Shown here piece by piece: positions 1 to 64,000 of a stretch of DNA of 64,000 bases. Location: positions 39,217,366 to 39,281,365 of the forward strand of contig CAIIXF020000001.1 in NCBI GenBank assembly GCA_903813345.2, in the 5' to 3' direction. This stretch comes from Owenia fusiformis. Taxonomy: Eukaryota > Annelida > Polychaeta > Sabellida > Oweniidae. The notes under the pieces were generated by a model. It was not told the origin of the DNA, did no database searches, and saw only the letters and a list, made by a program, of their open reading frames with translations. The position numbers and the translations under genes were made by a program. Position 1 is the stretch's first letter; the number at the start of each line of letters is the position of its first letter.

Positions 1-663
1 TCATGCAATAAAAAAAATCAGAAAAAGAAGATTCTCTTTTGAGTAAATAGTTTCAACATTTTGAAAAAATGATGACGTGGGATCACTATTCATAATCTTT
101 CGAATTGTTCGATTTTTATCAATTTTTATCATCACGTGGACTTCACTTGAAAGAAAACATATTGTTTTAATAAAAATCACTTATGCCCAGAAAAAAACTC
201 ATGATAAAAGATATGACTGTCTTAAATCATTTGCAATATGGTCACATGGTCCTTTGGGTATACAGCTCATTTTGCTATGAGAATTACATTAATTAATTAT
301 TAATTATCTTTTATGTTTACACATGTAAATACCCTGAAAGCTATAATTTTCACTGAGGAAGGGAGCCTAATACTAACTTCTCCCAGGAACAGAGCCTATA
401 ACTTATAAATATAAAGCTAGAGTTCTTAAGAAATCAAACTAATATTTGAAATCTACAGACAAAACTGTGGATTTAATAATAATGTTCAGTAATTTTATAA
501 TAGTCACACCCTTTGGAGTCACCCACGCTACACACCTCCTGTTGGTAGAGTAGATAAAGGGGTCCGGTCTTGAGGCAAGACTGTGATTTCTTTTTACTGA
601 GTCCATAGTTTTACAACTTTAGGCCATCCAACAATGTCATGATAATAATTATGGAGTAATTGT
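1..663. other. gene-free flank with diverged dispersed repeat
   Basis: I see no supported gene here. The first 150 bases resemble 12608-12780 (shared stretch beginning TCATGCAATAAA and a later CTCTTTTGAGTAAATAG), so this is probably the interior of the same dispersed element annotated at 12438-13045, cut by the window edge. The 67-aa open frame at 77-280 has no splice context or recognisable motif. Confidence 0.4.
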
Positions 664-1792
664 AAAGGAGTGGTATCGATATTATTCTATATGGAGAACT
701 TTTTGAACACACGTTTCTCTTAAACCAGTCATCAAATAATTCTGAAAATTTTACACATCGTCAATTTAATGGTCATCTTTTGAATGGTAACAATATAATT
801 TGACAAATATGTATATACTTTCATCTATATTGTTTTAGAAAACACATCAAACACTTGTTTTGTTCTTGGTATCATGTTTCAAGAGTGAATGAGACATCTT
901 TCCGAACCTCACTGGAACAAAAAGACATAAACAAAACATGTTTAGGTCTCTCAATATTGTAATTTTACAAAGGAAATTTTGGTTGATTTTTAAAAAGTAT
1001 CTTGTTAATGAAATAAAAGGTTTATCTTGATTTTTATCTATTTTGACGGAATTTTGTTTTAATTTTTTGAACACTTTTTTAAAATCAACCAAAAATTCCT
1101 TTGTATAACTATATAATATTGAGAGGTCTAAATAGTCGGGTTTGAATAGGAGATAAGTTCACAGAATATTTCAAAAATATATAGAAGCAATCTTAAGGTG
1201 GATTTCAAAACTTCATACCATCCTTTTGAGAACCTGAAGTGGCACCAAGCAATCCATTGACTTTTTCACCAAAAATCCAAGATGGCCGCCACAATGTATC
1301 GAAAAATCATAAAAATTGAATAAAGTTGTAATTTAATAAGTCAAAATAGTTGTATACTGATCAAACATGAATAATAATAGTACCTATTAGATGTTCATAT
1401 GCATTTAAATTCATTGGATCATTTTTGTATGAAAACTGGAGTCCCACAAGGCTCAATTTTATGTCCGCTACTTTTTTTGTCTAATGATTTGCATTGACCA
1501 TGGCATTTGCACATAGCAGTGGTTACTTATCCATTTTTGTAATGTGTGCACCCAGGACCACATTTCACCTTGCACCCATACTTGACCAATGCTTGGCATG
1601 CCTTGGCTGCTTGAGGAAGGGATGTCAATAGTGGCACCAGTAGAGACATGTCATACTTCCAGCCCCATGTTGTGAACTCCTATACCAATTTTAGATGGAG
1701 ATTGTACAGTTGCCCTCAAACAATACCACCTTGGTTAGCAAGTTCTTAAGATTTTCTGAGCAAGGCCTCCTATTGTTGGTGGTATTCTACTA

Positions 1793-2846
1793 CGAGGGGT
1801 GATCAGGAATTTCTGGACCGTTGGCTCTATTTTTGTCATTTTTTATTCTTTCTTAGTGATTTTTTCACACAATATAACTCAAATATATAGGATCACACCA
1901 TGAAGATTTCATTCTTCTGTGAAATCATTATCTTTTTATTCTTGTTACCATGGTAACTGGTGAAGCGACAAGGTGGAGCTCAGAAAAATACCAAATTTGA
2001 AAAATCAACAGTAGTTTTACATGCCACTTTTTGACACTGTTTTCATTGCTGAATATGTTACAAACATACTGAAATAGGTTGTATTATATCTTTAAGTATA
2101 TCCATTAATGTTCATAGTAACTGTCATTATTCTTCCATCAATTCTAATCCTCCAAAGTAGTTACCAGCATTTTGTAAGCATTTGTTATCCCTTTTCACCC
2201 ATTCCTGAAAGACGTGATACAGACCGTCTTTGCCGACAAAATGTAATTGTTTCCATCGGTTGTGGCCGTGTACCACCACGTATTCCCCAGACTTAGCTGG
2301 TTATGATTTCTATCTTTTCCCAACAGTGAAGACCAAATTATGAGGTATCCACTTTGAGGACAGTAATGAGATCATTCAGAAATTCACACACCAACGTACA
2401 AAGTAGGCAAAGACGGTCTGTATCTTTCAGGACTGGGTGAAAAGGCATAACAAATGCTTACAAAGTACTGGTAACTACTTTGAATGATTAGAATTGATAG
2501 AAGAATAATGACAGTTACTAATAGACGAACATTAATGAATATACTCAATGAAATAACACAACCTATTCAGTATGTCACATATTCAGCAATGAATACAGTG
2601 TCCAAACATCATATAAAATTACTGTTGTTTTTCATTTGGTATTTTTTCTGAGCTCCACCTTGTTGCGCCACCAGATACCATGGTAAAAAAATAACAAAAA
2701 TAATAGGATAATGATGTCATAGAACAATGAAATCTTCATGATGTGATCCTATATATTTGGTTTATATTATGTGAAAAAATCAGTAAGAAAGGATAAAAAA
2801 TGGCCAAAATAGTGCTAACGGTCCAGAAATTCCTGATCACCCCTCG
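1793..2846. mobile_element. palindromic mariner-type non-autonomous element
   Basis: The termini are perfect 30-bp inverted repeats beginning CGAGGGGTGATCAGGAATTT, flanked by TA. The palindrome extends inward for roughly 450 bp on each side (1793-2241 against 2403-2846), so the element is almost entirely a hairpin with its centre near 2325. The first 11 bases match the ends of the mariner at 24377-25486. It interrupts the left arm of the larger palindrome; the matching right-arm site near 5420 is uninterrupted. No coding potential is seen. Confidence 0.8.
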
Positions 2847-3086
2847 TATATGGCCATCACAGAACATTCGTGCTGTATTGATATCTATCTGGTTGCTGGT
2901 TCGATCATATAATAGAACACAGTAAGGTGTCCTAGGGACTGAGTGGCCTGAACTGACAAAGCAAGGTTTGTTGTAACCATTTGTACCACTTGTAAAAAAG
3001 CTGGAGTAACTTCAATGAGCACATTCCATAGCTTGAAGGCAGATTTTTTGCTATGGCCAAAGAATGGTGAAGCTAATATAATATAC

Positions 3087-3565
3087 TGTACTCCGGGTAA
3101 ATTTCGACGCTATAAAATTTTGCGATTTTTCAAAATTGCGATTTCGCGGCTATTTAATTTCGCGGATTTGAGTTGATGACACTATAGCAGATTGCACAAG
3201 TTGAATTTTTTCCGATTACCATGAATCAATGCGGGCTATTTTAGCCCGTTCAGAATCCGAATAATGTTTGTATTTCCCACATTTGGGGAATTTATTTGAA
3301 TATTCTTGAATGGCTTTTTCAACTTCAATTTGTAGGATATCATTGTCGTCAACGGTTCTTGCCTTTGTTGCCAATTCAAAATGTTTTTAGGCCTTCGCCC
3401 AACAACACTGGAAGAAACGTTTCATACCGAACGAAACATATCAAAAGGCCCGGGTCAAATCCCCGGGGATTTAAGACAAATTTCGCGACGATAAATGTTC
3501 GCGATTTTACTACATTCGCGAACAAAGCGAAATTAAATCGCACGCGAACATTACCCGGAGTACAG
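3087..3565. mobile_element. TA-flanked inverted-repeat MITE
   Basis: The terminal inverted repeats are CTGTACTCCGGGTAA at 3087 and its complement ending at 3565, with TA on both sides. The corresponding position in the other palindrome arm near 5180 lacks the insertion. The interior is rich in TTCGCG-type motifs. The open frames at 3296-3568 (+) and 3376-3645 (-) fall in it and show no protein signature. An element of the same general design is at 53978-54375. Confidence 0.75.
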
Positions 3566-4138
3566 TAATTTAATACCTGTAATTTTTGAGAGGTCCGAAG
3601 GCAATCCAGATTGACACTTATTGCGCCCTTAAATGCTGCAGCCATGGCAAGAGCAACTACATCAGTATCTCAACTTCTGATTGTGAAGTCTTTTACCCTC
3701 TGAGGTCATGTTTTATATGAACAAAGAGTCTCGTGTCAGTTTCTTCATGAGTATCCAGTATAAGGTCCAGTCATTGCTGTATCTGGCAATTGAGGAAAGC
3801 ACTGAATAGATTCTCCAATAGAAGTTATCATTTGCTTGTCATTAACATCAAACTCAGACATAGAGTTGGCCAGGAATGCAAACAGCCTAGTCTTGTTCCG
3901 TTGATTGTTAGAAAAGCTGGGCAATTCTTAGGCATCGCATTCTCTGCATAAACTATCCCTCTAGCACCAGTGCCACGATGAATCCTTGTTAGGGACTTCT
4001 CACTGTTTTGTAGGTAAACATTCCAGACAACATCTAGGAACACCTTCCATAAGCTACCTTAACTTGGGATGAAAGGACCAGTTTCTTGACATTTAAGTAA
4101 GTCTGTCGTAGGTCACAAGGCTCTGTGCTTAGCTAGGG

Positions 4139-5760
4139 ATGATGGGATGCCAATCAAGACACGTTGACATGTCTGAGTTTTTCAAACATGAAAAACATGA
4201 GTTCCCGCCATCCTTAGCTAAGCACGGAGCCATGAGACCTACAAAGAAGCAGACTTACTTAAATGTTGAGAAGCTAAGCCAGATGGATCTGAAGTATTGG
4301 AAAAAACCTGCAGATGCAATTTTAATAGATGGCACCCTTCTGGTCTATGTGATGCGTCCTGGTGTGGCTACCAACTTCCAAGAATATGCTACCAATGTCT
4401 CATCCCAAGTTAAGGCAGCTTATGGAAGGTGTTTCAAGATTAGATGCTATCTGGGATGTCTACCAACAAAACAGTGAGAAGTCCCTGACAAGGATTCATC
4501 GTGGCACTGGATGGTTTATGCAGAGAATCCGATGCCCAAGAATTGGCTAGGCTTTCTAAGAAATGGCCAGAACAAGACTGAGCTGTTAGCATTCCTGGCC
4601 AACTCTATTTTTGAGGTTGATGTAAATGACAAGCAAATGATAACAACTATTGTGGAATCTGTTCAGTGCTTTCCTCACTTGCCAGATACAGCAATGATTG
4701 AACCTTGTACTCATGAAGAAGTTGACACTAGACTCTTTGTTCATGTAAAACAGATGACCTCAGAGGGAAAAAAGACTTCATAATCAGAAGTGGAGATACT
4801 GATGTAGTTGTTCTTGCCATGGCTGCAGCATTAGTCCACCCGCTATGGCTCAGTGGCAGAGTCAAGGTTACCAATTTCGCTTGGCCCCGGGTTCGATTGC
4901 CGGTTCAGACAAGTTTGTTTGTGCGTCATGTAATTCTGGGTGTTTGACTGAGTGGTTCACGACTTGTATAAAAGGCTGTGGTGTGTACCTGTATGTCTGT
5001 GTACCTGTGCACACAAAAGAACACAGGGCTCCTCCAAGGAGGGGTTTCTGGCTCTGTCTTCGAGTGTAAAATATTAGTCGCCAAATATGGCGGTAACCAA
5101 GATATAATAATAATAATTAGGGCCCAATAAGTGTCAATCTGGATTGCCTTTGAACCTCTCAAAAATTACAGATATTAAATTATATTAACTGCATCATTCT
5201 TTGGCCATAGCAAAGGATCTGCCTTCAAGCTATGGAATGTGTTCAAGGAAGTTACTCCAGCTTTTCTACAAAAGAGTGGCACAAATGCTTACAACAAACC
5301 TGGTTTTGTAAATTCAGACCATTCAGTCCCTAGACTGTTTTACTATTCTATTTTACGATCGAACCAGCAACCAGATAGATATCAATGCAGCACGAAGGCT
5401 AATGTTCTGTGACGGCCATACAGTCATTGACAGAATACCACCAACAAAAGGAAGCCTTGCTCAGAAAATCTTAAGAACTTGCTAACCAAGGTGGTATTGT
5501 TTGAGGGCAACTGTACAATCTCCATCTAAAATTGGTATAGGAGTTCACAACATGGGGCTGGAAGTATGACATGTCTCTACTGGTGCCACTATTGACATCC
5601 CTTCTTCAAGCAGCCAAGGCATGCCAAGCATTGGTCAAGTATGGTTGCAAGGTGAAATGTGGTCCTGGGTGCTTACATTTCAAAAATGGATAAGTATCCA
5701 CTGCTATGTACAAATGCCATGGTCAATGCAAGTCATTAGACAAAAAAAGTAGCGGACATA
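4139..5760 (+). pseudogene. right-arm copy of THEEVDTR transposon gene (broken)
   Basis: The gene is readable in pieces across three frames. 4139-4477 contains ADAILIDGTLLVYVMRPG. 4430-4500 contains DAIWDVYQQNSEKSLTRIH. 4511-4783 contains NKTELLAFLANSIF, then PCTHEEVDTRLFVHV. 4775-4830 contains DFIIRSGDTDVVVLAMAAAL. After a SINE insertion, 5194-5265 continues with FFGHSKGSAFKLWNVFKEV, and 5600-5690 ends in a Cys-rich piece (CQALVKYGCKVKCGPGC). From memory of uncharacterised proteins abundant in marine invertebrate genomes, this order (ILDG, THEEADTR, DTDVVVL, FFGHGK, Cys-rich tail) is a recurrent family. I infer it belongs to the palindromic transposon. The frameshifts and SINE make it non-functional here. 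Confidence 0.65.
4835..5116 (+). mobile_element. tRNA-derived SINE, copy 1
   Basis: The head carries a pol III A box (TGGCTCAGTGGCAGAG near 4845) and a B box (GGTTCGATTGCC near 4891), as in a tRNA gene. The tRNA-unrelated body contains GGAGGGGTTTCTGGCTCTGT, and the tail is (ATA)n. ATTAG occurs on both sides, consistent with a short target duplication, and the other palindrome arm lacks the insertion. A second copy is at 44477-44793. It is not a functional tRNA: the acceptor stem does not close. Confidence 0.85.
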
Positions 5761-6417
5761 AAATTGAGCCTTGTGGGACTCCAGTTTTCATACAAAAATG
5801 ATCCAGTGACTTTAACTGCATATGAACATCTAATAGGTACTATTATTAGTCATGTTTGATCAGTATACAACTATTTTGACTTATTAAATTACAACTTTAG
5901 TCAATTTTTATGATTTTTCGATACATCATGGCAGCCATCTTGGATTTTTGGTGAAAAAGTCAATGGATTGCTTGGTGCCACTTCAGGTTTTCAAAAGAAT
6001 GGTATAAAGTTTTGGAATCCACCTTAAAATTGCTTCTATATAATTTTGAAATATTTTCACCTAAATATTCCTGACTAAAAAACATGTTGTATATGCTATT
6101 TTGGTCCAACGAGGTTCGGAAAGACATTTTATTTCATTCTCAAGAATCAGTAGAAAGGAGCAAAAACAATTGCACTAAAAAACAAAAATGTTAACAAAAA
6201 CAGTTATATAAAATATTTCTAAATAATTTTCGCATTAAATTGTTGTCAATCAGTCAACATTACATAAAATACTGTGTTTTTTTACAGAATGTTTTCAATG
6301 ATTGGTTTAAGAGAAAAACATTGTTAAATTCAGTTCTTCATATTGATACCACTCCTTTACTCCAAAATTTGACAGTCCACTATCCAAAAGTAACCTGGTA
6401 TTAAATAATGCAGCATA

Positions 6418-6601
6418 CTATGGAATCAAAGGACTACGTTCAGGTATCTCCTCTTTGGACTTACAACGAAACGTTCTTACAAATTGATATAAGGCCAGAA
6501 ATAGTGTACAGGAAGCTCCCATAAGCCCCATAATAAATGCTGTCCATGAGAAACCTACTTTCTCAAGTAAAAATCCACCTCCTATGGAACCTCCGAGTCC
6601 T
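6418..6601 (-). CDS. SLC18B1: SLC18B1 coding exon 12, with stop
   Basis: Acceptor TTTTTCAG, 184 nt, phase 2, ending TAG at 6420-6418. Reads [20 protein letters not shown], then the twelfth helix, then a short basic and acidic tail ending SPLIP. The G(x)3GG near the start mirrors motif C of the first bundle. The 3' UTR runs into foldback copy A. Confidence 0.93.
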
Positions 6602-9600
6602 CTGAAAAATAAATAACAAATTCAACAATTTTTGAAGAAAATATTATTCTACAGTAAGTGGATACTGAATTTTTCCAGTTGATTGAATAAAACATTTACC
6701 AGAATGAAGCAACATCTGTATTGGGAAATGAAAAGATATCCTAAAATTCAATGACTTTCAGTCATTATAGTTTCACAAAATGATATGCAAAATGATATAT
6801 AAAAAGGATATTCAATCAATAAATCACTGCGATAAACCATTGAAGAATTGAACAAAATTTAAAGATGATTTTTTTTTGTCAGGAGACACTGCTTCTATTC
6901 TATTCATTCTATACAACCTTTGACACCATGCACATCTAACGAAAGTACTTGGCTCACATGCAATGTCTTTTCAAAAAGAGTTTCAGACTTTTTCAACTTT
7001 TGCAAGAGTTCAGTAAACTTGAATGAAAACATGATATTTTGACAATAAAAGTCCTAAAAAGGTGCCAGGAGTATTGAAGGTAATAATAAAGTTTCTTAGC
7101 TCACCAAAAGAGGGCATTATGTACTTACAGGACTTATCTGTGCTTATTGTGTATTGAACACAGCATTGTATGATTCACAGAAGTATGTTTTGATTATTTT
7201 AACGTCTTCTTATGAGTGAGTCTTAAAGGCTTATCTAGAGCTGTACAAATATTGTATTTAGATTTTCTATGTTCCTTTAACACTGGTCAGTGTCATGATA
7301 ATGGCCACTGTCTTTCAAATTAACTGATATTGACACTTACCATCTGCTATTTAAAAAGCAAGGGCTATTACATTTTGATGCTGAGCAGTGTTTAAATAGT
7401 TCTTTTTTAATTCTTATTCCAACATAAATTGAATTGGAAATTCTGGTCTTACCCAGCGGAAAAGGCTGATGTGTAAAGTCCTGAAGTTATACCATAAGTT
7501 TCAAGATTGTCAGGATATCCACTTTTACTGAAAAAGAAAAAATTATACTTTATCTGAAGCCCAACTTAACTCTATACATGATGAAATAAATAAATCAATG
7601 AAAGGAAGAGGTGATTTTTCCATGGTATGGACATGGTTCCATAGTGGTTGGGCTGGTTCCAAGCCTTCATGGGGATTTTGGGGATTTTTCTCAGATTCAA
7701 AGCAAATGCATTTTTCTTTTTGAAAAAGCTACATATCACTAATCTATCCTCTTCAACAAATTGAATTTCATTCAAGATATTTTGTTGAAACTTATAATAA
7801 TCACGGATAATTAAAGTTCCTGTGTGATTCCTAGTGAATTTATGGAGTTTTCACTAAAAATATGTGATGAAATTTTGACAGTAAACATGGCCACCATTTT
7901 TAAACAATTAAGGTGAGCTTTTGAGACACTTCCCGTGGATCAATGGTTCTTATATAAATATATTTCTGAAGTGTAACCATTTAAAGTATAAACGCATGTC
8001 ATCAATGTGTGGACAGACAGACAGACATACAGACAGACAAAGCAGGTGATAACAATAACTCACCAACATGATCTAGCTAAGGTTACTCCAAACATTTAAA
8101 TTGAATATCAAATGTTGTTTTAAACATTCAAAGAAGATGCACTTACAATGCTGCGATCAAAAGTTCCTGGAGCGGAGGTACTAAAAGAGTAGAAAAGCCC
8201 AAGCCTAGCATGACACTGCTTACAATATTCAACCAGAGTGATTCTCTGGAATAGTAAAAGAAATAAACAAAGTTACGTAATAATGTAAGAAAATATAGCT
8301 AATTTTTTGATGATATTGCATTCCCATGGTAACCAACAGTTTGTTGGAAATATAAATTTTCTCATAGAAAATACATAAATACATATTATTACCACCTTGC
8401 CGGGCCTATTCTATGGGATTAGTGCTAGTTTAGAAGGCTTTTATTTACTTTATTGACCTGAGCAATATGTGATGCATAGTGGCGGGCAATAGTGGCGAGC
8501 CAAAATTGATATTTCATTTTCGTTCAATGGCAGTCAGTTCTTGCTATTTCAGCCCTGGGCATAAATGGTTGTAATAATACTAATAATGTCATCTTTGCAG
8601 GCAAAATAGTGAAATATTGGACCTTGTATTGGACTTGGTCCAATATTTCACTTTATTGCCCTTTGCAAATGGGAAATGGCAATAACAGGTAAAATAGGCA
8701 CTTTATACATAAAATGAATGTGGATATGACTTAATAAGAATAGCAGTTTTAATTTGTGCGGGTAATGTTGATGGACGAACCAACAGACAGAGACAAACCT
8801 GGCATATTTTAATAGATCATAAATAACCATTTAATTTTAATAGGAACCATTTATTGTGCTGTTGAGTAGCTTTCAAAATGTTACTTACATTGGAAGAGAC
8901 AGAAATGGCACCGGTCCCATTAATGAAAATGATACTAAAACCAATATTCCTCCTAAAGCCATTGAACTTTTACACCAGCCCTACAAAATTAAAAAAATTA
9001 TATAATAGTTGAGAACAAGGCAAAGTATATGACCAAATGTCATCACCTGGTTGCATATATTGTCAAAGAGTGAAAATGTAAGTGGAAGTCATTTCGGTTC
9101 CATGGCAACCAATATTGCTTTAACTCTTAAGATGTCTATAACATGCTAAAGCAAGCTATCATTTTATACTTGTTTTAGGTTAACATATTAAGTCATCGGA
9201 AATATCTGTGATAAGTTCATTACTAATCTTTTTCAAACATAGATTTCTTCAGTGCCAAGAAAAATCTTAGCCTACATTTGAAGTACATATTAAGAGTGGT
9301 GATGTAGACGAGTATTCTAGAGCTTTGGTTTTTTTCTTAGAATTCATCGCGATTAGAAGATGAAATTCCTGGAGCTATTTTGTGAGTCTAAGATCTGCGA
9401 TTCATACGATTCATATTCATATGTATTCATGAATCTATAGCAAAGCCTGATGTCTTATGCATTGTGTAACTCATGATCACTATATGAGTTGATGAAATAA
9501 ACATGAACGAAATCTTACTTATTTTGAAATTTATTTTCCAAGTACCAATTCACCCAATATACAGGGTGACCAATGTCCATAATATAAAGTCTCTTAACAC

Positions 9601-12600
9601 TTTACATATTGTATTTATGAAGAGACTTTTTGGACACCCTATATTACAAATTTACCTTTTTATCAAGGATACAGCCAAGAAATGGTGATGCCAAGGCATA
9701 CACTGCTGGCCCCACTAGGAACACAATTCCAACCAAAAGTGGACTTAAATGGAACTGGAATAACAAGGCATTAACATGACAAAATGTCACCACCTAGTTG
9801 CTCACAATATTATGAGTTCAAACTTAAGTCAGATTTGAATTTCTGAGAACTTGTAAAGTCAAATTTGAACTTCTGAAAAGATGTAGATGATTTTGAAAAA
9901 AAAATTTGGTCAATTTGAAGCAAGTTGAAAACAGACCTTTTTGACCTTTTTTGACCTTGAGAAGGTCATTAAAGGTCAAATGTCAAATCTAAAGTCAGAT
10001 TTTAATTTCTGAGAACATGTAGATGATTTTGAAAAAAAAAATTAGTCAATTTGAAGCAAGTTGAAAAAATACCTTTTTGACCTTTTTTGACCTTGAGAAG
10101 GTCATTGAAGGTCAAATGTCAAATCTAAAGTCATATTTGAATTTCTGAGAACATGTAGATGATTTTGAAAAATAATTTAGTCAATTTGAAGCAAGATGAA
10201 AAAATACCTTTTTGACCTTTTTTGACATTGAGAAGGTCATTGAAGGTCAAATGTCAAATCTCAAGTCAGATTTGAATTTCTGAGAACATGTAGATGATTT
10301 TGAAAAATAATTTAGTAAATTTGAAGCAACTTGAAAAAAGACCTTTTTGACCTTTTTTGACTTTGAGAAGGTCATTGAAGGTCAAATGTCAAATCTTAAG
10401 TCAAATCTAAAGTCAGATTTGAATGTCTGAGAACACGTAGATGATTTTGAAATTTTTTTTTAGACAATTTGAAGCAAGTTGAAAACAGACCTTTTTGACC
10501 TTTTTTGACTTGAGAAGGGTATTAAAGGTCAAATGTCAAATCTAAAGTCAGATTTGAATTTCTGAGAACATGTAGATGATTTTGAAAAAAAAATTAGTCA
10601 ATTTGAAGCAAGTTGAAAAAAGACCTTTTTGACCTTTTTTGACCTTGAGAAGGTCATTGAAGGTCAAATGTCAAATCTAAAGTCATATTTGAATTTCTGA
10701 GAACATGTAGATGATTTTGAAAAAAAATTTAGTCAATTTGAAGCAAGATGAAAAAATACCCTTTTGACCTTTTTTGACATTGAGAAGGTCATTGAAGGTC
10801 AAATGTCAAATCTAAAGTCAGATTTGAATTTCTGAGAACATGTACATGATTTTGAAAAAAAAATTAGTAAATTTGAAGCAAGTTGAAAAAAGACCTTTTT
10901 GACCTTTTTTGACTTTGAGAAGGTCATTGAAGGTCAAATGTCAAATCTTAAGTCAAATCTAAAGTCAGATTTGAATTTCTGAGAACACATAGATGATTTT
11001 GAAAAAATTTTTTAGTCAATTTGAAGCAAGTTGAAAACAGACCTTTTTGACCTTTTTTGACCTTGAGAAGGTCATTGAAGGTCAAATGTCAAATCTTAAG
11101 TCAAATCTTAAGTCAGATTTGAATTTCTGAGAACACGTAGATGATTTTGAAAAAAAAAATTAGTCAATTTGAAGGTCAAATGTCAAATCTAAAGTCAGAT
11201 TTGAATTTCTGAGAACATGTAGATGATTTTGAAAAAAAATTTAGTCAATGTGAAGCAAGTTGAAAAAAGACCTTTTTGACCTTGAAAAGTTATTGAAGGT
11301 CAAATGTCAAATCTAAAGTCAGATTTGAACTTCTGAGAACATGTAGATGATTTAGAAAAAAATTGAAGTCAGTCTAAACAGTATTTGTTAAGTTATAGGA
11401 AGGTGTAAGAAATTTACAGACGCCGGACGCCAACCTCCAACCGCCGGACGCCAACCGCCGGACGCCAACCGCCGGACGCCAACCGCCGGACGCCAACCAC
11501 CAACCGCCGTCGCAAAAAAACGGAGACCATAACAATATGTCACCACTTTTGGTGGTGACATAAAAAGTCATCATCACATGGAAAGATTTTGAGTCCTTAA
11601 TGTATTCTACTGTATAAATATACAGTATTACATAAAATATAACGTAAAATGTTAATAAGTGTCAAAAACAAAACAAAATGTTGAGATTTACAAACTTTCG
11701 ATGTATTCATACATCTTCATCAGGTAAACTGATAGCCATGTGGAATTCTTGAAAAACTGTTATGATAACAATAAAATTCCAAAGGGATTCTCGGTCAAAT
11801 GGAATTTTTCTGACTATACAATGAAGGGTACCAAAGACATATTTAATCCCATTTTAAGAGATTCTTCTTTGTCTTTAATGAAATCAACAATAAATGTAAA
11901 AATTGGAAAATATACATGAAGAAATGATGTTACTTCATAAAGACATTGAACTTTACATAAAAGTATGATATGTACAATATTCTTTGGCCGATCAGATCAC
12001 AATCACTTAAATAAAGATTATATCAAAAATGATATAAAAACCAAAGATCTATATCAATTTTGTGATATATCCCAATCTCTGTTATATACTTACTGGTTTT
12101 AAATGCAGAGAATATGCGACATCTAAAAAACCTATAGTGAGAGCTCCCACAAATATAATGTAATACACTAAGAATGTGATAGGCATCTTGAACAATGACA
12201 GTATAGATCCCTGCATATTCTCTAAATCTGAAAGAGGATATCAAATTGTTAATGGCATTCAATGATTCATACAGTGCACTTTTAGCATCGTTCAATCTAT
12301 GATATTCAAGCAGCATCATAAAATTGGGCCATTAGATCAGATGTAAAATTTGAGTAGGATAACAAATACATCCATGCTATTCCTGGATCTAATAAATGGA
12401 AGAAGTTTCAGTTGAAAAAAAACCATATGAATAAAGGAAAGGACTAGGTATAGTATGGCAAGTGATTTTATCTTTCACCAGGAGTACTCACTGGCCATAA
12501 ATACAGTGGTTTTTATTATTTAATAATAAAAAGTGATATCTTCAAGACGAGACTTTCAATAACATTCTTCTTTTGAAGAAGTTTTAGACCCTTTGTTGAA

Positions 12601-15600
12601 TAATCTTTTCATGCAATAAATATCAGAAATAGAAAATCCTCTTTTGAGTAAATAGGTCCAACAATTTGAAAAAAATATTGACAAAATTCATAATTTTGAG
12701 AATTGTTTTATATTTTTGGTATCCTTAAGAATTTATTTGAAACACAACACATTTTGCTAATGAGAAATGTCATATTTAAAGGCAGAATCAGATCTATGGG
12801 GTTAACAAAATTTCAAGCAACATGTACAAATAATATATTATTGTAAAAACCTTTAGTTTTCCTAAGTGCACACTTTGGGGATTTCTAGAAAATGGACATT
12901 AAAAGGTATGATATGAGCCAAAATAATTCTAAAATTGAAACGTTAGGCTGCTCACTAGATGTGATTTTCTCTTTAAATTGAGAAAGTAATCATGTAAACT
13001 ATGACCGTCTCCAATTTCTTGCCCTACCATACCTGGTCCTTTTTTGTAAGGCGAGGCAACTGCCTCATGCCTGACTAAAGTTGGATTTTGGGAGATGTAA
13101 TTTTGAACTGTAGAATACTGCCACTTTCATAAAATTTTGTAACCTTCATGAAAACACCTTTTTTCAGATTACTATGCTCCAGTTAAACCATTCTTTCCTA
13201 AGAAAGATCTGAAAAATCTATAAGGCCAAATAATGGCTCAAATCTAGTTTTCTAGCCACAATCATGAACATCCCTTGTTATTTTTGTTTACGATATATAA
13301 TAATTATCAGTAGTCTTATTTATTTTAAATCACTCACTTTTGGGTGATGGGAGCAACCAAATGCACAGTATTGCTATAAATGTGACTAGAGCCCCTGAGA
13401 CTACGAAGGGGAGCTTAAATCCACCAGCCTACAAAGTTAAAAATGAATTTTTAATGATTATTTTCTGTCAGGGTACAGCAAACCCCATCAAACATCTTAT
13501 TGAGTGATAATCTGGTACAGTTATGCAGCCATTGCTCATTATCACTCAATATTGCTTTCCAGTTTTCAAGCATCTGCTGTATAGTTGATGGTGGACATCT
13601 TTAAAATGGGCTTTGGATCAGAACTTCATAGTTTATAAGGATATATTGCTTTAAAACCTGAACTAAATATGATCATTGCTTGAGCTAATGATGTTACCAA
13701 TAGAATGGATGGACAAACATGTGTGGACATCCGGATGGCCATGTATTTTCTGTATCCCTTCAGATTTTGTTTGATGGGATAATTGGCGAAGTTACACATA
13801 ACATAAAATAATTACTTACTTTATAAATAAGGTACATGTAAATGAGATGCTGATAAGGAGATTTTTGAGCAATTTTTAGTCCTTATACGAATCATTAAAT
13901 TTAAACAACATTAAAACGTGCCTATATTTTAAAACAGTCATTGCTAGAACATGAAAATGTCAAGAGAAATAATAAAGTAAGAATTGTGAGAATTCACTGT
14001 CACATTGCCTTACATTACATTGCCTGACTGTATGTTTAATGACAGTGATCTGCATTTAGTCACTGTTATTGTGAGTGAAAGCATTGTCACTACAATATTG
14101 TCAGTGCACCCTCAACCTCGAAAATAGGGTTCAATCCCATACGTTTGAAACACTTTCTCCATCATGTACATGTAAAAATATTTTGATCTCCAGATTTTTG
14201 AGTGATCTTTCACAACATTTACTAATCAATGAAGTAGAAAGCACCAAAGATGATGAATGTATAGCTACAGACTCTCATTTTTGATTGTTTTCAAAATAAT
14301 ATTTTTTTAATTTTTACAAATGATTAATAACCTGTACATGTACATGTATATTATGATGTAGAAAGTGCAAAAAGTGAAGTGAGTATAATATACAGTATGA
14401 AAGGACAAGATTTGTTTAATACATTATCAAAAAGTGTTGGGTTAGAACATTATAGTAAGTGAAAAGGTAGGGTCTTCTAAGTTAATGAATTCAAGTAAAC
14501 TATCCTATGATGTTATTTCATAAACATGCTACATGTATCATATTTGAAATCTACATATAAGCACCATATAAATGTGGTCTTAAGAATTGTTGATTTACTT
14601 TGAAAATTCAAATAGGTACATAACAACCTAAGATTTGTGAATTTGCAAATCCTAAAATTGAGTTTTCCTAAAATTCCTGCCAGAAAAGCTTGATATCCAC
14701 CCAAAAGTTAATCATCTTTAGAACTTGGTACCCTCTAACATGTTTATAGAATTGAATAAAGAGGAGATCGAGAAGATCAAGCCAACAGAGAAACAAGAAC
14801 ATTTGCCTGGAATGGATATCCAAATTACTTTTTAAAAAGAGCAAAGGAGAATAAAATTATGACAGAACTGAAATCCTAGATTAGTATTATCATTATCATT
14901 CCATGATTACAGCACTCAAAGAGCCTTGCTTATTTTTAAAACCTGACTTGCCCTGGTACACTTGCCATAATACACTGTAGTAGTAGTTGTATTTTACAAA
15001 GTTCTAAAAAACACAAAACAAGCAATAACACATCTACCATGCAGCTAGAAAATGTCGAAAGGGTATCAGTAAATTACCAACAATTCAACCAAACCAAAAT
15101 GAGCCTGAGTATAAGTCTACCTTTGCAAGTATTTATTTCGTTTGAATGAATTGATCATTAGTAATCTAACTGACTCCCATAAGACAATGACCACACTACA
15201 TAGCAAAAAATATTAATTCAACTAATATATACTATGTTAGTAAAAGGTTAAACAACAAATTAGTGCTACATAATGTACCTGAAACAATGCTCCCCCAATT
15301 ACGGGCCCTATCATCATGCCCAAGCCACCAAAAACCTCTATTATGCCCTTAAATGCAACAGACATATAACATAATACATTAAAATAGTTTTGAACTTTCA
15401 ATGGTAGAGTCCTTGTAATTTGGTATAGTTTCATGGGGTTGAGACATGAAATGAGAAAGGATTGGTATCGATATGGTGAACTGAATTCAACATTGTTTTT
15501 CTCAACCAATTATTGAAAATATTCTGGAAATCGTCACTGTTAAACAACAATTTAATGCGAAAATTATTGACATATTTTTATATAACTGTTTTTGTTGGCA

Positions 15601-18600
15601 CTTTTTGTTTTTTGTTCCTTTCTATCAATTCTTGAAAATGAAATATCTTTCCGAACCTTGTTGGAACAAAATAGCATATACATATCTAAATCTAAATCTA
15701 AAAATCTAAATCTATACATGTACAACATTTTCTTAGATCTCTCAATACTATAGTTATACAAAGAAAAGTTTGTTTAATCTAACAAAAAGTATTTAAAAAA
15801 TTAAAACAAAACCCCCCAAAAATAGATAATAATTAGGTAAACCTTTTATTTCATAAACAAGATACTTTTTTAAATGAACCAAACTTTCCATTTTACAATT
15901 ACAACATTGAGAGACCTAAACAAGTGTATATGTCATTTTGTTTCAATGAGGTTTGGATTGATTTTTCATTTCATTCATGTTCCACCTTCATACATGTTAT
16001 ATTAGAGTTAACAGCCATAAACAGTACAATGAACAATGAAAAAGTCCTTCATTTCTATCAGTAAGGAGCTGTAGTTGTCAAACTGAATACCAAAGCCATA
16101 AAAGAACACCTTGAACTGAAGGTTCCTCATCTACAACTGAAAATTGGGTTAATTATTCATACTTAACTCTATCTGTTCACTGGAGACACAGACAGGAGAG
16201 AATACATGTATTTGTATAGAGATAAAAAGCGAGGATAATTTCAGATTTCTGTGTTTCACCTTATGAGGTAATACTGTATCATAGCATTGGATTGATGAAT
16301 TCCCTGGAGCATTTGATGAAAAACATGGGGATTATTTCATATTGAACAAATCTATAAAAGGCCTGTATGTACACAGAACATCAAAATCAAGAACTGAAGA
16401 TTTTCATAAATCATTATGGACCTTAAAAAGGAAATACAGATACAAATCTACAAAGGAATTAATTTGAAAATATGAATTCATCTACCAAAGACATGTTTGC
16501 CACAGGTATGTAGGTATCCATGGCGATAAATTGAATCAATTGACTGGTTAATATCAATTTTGTCATAAAAATCAGCAAATCAACACCTTTCAGTCAGAAT
16601 TTGACAGTTGGTATTTAGACAGGTATGCATGAATCACACCTTTCAATGTAAAAAAAATATGAAGTGGTAACAAAATTGAGCCTGCTAATCAGCAGTATTT
16701 TGGATTTCCAAGGTATGAGTTTGAAACCAAAAATGCCACTTTAAAATTAAAAAGACGATCACTGACTCATCACTGAACTCAAAATATTGAAAATGCAGGA
16801 AAAATATTTCAAGAATGTCCTGTCACCAAGTGCCTAAACTTTGCAAACCCTATCAGAGATGCGTTCAGCATGATAATGGAGAATATGAATGTATATGTAA
16901 CCCAGGATACCATGGAGGAAACTGCATGTTCAGTAAGTAATGTTAGTCTTTCTAACTCTATCAGATCATGCCTTGTTTATTTTTTGATCCTGGCTTTCCC
17001 ATGCAGATGCCTGTTGACCATTGTGGGGATAACAGTTTTATCAATTCCTTTCTAATGTAAAAGCCACAGATGGTATGACAATGCATATTTACAAATTATA
17101 TCTTATTCATGTACAGCTGTTTTTCTTTTAGGTCAAGTGTAGTTGAAGCAATAAAAGTACAGTTTGTACATCAGACTTCAAGTCTTGATAAAATTTTGAA
17201 TACTACAAAGACAATAATACATGTACTCAGGAAATCTAAAGAATCATGAAGCCAGCAAAAAACAACATTAGTGCATTTGTTGTTCAAAAGTGAGAAATGT
17301 AGACATTGTGGGGAAGGAGTGATTCAAAGGAGCACGTAGGTTGTTGCAAACAATTTCAGACGGTTATATCTTGGTTTATGACTATTTTCTGACAATGAAG
17401 ACAGGTTTATCTTTGAGATCCATTATCTCAAAGAAAACCAGAACAACGGCAACGCCAAAGCGTAGCGAATCCCATCGAACAGAAATGACTGACATTTTTA
17501 CAAACGAATAGCAAATATCATAAAACAACACACCAGAAAGGCCACCATTTTCAAAATGGTTGCTCACTGCCAATTAAGTTGTCATCAGAAGAAATAATAT
17601 GCTTTTAAGTAGCTACCTATAAAATTTTTGAAAAATCGCACACATACTTGTAAAATAACACACATAAAAATGGTGGCCATTTTTCAAAATGGCCGACTAC
17701 TCCCCAAAGTTTTACTAGACAATGTGCCATGCTTAAAGTATTCACATATCAAATATGAACAAAATCGCTCCACTACTTTTCGAGTTAAAGTAAAAAATGT
17801 AAAAATGACAGCCATTTTTAAAATGGCCACCTATACTATCCGTAGTGTCATAAGACAGTATGCAAGACTCATGAGTACTCACATATCAAATATGAACAAA
17901 ATCGCTTCACTACTTTTCAAGTTATAGTAGAAAACGTAAAAATGGTGGCCATTTTGAAAAATGGCCACCTTCTACCCAAAGTGTCATTAGACAGTGTGCC
18001 ATGCTTATAGAATTCACATATAAAATATGAAACATACCAAATATGAACAAAATCGCTCCACTACTTTCAAGTTATAGTAAAAAAAACGTTAAAACCTTCT
18101 ACCAAAAGCGTCATTAGACAGTGTGCCATGCTTTTTGTATTCACATACCAAATATAAACAAAATCGCTCCACTACTTTTCGAGTTATAGTAAATGACGTT
18201 AAAATGGCGGCCATTTTTCAAAATTATTTTCAAAATGGCGCCTTCTACCAAAAGTGTCATAGTACAGTGTGCCATGCTTATAGTATTCACATACCAAATA
18301 TGAACAAAATCGCTCCACTACTTTTCGAGTTATAGTAAAATACGTTAAAATGGCGGCCATATTTCAAAATTATTTTCAAAATGGCGCCTTCTACCAAAAG
18401 TGTCATTAGACAGTGTGCCATGCTTATAGTATTCACATACCAAATATGAACAAAATCGCTCCACTACTTTTCGAGTTATAGTAAAAAAATATGTTAAAAT
18501 GGCGGTCATTTTTCAAATTTTTTTTCAAAATGGCCGCCTTCTACCAAAAGTGTCATAGGACAGTGTGCCATGCTTATAGTATTCACATACCAAATATGAA

Positions 18601-21600
18601 CAAAATCGCTCCACTACTTTTCGAGTTATAGTAAAATATGTTAAAATGGCAGCCATTTTTCAAAATGGCCGCCTTCAACCAAAAGTGTCTTGAGACAGTG
18701 TGCAATGCTAATAGTATTCACATACCAAATATGAACAAAATCGCTCCACTATTTTTTGAGTTACAGCAAAAATCGTAAAATGACGAGTAAAGGCCGCCAT
18801 TTTTCAAGATGGCTGCCATGTGCTTCTTTAATATCTACATTTGTAGCATTATTAATGTCCTTTATAATTTTTTACATTTAAAACATATTGCTATTACAGT
18901 TTTACATATTGCACCTAAATTACTGTAAAATCGGCACTAAAATGGCTGCCATTTTGAAATGAGTGGCCATTTTGAAAATCGGCTTTCGAGCAGAACTTCT
19001 ACCCCCATAGGGTATATGTGTACAAAATATGAACAAAATCGGGCCAACGGTATTTGAGTTATTGCCCGGACGGACGGACGGACGGACGGAGGCGTTCCCT
19101 ATATCCCTCCGAACTTCGTTCAAGCAATCAACCCATCAACATACTTTTCAAAGATGTTAACCTCATTTGCACCGAAAATGCAATCATTTTTTACATTGTT
19201 GAATGCATTACTATTCTTTATTTTAATGTATCAAATATTTCTTGAAAGAAAAACTTAATTCCTTTAAGATAAATGTTCCCCACGTTATTTCTCCATTGAA
19301 AAATCTCATGCTATCCATTGGTTTCAGTTCATTTTGGTCATCTAAATTCAGTATCTTTAAAGTTCCTGGAGCAATCAACTTTTCCTCTTAGGAAATAGAA
19401 CGTGTCTCAAAGCAAATTCTAATTATTCATTCAACAATATAATATAAAAGGTTGCATTTTTGGTGAAAATTAGGTCAACATTTTTGAAAAAGTATGTTGA
19501 TTGGTCCATTGCCACTTCAATATCACTTAGGTCTGATTAAATAAATTATCATTATATATACTTTTCTTGAAGATAATGAATGGATCTAAAAGATACACCT
19601 ATGTCAGCATGTTCATGATCAGAAAATATTCATAATTCAAGTTAGAATTGTTTGAAATTGTTTGCGAGTACCTACGTGCTCCTTTGAAAAATAACATGTG
19701 ACCCTATTGAGGGTTGCAGCAAAATTCCGGACATGCACCCTGACCTTAAGGTTTACCTCATCTGTTTAAAGCCTCAAGTAATTTGCGATCCTGGCTAGGC
19801 CTGTGACAATATATTAATAATCAAATATTTCATTTAATCAGGTGTTTGTGATGGGCATCCATGTAAAAACTGGGGAACATGTTTTGCGGGAAGAGATGGG
19901 AGACCAGAATGCAGCTGTGCCCTGGGATATACAGGAAGCAACTGTGAAATCAGTGAGTAAACATACATACATTACGATTCAACAAAATAAACATCAACGC
20001 CTGGAAAAGTATAACAACGGGTCACTTCTTGGTGGTTACATAAGTAGTAGTGCACCAATCTCATAGATATTTATAGAAACTGACTTATTCAATGTTTCAG
20101 TTGAAGGAAGTGTCCCCTCTTCAAGCATTGGCCCAAGTGGACCTCCTACATCTGGCAATGCAATCCTAACTGTGACAGTGATATGTGTGCTAGCAATTGC
20201 ATTTGGCATCATCATTGGCTGTGTTAACATAGTAAACAGGTAAGAGCTTTATGCCATGGAGATTGAACTTGAGAAGAGACTTATGCAAGAAAATGCATGA
20301 TGTTTGAACCCGGGGGGGGGGGGGGTTCACTCCAATATACCTCTTAATACCCATGTGCTGCGCCAAAGACCCCCTTTTTCAGCATTTTTTCCATTTTTCC
20401 TTCCGAGATTGAAAGTTCCCATATATACTTCCTCTCAGACTTATAAAAGGGAGTGATATTGGTATATTTAACAACAAAATCCACCTTTTGGGCGATTTGT
20501 AACATTTGAGTATCTAGAAGAATCAAATGAATCGTAATATTGGCCCATAATTTGTAAACTAGCCCTTCATAAAAACTCAACTTTACTTTTACAGTATAGC
20601 AGTCAATGAGGATTAGGGCACTTTGAAATTTTGTACCCTCTTTGAATAAGTTGATTTTGCTTCTTTAAAAGAGATGTTCATTTGTATTCTTTGAATTCAA
20701 AATAATCATTTGATGTTTTATGTTTATCAGCAGTCATTAACTTTGTCCTATTCTGGGGGAAGTGATTACTACTGAACTTTGGGTCCCAGGGTAAGATTAT
20801 ATGTAAACTTACCCAGTTTTATTTTTCGTTTTCAATATGATTCCAGATACATAAGAAAGGCCTCATCACCTAGGGCTAGCGTGACTGTTGGAGATGATAC
20901 ACATCGTCACACATATGCAAGTGACTGTCACCAATATCAAGAACCAGTAAATGCCCATACTGATAATACTATACTTCATTCATTTAGGGACCTTGAATAT
21001 ACAGAACCTTCAATAAATAGGGTAATACATCTGGGATACAATACACCTCCTTCATTTAGAAACATGGGACATATCAGGCCTTCTTCACATTGCACAAGAT
21101 ACGTGGGACGATTAATAAGAGAGTTTCTGACAAGTAGGACATATTGGAATAACTCTAACACAAACAACAATCAAGGCCTTCACTCTAGGCCTCAATGGAC
21201 AACAACACTTATTTTACCCCCACCTTATTCACCCGTTGATACCAATGAGCATCATGAGCTCACTGAGACAAGCACTCCATATTCACCCATTGATACCACT
21301 GGACATCATGAGCTGACTGAGACAAGCCCTCCCTATTCACCCATTGAGACCACTGGACACCATGAGCTGACTGAGACAAGCCCTCCCTATTCACCCATTG
21401 ATACCACTGGACATCATGAGTTCACTGAGACAAGCACTCCCTATTCACCCATTGAGACCACTGGACATCATGAGCTCACTGAGACAAGCACTCCATATTC
21501 ACCCATTGAGACCACTGGACACCATGAGCTGACTGAGACAAGCCCTCCATATTCACCCATTGATACCACTGGACACCATGAGCTGACTGAGACAGACCCT

Positions 21601-24600
21601 CCATATTCACCCATTGATACCACTGGACATCATGAGCTGACTGAGACAGACCCTCCATATTCACCCATTGATACCACTGGACATCAAGAGCTGACTGAGA
21701 CGAACCCTCCCTATTCACCCATTGATACCACTGGACACCATGACCTGACTGAGTCGAGCCCTCCCTATTCACCCATTGATACCACTGGACATAATGAACT
21801 GACTGAGATAAGCCCTCCCTATTCACCCATTGATACCACTTGACACCATGAGGTGACTGAGACAAGCCCTCCCTATTCACCCATTGATACCACTGGACAT
21901 GCTGAGCTGACTGAGACAAGCCCACCCTATTCACCCATTGATACCACTGGACACCATGACCTGACTGAGACGAGCCCTCCCTATTCACCCATTGATACCA
22001 CTGGACATCATGAGCTGACTGAGACAGACCCTCCCTATTCACCCATTGATACCACTGGACATCATGAGCTGACTGGGACAAGCCTTCCTTATTCATCCAT
22101 TGATACCACTGGACATCATGAGCTGACTGAGACGAGCCCTCCCTATTCACCCATTGATACCACTGGACACCATGAGCCAACTGAGACAAGCCCACCCTAT
22201 TCACCCATTGATACCACTGGACACCATGACCTGACTGAGACGAGCCCTCCCTATTCACCCATTGATACCACTGGACATCATGAGCTGACTGAGACGAGCC
22301 CTCCCTATTCACCCATTGATACAACTGGACACCATGAGCTGACTGAGACGAGCCCTCCCTATTCACCCATTGATACCACTGGACATAATGAACTGACTGA
22401 GATAAGCCCTCCCTATTCACCCATTGATACCACTTGACACCATGAGCTGACTGAGACAAGCCCTCCCTATTCACCCATTGATACCACTGGACATGCTGAG
22501 CTGACTGAGACAAGCCCACCCTATTCACCCATTGATACCACTGGACATCATGAGCCAACTGAGACAAGACCTCCATATTCACCCATTGATACCACTGGAC
22601 ATCATGAGCTCACTGAGACAAGCCCTCCCTATTCACCCATTGATACCACTGGACACCATGAACTGACTGAGACAAGCCCTCCTTATTCACCCAGTGATAC
22701 CACTGGAAACCATGAGTTGACTGAGACAAGTCCTCCATATTCACCCAGTGATACCACTGGAAACCATGAACTCACTGAGACAAACCCTCCCTATTTACCC
22801 ATTGATACCACTGGACATCATGAGCTGACTGAGACAAACCCTCCCTATTCACCCATTAATACCACTGGACATGCTGAGCTGACTGAGACAAGCCCTCTCT
22901 ATTCACCTATTGATACCACTGGACATCATGAGCTGACTGAGAAAAGCCCTCCATATTCACCCATTGATACCACTGGACATCATGAGCTGAATGAGACAAG
23001 CCCTCCCTATTCACCCATTGATACCACTGGACACCATGAGCTGACTGAGACAAGCCCTCCCTATTCACCCATTGATACCACTGGACACCATGAGCTGACT
23101 GAAACAAGCCCTCCCTATTCACCCATTGATACCACTGGACATCATGAGCTGACTGAGACAAGCCCTCCCTATTCACCCATTGATACCACTGGACATCATA
23201 TGACTGAGACAAGCCCTCCCTATTCACCCATTGATACCACTGGACATCATGAGCTGACTGGGACAAGCCCTCCTTATTCACACATTGATACCACTGGACA
23301 TCATAAGCTGACTGAGACAAGCCCTCCCTATTCACCCATTGATACCACTGGACATCATATGACTGAGACAAGCCCTCCCTATTCACCCATTGATACCACT
23401 GGACATCATGAGCTGACTGGGACAAGCCCTCCTTATTCACACATTGATACCACTGGACATCATGAGCTCAATGAGACAAGCCCTCCCTATTCACCTATTG
23501 ATACCACTGGACAACGTGAGCTGACTGAGGCAAGCCCTTCCTATTCTCCCTTTGATACCACTGGACACCATGAGCCAATTGAGACAAGACCTCCCTATTC
23601 ACCCATTGATACCACTGGACATCATGAGCTGATTGAGACGAGCCCTCCCTATTCACCCATTGATACCACTGGACACCATGAGCTGACTGAGACGAGTCCT
23701 CCCTATTCACCCATTGATACCACTGGACATCATGAGCTGACTGAGACAGACCCTCCCTATTCACCCATTGATACCACTGGACATCATGAGCTGACTGAGA
23801 CGAGCCCTCCCTATTCACCCATTGATACCACTGGACATCATGAGCTGACTGAGACGAGCCCTCCCTATTCACCCATTGATACCACTGGACATCATTAGCT
23901 GACTGAGACACACCCTCCCTATTCACCCATTGATACCACTAGACACCATGAGCCAACTGAGACAAGACTTCCATATTCACCCCCTGATACACCTCCTTAC
24001 AATGATGCATTGCCTGGTTATAGAAACAACTAGCAAGAAGCACCTGGTGAATTGTTAGAATCACCTCCTGCTTATAACAGTTTACAAATGGACAGCATCC
24101 TTCAACATGATACAGCTGCAGCCAATGGTTCATACGTGAAAATAGCTGAAGTTGCACACACCTTGGTCAATACTGAATATCTACACACTGATGCCACACC
24201 TGTTAGTCACACTGAGATGGTTGGTGACATGTCATCTGAATGTGAAATAAACAAATGTGTTCCAGATAGAATGAAACTGCTTCAATCAATGATCATTACC
24301 AACTCAAAATGACACTTAGTTAAAGAGATTGAGTTGTCCAGATTTCCCAATATAATTGCTCATAAAACATCATATACGAGGGGTGATTCAAAAGTAATGG
24401 ACAAAATTTTATAGGCATACTAAATTTCACCCAATCAGTCTAATTTTTTCACAGTTAATAGATCAATCAATTTTCTACTTTGTGTCGAATTCTCATTTAA
24501 ATGCATTTGAAATTGTTTCAGCTATGCGTAACCATGGTAACAAGGGTAAGCATGGGTGGAATTGGTTTTTTAATGATAATTGAATGTTTTTGTCATTTTT

Positions 24601-27600
24601 GCTTGATTTCGTTTTAATGACTCAATTACCACACATGATATGTCTAACAAGCATGGTAATGCAATTGTCAAGCAAGACTCACATGCCCATGTGTTTGCTG
24701 TTGAGTTCTAAATTCAGCAACCAATTGTGCTATGACATCACAATATTTCTAAGAATGATGAGTCACAGTGAGTCAGAAAGTAGATCAGACTCTTAGACTC
24801 ACACACATCCAAGAAATGTCTACTTTACAACAAATCAAAGTTAAGCAAAGGATTGAGCTAGTTCAGGATACTCTTGCAGCATTCATGGACATGCCTCAAC
24901 TTCCACATGCTCCATATAGCCCTGATACTGCTCCTTGTGATTTCTATCTTTTTCCCACCCTTAAGATGGCATTAAAGGGACAATCCTTTCAGACATTAGC
25001 TGAGCTGCAAATGGCTGTACAAAAACAGCTGAACACCATGGCTGCTGATGGATTTGGGCATGTGTTCTCTGCATGGGTGCGCCGACAGAAGACAGTAATT
25101 GAACTTGGAGGAGAATACATTGAGGATTGAATATAATTCAAATGGATGATCATCAGGAATAATAAGGAATGATACGGATTATTATTGAACTTACTGCGAT
25201 ATGCTTTTCATATACATCTTGCATTGCAAAATATATTGCACCAGCAAACTTTTCATTGAAAATCCATTTGTTATTATGATGAAAATAGCCTTAAAAATGG
25301 ATTCCGGGTGTATGCACCATGATCCAAGAGAAGTGCTCTATCTCAAAATGTATTTGCATTTAGTTAATAACATTTTAACATCTAATAGATAATTGATTAA
25401 TCTTTATTTGTACAAAGTTTCATTCAAATCTGGTAAAGGTAAGCGTGCCTATAAAATTTTGTCCATTACTTTTGAATCACCCCTCGTATACCTTAGATAT
25501 ATCTTGAGACCAAATCATAAGCACGATATCAATAATATATTGAGGATATCAACAGGACAACCAAAAGAACAACCAACTGTCAGAATTGAACGCAATAAGT
25601 CGAAAACAGAATACAATGTTTTTTGGGGATTTATCTATATTGTAACCCCTTTAGAAGTAATAATATGGCTTCTCAAAGCCAAAATAATCTGAAGGAAAAA
25701 GCCAATCAGACTGGAACAAATTTGAGCAGGCTTTTTAAACTTTAATTTTAATTTCTATTGATGTAAGTGGAAATTCATGGCTAGGAACAATCATCAAATT
25801 GATACTGTTAACGAATTAATTCAAGCCTCAGAATTGATAAGTTGATAAACAAACTTGTTTTACATCAAATAACACAAAAAATCAGGGGGTTACTCTAATT
25901 GTGTTTTTAGGAGACCCGATCTCTTTAAACAATCATGGGAGTGCAATATTCTTGACACCAACTCATTCTTCTTTTCCATTGTCATTAACAATATAATAAA
26001 ATTACAGATTAAATTGTTACCAAATTGTTGATTTACTGAAGTGGGTAAGTACTTGAAATACAAGTATATAGATACCGGTAAAAGGCTCTCGAGTTGTACA
26101 TCTTGGATATCCAAGGTGTGAAGTTTTGAAAATCAAACTGGTATGCGAGTATGGGAGTTGTATCTAATAGCTGAATAAATTAATGTGCACCATTGAGGAG
26201 AGAGGGTGTCTTATTCAGGGATATTGTGCAAAGTCTCTGGTGTAATAACTAATAGCAGAATGAATTCACTCAGAATTGAGTAGGAAGTCTCTTATTCAAG
26301 GATATTGTGTTGAGTCTCTGGTGTTTTGGCTAATAGCAGAATGAATTCACTCATAGTATTGAGTAGGGAGTCTCTTATTCAAGGAAATTGTGTTGAGTCT
26401 CTGGTGTTGTGGCTAATAGCAGAATGAATTCACTCATAGTATTGAGTAGGGAGTCTCTTATTTAAGGAAATTGTGTTGAGTCTCTGGTGTTGTAGCTAAT
26501 AGCAGAATGAATTCACTCATAGAATTGAGTAGGGAGTATCTTATTCAGGGATATTGTGTTGAGTCTGGTGTGTATAGCTGATAGCAGAATGAATTCACTC
26601 AGAATTGAGTAGGAAGTATCTTATTCAGGGATATTGTGTCAAGTCTTTGTTTTTAAAATTTAAAATGGACAGTCTCAAGGACAGCGATATCATTATACCT
26701 GATATAATACACCACCTATAATTGGCCCTGACATCATCCCCAATCCGGAAAATGTCTCAAGTATACCCTAAAATATTCACGTCACAAGGTCAAAGGAGTG
26801 GTATCGATATGGTGAACTTTTTGAACACGAATTTCTGTTAAACCAGTCATCAAAACATTCTGAAAATTTTACACATCGTCAATTTAATGGTCCTCTTTTG
26901 GATGGTAACATTATATATATCCTTTTTTCTATATTGTTTTGGAGAACACATCAGACACTTCTTTTGTTCTTGGTATCATATGTTCGGAATGAAATGAAAC
27001 ATCTATCCGAACCGCATTGGAACAAAACGACATAAACACAATGTGTTTAGTTTAGATCTCTCAATTTTGTAATTGTATAAAGGGAAGTTTGGTTGATTTT
27101 AAAAAAGTATTTTGTTAATGAAATAAAAGGTTTATCTTAATTCTTATCTATTTTTAGGGTTTTTGTTAAGTTTTTGCATACTTTTTGTAAAATCAACCAA
27201 AATTTCCTTTGTATAACTGTAATATTGAGAGATCAAAGAAAATGTTGTATATGTTATTTTGTTCCAACAAGGTTTGCAAAGACATTTTATTTCATTCTCA
27301 AGAATTGGTAGAAAGGAACAAGAAACAATTGCACTAAAAAACAAAAAATGTTAACAAAAACATTTATATAAAATATATATAAATAATTTTTGCATTAAAT
27401 TGTTGCCAATCAGTCAGCATTACATAAAGAATGTTTTCAATAATTAGTTTAGGAGAAAAACATTGTTGAATTCAGTTCGCCATAGCGACCTATTACAGTA
27501 CATCCTTTGTGTCAAATCCCTTTCCTCCAGTTTTCAGACAATAGTAAAACAATAAGCATAAAGATTAATAGAATCCTGTCATATTACATTTTAAGTGAAT

Positions 27601-30600
27601 CACAAAAATACGTAAAATCAGGGCAAATTGAACAGATACAAGTATAGCATTGTACTTACAAACATGGTGGAGACCCTGTCGGGGAATGTGTATGCCATGA
27701 TAGCAAATGATGCAGTAGCGTATGCACTGGTCCCAAGAGCTTCTAAAGTACGAACTGTTAAACACAATACAACATAAATCCAGCCATTAGGAGACTCATC
27801 AAGAAATCTGCAACAAAAAAGAAAATTACGAATGTTATAACTTTCATTTGGTGTAGATTTATGATTTTGGATCAAAAGGATTGGTATCAAAATGGCAACC
27901 TGAATTGAACACATTTATATATAATATATAACAAAGTTCATGAGTCTACTGCACGTTATACCTGCTTTGTACGATTTTGATATTTTTACATATTGTAGAT
28001 TTAAATGTTGTCTTTCGAGGAAATCAAATTTTCCTTTGTATAACTATAATATTGAGAGGTCTTAAGAAAATGTTGTTTTAGAAGATGCTATTTTGTTCGC
28101 ATTAAATTGTTGTCAATCATTGACCATTACATAAATGACCATGTTTTTTACAGAATGTTTTCAAAAATTGGTTTAAAAGAAAAACAATGTTGAATTCATT
28201 CAGTTCACCATATCGATACCAATCCTTTATGGCAATTCAATGATAAAGTGGTGTTTTTAGCACAACTTGGAGAATGTCCAAAAGGAGTAAAAGTAAGAAT
28301 AATGTGCTCATAGATACACCAGCGCAAAATGTTTTAACATTTCGTTAGTGACAAAAAACAAAACAACATGCAATCAGGAATATCGGTAAGATCCTGAGAA
28401 AATCCTGGAACAGAATAAGTGCTCATATTTAGAGATTTCCCCAAAAAATGTGTAACTCCCATGTCTTGCCAATTCTAATTCACCTTCTATATATTTTGAC
28501 AGTAGAATATCTAAAGTGAAAACTGATGAAAAATTCAAGATTTGGAAATTGCTATGCGGTTTTAGGACATTTCACATAACACTACTGGTTTAGAACATAT
28601 TGTATATATACCTACCCAAATATCACATTGCACCCTCCAGCTACAAACAGTCCTGCGACAAACATGAACTTGGCTCCTACCCTAGTTAACTGCATAAACC
28701 AAAGCACAAATGAGCTTTACATTTCATTATATGAAGATCTAATTGAGCAATATACATGGAGCTAGAAATGGAGATTGAGATAACCCTTTACAATACATCA
28801 TTCTCTTGAAAGCCCATGATTTTATGTATCAGAAACACCAATTCACATAAATAAAACACTTCTTTAGAAATAAATTGACTGCAAAAGATAAGTGTAAATT
28901 GAAATTCCAAAATCCTGCATGAGATTATCACATTTAATCTTTATTTTCTTTTGTGTTTAATTTTTTAATTTAAACTTACAATTGCTCCAAAGAATGGTGA
29001 TGTTAAAAACATAACAACTGCAAATATTCCAAAGATGAGGCCTGTCATTGTTTCTGATGCTCCTTTCTTATTAGCCTGCAAAGAGCAAAATAAAAAATTA
29101 TGGTGTTCTTGACCCCCATAAACAGCCCCTGGAATATATGTTAAATATATTTATGGATAAATGTCTAAATTTCAAATAATACAATTCGGAGTGAAACTGG
29201 GAATGGGACTGACAAATAACTGATAGCTTTATAGTACTACGGCCAAGGCCATTTGTGTCCAAAACCCCTAGATTCAATTTGACTTTAGATTCTTGTAGGG
29301 GACCTCAAGGCATGTAAAAAATTTTGTGAACCCTTGCAAAGCAGGCTCAAAAGTGTTGAGTCAGCAAATTTTATCATTTTCGAGTCGGAGTTTGACCATA
29401 TGCTTGAAGCTATTAATATCTCATTTGAGGATGTTGCAATTATAATGAAACATTGTTAATATATAAATAGCCCAATTTACACTACGCGCAGCATCCCAAG
29501 ACGTTTTGGCTAAAACGTTTTAGGAAAATTATGTTGAGTTTAAATTACCATTTTCAAGACGTCTTAGGAAATAAGATCGAGTTTACACCTGTTTTCCTAA
29601 AACGTCTTAGAGATACATGTATGTAGGTATACATGTAAAATGAAAAAAGCAGTTCAGTACTGGTTTAAGGACCGTTCAGTTCAGTCAATATAGATATTCC
29701 TTTCCCGCTTCTATACTTTGTACCCGACTTTGTACTAAAGAATGCATCAGTTTCAGAAAAATATGTCATAAAGACAGCATTGTTAAAAGCATGGAAGAGA
29801 GCATGAAGATTTTATGCATAAATTAGGATTATGATAAATCGCCAGGCAAATAAGTTCTTTTCAATAATTTTGGGATGATATTGGGAACAAGGGATAAGAC
29901 AAAACAGAGGACTATGCGACATATGTAAATGGAAAGATTCAAATGTTTCGTTCGGTGCAACGCAAAAAAACCGGGCTAAGAGCTCTTAGCTAGAACCGAT
30001 GGATTTACACTAGCTTGTAAAACGTTTTAACGCTAAGACGTCTTAGCTATGACTAGGGTCCTAAAACGTTTTAGCTAAGCGCTCTTAGCCGAGAGCTCTT
30101 AGCTCTGGATTTACATTACATTTGTAGAACGTTTTAACGCTAAAACGTTTTAGCTAAGACGTCTTAGCGCGCTAGTGTAAATCCAACAAATAAGGCATGT
30201 ATGAAGAATTCCTGAAAGTTTGGGTCTTATCCAACAAAATTTGGTAGAGATATGGGATAATTTGTCACTAAAGTACATAATTTCTCTATAAAATTTCTTA
30301 ATCAGTCATTTAAAAACAGTAAGGGCCTATGGTATAACAACAAATTGTAACAACAAATGATTAAGAGCCAGAGTTACTAAGAGCCTGGTTGCAGTTTGCA
30401 CACTTTGTATTGTACATATATATATACACTTTGTATTGTATATATGTCATAAATTGTTTAGTTGTAGTCTGTAGAACATAACAGGATGTGTATGTAATGT
30501 CAAAATAATAGATCTTGTTCATAGGCGTAGCTACTAGCTAGGGATGGGATCGCACTCCCCCCCAAAACCAATAAAAAATATAACCATGAGATAGAAGAAA

Positions 30601-31264
30601 AGGGTTCATAAACTTATTTTTACATGCCTTGGGGTCCCCTAGAAGAATCTAAAGTCAAATTGAATCTATATACCTCTCTAGTTTTGCATTAAGACTGTGT
30701 ACTCCCCCCCCCTTTACTTCACCTTTCCAACAAGGTGAAGTCCACAGGGAGGGAGTAGGTACATAGTCTTTGGGCAAGACTAATCCCTCTCAAACTCTTT
30801 TTCTGTAGATATACCCTTAGCAAAACTTGGAGAATTGAAAGATGGATAAATTACCCCTATACTCAGACATGACCTACACACATAGAATGATGGTCTTCAT
30901 AACTCTTGTACACAAACCTAGCTCATGATGAAAGTTTCGAATTCAGAAGAAAAGCTATGGAACTTACCTCCTGTGGAAAGAAAGGTCCTAACATTGAGAA
31001 GAAAGCTGCTTCAAATATATAAGACACACACAGTGACACTAGGGTGAACTTTTGTTCAGAAGTCATATTCTGCGATTCAGTAGAAGAATTATCACAATCA
31101 TTCTGAATTGAATCTAGTTCCATATTGCGCGTTAAAAGAGTCTCTGAAGCTGTGACTGTATCATCTGTTTCAGCTTTGTTAGTTCTGTTTTTATTAGGTG
31201 ACACATTTTCATATTTATCATTGGACTTTTCTTCATCCATTGGAGTATCACTAACTTGCTCCAT
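6418..31264 (-). CDS. SLC18B1: SLC18B1-like vesicular polyamine transporter (MFS), complete, 12 coding exons
   Basis: Proton-coupled antiporter of the SLC18 branch of the major facilitator superfamily; vertebrate SLC18B1 loads polyamines into secretory vesicles. Joined exons, 5' to 3': 31264-30968, 29075-28980, 28689-28616, 27807-27660, 26767-26699 (or 15347-15279), 13428-13338, 12227-12094, 9754-9656, 8980-8889, 8245-8147, 7527-7453, 6601-6418. Phases agree at every junction and the total is 1458 nt (485 aa). Family matches: FGPFFP-like end of TM1 ([10 protein letters not shown]), [16 protein letters not shown] after it, [15 protein letters not shown], then [17 protein letters not shown] (antiporter motif C, TM5), and [11 protein letters not shown] in the second half. 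The start is the ATG at 31264, giving an acidic cytosolic N-terminus of about 70 residues before TM1. The fifth exon is duplicated, and an opposite-strand gene lies between the two versions. Confidence 0.92.
7453..7527 (-). CDS. SLC18B1: SLC18B1 coding exon 11
   Basis: Acceptor TTTTTCAG, donor GTAAGA, 75 nt, phase 2 to 2. Reads [20 protein letters not shown] and on to FSAG, covering the loop and the eleventh helix start. Confidence 0.92.
7911..8065. mobile_element. short degenerate Helentron-like fragment with (CAGA)n
   Basis: Contains a left motif AAGGTGAGCTTTT, a (CAGA)n microsatellite near 8015-8040 and a right-end imperfect hairpin GGTGATAACAATAACTCACC (8044-8063). The order motif, microsatellite, hairpin resembles the larger elements at 9778 and 32137 without their tandem repeat core. 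It lies in the transporter intron between exons 11 and 10. Confidence 0.4.
8147..8245 (-). CDS. SLC18B1: SLC18B1 coding exon 10 (TM10)
   Basis: Acceptor TATTCCAG, donor GTAAGT, 99 nt, phase 2 to 2. Reads [20 protein letters not shown] and on to [10 protein letters not shown], the tenth helix, with the LW start typical of the family. Confidence 0.92.
8889..8980 (-). CDS. SLC18B1: SLC18B1 coding exon 9 (TM9)
   Basis: Acceptor TTTTGTAG, donor GTAAGT, 92 nt, phase 0 to 2. Reads [20 protein letters not shown] and on to GPVPFLSLP, corresponding to the LGPVP segment of the family. Confidence 0.92.
9562..9640. mobile_element. 79-bp mini-MITE near a splice donor
   Basis: The imperfect inverted ends are CAGGGTGACCAA and TTTGGACACCCT, with ATA-type flanks, and the inner part is also complementary (AAGTCTCTT against AAGAGACTT). 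The ends resemble Tc1/mariner-type termini. It sits 15 bp downstream of the exon 8 donor of the transporter. Confidence 0.6.
9656..9754 (-). CDS. SLC18B1: SLC18B1 coding exon 8 (TM8)
   Basis: Acceptor TATTCCAG, donor GTAAAT, 33 codons, phase 0 to 0. Reads [20 protein letters not shown], then [11 protein letters not shown], the eighth helix and the loop after it. A 79-bp MITE at 9562-9640 lies 15 bp past the donor. Confidence 0.92.
9778..11560. mobile_element. Helentron/pearl-like element with 135-bp repeats
   Basis: In order: a left motif TGTCACCAC (9789), about eleven tandem units of 133-149 bp (9834-11370) with the core TTTTTGACCTTTTTTGACCT, a GC-rich short-repeat block of CGCCGGACGCCAA type (11418-11510), and a right terminal hairpin TGTCACCAC-loop-GTGGTGACA (11538-11560) repeating the left motif. 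Sub-terminal repeats, tandem core, microsatellite and 3' hairpin are the layout described for pearl/Helentron-like elements; the assignment is an inference from structure. No coding capacity is seen. It lies in the intron between transporter exons 8 and 7. Confidence 0.65.
12094..12227 (-). CDS. SLC18B1: SLC18B1 coding exon 7 (TM7)
   Basis: Acceptor CTCTTTCAG, donor GTAAGT, 134 nt, phase 1 to 0. Reads [20 protein letters not shown] and on to [18 protein letters not shown]. The GFLD motif is the family's start of the second transmembrane bundle. Confidence 0.92.
12438..13045. mobile_element. inverted-repeat element, about 600 bp
   Basis: The ends AAAGGACTAGGTATAGTATG (12438) and the complement of AAGGACCAGGTATGGTAGGG (ending about 13045) form a 25-bp imperfect inverted repeat. 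Related partial sequences occur at 1-300 and at 39918-39960 (AAAGAACCAGGTGTGGTATG). No coding capacity is seen. It lies between transporter exons 7 and 6. Confidence 0.6.
13338..13428 (-). CDS. SLC18B1: SLC18B1 coding exon 6 (TM6)
   Basis: Acceptor TTTGTAG, donor GTGAGT, 91 nt, phase 0 to 1. Reads [20 protein letters not shown] and on to WLLPSPK: a short loop and the sixth helix, following either version of exon 5. Confidence 0.93.
13429..15278. other. transporter intron, nothing recognised
   Basis: The 1.85-kb stretch between transporter exons 6 and 5b is AT-rich with no readable exon, no array and no inverted ends that I could see. The open frames at 14075-14284 (+) and 14513-14704 (-) have no splice support or family resemblance. 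Confidence 0.5.
15279..15347 (-). CDS. SLC18B1: SLC18B1 exon 5, version b (alternative motif C)
   Basis: Acceptor GCATTTAAG, donor GTACAT, 69 nt, phase 0 to 0, 23 residues ending [16 protein letters not shown] and beginning GIIEVFG. It differs from version a at 7 of 23 residues. All changes keep a helix-compatible residue and the GLGMM and GP(x)2GG core is intact. It could replace version a without a frame change. Its polypyrimidine tract looks weaker than that of version a. Confidence 0.85.
15456..15985. mobile_element. foldback element copy B
   Basis: Begins AAAGGATTGGTATCGATATG, then matches the right half of the family in reverse orientation (TTGACAACAATTTAATGCGAA-like stretch, the TTCCGAACCTTGTTGGAAC motif and the central AAAATCAACC-type palindrome, diverged). 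It starts about 109 bp upstream, in gene direction, of transporter exon 5b. Confidence 0.65.
16814..16932 (+). CDS. EGF-like domain 1 exon
   Basis: Acceptor TATTTCAAG, donor GTAAGT, 119 nt, phase 2 to 1. The reading frame with six EGF cysteines is [14 protein letters not shown], then [19 protein letters not shown], then NC. An alternative longer open frame through this exon (16870-17055) lacks the cysteine pattern and is a shadow. Confidence 0.82.
16814..21843 (+). CDS. two-EGF single-pass membrane protein with repeat tail, 5' end not found
   Basis: Joined exons 16814-16932, 19842-19952, 20101-20239 and 20847-21843. Exon A encodes an EGF-like domain with six cysteines ([14 protein letters not shown], then [14 protein letters not shown]). 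Exon B encodes a second ([12 protein letters not shown], then [12 protein letters not shown]). Exon C encodes a Ser/Pro-rich stalk and a membrane helix ([20 protein letters not shown]). The last exon encodes a cytoplasmic tail of about 110 unique residues, then 18-residue repeats. A and B join at phase 1, as is usual for EGF modules; exon A starts in phase 2. No signal peptide exon was found. The protein should be type I, with EGF domains outside. The first in-frame stop is TGA at 21841, but the same frame stays readable to 24312 with three further stops. I do not recognise an orthologue. It lies on the opposite strand within the SLC18B1 intron. Confidence 0.75.
17323..19688. mobile_element. 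2.4-kb element with perfect 19-bp inverted ends
   Basis: The ends are TTCAAAGGAGCACGTAGGT (17323-17341) and its exact complement (19670-19688). The interior holds about eight tandem units of 112-152 bp (17640-18800; core AAATATGAACAAAATCGCTC) rich in AAAATGGCGGCCATTTT-type palindromes, then (CGGA)n at 19066-19089. Related sequence occurs at 49310-50500. It lies in the intron between the two EGF exons of the nested gene. Confidence 0.75.
19842..19952 (+). CDS. EGF-like domain 2 exon
   Basis: Acceptor TTTAATCAG, donor GTGAGT, 111 nt, phase 1 to 1. Reads [20 protein letters not shown], then [16 protein letters not shown]: six cysteines with EGF spacing and the GYTG(x)NC ending. Confidence 0.88.
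20101..20239 (+). CDS. stalk and transmembrane exon
   Basis: Acceptor AATGTTTCAG, donor GTAAGA, 139 nt, phase 1 to 2. A short Ser/Pro/Gly stalk ([18 protein letters not shown]) precedes a 22-24 residue hydrophobic helix. Confidence 0.88.
20847..21843 (+). CDS. cytoplasmic tail exon up to first in-frame stop
   Basis: Acceptor GATTCCAG, phase 2. The unique part contains [20 protein letters not shown] and a PPPYSP motif (a PPxY-type WW ligand) just before the repeats. About eleven repeats follow with consensus [18 protein letters not shown]. The TGA at 21841 replaces the GGA (Gly) found at this place in other units. Confidence 0.75.
21218..23998 (+). repeat. 54-bp coding minisatellite, about 51 units
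   Basis: The tandem unit of 54 bp (18 codons) has consensus [18 protein letters not shown]. Two units lack one codon (51 bp, HHMTE). Most substitutions are third-base or conservative (D/E, T/N, S/D). A block ending in the unit with TGA at 21841 recurs 594 bp later at 22435, exactly eleven units on, so part of the array was duplicated as a block. Because 54 is a multiple of three, the antisense and shifted frames are also open; those frames are shadows. Confidence 0.95.
21853..24312 (+). pseudogene. in-frame continuation of the repeat tail beyond the first stop
   Basis: The tail frame stays open after 21843 except for TGA 22435, TAG 23896 and TAG at about 24031. After the last repeat it reads a unique C-terminus: [17 protein letters not shown], stop, then [19 protein letters not shown] and a Ser/Thr-rich end with stop TGA at 24310. 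The unique end has PPxY (PPAY) and YxxPhi (YNSL) motifs, as expected of a real membrane-protein tail. This looks like the former C-terminus of the same gene; readthrough, splicing around the stops or sequence error remain possible. Confidence 0.6.
24377..25486 (+). mobile_element. mariner-type transposon with perfect 41-bp ends
   Basis: The termini begin CGAGGGGTGATTCAAAAGTA; the first 41 bases of both ends are identical as inverted repeats, flanked by TATA. A transposase remnant is at 24768-25130. At 1110 bp it is shorter than usual full-length mariners and has no intact upstream coding region, so it is internally deleted. It inserted just 3' of the EGF gene's last frame, still in the transporter intron. 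Confidence 0.9.
24768..25130 (+). pseudogene. mariner transposase C-terminal fragment
   Basis: Contains [20 protein letters not shown], which aligns with the conserved block around the third catalytic Asp of mariner transposases (PPYSPDLAPCDF). It ends in [18 protein letters not shown], the usual C-terminus. The N-terminal DNA-binding domain and the first two catalytic Asp residues are not readable upstream, so it should be inactive. Confidence 0.85.
26190..26650. repeat. about 83-bp tandem repeat, 5-6 units
   Basis: The units share CTAATAGCAGAATGAATTCA and TTGTGTTGAGTCTCTGGTG with small length differences. The array ends about 50 bp from the donor of transporter exon 5a (in gene direction, just downstream of it). 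Confidence 0.85.
26699..26767 (-). CDS. SLC18B1: SLC18B1 exon 5, version a (motif C)
   Basis: Acceptor TTTTAG, donor GTATAA, 69 nt, phase 0 to 0, 23 residues ending [16 protein letters not shown]. The preceding residues GILETFS match the family best, so I take this as the ancestral version. It contains the GP(x)2GG core of antiporter motif C in the fifth helix. A foldback repeat begins about 25 bp upstream of its acceptor. Confidence 0.92.
26794..27492. mobile_element. foldback element copy C
   Basis: The left end is AAAGGAGTGGTATCGATATG and the degraded right end is near 27480 (CAGTTCGCCATAGCGACC). Internal halves are partly complementary around AAATCAACC-type motifs. It begins about 26 bp upstream, in gene direction, of transporter exon 5a. 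Confidence 0.75.
27660..27807 (-). CDS. SLC18B1: SLC18B1 coding exon 4
   Basis: Acceptor TTGTTGCAG, donor GTAAGT, 148 nt, phase 2 to 0. Reads [40 protein letters not shown] and FPDRVSTMF. This is the fourth helix and the conserved A(x)TAS and FP segments. It must join one of the two versions of exon 5. Confidence 0.93.
27888..28220. mobile_element. foldback element fragments (copy D)
   Basis: A partial start (AAGGATTGGTATCAAAATGG) and a right end (GTTCACCATATCGATACCAA near 28200) belong to the same dispersed family; the middle is deleted. Confidence 0.6.
28616..28689 (-). CDS. SLC18B1: SLC18B1 coding exon 3
   Basis: Acceptor ATGCAG, donor GTAGGT, 74 nt, phase 0 to 2. Reads [19 protein letters not shown] and on to NVIFG, the conserved G-A-K-F segment and third helix. 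Confidence 0.93.
28980..29075 (-). CDS. SLC18B1: SLC18B1 coding exon 2 (TM2 region)
   Basis: Acceptor TTTGCAG, donor GTAAGT, 32 codons, phase 0 to 0. Reads [20 protein letters not shown] and continues to SPFFGAI, the conserved loop and second helix of SLC18B1. Confidence 0.93.
29235..30700. mobile_element. outer inverted-repeat element holding another element
   Basis: The left stretch 29255-29330 (ATTCAATTTGACTTTAGATT, GGGGACC, GGCATGTAAAAA) is the complement of 30600-30680 (TACATGCCTTGGGGTCCCCT, ATCTAAAGTCAAATTGAATC). The younger element at 29475-30182 sits between the arms. It lies in transporter intron 1. Confidence 0.6.
29475..30182. mobile_element. 708-bp element packed with short perfect palindromes
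   Basis: The ends are ATTTACACTA and its complement TAGTGTAAAT, flanked by CCA on both sides (possible 3-bp target duplication, as in PIF/Harbinger elements). The interior repeats palindromes of the form CTAARRCGYYTTAG: AAACGTTT, AGACGTCT and GAGCTC cores recur about fifteen times, with further inverted copies of the end sequence at 30000 and 30110. Confidence 0.75.
30968..31264 (-). CDS. SLC18B1: SLC18B1 coding exon 1
   Basis: Begins [20 protein letters not shown] and runs 99 codons to PFFPQE, followed by donor GTAAGT; phase 0. The first 70 or so residues are hydrophilic, rich in Asn, Asp, Ser and Thr. The last 28 contain the first membrane helix ([19 protein letters not shown]). An acceptor-like TTTCTTTCAG just upstream near 31412 suggests the 5' UTR is spliced. 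Confidence 0.9.
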
Positions 31265-32136
31265 ATTGTTAAAATATACGGTAGAGATATGATGCCCTTT
31301 GTGCAGTTGTAGGGTAAATTTATGTTTTCTTTTAAATCACAGTCACTCTGTCATACTTCCAGTGCTTGTTTTACTCTGTTATGTAATCTCTATATTCGCT
31401 CCAAATCTAGTTCCTGAAAGAAAAAGTTAACTATGATTTAGATTTAAGATAAAACCCTTAACAATATCACATTTCACATTTTTCAACTGTTTCTTTATAT
31501 ATCCTTTACGAACAGCGTGGGTTCCTTGGTGATTTCCGTAGATCCTAAACCAGTCGGATTTTGCTTCTGATTTCTAATTCGGAATCCTGAGAAAATTTCC
31601 TATTAAGGTTCAGCTGGAAAGTAACATTTTGGTAAAAAATTGCTATACCTGCACATGTTATTTTCTGGTACACTATAAAGTATGAAGGCATGTGTTGTTT
31701 TCCTTGTTTTTTTAGGAAAGTATCATAAATTGTCTACTTTTAGTAAACCTGGAAACAGGTCAATGGTAGCTCCTGTGTTGTCTGGAAACTTTGAAAGAAA
31801 ATTTGGAAAAATAGAAAGTGTGAAATATCAGAATTTCCTGGAGTTCCAATTGACCTCTTACCAGATATACTAAAAGAAGACAATGTAATGATACTTTCCT
31901 GAAAAAACACGGAAATTGACACATGCCTTCATACTTTGTAGTGTACCAGAAAATAACATGTGCAGGTATAGCAATTTTTCACCAAAAACTATTTCAATAT
32001 AGAAAATCAAATTGTTGCCAAACTTATTGAGGGGTATAAATTGTATGTATGAGAAATACAAAAAATGCTTTTATGTGAGGTACACGGATGAGGGGGGAGA
32101 TTTGTGGACAACGTAAACAAGGCACAGACGTGAACA
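31265..32136. other. region upstream of SLC18B1 start
   Basis: An acceptor-like CTTTTTCTTTCAG (minus strand, near 31412-31424) may begin the exon carrying the start codon. 31625-31690 and 31915-31990 are inverted copies of each other (TACCTGCACATGTTATTTTC and complement), bracketing a small foldback. I see no other gene. Confidence 0.4.
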
Positions 32137-32838
32137 ATATCGTACCTAAAACACAGCATTGTGGTCTTGTTGACCAAGAAAGCAAGATGGCCGCAGAAAA
32201 GTTAATCAGCTCTAGAACTTATCACTGTGTAACATATGTAAAAATTTGAACAGTTTGGCTGGAAACCTGTAGACAAGCCTTGAAAGTGAAGATTTTAGGA
32301 CGGAAAATCCAAAATGGCCACCTTAAAATTTACCCAGAATGCCCAAAAACCAATCAGTTCTTGACGTTGATATGTAGAAACATACCTGAAAATTTCAGAT
32401 GAATCCCTCAAAAGGTTTGGCTGACAACCTGTAGACAAGTCTTGAAAGTAAAGATTTTAGGACGGAAAATCCAAAATGGCCACCTTAAGATTTACCCAGA
32501 ATGTCCAAAAACTAATCAGTTCTTGACGTTGATATGTAGAAACATCCCTGAAAATTTCAGATGAATCCCTCAAATGGTTTGGCTGGAAACCTGTAGACAA
32601 GTCTTGAAAGTGAAGGTTTTAGGACGGAAAATCCAAAATGGCCACCTTAAGATTTACCCAGAATGCCCAAAAACTAATCAGTTCTTGCCGTTGATATGTA
32701 GAAACATCCCTGAAAATTTCAGATGAATCCCTCAAATGGTTTGGCTGGAAACCTGTAGACAATCTGAAAAGTTAGACGCCGCCCGCCCGCCGCCCGTCAA
32801 GCTGACTACCATATCGTACCTTTTGTTAGGTACGATAA
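32137..32838. mobile_element. Helentron/pearl-like element with 162-bp repeats
   Basis: In order: left motif TATCGTACCTA (about 32138), roughly four tandem units of 160-164 bp (32230-32770; core CGGAAAATCCAAAATGGCCA), a CCGCCCGCC-type short-repeat block (32778-32800), and a right-end hairpin TATCGTACC-loop-GGTACGATA (32812-32838) that repeats the left motif. This is the same plan as the element at 9778-11560 with unrelated sequence. Confidence 0.65.
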
Positions 32839-32924
32839 AAATCCACATGCTATCTATTGCAAGACTTATGCCTGGCACAACCGTCACCATGTTATTAAGT
32901 GTATTAAGTGTTAAGCAAGGATCC

Positions 32925-33870
32925 TGCCACGTCTGTGGTATTGTTATCATGAAAGCCTGGTATAACCGTGACAATGCTATATTATATTGCAAGGCCTGTC
33001 ATGACCGTGGTAATGTTAAAGCCTGATATGACCGTGACAATGCTATATTATATCGCAAGGCCTGTCATGACCGTGGTAATGTTAAAGCCTTATATGACTG
33101 TGGCAATGGTTGTAAGGCCTGTCATGACCATGGTAATGTTAAAGCCTGATATGACCGTGACAATGTTCACGTTCTTGAATGAGATTAGAATTATAGTTTG
33201 TGGAAATGAATTATGAGTTTAAGTAGTAGTGCATGTAGTAGTAGTCTAGATTTACATATTTAAGGTAGATAAACGATGAAATTTTTTATTACAGTATTCT
33301 CATGCTACTAAATGTCACATAATATAACCATTGTCACGGTCATATTGTGCTTTAACATAACCACAGTCATGCCAGGCCTTGCAACCATTGTCACGGTCAT
33401 ATCAGGCTTTAACATTACCACGGTCATGACAGGCCTTGCAACCATTGTCACGGTCATATCAGGCTTTAACATTACCGCTGTCATGTCATGGGCGTAGGGC
33501 TATATTTTGAGTTGGTACGCACACTCAGGGATGCCTGATTGCGTGGCCGAAGGCAGCGCATCGCTGGGGGCCAGGGTTATGCTCCCCCGGGAAATGTTTT
33601 TCAATGACGTTATTTGATGGAATTTAAGCATTTTTATTAACTTTAAATGTTGACAATGGTAAAAATACAGATACGGTAGGAAGCATCAATAAATTCGCAA
33701 ATAAATTAATGCATTTTAACACATTTTTAATTTTTTTCAAATTCGTTTGGTACGCCTGTGCGTATTTTGCATAATAGGCGCTACGCCCATGTATGTCAGG
33801 CCTTGCAATATAGTACATAGCATTGTCATGGTCATATCAGGCTTTAACATTACCATGGTAATGACAGGCC
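32925..33870. repeat. inverted arrays of a 66-bp repeat
   Basis: About four direct units at 32925-33165 (CTGTCATGACCGTGGTAATG) face complementary units at 33318-33490 and 33795-33870 (CATTACCACGGTCATGACAG type). The right array is interrupted by the small element at 33486-33791. Confidence 0.8.
33486..33791. mobile_element. GGGCGTAG-ended MITE
   Basis: The ends ATGGGCGTAGGGC and GCGCTACGCCCAT are inverted repeats. Inside are GGTACGC and its complement near both ends and a C-rich GGGGGCCAGGG core. A partial relative (ATAGGCGTAGCTAC) starts at about 30520. It interrupts the right 66-bp array. Confidence 0.65.
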
Positions 33871-34395
33871 TAGCCTTGTAGAAGGCTTCAGCATTTGTTG
33901 ATTTTTAAAATAGCCTTAATTGCATCAAAGCCATTGGAAAACGCTTGATTGTACCTGCAAAAAATTACATGTAATTCGTAAGGTAAATACTACTTACTAT
34001 AACATATTTTCATGCTCAACCCAAAGAATACCACTGTTTCTACCATCCTGCTACGCCAAACTATATCCTAAGTAATAACTAGAGTCATAAAATGAACTTC
34101 TTTCCGACCAAACAAATATTTTACATTCTGCCATTTTGCATTTCCGAATCATTTTTTTGGTTATTATTTAGGATATAGTTTGACGTAGCAGGACGGGAGA
34201 AACAGTGATTTTCTTCGAGTTGAGTATGAAAATATGACATAGAAGTAGTATTTATCTTACGAATTATATGTAGTTTATTGCAGGTAAAATTGAGCGTTTT
34301 CCAATGGGTTTGATGCAAGGCTTTACATTTGGAAACAAATATATCCAAATTTTAAAAATCAACAAATGCTAAACCCTTCTACAAGGCTATGACAG
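33866..34395. mobile_element. 530-bp hairpin element
   Basis: The arms 33866-34085 and 34155-34395 are diverged complements, ending in CTAGCCTTGTAGAAGG and CCTTCTACAAGGCTATG, and contain AACTATATCCTAAGTAATAA against TTATTATTTAGGATATAGTT. No coding potential is seen. Confidence 0.75.
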
Positions 34396-35452
34396 GGCAT
34401 ACAATATAATATAGCATTATTTCTCGAACAGGATAACACGATAACACTACCACAGGGACTACTTCGGTGACATTAAATCACCAGAACAAAGGATATAACC
34501 AACCACCTACCAACCAGCTTGCCCGTAGCCAACTTTTACCAGGGGGGGAGCTTTTTTCTAGGGGGGGAGCTTTTTCACAATTTTGGCTAAAAATCATGCG
34601 AAAAATAATCAGAATGGTGAAAAACTGCATGATTTTGAAAGAATTTCTGCCGGGGGGGGGAGCTTCCGCTCCCCCAGCTCCCCCTCTGGTATTTCAACGT
34701 CGTTAAACTCAATAACGGCGTTATTTATTATTAAGAATTTTCTTGGGGCCGTTATTGAGTTTAACCTCTTTACTATTCTTTCCATTGATGCAAGTTTTGG
34801 ATCCACCAAAACCATTTTTCCGCGATAACATGCAACTGATACTTAACAACAATATAAAAACACATAACATCAAGCGATTCAACACAATATTATTGTATTA
34901 AATGGTCATTTATACGAGTAAAATGAGGTTAAACTTACCAATCTCTAAAATGACATTTCCGCATGTCCGTCGTTGTGTCTGTTCGTCCCGGGTTAAAATT
35001 TAAACTATTGAAACGAAATTGTTGTCAAATAGATTGATAATTATCACGCGATTACTCGGGATAAAATAACCATTTTTGAGGATAGCAGGTATCTTTGATT
35101 GATTTATATAGCACTTGTATACATACAAAATAGTTATTAATTGCAAACCTACTGTTCGTTGATGCAGTGTCGCAATGACGGTTAATTCCTGATGCGATTT
35201 GCAATTTCGATGTTACCGGAGCTGACCGATATTTTCGTAAAATTCCAAACCTGTCTCCAATATTTTCGTAATTATGCATCAATATGGTCTAAGGGGGATA
35301 CGGGATGGTGTGTATGTATTTATAAGGTATGTATGCATGCTTGAATCACATTCTTTATGTAAAATTACCAAGTTTTCGGAGTTTAATTAGTTCCGCTTGT
35401 TGGAACCTGCGGAACGATTAAATTAACGCATCAAGGGCAAAATGGTCATGGA

Positions 35453-36535
35453 GGTTAGACCTTATCCCGTTCCCGGAATATGGTCCTGTGAACATCTCAA
35501 TCTTTTGCCTGTGCGATTACAACATGGGAGAATTTTTTACTCATCTTACACTTCAGATACCTACTTCAATAGATTCCTTGGTAATTTAGCATTCTTTTCG
35601 TGTAGTTGAATCCACAATTGTCTGGGTTTATCGACAGAACGAAGACATTTTCGTTTTTGATCGCAATATTTGCGTGTAACATTTAAAGGACAACTGAAAT
35701 AGCTTTTCTCAACTTGCAGCTACAAAAATGCGGGTTTCTCTATTGTAAGCCCACCGTAGAGTTCTTGCGATAGCCATTATAAAATAATTGTAAGATAACT
35801 GCTAACTGCCATAGATAACGAAATAAAACTAACTGATAAATCAAGTTGGCCCCCACGTGATAGTTACGTCATATACAAATTATAGCTTTGGTTTATTGGT
35901 TCCATAGTAATCACAACGTCACGGCAACCATAGGATTGTTGTGTAAACAAATAACAAAACCTTTTGGCATTATGACGTCATGATCTAATGGACCAAAACG
36001 GGCCACGTGGGGGCCAGTGAGAGATCACGTTGGGGCCAATAACGTCACAACCAATTCGAATATTGCTTATTAAGCAGCTATTACGATCGTTAGAGTGAAA
36101 TAGTTTTCACACTACTGATAAGAAAATATGTCCAAATACATCTATCAAAAAATTATATTGATTCCTTTAGGTTAAAAATACCATTTCATATCTGCTTTAA
36201 CTTATTTCAACCGTCAAATTCCTCCATATTGGTACTTCCGGGCTACATCCGGGACAGCCAAACGGGGGATTCCCCTTTTAAATCCAACCGCCATTTTGAA
36301 AAGTGATGGAATCTCTCTCGATGAAAAAGAGAAAATGTTCCCGTTCTGCCGATATACCCAGACAATCGGCGGTTCCAATATATTAGAAGTTACATCTTGA
36401 GTTCTATAATGCATTGAGGTAGGTATCTTAAGTGTAAGGGGTGTAGATAATTCTCCCAAGTTGTAATCGTACAGGCAAATGAATGCGCTCAGTGCAGGAC
36501 TATAGTCCGGGAACGGGATAAGTTAGACCTAGCCG
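35453..36535. mobile_element. 1.1-kb inverted-repeat element in the intergenic region
   Basis: GAGGTTAGACCTTATCCCGT followed by TCCCGG (35453 on) pairs with CCGGGAACGGGATAAGTTAG and ACC near 36510-36535. Inner stretches around 35500-35540 and 36440-36480 also pair (GTACAGGCAAA, AGAATTCTCCCA type). The regulatory-motif cluster at 35850-36056 lies inside it. Confidence 0.55.
35850..36056. promoter_or_regulatory. cluster of CRE, E-box and CCAAT motifs
   Basis: Contains a full CRE TGACGTCA (35973-35980), several CGTCA half-sites (near 35867, 35920, 36040), two CACGTG E-boxes (35854-35859, 36004-36009) in a perfect 12-bp inverted pair GGCCCCCACGTG/CACGTGGGGGCC, and CCAAT boxes on both strands. 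It lies between the divergent SLC18B1 and ADI1 genes, about 1 kb upstream of the ADI1 start. The motifs are seen; promoter function is inferred and could be incidental to the transposon in which they lie. Confidence 0.35.
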
Positions 36536-37059
36536 GGCCATAAGACATGTCAGATAAGAAACGAGGCCCGGGCTAGGTCTAATGTTGTTGGACTACCCCT
36601 CTGGCTACGGGCCTGCACGGTCATGGCAGGATCCTTGCAAAACTTAAAAACACTTATGGTGAGGGGTGTGCCAGGCATAAGTCTTGCAACAGATAGGCTC
36701 TCAAAAAATCGATCCCTGGTCACCAATTTGATGGCTAGAACTGTGGGAGGTAAATTTTTACAAACAGTTTTAGCCTAGATCTATAGACCCTCTACTAGCC
36801 CAAAAATGGACTCTCTTACTCTACGTCTTATAAAAATATTATTACCTTACATAACGCAATGCATTTTATCCTTCTTTTATCTATTGATCATGTGTGTATT
36901 CCTTGATTAGTCTACCTATCGATGTCACTAGTGTCATGCTGGTAAATATGTAAGTCACGTGTTATCTGAATGACCTTGACCTTGTATTGTAAACAAATAA
37001 CAGCTGAAGAATATTACAACTCTTGAAAGATCATCTCTGGCCCAGATCTTCATTCTAAA

Positions 37060-37182
37060 ATGGTTCTTGCTTGGTACTTCCGTCCCTCTGATGAAGACCA
37101 GCGTTTGCCACATATGAAGGACCCAAACATTGCAGTTACCATGGATGACTTAGAGAAAAAGACAGGAGGGAAATACTGGATG
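37060..37182 (+). CDS. ADI1: ADI1 exon 1
   Basis: 41 codons, [20 protein letters not shown] and on to GGKYWM, then donor GTAGGT. Phase 0. Confidence 0.95.
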
Positions 37183-40100
37183 GTAGGTACAGAAGTGTTA
37201 CACTGGTGTACTAGTAGGATCAATACTTTAAGCTGAGACTTACATAAGTGATGGTCTCAGCTATAAGACCAATGCCATACCAAATGTTCAAAGTAGAAAA
37301 AAGCTAATATTCAAACTGAAGAAGGTCCTGAGAAGAAGGAAGATCAATGAGGAAAAAGACCAAAACAAGACCAAAACAACCTCCATAACAACAGATCCTA
37401 TAAAATCTGGGTCCATTCCCATTCCACACTCACAGATGGCAAAATTTTTCTGAGGAAATACATCCTTAAGATTTATTTAGAATATATTTCCTTTGAAAAA
37501 TTCTGCCATCTGTGGTCCATTCTCATATCAAATGGCAAAAAGGTACCCCATGTGTGCTGAGGATCCTCATCAAGGTTTATATTCAGTGGACCCCCCTGGT
37601 TCATAGATTGGACCTATGTAAAAATTGGGATTAAGATTGCCAATGTCGTTAACTTAATCTGCCTGCTTGTTTCATTTTCCACTTAGCTAACAATACTGAT
37701 GTGTAACACTGTGTTTTAATGAAATGTCATTGTATTTAATTTTAATTCCTCATGCTTTCCAAATTGGAAATATATTAATACCTAAAACATGTAGGCCTAT
37801 AGTTCCAAGGCTGATCTCTTTAGACATAATCAATTTTGTTCTGTCTGGCTTTTTGATCAGTTTGGTTTTTATTTCATGTATTAGGGATGTACCAATCTAA
37901 TATTTTACATATTTCATTGCCTATACGTTCGAGGTTTGCTAAAACCTTTTCCAACTGAATTTTGCAGATTGACCCTACAGAATACCAAGAATGTGAAATG
38001 TACAAAACTCTAAGATCAGAGCGAGGTTACAATTACGAAGACTGCATTCAAGTAACAGATGACAAGCCTGAATTTCAGAAAATGGTACTAAAACTTTGTA
38101 ATTACCTCAAGCGAACATTTAATATTTGGAAGACACATATTTGTCACCATGTACATTTTACATGTACTTTAATCACTCAAAGATAACACAGAAGTAGTCA
38201 CTCCCACTTAGAAAACAAAAATTATCACTGGTAAAGAAAACACAGAAGTGAACTTTCACAGAGAAAACAAAAGTAATCACTCCCACAGGTAACACAGAAG
38301 TTATCACTCTCACACAAAATAATGAAGTGATTGCTCTCACAGAGAACACAGAAGTGATTGCTGACACAGAGAACACAGAAGTGATTGCTCATACAGAGAA
38401 CACAGAAGTGATTGCTCATACAGAGAACACAGAAGTGATTGCTCTCACAGAGAACACAGAAGTGATTGCTCATACAGAGAACGCAGAAGTGATTGCTCAT
38501 ACAGAGAACACAGAAGTGATTGCTCTCACAGAGAACACAGAAGTGATTGCTCTCACAGAGAACACAATAGTGATTGCTCTCATAGGTAGCGCTGAAGTGA
38601 CCCCCTTTTCATATATGGCGTGACTGACCTACACTAAAGTGATGGCTTTCACTTGTATAACTAAGGTAATAGACTAGATGCGACTAGAAATAATCTTGAT
38701 TTACGTCATGAAATATTCAAAATTCAAAGTGATGTCAAATTTGTAATCTGCATGTAAAAGTACATCTAGTAACATGGTTTCGAAAATTGTCTATCAACTT
38801 TGAAAATTTTTTTTTTTTGAAAATGTGACTTCTTGTTCGGGTTGATTCCCCATAGACCCCATGTTACAAAATCACAAAAAGTGAATCTTTTCTTGTTTTG
38901 GAAAGATAACATTTTCTTTTACTGGACATATTTTAATTTGCATAACTATAATATACATAAGGGTTATATGAAAATTGAAGCACGCAAATAGATGTAATTT
39001 AAGTTAAAGGGAACTTTCTACTATACCTGCCATGCTATCTGACCCGAACGAGCCACCTGGTGGTGAATCTGGTAACTACCTACTCGCATCTGCGTTATTG
39101 CTCACTCGGATAATGCAAAAGTGATCACTCTAACAATGAACACAGATTACAACAAGGAAGTACATGTATATAGAAGTCTGTGTTATATGTGAGAGCAATC
39201 ACTTCATTGTTCTCTGTGAGAATTATCACTTCTGTGTTCTGTGTGAAAGCAATCACTTCTGTGTTCTCTGTGATAGCAATCACTTGATTGTTCTGTGTTA
39301 TAGTGATCACTTCTGTGTTCTGTGTGAGAGCAATCACTACTGTGTTCTCTGTGATAGCAATCACTTCATTGTTCTGTGTTAGAGTGATCACTTCTGTGTT
39401 CTGTGTGAGAGCAATCACTTCTTTGTTCTCTGTGAGAGCAATCACTTCTGTATTACCCGTGAAGGCAATCTGGAACATTTCATTACATACAAAACAGGCA
39501 TGTTGAAAAATAAAATTTGTGTTTCAGCTCAAGCAATTCTATGAAGAACACTTACATGCTGATGAAGAGGTGAGATTTGTGCTTGATGGATCAGGATACT
39601 TTGATGTAAGGGATGATGCAGATGCCTGGATCAGAATTCAGATGGAGCCAGGGGATCTCATTGTTTTACCTGCTGGAATTTATCACCGCTTCACATTGGA
39701 TACAAAGGTACTTCAAATACGGGCTTATTTTGAATAAAAAATTTGATCAAAACTTGTTTTAATATAACTGATAAAAATCTGTCAGTTGGTTGGTATGATG
39801 TCCAAGTATCTTTGAAATTCTGGAAATTATGACAAAGAGAAAGAATAAATATTTTTTCAAATAATATTTACAATCTTTTTTTCAATTCAAATATGATGTC
39901 AGTTGGTTTTGGATCACAAAGAACCAGGTGTGGTATGGCAAGTGATTTCAGTTATACCATGTATGTTATCAGTTCTGGACTCTCTTAAAAAGCATGGATT
40001 ATGACCCCTCATCGACATGTTTTTAAAACGTTTTCTTAATTTAACTATAATTAAGTTTTAGCATGAGATGAGGCAGAAGTATGGGATATGTAGTTTTCAA

Positions 40101-40393
40101 CTTTACTTCATTTCAACACCACTACCCTTGCATCTATATTATTGACATAGCATAAATGTTTGTATCCAACCCTTTTTCAACTGTATAGTTCTGAAATTTT
40201 TGTGCTTTTGCATGTCTTGCCTTTGGTGTGAATACCACTTCATGTACAAACATGTATGTGTCTTGTGTTTCAGAATTTCATTAAGGCGGTGAGACTGTTT
40301 AAAGGGGAGCCAGTTTGGACTGCACACCCAAGGCCATCTGATAGCCATCCAGCAAGACTCGCCTATGTCAGTTCACAGAACATGGGCTCTTAA
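37060..40393 (+). CDS. ADI1: acireductone dioxygenase (methionine salvage), complete, 4 exons
   Basis: A cupin-fold dioxygenase of the methionine salvage pathway that oxidises the acireductone formed from methylthioadenosine to the keto-acid precursor of methionine and formate (Fe form). Exons 37060-37182, 37968-38084, 39528-39707 and 40274-40393 are all phase 0, total 540 nt, 179 aa, the length I recall for the human enzyme. The product starts [18 protein letters not shown]. The metal ligands are present in exon 3: H-x-H-x3-E in EEHLHADEE, and the later His in PAGIYHRFT. Also conserved are [12 protein letters not shown] and [13 protein letters not shown]. The start ATG at 37060 begins the family's MVxAWY motif. 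Polyadenylation signals AATAAA are at 40907 and 41149. Intron 2 contains facing 27-bp minisatellite arrays. Confidence 0.96.
37968..38084 (+). CDS. ADI1: ADI1 exon 2
   Basis: Acceptor ATTTTGCAG, 39 codons, [20 protein letters not shown] and on to KPEFQKM, then donor GTACTA. Phase 0. The open frame past the donor is intron read-through. Confidence 0.94.
38178..38610 (+). repeat. 27-bp minisatellite, direct array
   Basis: About fourteen units of AGAACACAGAAGTGATTGCT plus CTCACAC or CATACAG, in ADI1 intron 2. It faces a complementary array at 39110-39475. Open frames such as TENTEVIA repeats are by-products of the period being a multiple of three. Confidence 0.9.
39110..39475 (-). repeat. 27-bp minisatellite, inverted array
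   Basis: About thirteen units complementary to the array at 38178-38610 (AATCACTTCTGTGTTCTCTG), ending about 50 bp before the acceptor of ADI1 exon 3. The 500-bp spacer between the arrays shows no gene. Confidence 0.9.
39528..39707 (+). CDS. ADI1: ADI1 exon 3 (metal-binding core)
   Basis: Acceptor TGTGTTTCAG, 60 codons, donor GTACTT. Contains [18 protein letters not shown] and PAGIYHRF, which hold the metal ligands and cupin core. Phase 0. Confidence 0.96.
40274..40393 (+). CDS. ADI1: ADI1 exon 4 with stop
   Basis: Acceptor CTTGTGTTTCAG, 39 codons plus TAA. Reads [20 protein letters not shown] and ends SSQNMGS. Confidence 0.95.
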   Translation, partial: NFIKAVRLFKGEPVWTAHPRPSDSHPARLAYVSSQNMGS

Positions 40394-41714
40394 TGGGATT
40401 ACGCTCATAAATCTTTCTGTCTTGCACATGCAATATGCTCTGATATAATGATTGTATGTTATTAATCAAGAAGGTGTTTCCTGTGTAGTACAGTGCTTTG
40501 TGAGCGATCCTAGGTGATTCATTAGACCCTGGGGTTTTGATGCAATGATGAGACTGTGATATACAGAAGCCCCAAAGTTATTTACACAACATAACTGGAT
40601 ACCAATCAATCTGGAAGAATGTTATTTTCTACATAAATCAAGATCTTTATATTTTTTAATATGTCCTTCTTTAGATATTTAATGGTGGGGGTTGTTTACA
40701 CTGGATATGGGGCTGGGCTGTCTTTTTTGTTGACTAATAATAATGCCATGGTATTTCAAGGGCATGGAAGTGATGATGAGGTTTTACTGTATTTTTTATT
40801 AATTAAAATCAATTGAATGGACTTTTAAGTTAACAAAGTTTCCTGTTAATGGCCCCCTGGATAATTATCTGTGTTTGATGATTTAATAGAGTTTTCAACA
40901 GCGTGCAATAAAAATAAATCATTTTCTATAGAATGATAAGTTTTTTTCATGAAGGGATATTAAATGCTTTCCTCATTATGCTCATGGGTCGACTTGACCT
41001 CATCCTCCCTGAATATAAAGAATTCTTTTCATGCTACAATAAACTTAATGGTTTTGTTTATATATTTCTTTTTGTAAAACGCAATGGCAATGGCAGCAAT
41101 TATATTGTTTACATATTCTTATTACAGAAGTAGTGAGTTCCTCTCATAAATAAAGTGTATTAGACATCATATGTGGAGTTTGTTTTTTCAATGAGACTAT
41201 CACCATGAACATGCCACAACTAAACAAACCCTATTGAGCCTGAACCACAAATTGTTTTTCTTGACAATAGAGCAAATGGCATAAAAATGTCTATATCAGT
41301 TTAACACATAATAGAGTTTATCCATACAAATAACAGATAACAGCAACTGATCAAACATTCAAAAACAATACCAGAATGTTATTACTTCAATCAATGTATC
41401 CACAAAGTATTAAATGCAATGAATCAAACGAACTCATTCACAATCATCCATTCAACTTATGTACAAGTAAATTGTCAGGCTCTATTATGTGATTTTTATG
41501 ATTCCCTAAAGCTGACGTGTTGTCTTTCATCATTGCTTCATAGATGATCTTTCCACAAACAGAACTTCTTGAATCTTTGGACTAATGGATTAATTCACAT
41601 TTAAACAGAGGTATAGTTTACTTTGCTTAATTAAAGACCAAGATATAAAGTAAAAATTTTTTGCATATCAATTTTTCATTGACAATACCAAACGGAATAT
41701 CTCAAAAAGTAAAA

Positions 41715-42960
41715 TGCAGAGATCCCAGATGTGAACAGGGACATGATCATAACACATAAAAGTGAACAGGGGCATGAACATAACACATAAAAGTGAACAG
41801 GGGCATGAACATTACAAATAAAAGTGAACAGAGGCACGAGCATTAAAAGTGAACAAGGGCATAAACAATATACATAAAAGTAAACAATGGCATGAACATT
41901 ACACATAAAAGTGAACAGAGCCAAGAGCATTAAACATAAAAGTGAACAGGGGCATGAATATTACACATAAAAGTGAACAGGGGCATGAATATTACACATA
42001 AAAGTGAACAGGGGCATGAACATTACACATTAAAGTGAACAGGGGCATGAACATTGAACATAATACATAAAAGTGAACAGGGGGCATGAACATTATACAT
42101 AAAAGTGAACAGGGGCATGAACATTATACATAAAAGTGAACAGGGCCAAGAACATTAAACATAAAAGTGAACAGGAGTATGAACATTACACATAAAAGTG
42201 TAAAGGAGCATGAACAGTATACATAAAAGTGAACAGGAGCATGAGCATTAAAAGTGAACAAGGGCAAAAGTGAACAAGGGCGTGAACATTACACATAAAA
42301 GTGAACAGGGACAAAAACATTATACATAAAAGTAAACAGGGACATGAACATTATAAAGAAAAGTGAACAGGGGTATGAACATTATACATGATGAAAGTGA
42401 ACAGGGGCATGAACATTAGACATAAAAGTGAACAGGGCCAAGAACATTGTACATAAAAGTGAACAGGGGTATGAACATTACACATAAAAGTGAACAGGGA
42501 CATGAACATTTCACATAAAGAGTGAACAGGGACATGAACATTATACATAAAAGTGAACAGGGGCATGAACATTACACATAAAAGAGAACAGGGGCATGAG
42601 CATTATACATAAAAGAGAACAGGGGCATTAGCATTATACATAAAAGAGAACAGGGGCATGAACATTACACATAAAAGAGAACAGGGGCATTAGCATTATA
42701 CATAAAAGCGAACAGGGGCATGAACATTATACATAAAAGTGAACAGGGGGATGAACATTAAACTTAAAAGTGAACAAGAACATTACACGGAAAAATGAAC
42801 AGGGGCATGAAAATTACACAAAAAGTGAACAGGGGCATGAACATTATACATAAAAGTGAACATGGGCATGAACATTACACATAAAATGTACAGGGGTATG
42901 AACATTACATATAAAAGTGAAAATGGGTTGAACATTGCACATAATGATCAGAGGCATGAT
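41715..42960. repeat. about 29-bp minisatellite, roughly 40 units
   Basis: The unit is ACATAAAAGTGAACAGGGGC plus ATGAACATT with frequent 1-2 bp changes and some truncated units. It lies between the ADI1 3' end and the first exon of the small secreted gene. The reverse-strand open frames rich in VHFYV/CPCSLL are shadows. Confidence 0.92.
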
Positions 42961-43064
42961 GAAATATTTAAGGAATGAACTTTTATGATTTATATATGTG
43001 TTTCTCTCTAAGAACAGATAACTTGTAATTGTTAAACAAATGCTGCTTTTCTAGGGCAACAACA

Positions 43065-45408
43065 ATGCTGGCTGAATATGTTATGTTGGCACTCCTATTG
43101 GTGACTCTCTGTTGTCAAGGTATGTCTATATGTGTCAGGGTGTGGGGAAGAATAAGATAATCGTGCCTACAAAACTGTCAAGTCGAACATGTCAAATGAG
43201 GATTGATTTAGCATTTACATTAGCACTTATGCTATTTTGCTAATCAGAATAAATATAGTATTGTAACAAAGATTGAAACTGCATTTGTGCTGTTTTAGTG
43301 CAATATTTTGCATCAATTTTCTACCTGTAGCCTTGCTTCCATCCTTTGTGACCCCCTATACTTGTACCTCTGGGGGGGGGAGTAGATAGGTTGAGGGCAG
43401 AGATGATGCAATATTAATCTACCCCCACACTATCAATGTTCCTCCCAGCAGTGTGTCAATGAGACAATACAGGCACTTGTTGCAAGACAATAATCAACAT
43501 ACACAGGGTGGGCCAATAAAAATTGGAACATTTTTCTATTTAATCAATTTTCTTTACTTATAATTGCAGTTCAATCCACAAAAATTCAGATACTGGTAAG
43601 TTGATTATTTGTGAAAATGTTAAAGATAAAAATATGTATGCATAATTATTTTTGGCTTGTCATGGTCATTCTCTATAATATTCTGCGTGTCTTCTGAACA
43701 ATTTCAAAATGTTACCTGCTTGAGACAACACTGCTGAAAATACAGTATCTTTCATACCATACAATATGTACCCTTCAAATGGTCTCAGCACAATTTCCAT
43801 CAATTAAAACATATGTAGTAACCCCTAGGGGGGCTAGCCATGTCTTTCTTGGATAATATAGCTTGACTGACCCCAGCTTTTTTCAAAACTGGCAAAATAT
43901 GTCTCAAATCCTATCATTTAAGCCATGTATGACTGTCAAATACACCTTAGAGTGATTGGGTTGGTGGAGGACATGGTCAGGAAACCCTTGCATTGAGTAT
44001 TTAAATGTTGAGCTTGTATATTCATATTTACACAAGCTGTTGACAATGATTTGTTTTTCAATTTCCCAAAGTGTTGAAGATGATACATGACTAACAAAAA
44101 GTTACAATGGAATGAAAAAATGTACTAATTTTTTTGGCCCAACCTGTACATGTATAGCAATACCAGCAGAATAAAGAATATAACAATTTTTAGTTGTACA
44201 TCATTGATAAATGTAACTCTTGCAGGTCACAGTGACACAAACCCTCGCAAACGTTTATTGACTTGATAAAACATGATATATTTTATGTTTTGTTCGATTC
44301 ATAATTCAACTCTTAAGTTAAGATTTAGATTATAACCTTCACATTACAGACCATTATTTCAAATAAAAACACGTTGTAGTTAAAACCACACGTAATAAGC
44401 GAAGGTTATTGATGGTTGTGATGTGTTCTGCTATCATACCCATGTGTTATGCTGTTATACCCATGTGTTTTACTGTTTTTTTTTTTATTATATCTTGGTT
44501 ACCGCCATATTTGGCGAGCAATACCTCATTGGTATATTCCGTATTTTACGTATTTTACACACGAAGATAGAGCCAGAAACCCCTCCTTGGAGGAGCCCTG
44601 TGTTCTTTTATGTGCACAGGTACACAGACATACAGGTACACACCACAGCCTTTTATACGAGTCGTGAACCACTCAGTCAAACACCCAGAATTACATAACG
44701 CACAAACAAACTTGTCTGAACCGGGAATCGAACCCGGGGCCAAGCAATATTGGTAACCTTGACTCTCTCTGCCACTGAGCCATAGCGGGTGGACTAAACC
44801 CATGTGCTGTGCTATTATACCCATGTGATCTACTGTTATACCCATGTGTTCTGCTCTCATACCCATGTGTTCTGTTGTTATACCCATGTGTTCTACTATT
44901 ATACCCATGTGTTGTGCTATTATACCCATGTGTTCTGCTGTTATACCCATGTGTTCTGCTATTATACCCATGTGTTCTGCTGTTATGCCCATGTGTTCTG
45001 GTATTATACCCATGTGTTCTACTATTATACCCATGTGTTCTGCTATTATACCCATATGTTCTGCTGTAATACCCATGTGTTCTGCTGTTATACCCATGTG
45101 TTCTACTATTATACCCATGTGTTCTGCTGTTATGCCCATGTGTTCTGGTATTATACCCATGTGTTCTGCTATTATACCTATGTGTTCTGCTATTATACCA
45201 ATGTACTTCAACCTAATAAGTGAATTGTCTTTATATCTTTGTGTTATGCTATTTTACCTATATGCTCTACTATTATACAGGGTTCCTAGCAGAATCTCTA
45301 GATCACCTAGAAAAGAATACAAATCTACCCTATGGTGTTAACTGTGCCTGTTACAAGGGGAACATTAATTGGCTTCTTCCACTGGAGACAAAGGACATTT
45401 ACAATTAA
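43065..45408 (+). CDS. small secreted protein, 60 aa, two coding exons
   Basis: Exon 43065-43119 encodes MLAEYVMLALLLVTLCCQ and one base of the next codon (donor GTATGT). Exon 45281-45408 (acceptor TATTATACAG) adds two bases and then FLAESLDHLEKNTNLPYG, VNCACYKGNINWLLPLETK and DIYN, stop. The N-terminus is a clear signal peptide: a short start, a hydrophobic core LALLLVTL, and likely cleavage near CCQG/FLAE. The mature part is about 41 residues with two cysteines in a CAC motif and no dibasic sites. A CTTTTCTAG acceptor-like site 11 bp before the ATG suggests a spliced 5' UTR, and AATAAA is at 45433. I do not recognise a family. A middle exon in the 2.2-kb intron cannot be excluded, but this joint is in frame. 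Confidence 0.68.
43503..44148. mobile_element. CAGGGTGGGCC-ended inverted-repeat element
   Basis: ACAGGGTGGGCCAATAAAAA at about 43503 pairs with the complement near 44130-44148 (TTTTTTTGGCCCAACCTGT). These are Tc1/mariner-like ends; the interior shows no transposase. It lies in the intron of the small secreted gene. Confidence 0.6.
44425..45205 (+). repeat. 21-bp minisatellite split by a SINE
   Basis: The unit is TTCTGCTATTATACCCATGT plus G, with about 3 units before and 19 after the SINE at 44477-44793. All three plus-strand frames are open because of the 21-bp period; they are not genes. The array ends about 75 bp before the acceptor of the second exon of the small secreted gene. Confidence 0.92.
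44477..44793 (-). mobile_element. tRNA-derived SINE, copy 2
   Basis: On the minus strand: TCCACCCGCTATGGCTCAGT (A box), GGGTTCGATTCCCGGTTC (B box), the same body as copy 1, and a tail of AAGATATAAT then A11. The B box is closer to a functional tRNA box than in copy 1. Inserted in the 21-bp minisatellite. Confidence 0.88.
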
Positions 45409-45439
45409 CATGTAGTCTTGTATACTTCAATCAATAAAT

Positions 45440-46546
45440 GTAATATATAATAAGTTCTATGTATCAACAGTCATTTGTTAAGAATGAGCTAATTCCTGTA
45501 TATCACTTAACTAATTCCTGTATATCACTTATAACTATGAGCTCATCCCTGTACATCTCTGTGATAACTATTAACTAAGGAATCAATTCCTATACCTATG
45601 GTGTAAAAATAATTGTGGCAAGAGAAAAAAAAAATGCGTCTATTTAGTATACTTATTTATGTGGTATACACTAACTGTCATCTTGAATAATATTTGGAAC
45701 ATGATGAGTTGATGATCAAGATCATGCTGACCTAAATGAGTTGCACAAATGTCATGGTCACAATAAAACCTTAAACACACTGATGCTAGTGAAAACTACT
45801 GGAAAATATAAACGAAGTATTAAAACCCCTAGAAACCTAGTCTTTTGTTCCAAACTGCTGCTGATTAAGTAAGTTCAATTTTCTGAAATGACGCTCCATT
45901 GTGCGCTACATACATGTACAATAGAGACACAAAAATGCAGAACTTTCATGTTACTTTCAGTATCCTATATGTATTTATTGTACTTTTGGTATGTAAAAAT
46001 GTACATATGCATTTTACATTAAAAATAAATAAAAAGCTATGCAAAATGCAATAGTTCTAGACTGGCATGTCCACAACTACAGCTAATACATCATAAAAAT
46101 GCAGCCTGTTTTTTCCAGAAACAACCACTAATATTCATGTACAATTATGTATCTAATAATGTGAGAAGTAAAATTTAGAATACTGATTTTATTAATGATT
46201 GATTGCTTATCTCTTGCTAGTCATGGTGTTGATTTATAAGCCTAGAATATATCATACTTTTCATACAGGTAACAATCAGATCAAATATCTAATAACCCTT
46301 GCAAAAAATTACATTTGGACTAAAAGACATTTGGACTGAAATTAGTAATCACAGTACAGCATCACAATAAGGTTGAATAAATTATTCCATGGTTGGTTAA
46401 TTACACATAACAAGTGGATATGGTTTGCAGGTACTGTTATATGGTATATCAAGCATAGACATCTCAGTCTCTGGCTTTCCATATTAAGCCTTCAAGCAAT
46501 ACATCACCCTGTCTGCAATGATTTATAATGACAATCAATCAACATC
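45440..46546. other. gene-free stretch
   Basis: AT-rich sequence 3' of the small secreted gene. A short tandem AACTAATTCCTGTATATCAC occurs at 45490-45530. No exon, RNA gene or element ends recognised. Confidence 0.5.
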
Positions 46547-46755
46547 CAGGCCCGTAGCCAGGGGGGGTTCGCAGGGTTCGGGCAAACCCCCCCCTGGCCA
46601 AAAATTCTTTCAAAATCATGCAGTTTTTGACCATTTTGAGCACTTCTCTAGTGATTTTAGCCTAATTTGGGCCAAAATTGTCAAATGTGAACCCCCCCCT
46701 GGAAATTTTTGAAAATTGAACCCCCCCCCCTTGGCAAATCCTGGCTACGGGCCTG
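46547..46755. mobile_element. 209-bp MITE with perfect 15-bp ends
   Basis: CAGGCCCGTAGCCAG and its exact complement CTGGCTACGGGCCTG are flanked by ACATC on both sides (5-bp duplication). The interior has G-tracts and C-tracts near the ends. The ORF at 46518-46712 is a shadow. Confidence 0.85.
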
Positions 46756-47689
46756 ACATCTCTATGTTACAATAACTTTGTGAGTATTGTTGAAACATAT
46801 ACACAATAGTGTTGAAACATGTACACTCAAGTCCTGGAAGTTGATCCTGATTCCTATTTGGGGAGATAGATATAAGCAATTTTCAACTTAGGTCATTGAT
46901 GAGAAATCAGAATCTTTTGGAAAGTGGTGCCTAATATATCCCCTAGCTTTTGGAAAGAATTGGTATCGATATGGGGAACTTTTTGAACACATGTTTCTCT
47001 TAAACCAGTCATCAAAAATTTCTTAAAATCTTACACATTGCCATTTTAATGGCCATCTTTTGAATTGTAACAATATAATTTGAAATAGATATACATAAGT
47101 TCATCTATATTGTTTTAAAAAACACATCAAACACTTGTTGTGTTCTTGGTATCATGTTTCCAGAGTGAAATGAAACATCTTTCCGAACCTCATTGGAACA
47201 AAACGACATAAACACAACATGTTTAGGTCTCTCAATATTGTAATTGTACAAAGGAAATTTTGGTTCATTTTAAAAAAGTATCTAGTTAATGAAATAAAGG
47301 GATTTTCTTGATTTTTATCTATTTTGGGGGGATTTTGTTTTAATTTTTGAATACTTTTTTAAAATGAACCAAAAATTCCTTTGTATAACATTAATATTGA
47401 GAGGTCTAAAAACATGTTGTATACGCTATTTTGTTCCAACAAGGTTCGGAAAGACCGGAAAGACATTTTATTTCATTCTCAAGAATTGGTAGAGAGGAGC
47501 AAAAACAATTGCACTAAAAAACAAAAAATGTTAACAAAAACGGTTATATAAAATATTTCTAAATAATTTTCGCATTAAATTGTTGTCAATCAGTCAACAT
47601 TACATAAAATACCATGTTTTTTTACAGAATGTTTTTAATGATTGGTTTAAGAGAAAAACATTGTTGAATTCAGTTCTCCATATCCACGG

Positions 47690-48976
47690 TGTATAACCCA
47701 AACGCTCCTACATGCACGACGGAGCGTTTCATTTACGCGGAAACGCTCCGGAGCGAAATAAAATGGCGGCTAATGAAGATTCCACTATGACCGTAAGTAT
47801 TGTTCCTCTTGTTTCTCTTACTTATCATATGTTATGGTGAAATATTATGTACCATTCGATGAACAATACCGTGAGCAAAGACCTGATTTATTCAACATCT
47901 GGTGGTAAACTGTTATTTGCTTGATCAAAGCTCCGTAGTGTAGATCGAACGAATCTGAAGATGACGATTTGACCACAAATTACGAATTAAACTAGTATTT
48001 CTATGAAAACGTTAATCTTTCTGTTAAAGTTGTAGATCACAAACTCGTATATTCTCATTTCCTAGAATCCCAGTCCAAATCCATTACTTGTTCTCGAGAA
48101 ATCGCTTGTTTTCCTCGAAACGCTCCGTCGATTTAGAACACAATTTTAGAAACGCTCTTACCATTTTGTTTTGATATAATTTTCAGATTATTAGAGAAGA
48201 GTTTCGAATCAAATCTATCTCTCAAAAACGTGTTGTACTTGTTAGGCAAATTGAAACATCTGAACCTGGTGGTGCTAAACCTGCAACTAGCTGATTTAAG
48301 CCTACATTAGATGATGTCATGCCTACATTTGTGCTAAATCATATAACTATAGAAAAAAAGAAAATTTATATGTGAATTAATCTTTCTTCTATTGATGCCA
48401 AGGGGTATAATAGATCTTTTCTTTCTCTTCCTGAAAAGAAAAGGCAAGCTATATATTTCCTAAACTGATCTAGACTACCGGAGCGTTTCCAGTTCACTGT
48501 GTTAACCAGATCGGAGCGTTTCTTGAATATGAGAATGTCATCATTTTTAAGACTGGATTTTCGGTCATCAAATCACTATTGCGATAATGTATGGCGCGTT
48601 GAAGTATTGGAATTTGACTAAAATATACGTTGGTGCTCTAATCTTAGCTCAACTAATCACATGTATCGACAAAAAGGGTTTTGACCGGTAGAATGACAAA
48701 TACGTTTTTGAATTTTGATAACTATACTGCTTCGTACAGCTCTTCCTAATTGCTTCAAACGTCAACAGTCAGCCAAGTACAACATGAATATCACACCCAT
48801 CGAATGGTATACTCGAAATATGTAACTCATACCTCTTATTCTCATTATTGGGGAAATCGTCAGACGGCTCATCATTCCCGCCAGTCAGTTTTCCTACTCC
48901 GGAGCGTTTCTTTGTTTAATTTCAGTAATGAAACGCTCCGTCGTGCATGTAGGAGCGTTTGGGTTATACACCGTGA
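47690..48976. mobile_element. Transib-like non-autonomous element
   Basis: The ends are perfect inverted repeats of more than 45 bp beginning CACGGTGTATAACCCAAACG. ATATC flanks both sides, and the uninterrupted site is known from sibling foldback copies (CCATATCGATACC), so the 5-bp target duplication is real. CAC-N-GTG ends with 5-bp duplications are typical of the Transib/RAG-related superfamily; the assignment is inferred. The motif GGAGCGTTT or its complement occurs about ten times. A decayed coding stretch lies at 47763-48471. Confidence 0.65.
47763..48471 (+). pseudogene. decayed two-exon reading frame inside the Transib-like element
   Basis: ATG at 47763 reads MAANEDSTMT to donor GTAAGT (47793). 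After acceptor TTTTCAG (48186) the frame continues IIREEFRIKSISQKRVVLVR, QIETSEPGGAKPATS, stop TGA, FKPTLDDVMPTFVLNHITIE, KKKIYM, TGA, INLSSIDAKGYNRSFLSLPE, KKRQAIYFLN, TGA. The only stops are TGA, which fits CpG decay of CGA (Arg) codons. I do not recognise the protein; it may be a captured gene piece or the element's own. Confidence 0.4.
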
Positions 48977-49309
48977 TATCGATACCTATCCTTTAGACTC
49001 AAATTCACACGTTACTATATCTGTCAGTTTGCCATTTTTGTGAATAAAAAGAGAGTTGCTTAATGACAGAATTCTACTTTGATTTAGTACACGTTTGGTA
49101 CAAATGATAGGGTAATATTATCAGGGTAAACAATTATATCATGAGAGTATTTACTTGATGTTTATCCTTGAATGCAGACACAACAGAGTTGCAGGATATA
49201 TTGATATTCAATTGATATTAGCAAGAACATTCTTCCTATGTAAATATTTACATGTATTTCAAAGACCATGATCATATTGGGTGATATGTCACATTAGAGC
49301 CACTTTTAT

Positions 49310-50500
49310 ACGATTATATCTTGGATTATGAATATTTTCTGACCATGGATACAGATACTAGTATATCTTTTAGATCCATTCATTATCTACATGAAAAGAA
49401 TATATAATGATAATTCAAGTTCATCAGACAAAGTGATATTAAAGGGGTAATGGACCCACAACATACTTTTTCAAAATTTTCACTGAAAAGACAACCTTTT
49501 GTCATAAAGTGGATTGCTCCAGGGACTTAAAAAAAACTGCATCTGGATGACCAAAACGAGCTCAAATCAATGGAAAGCATGAATTTTCTATATGGGGAAA
49601 TAACATCGAGTACTAGTACTATATAGTCCTATAGTACTAGTCTGAGAGCAATTAAGTTTTCATTTCAAGAACTAATTAATAATGCATAAACATTGTAAAA
49701 AGATTGCCTTGTAAAAGTATGTTGGGTCAACTGTAACCTTTTTTTTTTTTAATAATAATAATGTTTATTTCAAAACTTCTAAGGCCACAGGCCTCCTAGT
49801 TACAGTTAATTTTCATACAATTTTAGACAGTGATAAGCAAAACAACTTAAATTACAAATTAAGTTTTCATTTTGAAGCAGCACGCTAACCACGAGTAGCA
49901 ATTTTATTAACGTGAATGCAGTTGAACCATGAAACGTGAGAGTCTGATACGCGCGATTCGATAGTTTTGTTTTCCCAGGAGCTCCGACCCCAATACAAGC
50001 TCTCCATTGCTCAACAGATATTCCCATACTTTGGCCTGGCCACTATGGTCATGCACTATTACACAGCAGTTTTCAATAGATACAGGCTATTTATGTGGTT
50101 ACAATATGTACAGCTATACATGAACTGACCTACTTATGTCCACTATTTGGCTGCCAATAAAACAATATTTATATGTAAAATGATCTAACTTTCTCACCGG
50201 AATTTTGTATCCTGTGTTCAATTTAGTCCAAATATTTTATGTATCCAAGATTCCTAGTATGTTCATGAACCATGTATCAAAATATTGTAACTGCATCCTA
50301 TATATTTTTTAACTTTTAGACAATTTTAATCAGAGCTGAAATTTTATTTGTTTTCCTTGGTCACTGCCACAAAATTTATATAACTTTATATAACTGTAAC
50401 CTCAATATCAACAGTCCAATTCACCAGATTATCACTGAATATACTTTTCATTGAGATAATAAATGGATCTGGAAGATATGCCTGTCTTCGTGGTCAAAAA
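49310..50500. mobile_element. relative of the 17323-19688 element
   Basis: 49316-49390 (TTATATCTTGGATTATGAAT and AGATCCATT) resembles 17363-17430. 49440-49600 pairs with 19270-19510 as its complement (AAGTATGTTGATTGG, GGTCATCTAAAT). 50445-50500 is the complement-type right arm. A 3'-truncated retroposon tail is inserted at 49738. It lacks the tandem core and the microsatellite. Confidence 0.5.
49738..50035 (-). mobile_element. retroposon 3' tail fragment
   Basis: On the minus strand this ends CCTTAGAAGTTTTGAAATAA, then ACATTATTATTATT and A11: a polyadenylation signal, a trinucleotide repeat and a poly(A) tail, as in a non-LTR retroposon or SINE 3' end. The upstream part is not recognisable. 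Confidence 0.5.
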
Positions 50501-53500
50501 ATAGTCTGAAAACATTTGCCAAAACCCATATGGCCTTTTAAATCCAAAACACAGTGTGAATCATCATTCAATGCAATTTCAATGAAGAAGCCTACCTGGT
50601 TAGATTTACATTGAATACCATCACACATATTTCTGGCTTACCTAGGGTTGATTGGGGATTTCTTTTTATAGTTTATCCACACTAGGCCCGAGTGGCAGTA
50701 TTTATACTTTTTGGATACCTGTAAGGCCAAGGAGTTTGAAGATGCAACTAGGGGAGATGCCTCAAACTTCGACATATGGGGTTTCTTCATCATGGGGCTA
50801 CTACAACAATGTGGTTATTTCGACCATTGCCATTGCTGATAATTCATATTTCCAAGGTTGGCTATCTTGGATTAAGATCTCGCCAGTTGGAGATTTTAAT
50901 TCATTTTTAAAATTTTCCAAAAACAAACATGGTGGACTTCGACAATCAGAAATATAAGCCGATGTTGAAATAGCCCCATGGTCAAAATAGCCCAATGACG
51001 AAGTATCCAATAAGTCGAAATTCTATGCATCTCCTCTATCAGAAGAGCAACACATACAAAAATATCTTGTCATAATATACTTTGTATATTTTACTGGCCG
51101 AAGATAATACAGTTCAACCATTAGATACACATTTAAATGAACTCCATGAAATGAAGATATTTCATGTGAAAGATATAAATTCCATTCTTAACATTTTACA
51201 CATGTAAGGGAAGCATTTGTATGACATAGTAGAAGAGGAGGAAAACCCCCATGATTCAATTGATGACATACGATTTCCTCCTTCGCGCACCTCCTTTTGT
51301 CGAAAACGTACCCTCCATCTTGGTTTTCAAAGTTATCAAATTGACCTAGTTTTAAACCAATCAACGACGATGTCATCTCAATACAGATTTACATTATAAG
51401 CGTATGTCTTTGAACCCAGGGGTTTCTCCCCCTCTTACATAGTAGTTAGATCAATACAAAACATACATTCAGCTATATAGCTTTATTGGAGCTGTATAAT
51501 ACCTTCATACCTAATTATACAATTTCTTTAAATCATCTTTCTTTACCTTTAAGAAAATATGTTTTGGTACACATACTAATAATATCAAAGGTGCCTTGTC
51601 CCTTATTTTGAAAACAAAACAAAAAGTGATAATTGATAATTCAATGGTTTTTTGACAGTCATAACTCATCAGATATATGAAATATCATAGAATACCATAC
51701 AGGAGCTGTTGACATTACCAGCAGAATGAGTGAGCGAGGTATTCATAGGATGTTCTGTTTATCCCATAGTTAACATGTCTGTCTGTAAGATTTTAAGTTC
51801 CATTTTTGTGAAGGTTTTTGACATTAGTCTTCCGTATTCTTCCCTTGTTTTCTGTGATGTGTTTGCATTTGTCTGTTCTTCTACAAAACTATTGATATTC
51901 TCATTACTGTTTTATATCTTTCTGGTAATAGGCCCTGACTTGGTCCAAATCAAACATAGCTGATTGACCATTTTATTTTTCAAATGAACACTGATCACTT
52001 GATTCACTTAATCAATAATCACGATGTAACTAAATGTATTCACATTATGTGAGTAGTTCAAATTAATGGAAAAAGTGATAATTGTAGAATATTTTCTGTA
52101 TGACATAGATATCACTTTTTCCACACACTAGAAAAATATCATACAGTATTATTAAATGTAATTGCATTTATCATATATAATTTGGCCTCAACTATGGGAT
52201 AAAATCAAAGATCAGAAAAGTGTAACTGTGGAAAGGGAGTTAATTGTAATGAAATATCTGAATATTAGACCAACGGGCATTTGGGCAATTTTTGCTGCTC
52301 CACTTTAATAAATCATGGCCTCCAGGATTGCCCAAAATGTCTCAAACTTTAACGTGTCATTATATTCTACTGACACTGCCATTGTTTGAAAATTCAAAAA
52401 CCATTTGTTCCACCTTGTAGTAGTTCTACAATCACTCAATAAAAGACAAGGCATCTTTCATCGCTATTATCTAAAACTTATTTTGAATACCCTCCTTCGT
52501 AAGTTACATGAAGGTAAATATAATCGAAGATTAGAAAATTGATGCAGAATAGAAAATGAATGACATTGTTGATGTATTGCTACTGAGCAGTTAATACACC
52601 CAGCCAATTAATCTCTGCTTATAACCAACTACTTTATTGGTATCACACTTTGTATTGCTTACCAAATAGTACCATACTTTGTATTGACTACCACAGTGTA
52701 GAAAACTTTGTATTAAGTACCATTTGGTACCATACTTTGTATTATATACCATGTGAAACCATACTTTCTACTTTGGGCCATAGCATACCAAAATATGAGT
52801 GGTACCATACTTCATACATTGCATAATATTCAGTTAAAATGCATATGTGCATTGGTGTATCTCAGTATGCAGTGTGCACCATTGGCTGTAAACATATACA
52901 AGAAACAGTGATCTCCCCAAGATTAGAGAAAATGGCTGCTGCATTATGTTGAAAATTGTGGACTAGCTTTTTGAAAATGTGTTAGCTCGATGTCATGAGA
53001 ATAAAATATCAAGGTATTGATCAGATTTTTTGGCTTCATTTTGAGCCATTTTGAGAGAATGTTCATTTTAATAATGATCTTAATCCAGAAGCCGAAATTA
53101 CTTGGCTAGAAGACATGGCATGTGGACCACCCTGAAGTAATTAAAACGTTCGTCAAAAATTAAATCAACAGCTTCAATAAAAATGGCGGATGTTCGAGGA
53201 CAACGACAAAAACTGGATGAAAATGTTATTAATGTCTGACATTATAACTGGCTGTAAATGCAATCCAAAAGATTTGAACTAATACATTGATCACTTCGTG
53301 CGTGCTTTGAGTGTTTTTGTGAGCTAAAAGACCAAAACTCACAATCCAAATTGTGAAGTGAAAAAATGGCGGCTGGTTGATTTCAAATTTTATGATCACG
53401 ACATGCCTCATATACATGTAGAATAAAACACACGGGGATTTATGATAGGGGTAAGGCTGCAATATAGTGGAAGCCTTAGGAGAAGGTAAGTTACTATCAT

Positions 53501-53977
53501 ATTTTATATTTACCACACTTTCACTTTCAATGCAATATGCTTACCTTACATGCACTGTACGAAGTATGGACCAGTTCTATACACAGTTACTGTGTATGTA
53601 TCATACGCATAACTTGATATGCAGCATACAATGAAGTATACCTGTATCTAGTCGTTTACTCAATACTAGTATAAAGTCCTTCCCCTATGACATGGATTGC
53701 ACAATATATGACAAAGAGTGGGAATTAAAGTTCAGTAAAATATCTTGTTCCCCTCATGTTTAGCTTCCCCAGAGCCTCAGCAGCAGCAGGCATAATTTCT
53801 ACACTAAAATATCCAGTGCTTTATGAGATCCTTTTCCCGGATCACAGTCTTACTGCAAACTTTCAAGACAGTGCCTATATCCAGCAGGCAACTGTTTAAT
53901 TCATCTTTCACTTAATTCCCCCACATGGAGCACCCTTCATCTCTTACATGATCCTCCACTTCCTTCATCTTCACATA
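50501..53977. other. gene-free stretch
   Basis: No exon with family resemblance or RNA gene seen. Short imperfect repeats of TACCATACTTTGTATT occur at 52640-52810 (about six). The open frames at 50652, 51217, 51730 and 53229 lack splice context and motifs. Confidence 0.45.
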
Positions 53978-54375
53978 CTGTAAATTGCTTCAATTTGGCG
54001 CTATTTAATTTGGCAGATTGGGCAAATTTTGAAATTTTGCCTGCTTTTCAATATGCTGGATTGGGCCATCATCAGTCATATTACTCACTTCACAGCTCGC
54101 CACCAATAATGCAATTTTATCTCTCCTGGTATCAGATTGTTTTATCTAAACCAGCGGGGACTGTGTAGGTCTTCGGAAATAGTTTAAAATTGACATTTAA
54201 TCCATGATTCAGTCAAGATTTTCACCAAAATTTTACCGTGCAAGGTAACATATGAAAAAGCCACTATATGAAAATCCCCAGGAATTTCATTTTTTTAAAA
54301 TTGGCGAAGACTTAATTTGGCCATTTTTATCCATCCGCCAAATTGGAACAGCCGTCAAATTAAAGCAATTTACAG
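53978..54375. mobile_element. 398-bp TA-flanked MITE
   Basis: CTGTAAATTGCTTCAATTTG (53978) pairs with the complement of CAAATTAAAGCAATTTACAG (ending 54375), flanked by TA. The arms continue with GGCG/CGCC and AATTTGGC motifs. Same general type as 3087-3565. Confidence 0.8.
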
Positions 54376-54883
54376 TAATCCAGTGCTGTGATACATTTTC
54401 CTTGTTATGTTTTTTATTCTGATGCCTTACTCTCTAGTTCTAGGCTTTTCCACATTTAAAGCATGACAACCATGACAGTTTAGCATGGGTCAACATCTCA
54501 AACAGCACACAATGCAGCAAGCAGTGGTGGCATAATATACTCTACGCATTTCCCACACTCGCAACTAAAACTGGTATATGCCTATCGAAAGCTCTGCTTA
54601 TATTTATGCTGTACATTAACTGTATGAATCTGGATATACACAAATTAACTGGTCAGCCCCTAGGTAGTATAAGTGCCAGCACAAAATGATCAATCCTCAA
54701 CACAGGGACGTGTCAATCTTTGTCCTGTGTCTAGGTATGAGTGTGCCATTTTTATATTCCAAATTCCTCAGATGGCATACAAAGGTAACACTGCACCTTA
54801 ATGACATCAAATCTCGTTTTGTTATTCAGCAACAGTTGTGTCATAAATGTAAGTGCATTTGGCAACAGTGCTATCATGACAGC

Positions 54884-54991
54884 CTATATGATGATGCAAC
54901 AACGACAGTATCTCTGCCGACCAGGGGCTACTGAAGGGGGAGGGGTGACAGGGGCGAAGTATGCATGGACCTTGATATCTGGCAAGTGACT
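54884..54991 (-). CDS. FBXL20: FBXL20 last exon with CAAX end
   Basis: Acceptor GTTTTTCAG, 35 codons plus TAG. Reads SHLPDIKVHAYFAPVTPPPS, then VAPGRQRYCRCCIII. The C-I-I-I ending is a CAAX prenylation motif with Ile in the last place. Confidence 0.93.
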   Translation of the reverse strand, partial: SHLPDIKVHAYFAPVTPPPSVAPGRQRYCRCCIII

Positions 54992-57900
54992 CTGAAAAAC
55001 ACAAAAGGAATATGTTTTTTTACAATTTGAAATCAAAGTTGTATGAATAATAGTTGAGTAAAATTAGCATCAGTAAAATAGATGCTCATTTTTTCAAATC
55101 ATGGTCCTGGGAGATTTGTCACAATTGTAACATCACACAGCATCTCAAATATTTATATTTATTTCCTCCAGAATCATGCTGAGGAATTATGTTACATGTG
55201 GACTCACACTAAATTCTAAATATAATGGATTTCATTTATTGCAAGACCATTCAAATGCCATTACCCTTGTTAATGTAACAATTCTTTAGAAAGTGAAACA
55301 TTTTAAATAAAAAATGGACTCTTAAAACACTTTTTCATAATGCATCAACAAAGAAAATGGAAAACGTAAAATAAAGTAAAATACAATACATATTAAGTGC
55401 TTATAGAAATTCATCAACTTACTCTTAGTCTGCGTATACCAGCCCTGGTGATCAATTGACAGTCATAGAGTTCTATTCGCTTCAGCCCCTGGCACCCCAT
55501 TAAGTGTTCTAGTGATGCGTCTGTGATCAATGGACAATTGTCCAGTTCTAAAACACTGAGACATTCTGTAGAACACGGACTGATTCCGAGATGGCGTATT
55601 CCTTCATCTGTTATTAATTCACAGTGAGAAAGGCTCTGGAATACAAATTGGACATGAGGATTTATATTGTACATATATTTGCTTTTAAATGGAACACTTT
55701 TCAAACAAAAGGTTGTTGGTTTTTTTGCAAACTTTTGATCAAGGCATTTTGTCAATATCTATTTTTTCTCTTCCTTTTTACTTTTTCTTTAAATCCCAAT
55801 TTTCAAACCCAAAAATTTGGTAGGACTTCAATATAAACCAGTGGTTTAAATTTCACGAGATGCCTTCAAATATTTGGAAGAATTATCGTTTATTTGACAT
55901 CATCATGATCCAAATTAATATTAATAAAAAAATTCTTGAAATTTGCCTGATGGAGAAAAATTTTCTTTGGATATTAGTTTTGCCTCAATTTTTTGAGTGT
56001 ACCTCAACTATATTTGGATCCTAGCTACACCCCTGGATATTTTGTTTGAAAACAGGAATCCATTGATGGCTAAAGGGCAGGGTCTACTGAGATAATGGAC
56101 CCCTGTAAGACCCCATCAGTGTTTTTCCAGTCACAATATGTTATCATGCAGGAAGACAGAGAGGCTCACAACATCGATCTCAGTATTGAGCAGACAAATT
56201 TATGTAATGTGAAGAAAAAACAGTTTGTTCCATGAATTTCAGGACAACCTGTATGTCGCAAACAACTAAAAATGACCAAAAGCTGGCATTTCATGATTTT
56301 CATGACATGAACCAGATGGAACTACAAGTATGAAACAGTAAAAATAATATTTGTTTACATGTACTTAAAAATAATAAAGACGAGTAACTGTATGAAATGA
56401 TAGAACCATGCGCTACTCACCAATTTATTTATTTTATGACAGTTTAGGGCTAAATGCACAAGAGTTGCATCAGTGATCTGAAAGCACATGTGGCGAGATA
56501 ATGGACATGACGTGACATGGCGTGACACATCTAAAGCCAACTAGAAGTCGGACAACAGTGCACATCACAAGATAGACACACATACTACCAGGGTATTCCA
56601 GTCATTTCGTTGCGATTCGATTAGTACTATTTTGATTTTGGTTTTGCTTAATTTATTTTTTCTAATATTTTCCATGGCGCGGGTTTGGAGACAAGGAGGG
56701 AATATTACATGGTCATAGTTCACATGCATTTCTTAGAAGACAAATGTGAAATAGAAATGTCTAATAAATAGCATGCATCAAATTCAAGGGATAACAAAAA
56801 ACAGCAGAAATAATATAAAGTTGCTTATTGCTGAGTGACATCCAACTAAGAGGAAAAGTCACAAGAAAAAAAGCAAAAAAAGCTATTTACATCTCATTTT
56901 TATGTTCTATCTGCCAAGATACTTTAAGATTTATAGAGAAACAGACTGAAACAGATATGACCAGATTTAATCCTTTTGAGATGTCTATGCTCCCCAGCAT
57001 GACCTATGTGGATCACCCTGGTAGTATGAAGTCCATTCCCATGGTAACTCCTGAGACCCTATCTTACCAATTGGCTTAAATTATGACAATAATTGGCTAA
57101 ATGGGCTAAACTGGCATCGGTTATCTGAAAATATTATCAGAAATGTGCAATTTTTAAACAATAATAGATTTAAGGTTTCCAGCTATGGAATAAAATGTAT
57201 ATTAATTTGAATGATATTGTTATGATTCAATATTAAAGATATCTCATCGGACATTACATTTATACATTATAATTATGTTAAAAAAAAAAAAAAATTATGT
57301 TATGTGGATAAAAGATGATTGCTTTTAGCAGCCATATCAAGGTAGCAAATTGGGGATGGACGAAGAATATTAATTAAAATTCTTACTAGCACACATTCTT
57401 CGAGATCCATTCTTTCCAAAACATGACAATTCTGAAACAAATAAACTGATGTGTTAAAGCCTTTAAGTTTCTAACTTTAGTCAATTGTGTTCAATTTGCG
57501 ATATAACAAGAGAACAATCCATTTATAAAATCCAATCTTTTAGCAAAGTTTACGAATTGCAAACTAATTAGGCCATCAGCCTGGGGGGTTGGTCGGTATC
57601 AAATTAGGGGAATAATCGCCATAGTGATTTTTGGGAAGGTTAAGACCTCTAGAGTGAGAAAATATGTGATAGCATTGTAACAGTTGTAGCTAAATGGGTG
57701 TTATCACCCATTTTTCAAAATGGCCGCCGGTGCACATGTCACAATATAAGAGTAGGTATATCTAAGCACACTGAGATGCAAAAACTGTGATTTTAGGACC
57801 TATCGGTTTTAGGGGTCAAGGATTTCATTTATGTCTAAATCTAAGTCATCAAACAATTGTTTCTTATAGAAATCCAAGATGGCCACCAAAATGGGTGCAA

Positions 57901-60900
57901 AAATGAATATGTAACTACTGTTAATGCTCAAGAAACACTTAAGAACATGATTTTGGAGCCCATGTCTACGTTTTAGGGGACAAGGATTTGATTCATGTCT
58001 AAATCTGAGTCATCAAATAATTACTTTTCATAGAAATCCAAGATGGCCACCAAAGTGGATGCCAAATCGAATATGTAACTATTGATTTAAGCTCAAAGAA
58101 CAGTTAAGAACAGTGATTTTGGAGACCATATCTAGGTTTTAAGGGTCAAGGATTTGACTTATGTCTAAATCTAAGTCATCAAACAATTACTTTTAATAAA
58201 AATTCCAAGATGGCCACCAAAAAAATGGGTGCCAAAATGAATATTCAACTATCAGGGTTCTCACTTTTAGACTTTGGAGATTCTCCGGAGTCTAATGTCT
58301 TAAAACCCTCTTGCTCCAGAGTATAAAAGCTTTTCCGGAGTCTAAAGTGTTTTTTCGGAGTCTAATTTTACATTTTTGTCACATTATTTACGGTAAAACT
58401 CTTGAGAAAATACATAAAACTCGATACACACAAGGAAAAGGAAGTCAGAAACCTTTTAGAAATAAATATTGGGATTAAATAGCATGATAATCTTAAGAAG
58501 TATGTTTAAAAGAATACTAATAGGATATCTCTGATCTCACATGGGGGAGAAGTAGTCGCGATACCGCAAAAAAAGTAGTCACATTACCGCTAAAAATCCG
58601 GGGTCTAAAAATTTCCTGATGAGAACCCTGACTAATGATTTAAGCTCAAAGAACAGTTAAGAACAGTGATTTTGGAGCACATGTCTGCTGATTTTATTTA
58701 TGTCTAAATCTAAGTCATCAAACAATTACTTTATATAGAAAACCAAGATGGCCACTAAAATGGGTGCCAAAATGAATATTTAACTGATTGATTTAAGCTC
58801 AAAGATCAGTTGAGAACAGTGATTTTGGAGACAATGTCTAGGTCTTGGGGGTGAAGGGTTTCATTTATGTCTAAATCCGAGTCAACAAAATAATTGCTTT
58901 TCATAGAAATCCAAGATGGTCACCAAAATGGGTGCCTGCAATAACAAGCAAATGTTGATTTAAGCTCAAAGAAGTTTATAACAGTAATTTGAGACCATGT
59001 CAAGATTTTTGGCGTCAAGAATTTCAGTTACGTCTAAAACTATAAATAATTCCTTTATTTGGATCCAAGATGACTTCCAACATTGCTGCCGAAGTGAAAA
59101 TAAGATTTATCATCTAAACATATAGTCTAAGGAGTTAGAACATTAATTTTTGATATTTTAAGTTTGTGTGGTCAATGATTTTAATTTTGTCTTTAATAAA
59201 TCAACAAACATTTTATTGATCCAAAATGGCTGCCAAAATGAATTCATATAACTATCCAGTTAACCACATAGATCACCAACAAGAACAATAATTTTGGAAG
59301 CAATGTTTACTTTAAGGAGGTCAAGAATTTCAGTTATATAGAGCTATGCCATGAAACAATGTGTGATTAATATCAGAATTCAAGATCGGATGCCAAAGTG
59401 TTAATATTATAAAAGGTCAAATAAGAAAAAACAATTACATGAACATTTGCGTAATAAAATCTAAGGTATGATCATCACATTAGCAATGTTACTGTAATTT
59501 GCCTTCCTTTTCCTAAGTTTTGTGGTGGCTCCTTATCATAAACATTGACTATAGAAAGAATTCGACTGCCTATAGGACGAAGTAGATTATTGGATGGAGA
59601 ACATCCAGCACAAAAAATTCCTCAAATACAAGTGTATCATACACCAGAAAGAGTTTGATGAAAATAAACATTTTAATCAGTCCTCAAAATCGTGACTCTG
59701 CAGCCATTTTGGTGGCCATCTTGGATATCAAAATAAAGGAATGACTTAATTATAGACAAAATTGAAATTCTTGACCCTTAAAACCAAGACATGATCTCCA
59801 AAATCACTGTTCTTTGAGCTTAAATCAATAGTTACATATTCATTTCAGCACCCATTTTGGTGGCCATCTTGGATTTCTATAAAAAGTAATTATTTGATTA
59901 CTTATAGATTTAGACATAAATGAAATCCTTGGCCCCTACAAAATAGACAGAGTCTCCAAAATTACTGTTCTTAACTGTTCTTTTAGCTTAAATCAATAGT
60001 TACATATTCATTTTGGCATTCATTTTGGTGGCCATCTTGGAATTCTATAAAAGTAATTGTTTGATGACTTAGATTTAGACATTAAAACCAATGAAATGAT
60101 CTCCAAAATCACTGTTCTTTGAGCTTAAATCAATAGTTACATATTCGTTTTGGCACCCATTTTGGCGGCCATCTTGTATTTCTATGAAAAGGTAATTATT
60201 TGATGACTCTGATTTAGACATAAATGAAGTGCTTGACACTAGAACTATGACATGATCTCCAAAATCACTGTTCTTGACTGTTCTTCGAGCTTAAATCAAT
60301 GGTTACATAAGGGTATTTATTTTGGCACCCATTTTGGTGGCCATCTTAGATTTCTATAAGAAGTAATTGCTTGATGACTTAGATTTTGGCATAAATGAAA
60401 TCCTTGACCCCTAAAACCTTAACATAGACCCTAAAATCACAGTTTCTGCATCTCAGTGTGCTTAGATATACTCACTCTTATATTGTAACATGTGCACCGG
60501 CGGCCATTTTGAAAAATGGGTGATAACACCCATTTAGCTACAATTGTTGCAATGCTATCACATAGTTTCTTACTCTAGAGGTCTTAACCTTCCCAAAAAT
60601 CACTATGGCGATTATTCCCCTGATTTGATACCGATAACCTAAATTTTGGGGTGAAGCTGATGGCCTAAATGCAAAATACAGCTCTACCTAATATAATAAA
60701 GAAAACTTTAATACCGTACAGTTCAAATTGAAACCCTGTATTACAATTAGTCAATCATACCAACCTCTGACTACTACATATGATTTTACAATTAGATGGT
60801 GATACTTATCTTAATGATCTCAAATGTTAAGTGACCTTTTAAGGGAGTTTGAATGTGAAAGAACTCTCAGAATAAACTATTTGGAATTTAATGGAATGAT

Positions 60901-63900
60901 TCTTTGACTACATATTCTGATTGAAAAATGGCTTCTTGGTCAAAGAACTCACTCTAATTGAAAGAACCATTTCTTATTTAAAGAGTGTAAACTGAATTGA
61001 TCTTTTGTGAAGGGTATACATATAGATGACTCACTCTCGCTAAAGCTTGGAAGCCGCTATCAGTAAACTGTGAACATCCTGCAACCTCTAAAGTTCTGAA
61101 ATAATATTGTAGCATGTTATAATACATTTTAGCAGAACAGGTTGAAATAAGAAACAATTGTAACATGTCACAATACATTATAGCAGAACAGCTTGAAATG
61201 TGAAACAATTGTAACATGTCACAATACATTATAGCAGAACAGCTTGAAATGTGAAACAATTGTAACATGTCACAATACATTATAGCAAAACAGCTTGAAA
61301 TGAGAAACAATTAAATTGTAACATGTCTCAATGCATTATAGCACAACAGCTTGAAATGTGAAACAATGTGACAAGTCACAAGTATTTTATATCTTAGCCT
61401 GGCATACTTAGCTTGCCTGAGAATATATTGTTGCTTGAGTAATTCAATTTCAGTATTTTTAAATGCAATAATTTGTGTCTACTACAAAAAAATGAGAAAT
61501 GGTTGTGACATGGAAACTGTCACAGGATATTGAGTATTCCATACTTTAGTTCATGACATCCATGGCCCAGAGATACAAGTGAGCCATCAGTGAGATGACT
61601 ACAACCCATGACACACAGTGACTGCAGCTGGTGACAGTGTTCCCCTATACTGTGCAGTGCCTCATCTGTCATTGACTGAAACACAAAACTTGAATTATTG
61701 ACCTTTCCAAAGGTTGAAAGCTTAAATTCAAAGCAATTAAATGAACATTTTTTGACATATTATGTTTGTGTTCCTGAATATATTTAATAGGCATTTTCTC
61801 ACAAACCATTGTTTTTGAAATATATATTCATAATAAGGGATGATGTCCAATTATCAATAGGAAAGGGATAAATGATGATTTCTTGAGTAAAGACTTGATT
61901 TTTTTAATATTCAGGTGAAAGACAAATCAACATTTTAAAATTTATTTATATCAGGGCTGGAGCAAACCATAACGAAATTAACTTTTTCCACAACTGTTGA
62001 TAAGTGAACATCATCCCTAACTTACATTGCAACTATGTAGGTTTAATGTTGAGAGTTTGGGGCAATTCTCAGCCACATGTATGATCCCCTCATCTGTGAT
62101 CTGCAAATAGAATTCATTTCTTTTTATCTATCAAATAAATAATGAAATGAAATAGACAAAAAGTAGAGAATAATTATGGTATGTGAAATTCTTATATGAT
62201 TTGTGATGTCACACTTACTAGAACGATTGATTTACTGGTCCATGATGAAGTATGTATGACCACTTAATTTCATGAATACAAATAAAGTTGATTTTCTGAT
62301 TTGTTTATCGCATTAGAATCATCCAAAGACCTCGATTCTATGATTTCTGGCAAGTATATAACCATAGTGCCCATTGCCAAAGACCTCATAAATCATAGAG
62401 CCCTGTTCTTTATTCCTTAAAAGTATTTATTTAATGACAAATGTCTGTTAATTAAATATGAATCATGTGTTACAGCAGTGGGTTCCCTGATGACCCTAGT
62501 GCTCCAAAAGTAATCAATGATTTCAATGACTTTCAAGACTCTTAATTAGAACCTACCTTGAATTATTATCTGAGAATGATGTACATATCTAATTGATTCA
62601 GCAAGCTCATAATTTGCACAGGTGCTTAAGATTGAAAGTGAAATGAAAATAACTGTGGCTATACATACAGTAATTAGGTGTTTTATTGATTTTATACAAT
62701 CTACCATATCCTCTGTAATAAGGGCCCACCTCCAAATAAGCGCCCACCCAAAAGTTCAAAGAGTATTGAGGTATGACCAAACATTGACAAATATATGAAA
62801 AAAGATCCCTGGTCAAAAACTAAGGAGAATACGGTAACTTAAGAAAAAATATATTGGTGCATAATATTTGACTGAAAAAACATGACAAACCTGCTGACAT
62901 CCTTTACATATGAATACTTTTATTTTGCGACATCCTTTTGCCAATGCCTCTACCCCCTCATCAGAAATAAGTCGACACCACGATATGTTAACTGTCTCTA
63001 GGTTGGGGCACCCTGACCTGAAAATGGAAAATAATGGTGCTTAATGCAAACAGCAGCATGTTGTATTGAGGGCCTAATGCAAACAGCAGCATGTTGTATT
63101 GAATGCTTAATGCAAACAGCAACATGTTGTATTGAGGGCTTAATGCGAACAACAGCATGTTGTATTGAGGGCTTAATGCAAACAACAGCATGTTGTATTG
63201 AGGGCTTAATGCAAACAGCAGCATGTTGTATTGATGGCTCAATGCAAACAGCAGCATGTTGTATTGAGGGCTTAATGCAAACAGCAGCATGTTGTATTGA
63301 GGGCTTAATGCAAACAGCAAAATGTTGTATTGAGGGCTTAATGCAAACAGCAGCATGTTGTATTGAGGGCTTAATGCAAACAGCAGCATGTTGTATTGAG
63401 GGAACCCTTTTTAAGAGGTTTAGACAATAATGACTACTAGCAATTATTGAAAACAATCTGAAAAAAACATCTGTAATGGTCACGGATTGACAAAAATTTA
63501 ATGTGAAAATTATTTATAAATATTTTATATCAGTTGTTTGAGTTAACAAATTTTTGTTTTTAGTGCAATTGTTTCTGAACCGGGGATCTAATATGAGACA
63601 TATAGCGCAATTGGTACACGCTACCACTGAACTACACGGGTGGGCTTGATTCACTTTTCACTGATCTGATACAGCACACACTTGAAATTTAATTTTGCAC
63701 CCACTTGAAAATGAGAAAAATCAAAATTGGTTAGAATTTTACACCCACTGAGGAAAAATCCTGAGAGAAACGCTGCATTTGCATACTATATTTACGCCTC
63801 ACGCGCTTGCGAGATCTGAGTTTCATTTATGCAGCTTATCTAATGCATGATAAGTACAAGAACAAATTGGGAACACATAATCTCATGGTTGACAGAGCAA

Positions 63901-64000
63901 GCATGACTACATTAATTCTTTATTGGCTATCAATTCACCCTGTTGCTACATGACATCCTTTATTTCCCTTTCATTAGACCATAGTATGGCAATCAAATCC
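54884..64000 (-). CDS. FBXL20: FBXL20/FBXL2-like F-box LRR protein, C-terminal part
   Basis: Substrate-recognition subunit of an SCF ubiquitin ligase. Exons 5' to 3': 63017-62891, 62100-62026, 61675-61545, 61095-61035, 57431-57387, then 57124-57068 or 56477-56421, then 55635-55423 and 54991-54884. Phases agree at every joint, giving about 272 codons. The product is a run of Cys-containing leucine-rich repeats (NISWC, LHSC, VMGC, VAGC, DLEEC, SLSHC, ELDNC, ELYDC, each followed by a TD/SD or similar), ending FAPVTPPPSV and CRCCIII. The match to the end of vertebrate FBXL20 is very close, including ITDASLEHL and IELYDC. The F-box and first repeats, about 165 residues, must lie beyond 64000. The C-terminal CIII is a CAAX box, predicted to be prenylated as in FBXL2/FBXL20. 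Confidence 0.93.
55423..55635 (-). CDS. FBXL20: FBXL20 exon, three LRRs
   Basis: Acceptor TATTCCAG, donor GTAAGT, 71 codons, phase 0. Reads SLSHCELITDEGIRHLG, LELDNCPLITDASLEHL and IELYDCQLITRAGIRRLR. It begins with Ser-Leu-Ser-His-Cys and so follows either alternative exon. Confidence 0.95.
56421..56477 (-). CDS. FBXL20: FBXL20 alternative LRR exon, version a
   Basis: Acceptor GCTTTCAG, donor GTGAGT, 57 nt, phase 0 to 0. Reads ITDATLVHLALNCHKINKL. It supplies the T-D-x-x-L-x-x-L-x-x-x-C half of a leucine-rich repeat. Confidence 0.9.
57068..57124 (-). CDS. FBXL20: FBXL20 alternative LRR exon, version b
   Basis: Acceptor ATATTTTCAG, donor GTAAGA, 57 nt, phase 0 to 0. Reads ITDASLAHLANYCHNLSQL, 11 of 19 residues identical to version a, with all repeat-defining positions kept. 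The intron between b and a is 590 bp. Confidence 0.9.
57387..57431 (-). CDS. FBXL20: FBXL20 exon NCHVLERMDLEECVL
   Basis: Acceptor TTTGTTTCAG, donor GTAAGA, 45 nt, phase 0 to 0. Matches the NCHELEKMDLEEC stretch of the family closely. Confidence 0.94.
57568..60668. mobile_element. 3.1-kb hairpin element with internal 170-bp repeats
   Basis: The ends TTAGGCCATCAGC (57568) and its complement (60656-60668) begin arms that pair for over 1 kb each (57568-57860 with 60400-60668 is clearest). Each arm holds tandem units of about 170 bp with ATCCAAGATGGCCACCAAAA and GACTTAGATTTAGACATAAA-type motifs, in opposite orientation on the two sides. A younger element is nested at 58253-58630. It fills most of an FBXL20 intron. 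Confidence 0.8.
58253..58630. mobile_element. 378-bp hAT-like MITE
   Basis: CAGGGTTCTCA and its complement TGAGAACCCTG form the ends, followed inward by TTTTAGAC/GTCTAAAA and TCCGGAGTCTAA repeats. CAGGG-type ends recall hAT elements, but a clean 8-bp duplication is not visible (ACTAT and ACTAA flank it). Confidence 0.6.
61035..61095 (-). CDS. FBXL20: FBXL20 exon TLEVAGCSQFTDSG
   Basis: Acceptor TATTATTTCAG, donor GTGAGT, 61 nt, phase 2 to 0. Reads TLEVAGCSQFTDSGFQALAR. A 51-bp minisatellite begins within the acceptor region. Confidence 0.94.
61096..61375. repeat. 51-bp minisatellite beside a splice acceptor
   Basis: Five to six units of ATTGTAACATGTCACAATAC plus ATTATAGCAGAACAGCTTGA and AATGTGAAACA. 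The first, most diverged unit overlaps the acceptor and polypyrimidine tract of the FBXL20 exon ending at 61095. Confidence 0.88.
61545..61675 (-). CDS. FBXL20: FBXL20 exon, two LRRs
   Basis: Acceptor TGTTTCAG, donor GTATGG, 131 nt, phase 0 to 2. Reads SMTDEALHSIGEHCHQLQSL, CVMGCSHLTDGSLVSLGHGC and HEL. The GTATGG donor is set by the phase needed for the next exon. Confidence 0.92.
62026..62100 (-). CDS. FBXL20: FBXL20 exon, one LRR
   Basis: Acceptor TATTTGCAG, donor GTAAGT, 75 nt, phase 0 to 0. Reads ITDEGIIHVAENCPKLSTLN, then LHSCN. Confidence 0.94.
62891..63017 (-). CDS. FBXL20: FBXL20 exon, first in window
   Basis: Acceptor CATTTTCAG, donor GTTTGT, 127 nt, phase 2 to 0. Reads SGCPNLETVNISWCRLISDE, GVEALAKGCRKIKVFICKGC and QQ. 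NISWC matches the family. A 33-bp minisatellite lies about 16 bp upstream of the acceptor. Confidence 0.93.
63033..63400. repeat. 33-bp minisatellite beside a splice acceptor
   Basis: About eleven units of AATGCAAACAGCAGCATGTT plus GTATTGAGGGCTT. The open frames on both strands are by-products of the 33-bp period. It begins about 16 bp upstream, in gene direction, of the FBXL20 exon 63017-62891. Confidence 0.93.
63575..63650 (-). mobile_element. tRNA-like fragment
   Basis: The minus strand reads GTGTAGTTCAGTGGTAGCGT (A-box-like) and then GATCCCCGGTTCAGAAA (degenerate B box). Stems do not close into a cloverleaf, so this is a SINE head or tRNA pseudogene rather than a tRNA gene. Confidence 0.4.

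Follow-up and report, generated by a model that had tools for sequence, protein, structure and literature searches.

Can a single transporter gene of the annelid Owenia fusiformis offer two interchangeable versions of membrane segment TM5, each carrying a complete antiporter motif C? The question arises from a locus within a stretch of 64,000 nucleotides of contig CAIIXF020000001.1 (positions 39,217,366 to 39,281,365; hereafter the window), of which a preliminary description proposed that a duplicated exon swaps motif C in an SLC18B1-like protein. We consider it likely that the TM5 exon underwent an old tandem duplication before the copy of the gene on chromosome C4 arose and that the two resulting exons, 5a and 5b, are substitutable, with two isoforms of 510 amino acids predicted. 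With two old, intact and interchangeable copies of exon 5 at its disposal, the gene can therefore probably make two protein versions.

The gene and its two copies of exon 5

Assembled exon by exon in the window, the gene lies on the minus strand (31264..6418) and encodes 510 amino acids (Table 1). The protein contains an MFS_1 domain (E = 3e-43), and its best match in the PDB by phmmer was the SLC18B1 chain 9d7u (E = 5.9e-74), ahead of the best chains of VMAT2 (8xit; E = 2.3e-12) and VAChT (9kkn; E = 2.8e-10). This ranking supports the earlier assignment of an SLC18B1-like MFS protein, closer to SLC18B1 than to VMAT or VAChT, and the product is predicted to be of the vesicular polyamine transporter type. 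Elsewhere in the genome we identified three more family genes that are complete or almost so, on C4 (C4a), C289 and C10, with one exon 5 each; a further family gene, C4b, is without exons 3 to 7. When exon 7 was compared with C4a, C289 and C10, a similar stretch was present only in C289 (52% of 21 amino acids), and no counterpart was found in C4a or C10.

Table 1. Exons of the window gene and associated intron repeats (window coordinates)
Feature	Position	Strand	Remarks	Basis
Exon 1, coding part from ATG	30968..31264	-	65-71% identical in C4a, C289 and C4b	open frame and GTAAGT donor
Exon 2	28980..29075	-		gene model
Exon 3	28616..28689	-		gene model
Exon 4	27660..27807	-	ends in phase 0; joins 5a or 5b	gene model
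Exon 5a	26699..26767	-	69 nt, phase 0-0; encodes TM5 with all of motif C; clusters with the C4a and C289 copies of exon 5	
Exon 5b	15279..15347	-	69 nt, phase 0-0; alternative TM5 exon with all of motif C; AAG acceptor weak; clusters with C10 exon 5	
Exon 6	13338..13428	-	joins 5a or 5b	gene model
Exon 7	13033..13107	-	TM6-TM7 loop by position	gene model
Exon 8	12094..12227	-		gene model
Exon 9	9656..9754	-		gene model
Exon 10	8889..8980	-		gene model
Exon 11	8147..8245	-		gene model
Exon 12	7453..7527	-		gene model
Exon 13	6418..6601	-	with stop codon	gene model
Dispersed repeat, about 480 bp	26950..27450	.	intron 4; inverted relative to copy at 15504-15976	
Dispersed repeat, inverted copy	15504..15976	.	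upstream of exon 5b	

Both copies of exon 5 encode 23 residues between AG and GT flanks (TTTTAG and GTATAA for 5a, TTTAAG and GTACAT for 5b), and the equal length, phase and usable splice sites claimed in the preliminary description were recovered, with the qualification that the 5b acceptor is weak. The junction coordinates given there (27660, 26767, 26699, 15347, 15279 and 13428) are also correct: exon 4 can be joined through either copy to exon 6 in phase 0, and 510 codons are open both ways. The two copies differ at 22 of 69 nucleotides and at 7 of 23 residues; translation and alignment bore out the latter count and the unchanged GP(x)2GG core, both noted previously.

Chance similarity of 5a and 5b was rejected, since a search of the window's open frames with 5b recovered 5a at E = 4e-12 and, across the 498-Mb genome, the two exons matched each other (E about 1e-3) ahead of three paralog exons. 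At E <= 0.05 the window search gave 18 matches, comprising the 14 exons themselves, two cross-matches between 5a and 5b and two weak non-exon matches, so that exon 5 is the sole exon with a second copy in the gene at this threshold. A profile of four exon 5 peptides scored 57.7 bits for 5a and 48.1 bits for 5b, values that are high partly by construction because both exons are among the four, and 5.9 bits for the next frame in the window; with this profile neither the window nor the retrieved paralog loci yielded a third copy of exon 5. Homologous, neighboring, equal in length and phase and with splice sites on both, 5a and 5b constitute a tandem duplicated exon pair. That 5b was instead misjoined during assembly from another locus or allele is scarcely credible: the genome does hold close relatives of the gene, one on an unplaced 25-kb contig, but the DNA of 5b matches only itself in the assembly, 5b is distinct from the paralog exons found, and the other exons of the gene are not duplicated in the window, which is without N.

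In MFS proteins, motif C reads G-X8-G-X3-GP-X2-GG, and its first glycine is residue 1 of exon 5, so the duplicated exon begins exactly at the motif. All six consensus residues are identical in 5a and 5b, and the notion of an exon that swaps motif C was therefore overstated: the duplicated TM5 exon does carry the motif, but only the surrounding residues change, and the predicted isoforms would share one motif C skeleton while differing at seven other helix positions. VMAT2 Val232 is a known drug-binding residue in TM5, and the residue aligned with it is Met in both exons. As neither the motif nor this Met distinguishes 5a from 5b, tuning of substrate or coupling by exon choice is only possible, and is not indicated by the sequences. 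The Ser/Ile position before GP was considered as the Val232 equivalent and dropped, as the alignment places it at Val234, with Val232 opposite the invariant Met. On a helix wheel with Val232 as reference, differing positions 7 and 22 fall within 40 degrees and the remaining five at 80 to 180 degrees, although this is only a hint because an ideal helix is assumed through a proline kink.

Divergence of the pair and of the paralogs

Between 5a and 5b, 12 of 16.5 synonymous sites and 10 of 52.5 nonsynonymous sites differ, which gives a dN/dS, the measure previously named as a check on the pair, of about 0.08 (Fisher p = 1.8e-4). The synonymous counts are near saturation; they exceed those between the C1 (window) and C4a genes (61 of 211.7 in the compared exons; p = 8e-4 by Fisher, 2e-4 to 4e-4 by binomial test) and are similar to those between the C1 and C10 genes (128.7 of 213.8; p = 0.45). 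These rest-of-gene comparisons omit exons 1, 7 and 13 as well as some exon ends, which aligned with gaps or were not recovered in all four genes, and also C4b, because of its missing exons. As 5a and 5b have diverged more at synonymous sites than the C1 and C4 genes have, the exon duplication is probably older than the C1/C4 gene duplication.

Exon 5 of C4 differs from 5a at 14 of 69 nucleotides and that of C10 from 5b at 21 of 69. In an unrooted tree of these 69 nucleotides, 5a was grouped with C4a and 5b with C10 (four-point sums, 35 versus 48 and 49; codon bootstrap of the sums, 99.8%), an arrangement favored at four of four informative sites, with RELL values of 0.885 to 0.958 under four models and an ordinary bootstrap of 100 under HKY+G. 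For the rival trees, AU p values over the 23 codons ranged from 0.03 to 0.07, and under HKY+G (0.05) and the codon model (0.07) they were not rejected at 0.05. The paralogs would each have retained one exon, possibly of different types: C4a would have kept the 5a type alone, and the single exon of C10 is nearest 5b. We regard a recent, lineage-specific origin of 5b from 5a, followed by simple divergence, as extremely improbable. The presence of two exon 5 copies in the window gene only, among the family genes found in the genome, would suit such an origin, but 5a is nearer the C4 exon than it is to 5b, the pair shows over twice the synonymous divergence of the C1/C4 gene split, and the tree required by a young copy has none of the four informative sites, with AU p values in the range given above. 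Gene conversion is not needed to explain the resemblance of 5a to C4, because their divergence is not below that seen elsewhere in the gene (120 of 858); amino-acid change in exon 5 between 5a and C4a (10:4 versus 59:61) was not significantly faster (p = 0.16).

Exon 5b has not been accelerated relative to the other exon 5 copies: it has four private changes, two of them synonymous, compared with five in 5a, four in C4a and seven in C10, and its maximum likelihood branch length is 0.16, the others being 0.15, 0.13 and 0.31. Among 20,000 neutral simulations at 22 differences, none combined an open frame, both splice dinucleotides and no more than seven amino-acid changes. On the terminal branch of 5b (about 8 changes, hand-derived), 46% of neutral copies retained the open frame and both dinucleotides, and 9% also had no more than seven amino-acid changes and the checked G10, GP and GG residues; neutrality is compatible with that branch taken alone. 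The low dN/dS of the pair, its probable age above that of the C1/C4 duplication and the unaccelerated 5b together support the proposal of two functional alternatives under constraint and indicate that 5b stayed intact under long-term amino-acid constraint.

We think it unlikely, though deserving of consideration, that 5b is a relic, an old and once-used second exon that lost splicing recently and has no visible decay yet. The weak AAG acceptor, the evidence from single-exon paralogs that one copy is dispensable and the short terminal branch, with its 46% survival of frame and splice dinucleotides under neutrality, are in keeping with such a fate; stops, frameshifts and loss of splice dinucleotides are all absent, however, motif C is complete, the private changes are not in excess over those of other exons, and the 5b donor outscores that of 5a.

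Splice sites, intron repeats and exon choice

Splice sites were scored with a profile built from the window gene, which contributed 13 acceptors and 13 donors, plus the placeable sites of C4a, C289 and C10. The 5b acceptor, with its AAG and poor pyrimidine tract, was the fourth weakest of 37 acceptors, and the 5a donor was the weakest of 35 donors. By length, GT-AG dinucleotides and distance, no sequence basis for exclusivity (frame break, U2/U12 incompatibility or steric distance) was found: all sites are GT-AG, the exons lie 11.35 kb apart and 69 plus 69 nt is frame-neutral, and exclusive use is therefore not imposed by the sequence. Such a basis is common among mutually exclusive exons but is no requirement. 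Membrane topology would be the sole factor disfavoring joint use. Inclusion of both exons, or of neither, would keep the frame but leave the protein with one 23-residue membrane segment too many or too few, and a functional protein would therefore be expected only when exactly one of the exons is included. It is very unlikely that both exons are included together or that 5b is the regular exon and 5a optional, even though the frame tolerates the former and the weakness of the 5a donor invites the latter; a second membrane segment would be expected to disturb the remaining topology, and the TM5 segment of 9d7u is nearer 5a (16 of 23 residues identical) than 5b (12 of 23). Under the favored explanation of substitutable exons, exon 4 would be spliced to 5a or 5b and then to exon 6, and we infer present-day splicing of both exons, exclusive inclusion and functional differences between the isoforms.

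Exon choice may depend on rivalry between the weak sites, the donor of 5a and the acceptor of 5b. The inverted repeat pair brackets exon 5a, and its predicted duplex energy was -386 kcal/mol, whereas 10 shuffles averaged -98 kcal/mol; pairing of the repeats may help by looping out 5a and bringing exon 4 near 5b. The upstream flanks of 5a and 5b also match (26867-26792 with 15531-15456; score 57, shuffled maximum 36), which we read as a dispersed repeat because most of it has further copies in the window, for example at 46954-47017 and 664-742, although it could be a remnant of the duplicated flank. In the 300-nt flanks of 5a or 5b, no intron sequence in common with C4a, C289 or C10 was found above shuffles.

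Relation to known duplicated exons and transporters

The deposited SLC18B1 (VPAT) chain 9d7u has the same TM5 segment in one version, whereas the window gene has two. The human solute carriers SLC25A3 and SLC39A14 are, to our knowledge, not MFS proteins and without motif C. Passages of PMC5740500 cite these two carriers as having mutually exclusive exons; they are similar to the window gene in that alternative exons occur in a transporter, but belong to other families. Passages of the same paper report 629 clusters of mutually exclusive exons in humans, and those of PMC9741552 report 236 human tandem duplicated exon substitutions. Such exons are neighboring homologs of equal length and phase, old, with mostly conservative changes and key residues kept, and the window pair resembles them in these respects and in encoding part of a folded membrane protein; it differs in that its alternative splicing is a prediction, in its 11.35-kb spacing and in a frame that survives joint inclusion. 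Passages of PMC9741552 also describe tandem exon loss after gene duplication, with a different exon kept per gene in CACNA1F/CACNA1S and the FYN family, and with both exons kept by one gene in PGM1/PGM5. The window gene and its paralogs recall these cases, one gene having both exons and the paralogs one each, although the assignment of C10 to the 5b type rests on a short 69-nt tree. No SLC18 member was named in the passages of either paper or in the matches listed, and no paper on a duplicated SLC18B1 exon was found among the matches listed in the open-licence literature (titles and abstract openings). Duplicated alternative exons are thus a known device, for which a description in SLC18B1 was not found in the literature searched.

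More tentatively, and with somewhat less than even confidence, we suggest that two substitutable exons, each with a complete motif C, were present in an ancestral SLC18B1-like animal gene, that switching persists in one descendant whereas C4 fixed the 5a type and C10 the 5b type, and that the switch tunes a hinge helix and leaves the motif itself untouched. The two TM5 variants offered as alternative isoforms by one gene would then be those carried separately by its paralogs. Should both exons be spliced, an SLC18 transporter would join the list of proteins with tandem exons, with an exon duplication preceding a gene duplication, and would constitute a natural experiment on an MFS antiporter helix: two evolution-tested versions of TM5 in an otherwise identical protein, with further versions provided by the paralogs, in a family with a known drug-binding residue in that segment (Val232 of VMAT2).

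Two copies of exon 5 in the SLC18B1-like gene

Rebuilt from splice sites and homology to paralogs, the gene spans 31264 to 6418 and has 13 exon positions, of which exon 5, encoding TM5, occurs twice; no second copies of the remaining exons were found within the window. The 510-amino-acid product, obtained with either copy, matches Pfam MFS_1 (E = 3e-43), and SLC18B1 ranks first among its relatives of solved structure (9d7u; E = 5.9e-74), the best VMAT2 chain reaching only 2.3e-12. The two exon copies reported in the preliminary description are real; they differ at 22 of 69 nucleotides and 7 of 23 residues.

Coordinates of the exon copies, of repeats in the window and of related loci elsewhere in the genome
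Feature	Position	Strand or orientation	Remarks
Exon 5a	26767-26699	minus	69 nt, open frame
Exon 5b	15347-15279	minus	69 nt, open frame
Dispersed repeat, inverted pair	27450-26950 and 15976-15504	opposite orientation (26950-27450 plus, 15504-15976 minus)	5a between them
Dispersed repeat, further copies	47126-47608, 846-1131, 6077-6268	plus	
Tandem array	21219-23990		54-bp unit, 51 copies, 91% matches; intron between 5a and 5b
Frame across tandem array	20776-23895	plus	~150 non-repeat residues, then 18-aa repeat; two in-frame stops
C4b, second family copy on contig C4	C4:21633000-21645500 (L006 + L007)		
Family gene on contig C289	C289:10200-20100 (L004)		25-kb unplaced contig
ORF on contig C9	C9:27576595-27578328 (L010 96-1829)		intronless, 577 aa

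Motif C is written as G-X8-G-X3-GP-X2-GG in PMC10604125; in both exons its first glycine is residue 1 and the rest are residues 10, 14, 15 (Pro), 18 and 19, so that the whole motif is carried by one exon, and exon 5 is a natural unit. The seven differences (residues 3, 5, 7, 13, 16, 20 and 22) all fall on X positions or after the motif, the biggest being Ser/Ile at residue 13. Val232 of VMAT2, described in PMC10959523 as a tetrabenazine-pocket residue, aligns with exon residue 11 (residues counted by hand), which is Met in both copies. The pair therefore does not swap this pocket residue, nor, contrary to the earlier proposal, motif C: the six motif residues are the same in 5a and 5b. Seven random positions would spare all six in 8% of draws, and this sparing, taken alone, is thus not significant.

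Constraint and splicing

The preliminary description had also proposed a dN/dS comparison between the exons, which gave a value of ~0.08 (nonsynonymous 10/52.5 versus synonymous 12/16.5; Fisher p = 1.8e-4). Private changes number four in 5b (two synonymous), five in 5a, four in C4a (the other copy on contig C4) and seven in the gene on contig C10; thus, 5b has changed no faster than exons that must work. When neutral copies were simulated to 22 differences, none of 20,000 kept the frame open and both splice dinucleotides intact with at most seven amino acid changes. The proportion was 12% at 12 differences and 45% at 8, so the sequence alone is also compatible with 5b having lately fallen out of use.

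All splice sites of the gene are GT-AG. In leave-one-out scoring with a profile built on splice sites of this gene and its paralogs (35 donors, 37 acceptors), the 5a donor is the weakest and that of 5b the tenth weakest, while the acceptor of 5b (AAG) ranks fourth weakest and that of 5a ninth. The reading frame stays intact with both copies included; exclusivity would therefore depend on regulation and on how costly an additional membrane segment would be, an argument made in PMC5740500 for exons encoding transmembrane helices. The inverted repeat pair has a predicted duplex of -386 kcal/mol (10 shuffles averaged -98), and its pairing would loop out 5a, leaving ~210 nt from exon 4 to the first copy and 157 nt from the second copy to 5b. 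This arrangement may be coincidence, because the window holds further copies of the repeat. The repeat is ~480 bp long with internal inverted repeats, and intron 4 of the gene on C10 contains a related stretch.

In the tandem array, 36 units in register carry 44 synonymous, 43 nonsynonymous and 2 stop changes, compared with 40:115:7 for all possible single changes (p = 1e-4, the copies being non-independent), a ratio that may point to a coding repeat nested in antisense orientation. A 486-aa stretch of the array frame had no Pfam match.

Age of the exon pair and its fate in the family

Searches of the assembly (498 Mb, 525 contigs), which may overlook weak matches, identified further genes of the family on C4, C289 and C10. 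C4a and the C289 and C10 genes have one exon 5 each, and a profile search found no additional copies in the paralog loci. In C4b, exons 3 to 7 were not found and an exon 8-like stretch follows exon 2 after ~230 bp, so the gene has probably been broken or shortened. The C289 gene is close to C4a (dS 0.07, exon 5 identical); either it was duplicated recently, or it is an allele that the assembly left over. The C9 ORF, related to the window gene (31% over ~150 aa) and with a VMAT-like TM5 (GIALAFISFGCLFAPPFGGVLYQ), is perhaps an SLC18A-type transporter of Owenia fusiformis.

Nucleotide differences per 69 were 14 for 5a-C4a, 21 for 5b-C10, 22 for 5a-5b and 5b-C4a, 26 for C4a-C10 and 27 for 5a-C10. 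The grouping of 5a with C4a and 5b with C10 has a four-point sum of 35 (48 and 49 for the alternatives; codon bootstrap 99.8%), the support of all four informative sites and RELL values of 0.885 to 0.958 (HKY+G, K2P, GTR and codon models); AU p values for the rival trees were 0.03 (K2P, GTR), 0.05 (HKY+G) and 0.07 (codon), so these are not rejected at 0.05 in two of the four models. Outside exon 5 (286 codons compared), synonymous differences are 61/211.7 between the window gene and C4a and 128.7/213.8 between the window gene and C10. The 5a-C4a value (4/16.8) is in line with the former split (p = 0.78); that of 5a-5b (12/16.5) lies above it (p = 8e-4) and is indistinguishable from the C10 split (p = 0.45). 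Tree and counts together suggest that the exon pair most likely predates the C4 genes, 5b having been lost in the C4 line.

We are less sure that C10 retains the 5b type. The exon tree points this way, as does divergence: 5b-C10 resembles the remaining exons of the two genes (234/858, p = 0.58) while 5a-C10 exceeds them (p = 0.05), and C4a-C10 is higher as a tendency only (p = 0.13); these comparisons involve 69 nt, near-saturated synonymous sites and an unrooted tree. By exon coordinates, introns 4 and 5 measure ~2.6 and ~0.1 kb in C10 and ~0.2 and ~0.7 kb in C4a, as if C10 had retained the downstream copy and C4 the upstream one. Both outcomes of tandem-exon loss are on record for other genes in PMC9741552: one gene retaining both exons (PGM1/PGM5), or a different exon retained per gene (CACNA1F/CACNA1S, FYN relatives).

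Tandem duplicated exon substitution is a well-known kind, rich in channels and transporters. No duplicated or mutually exclusive exon in SLC18B1 was reported among the open-licence literature matches listed (titles and abstract openings), and the SLC18B1-like example appears to be new. Judged from sequence, 5a and 5b are a real, old and constrained exon pair, and the gene probably gives rise to two predicted TM5 isoforms.
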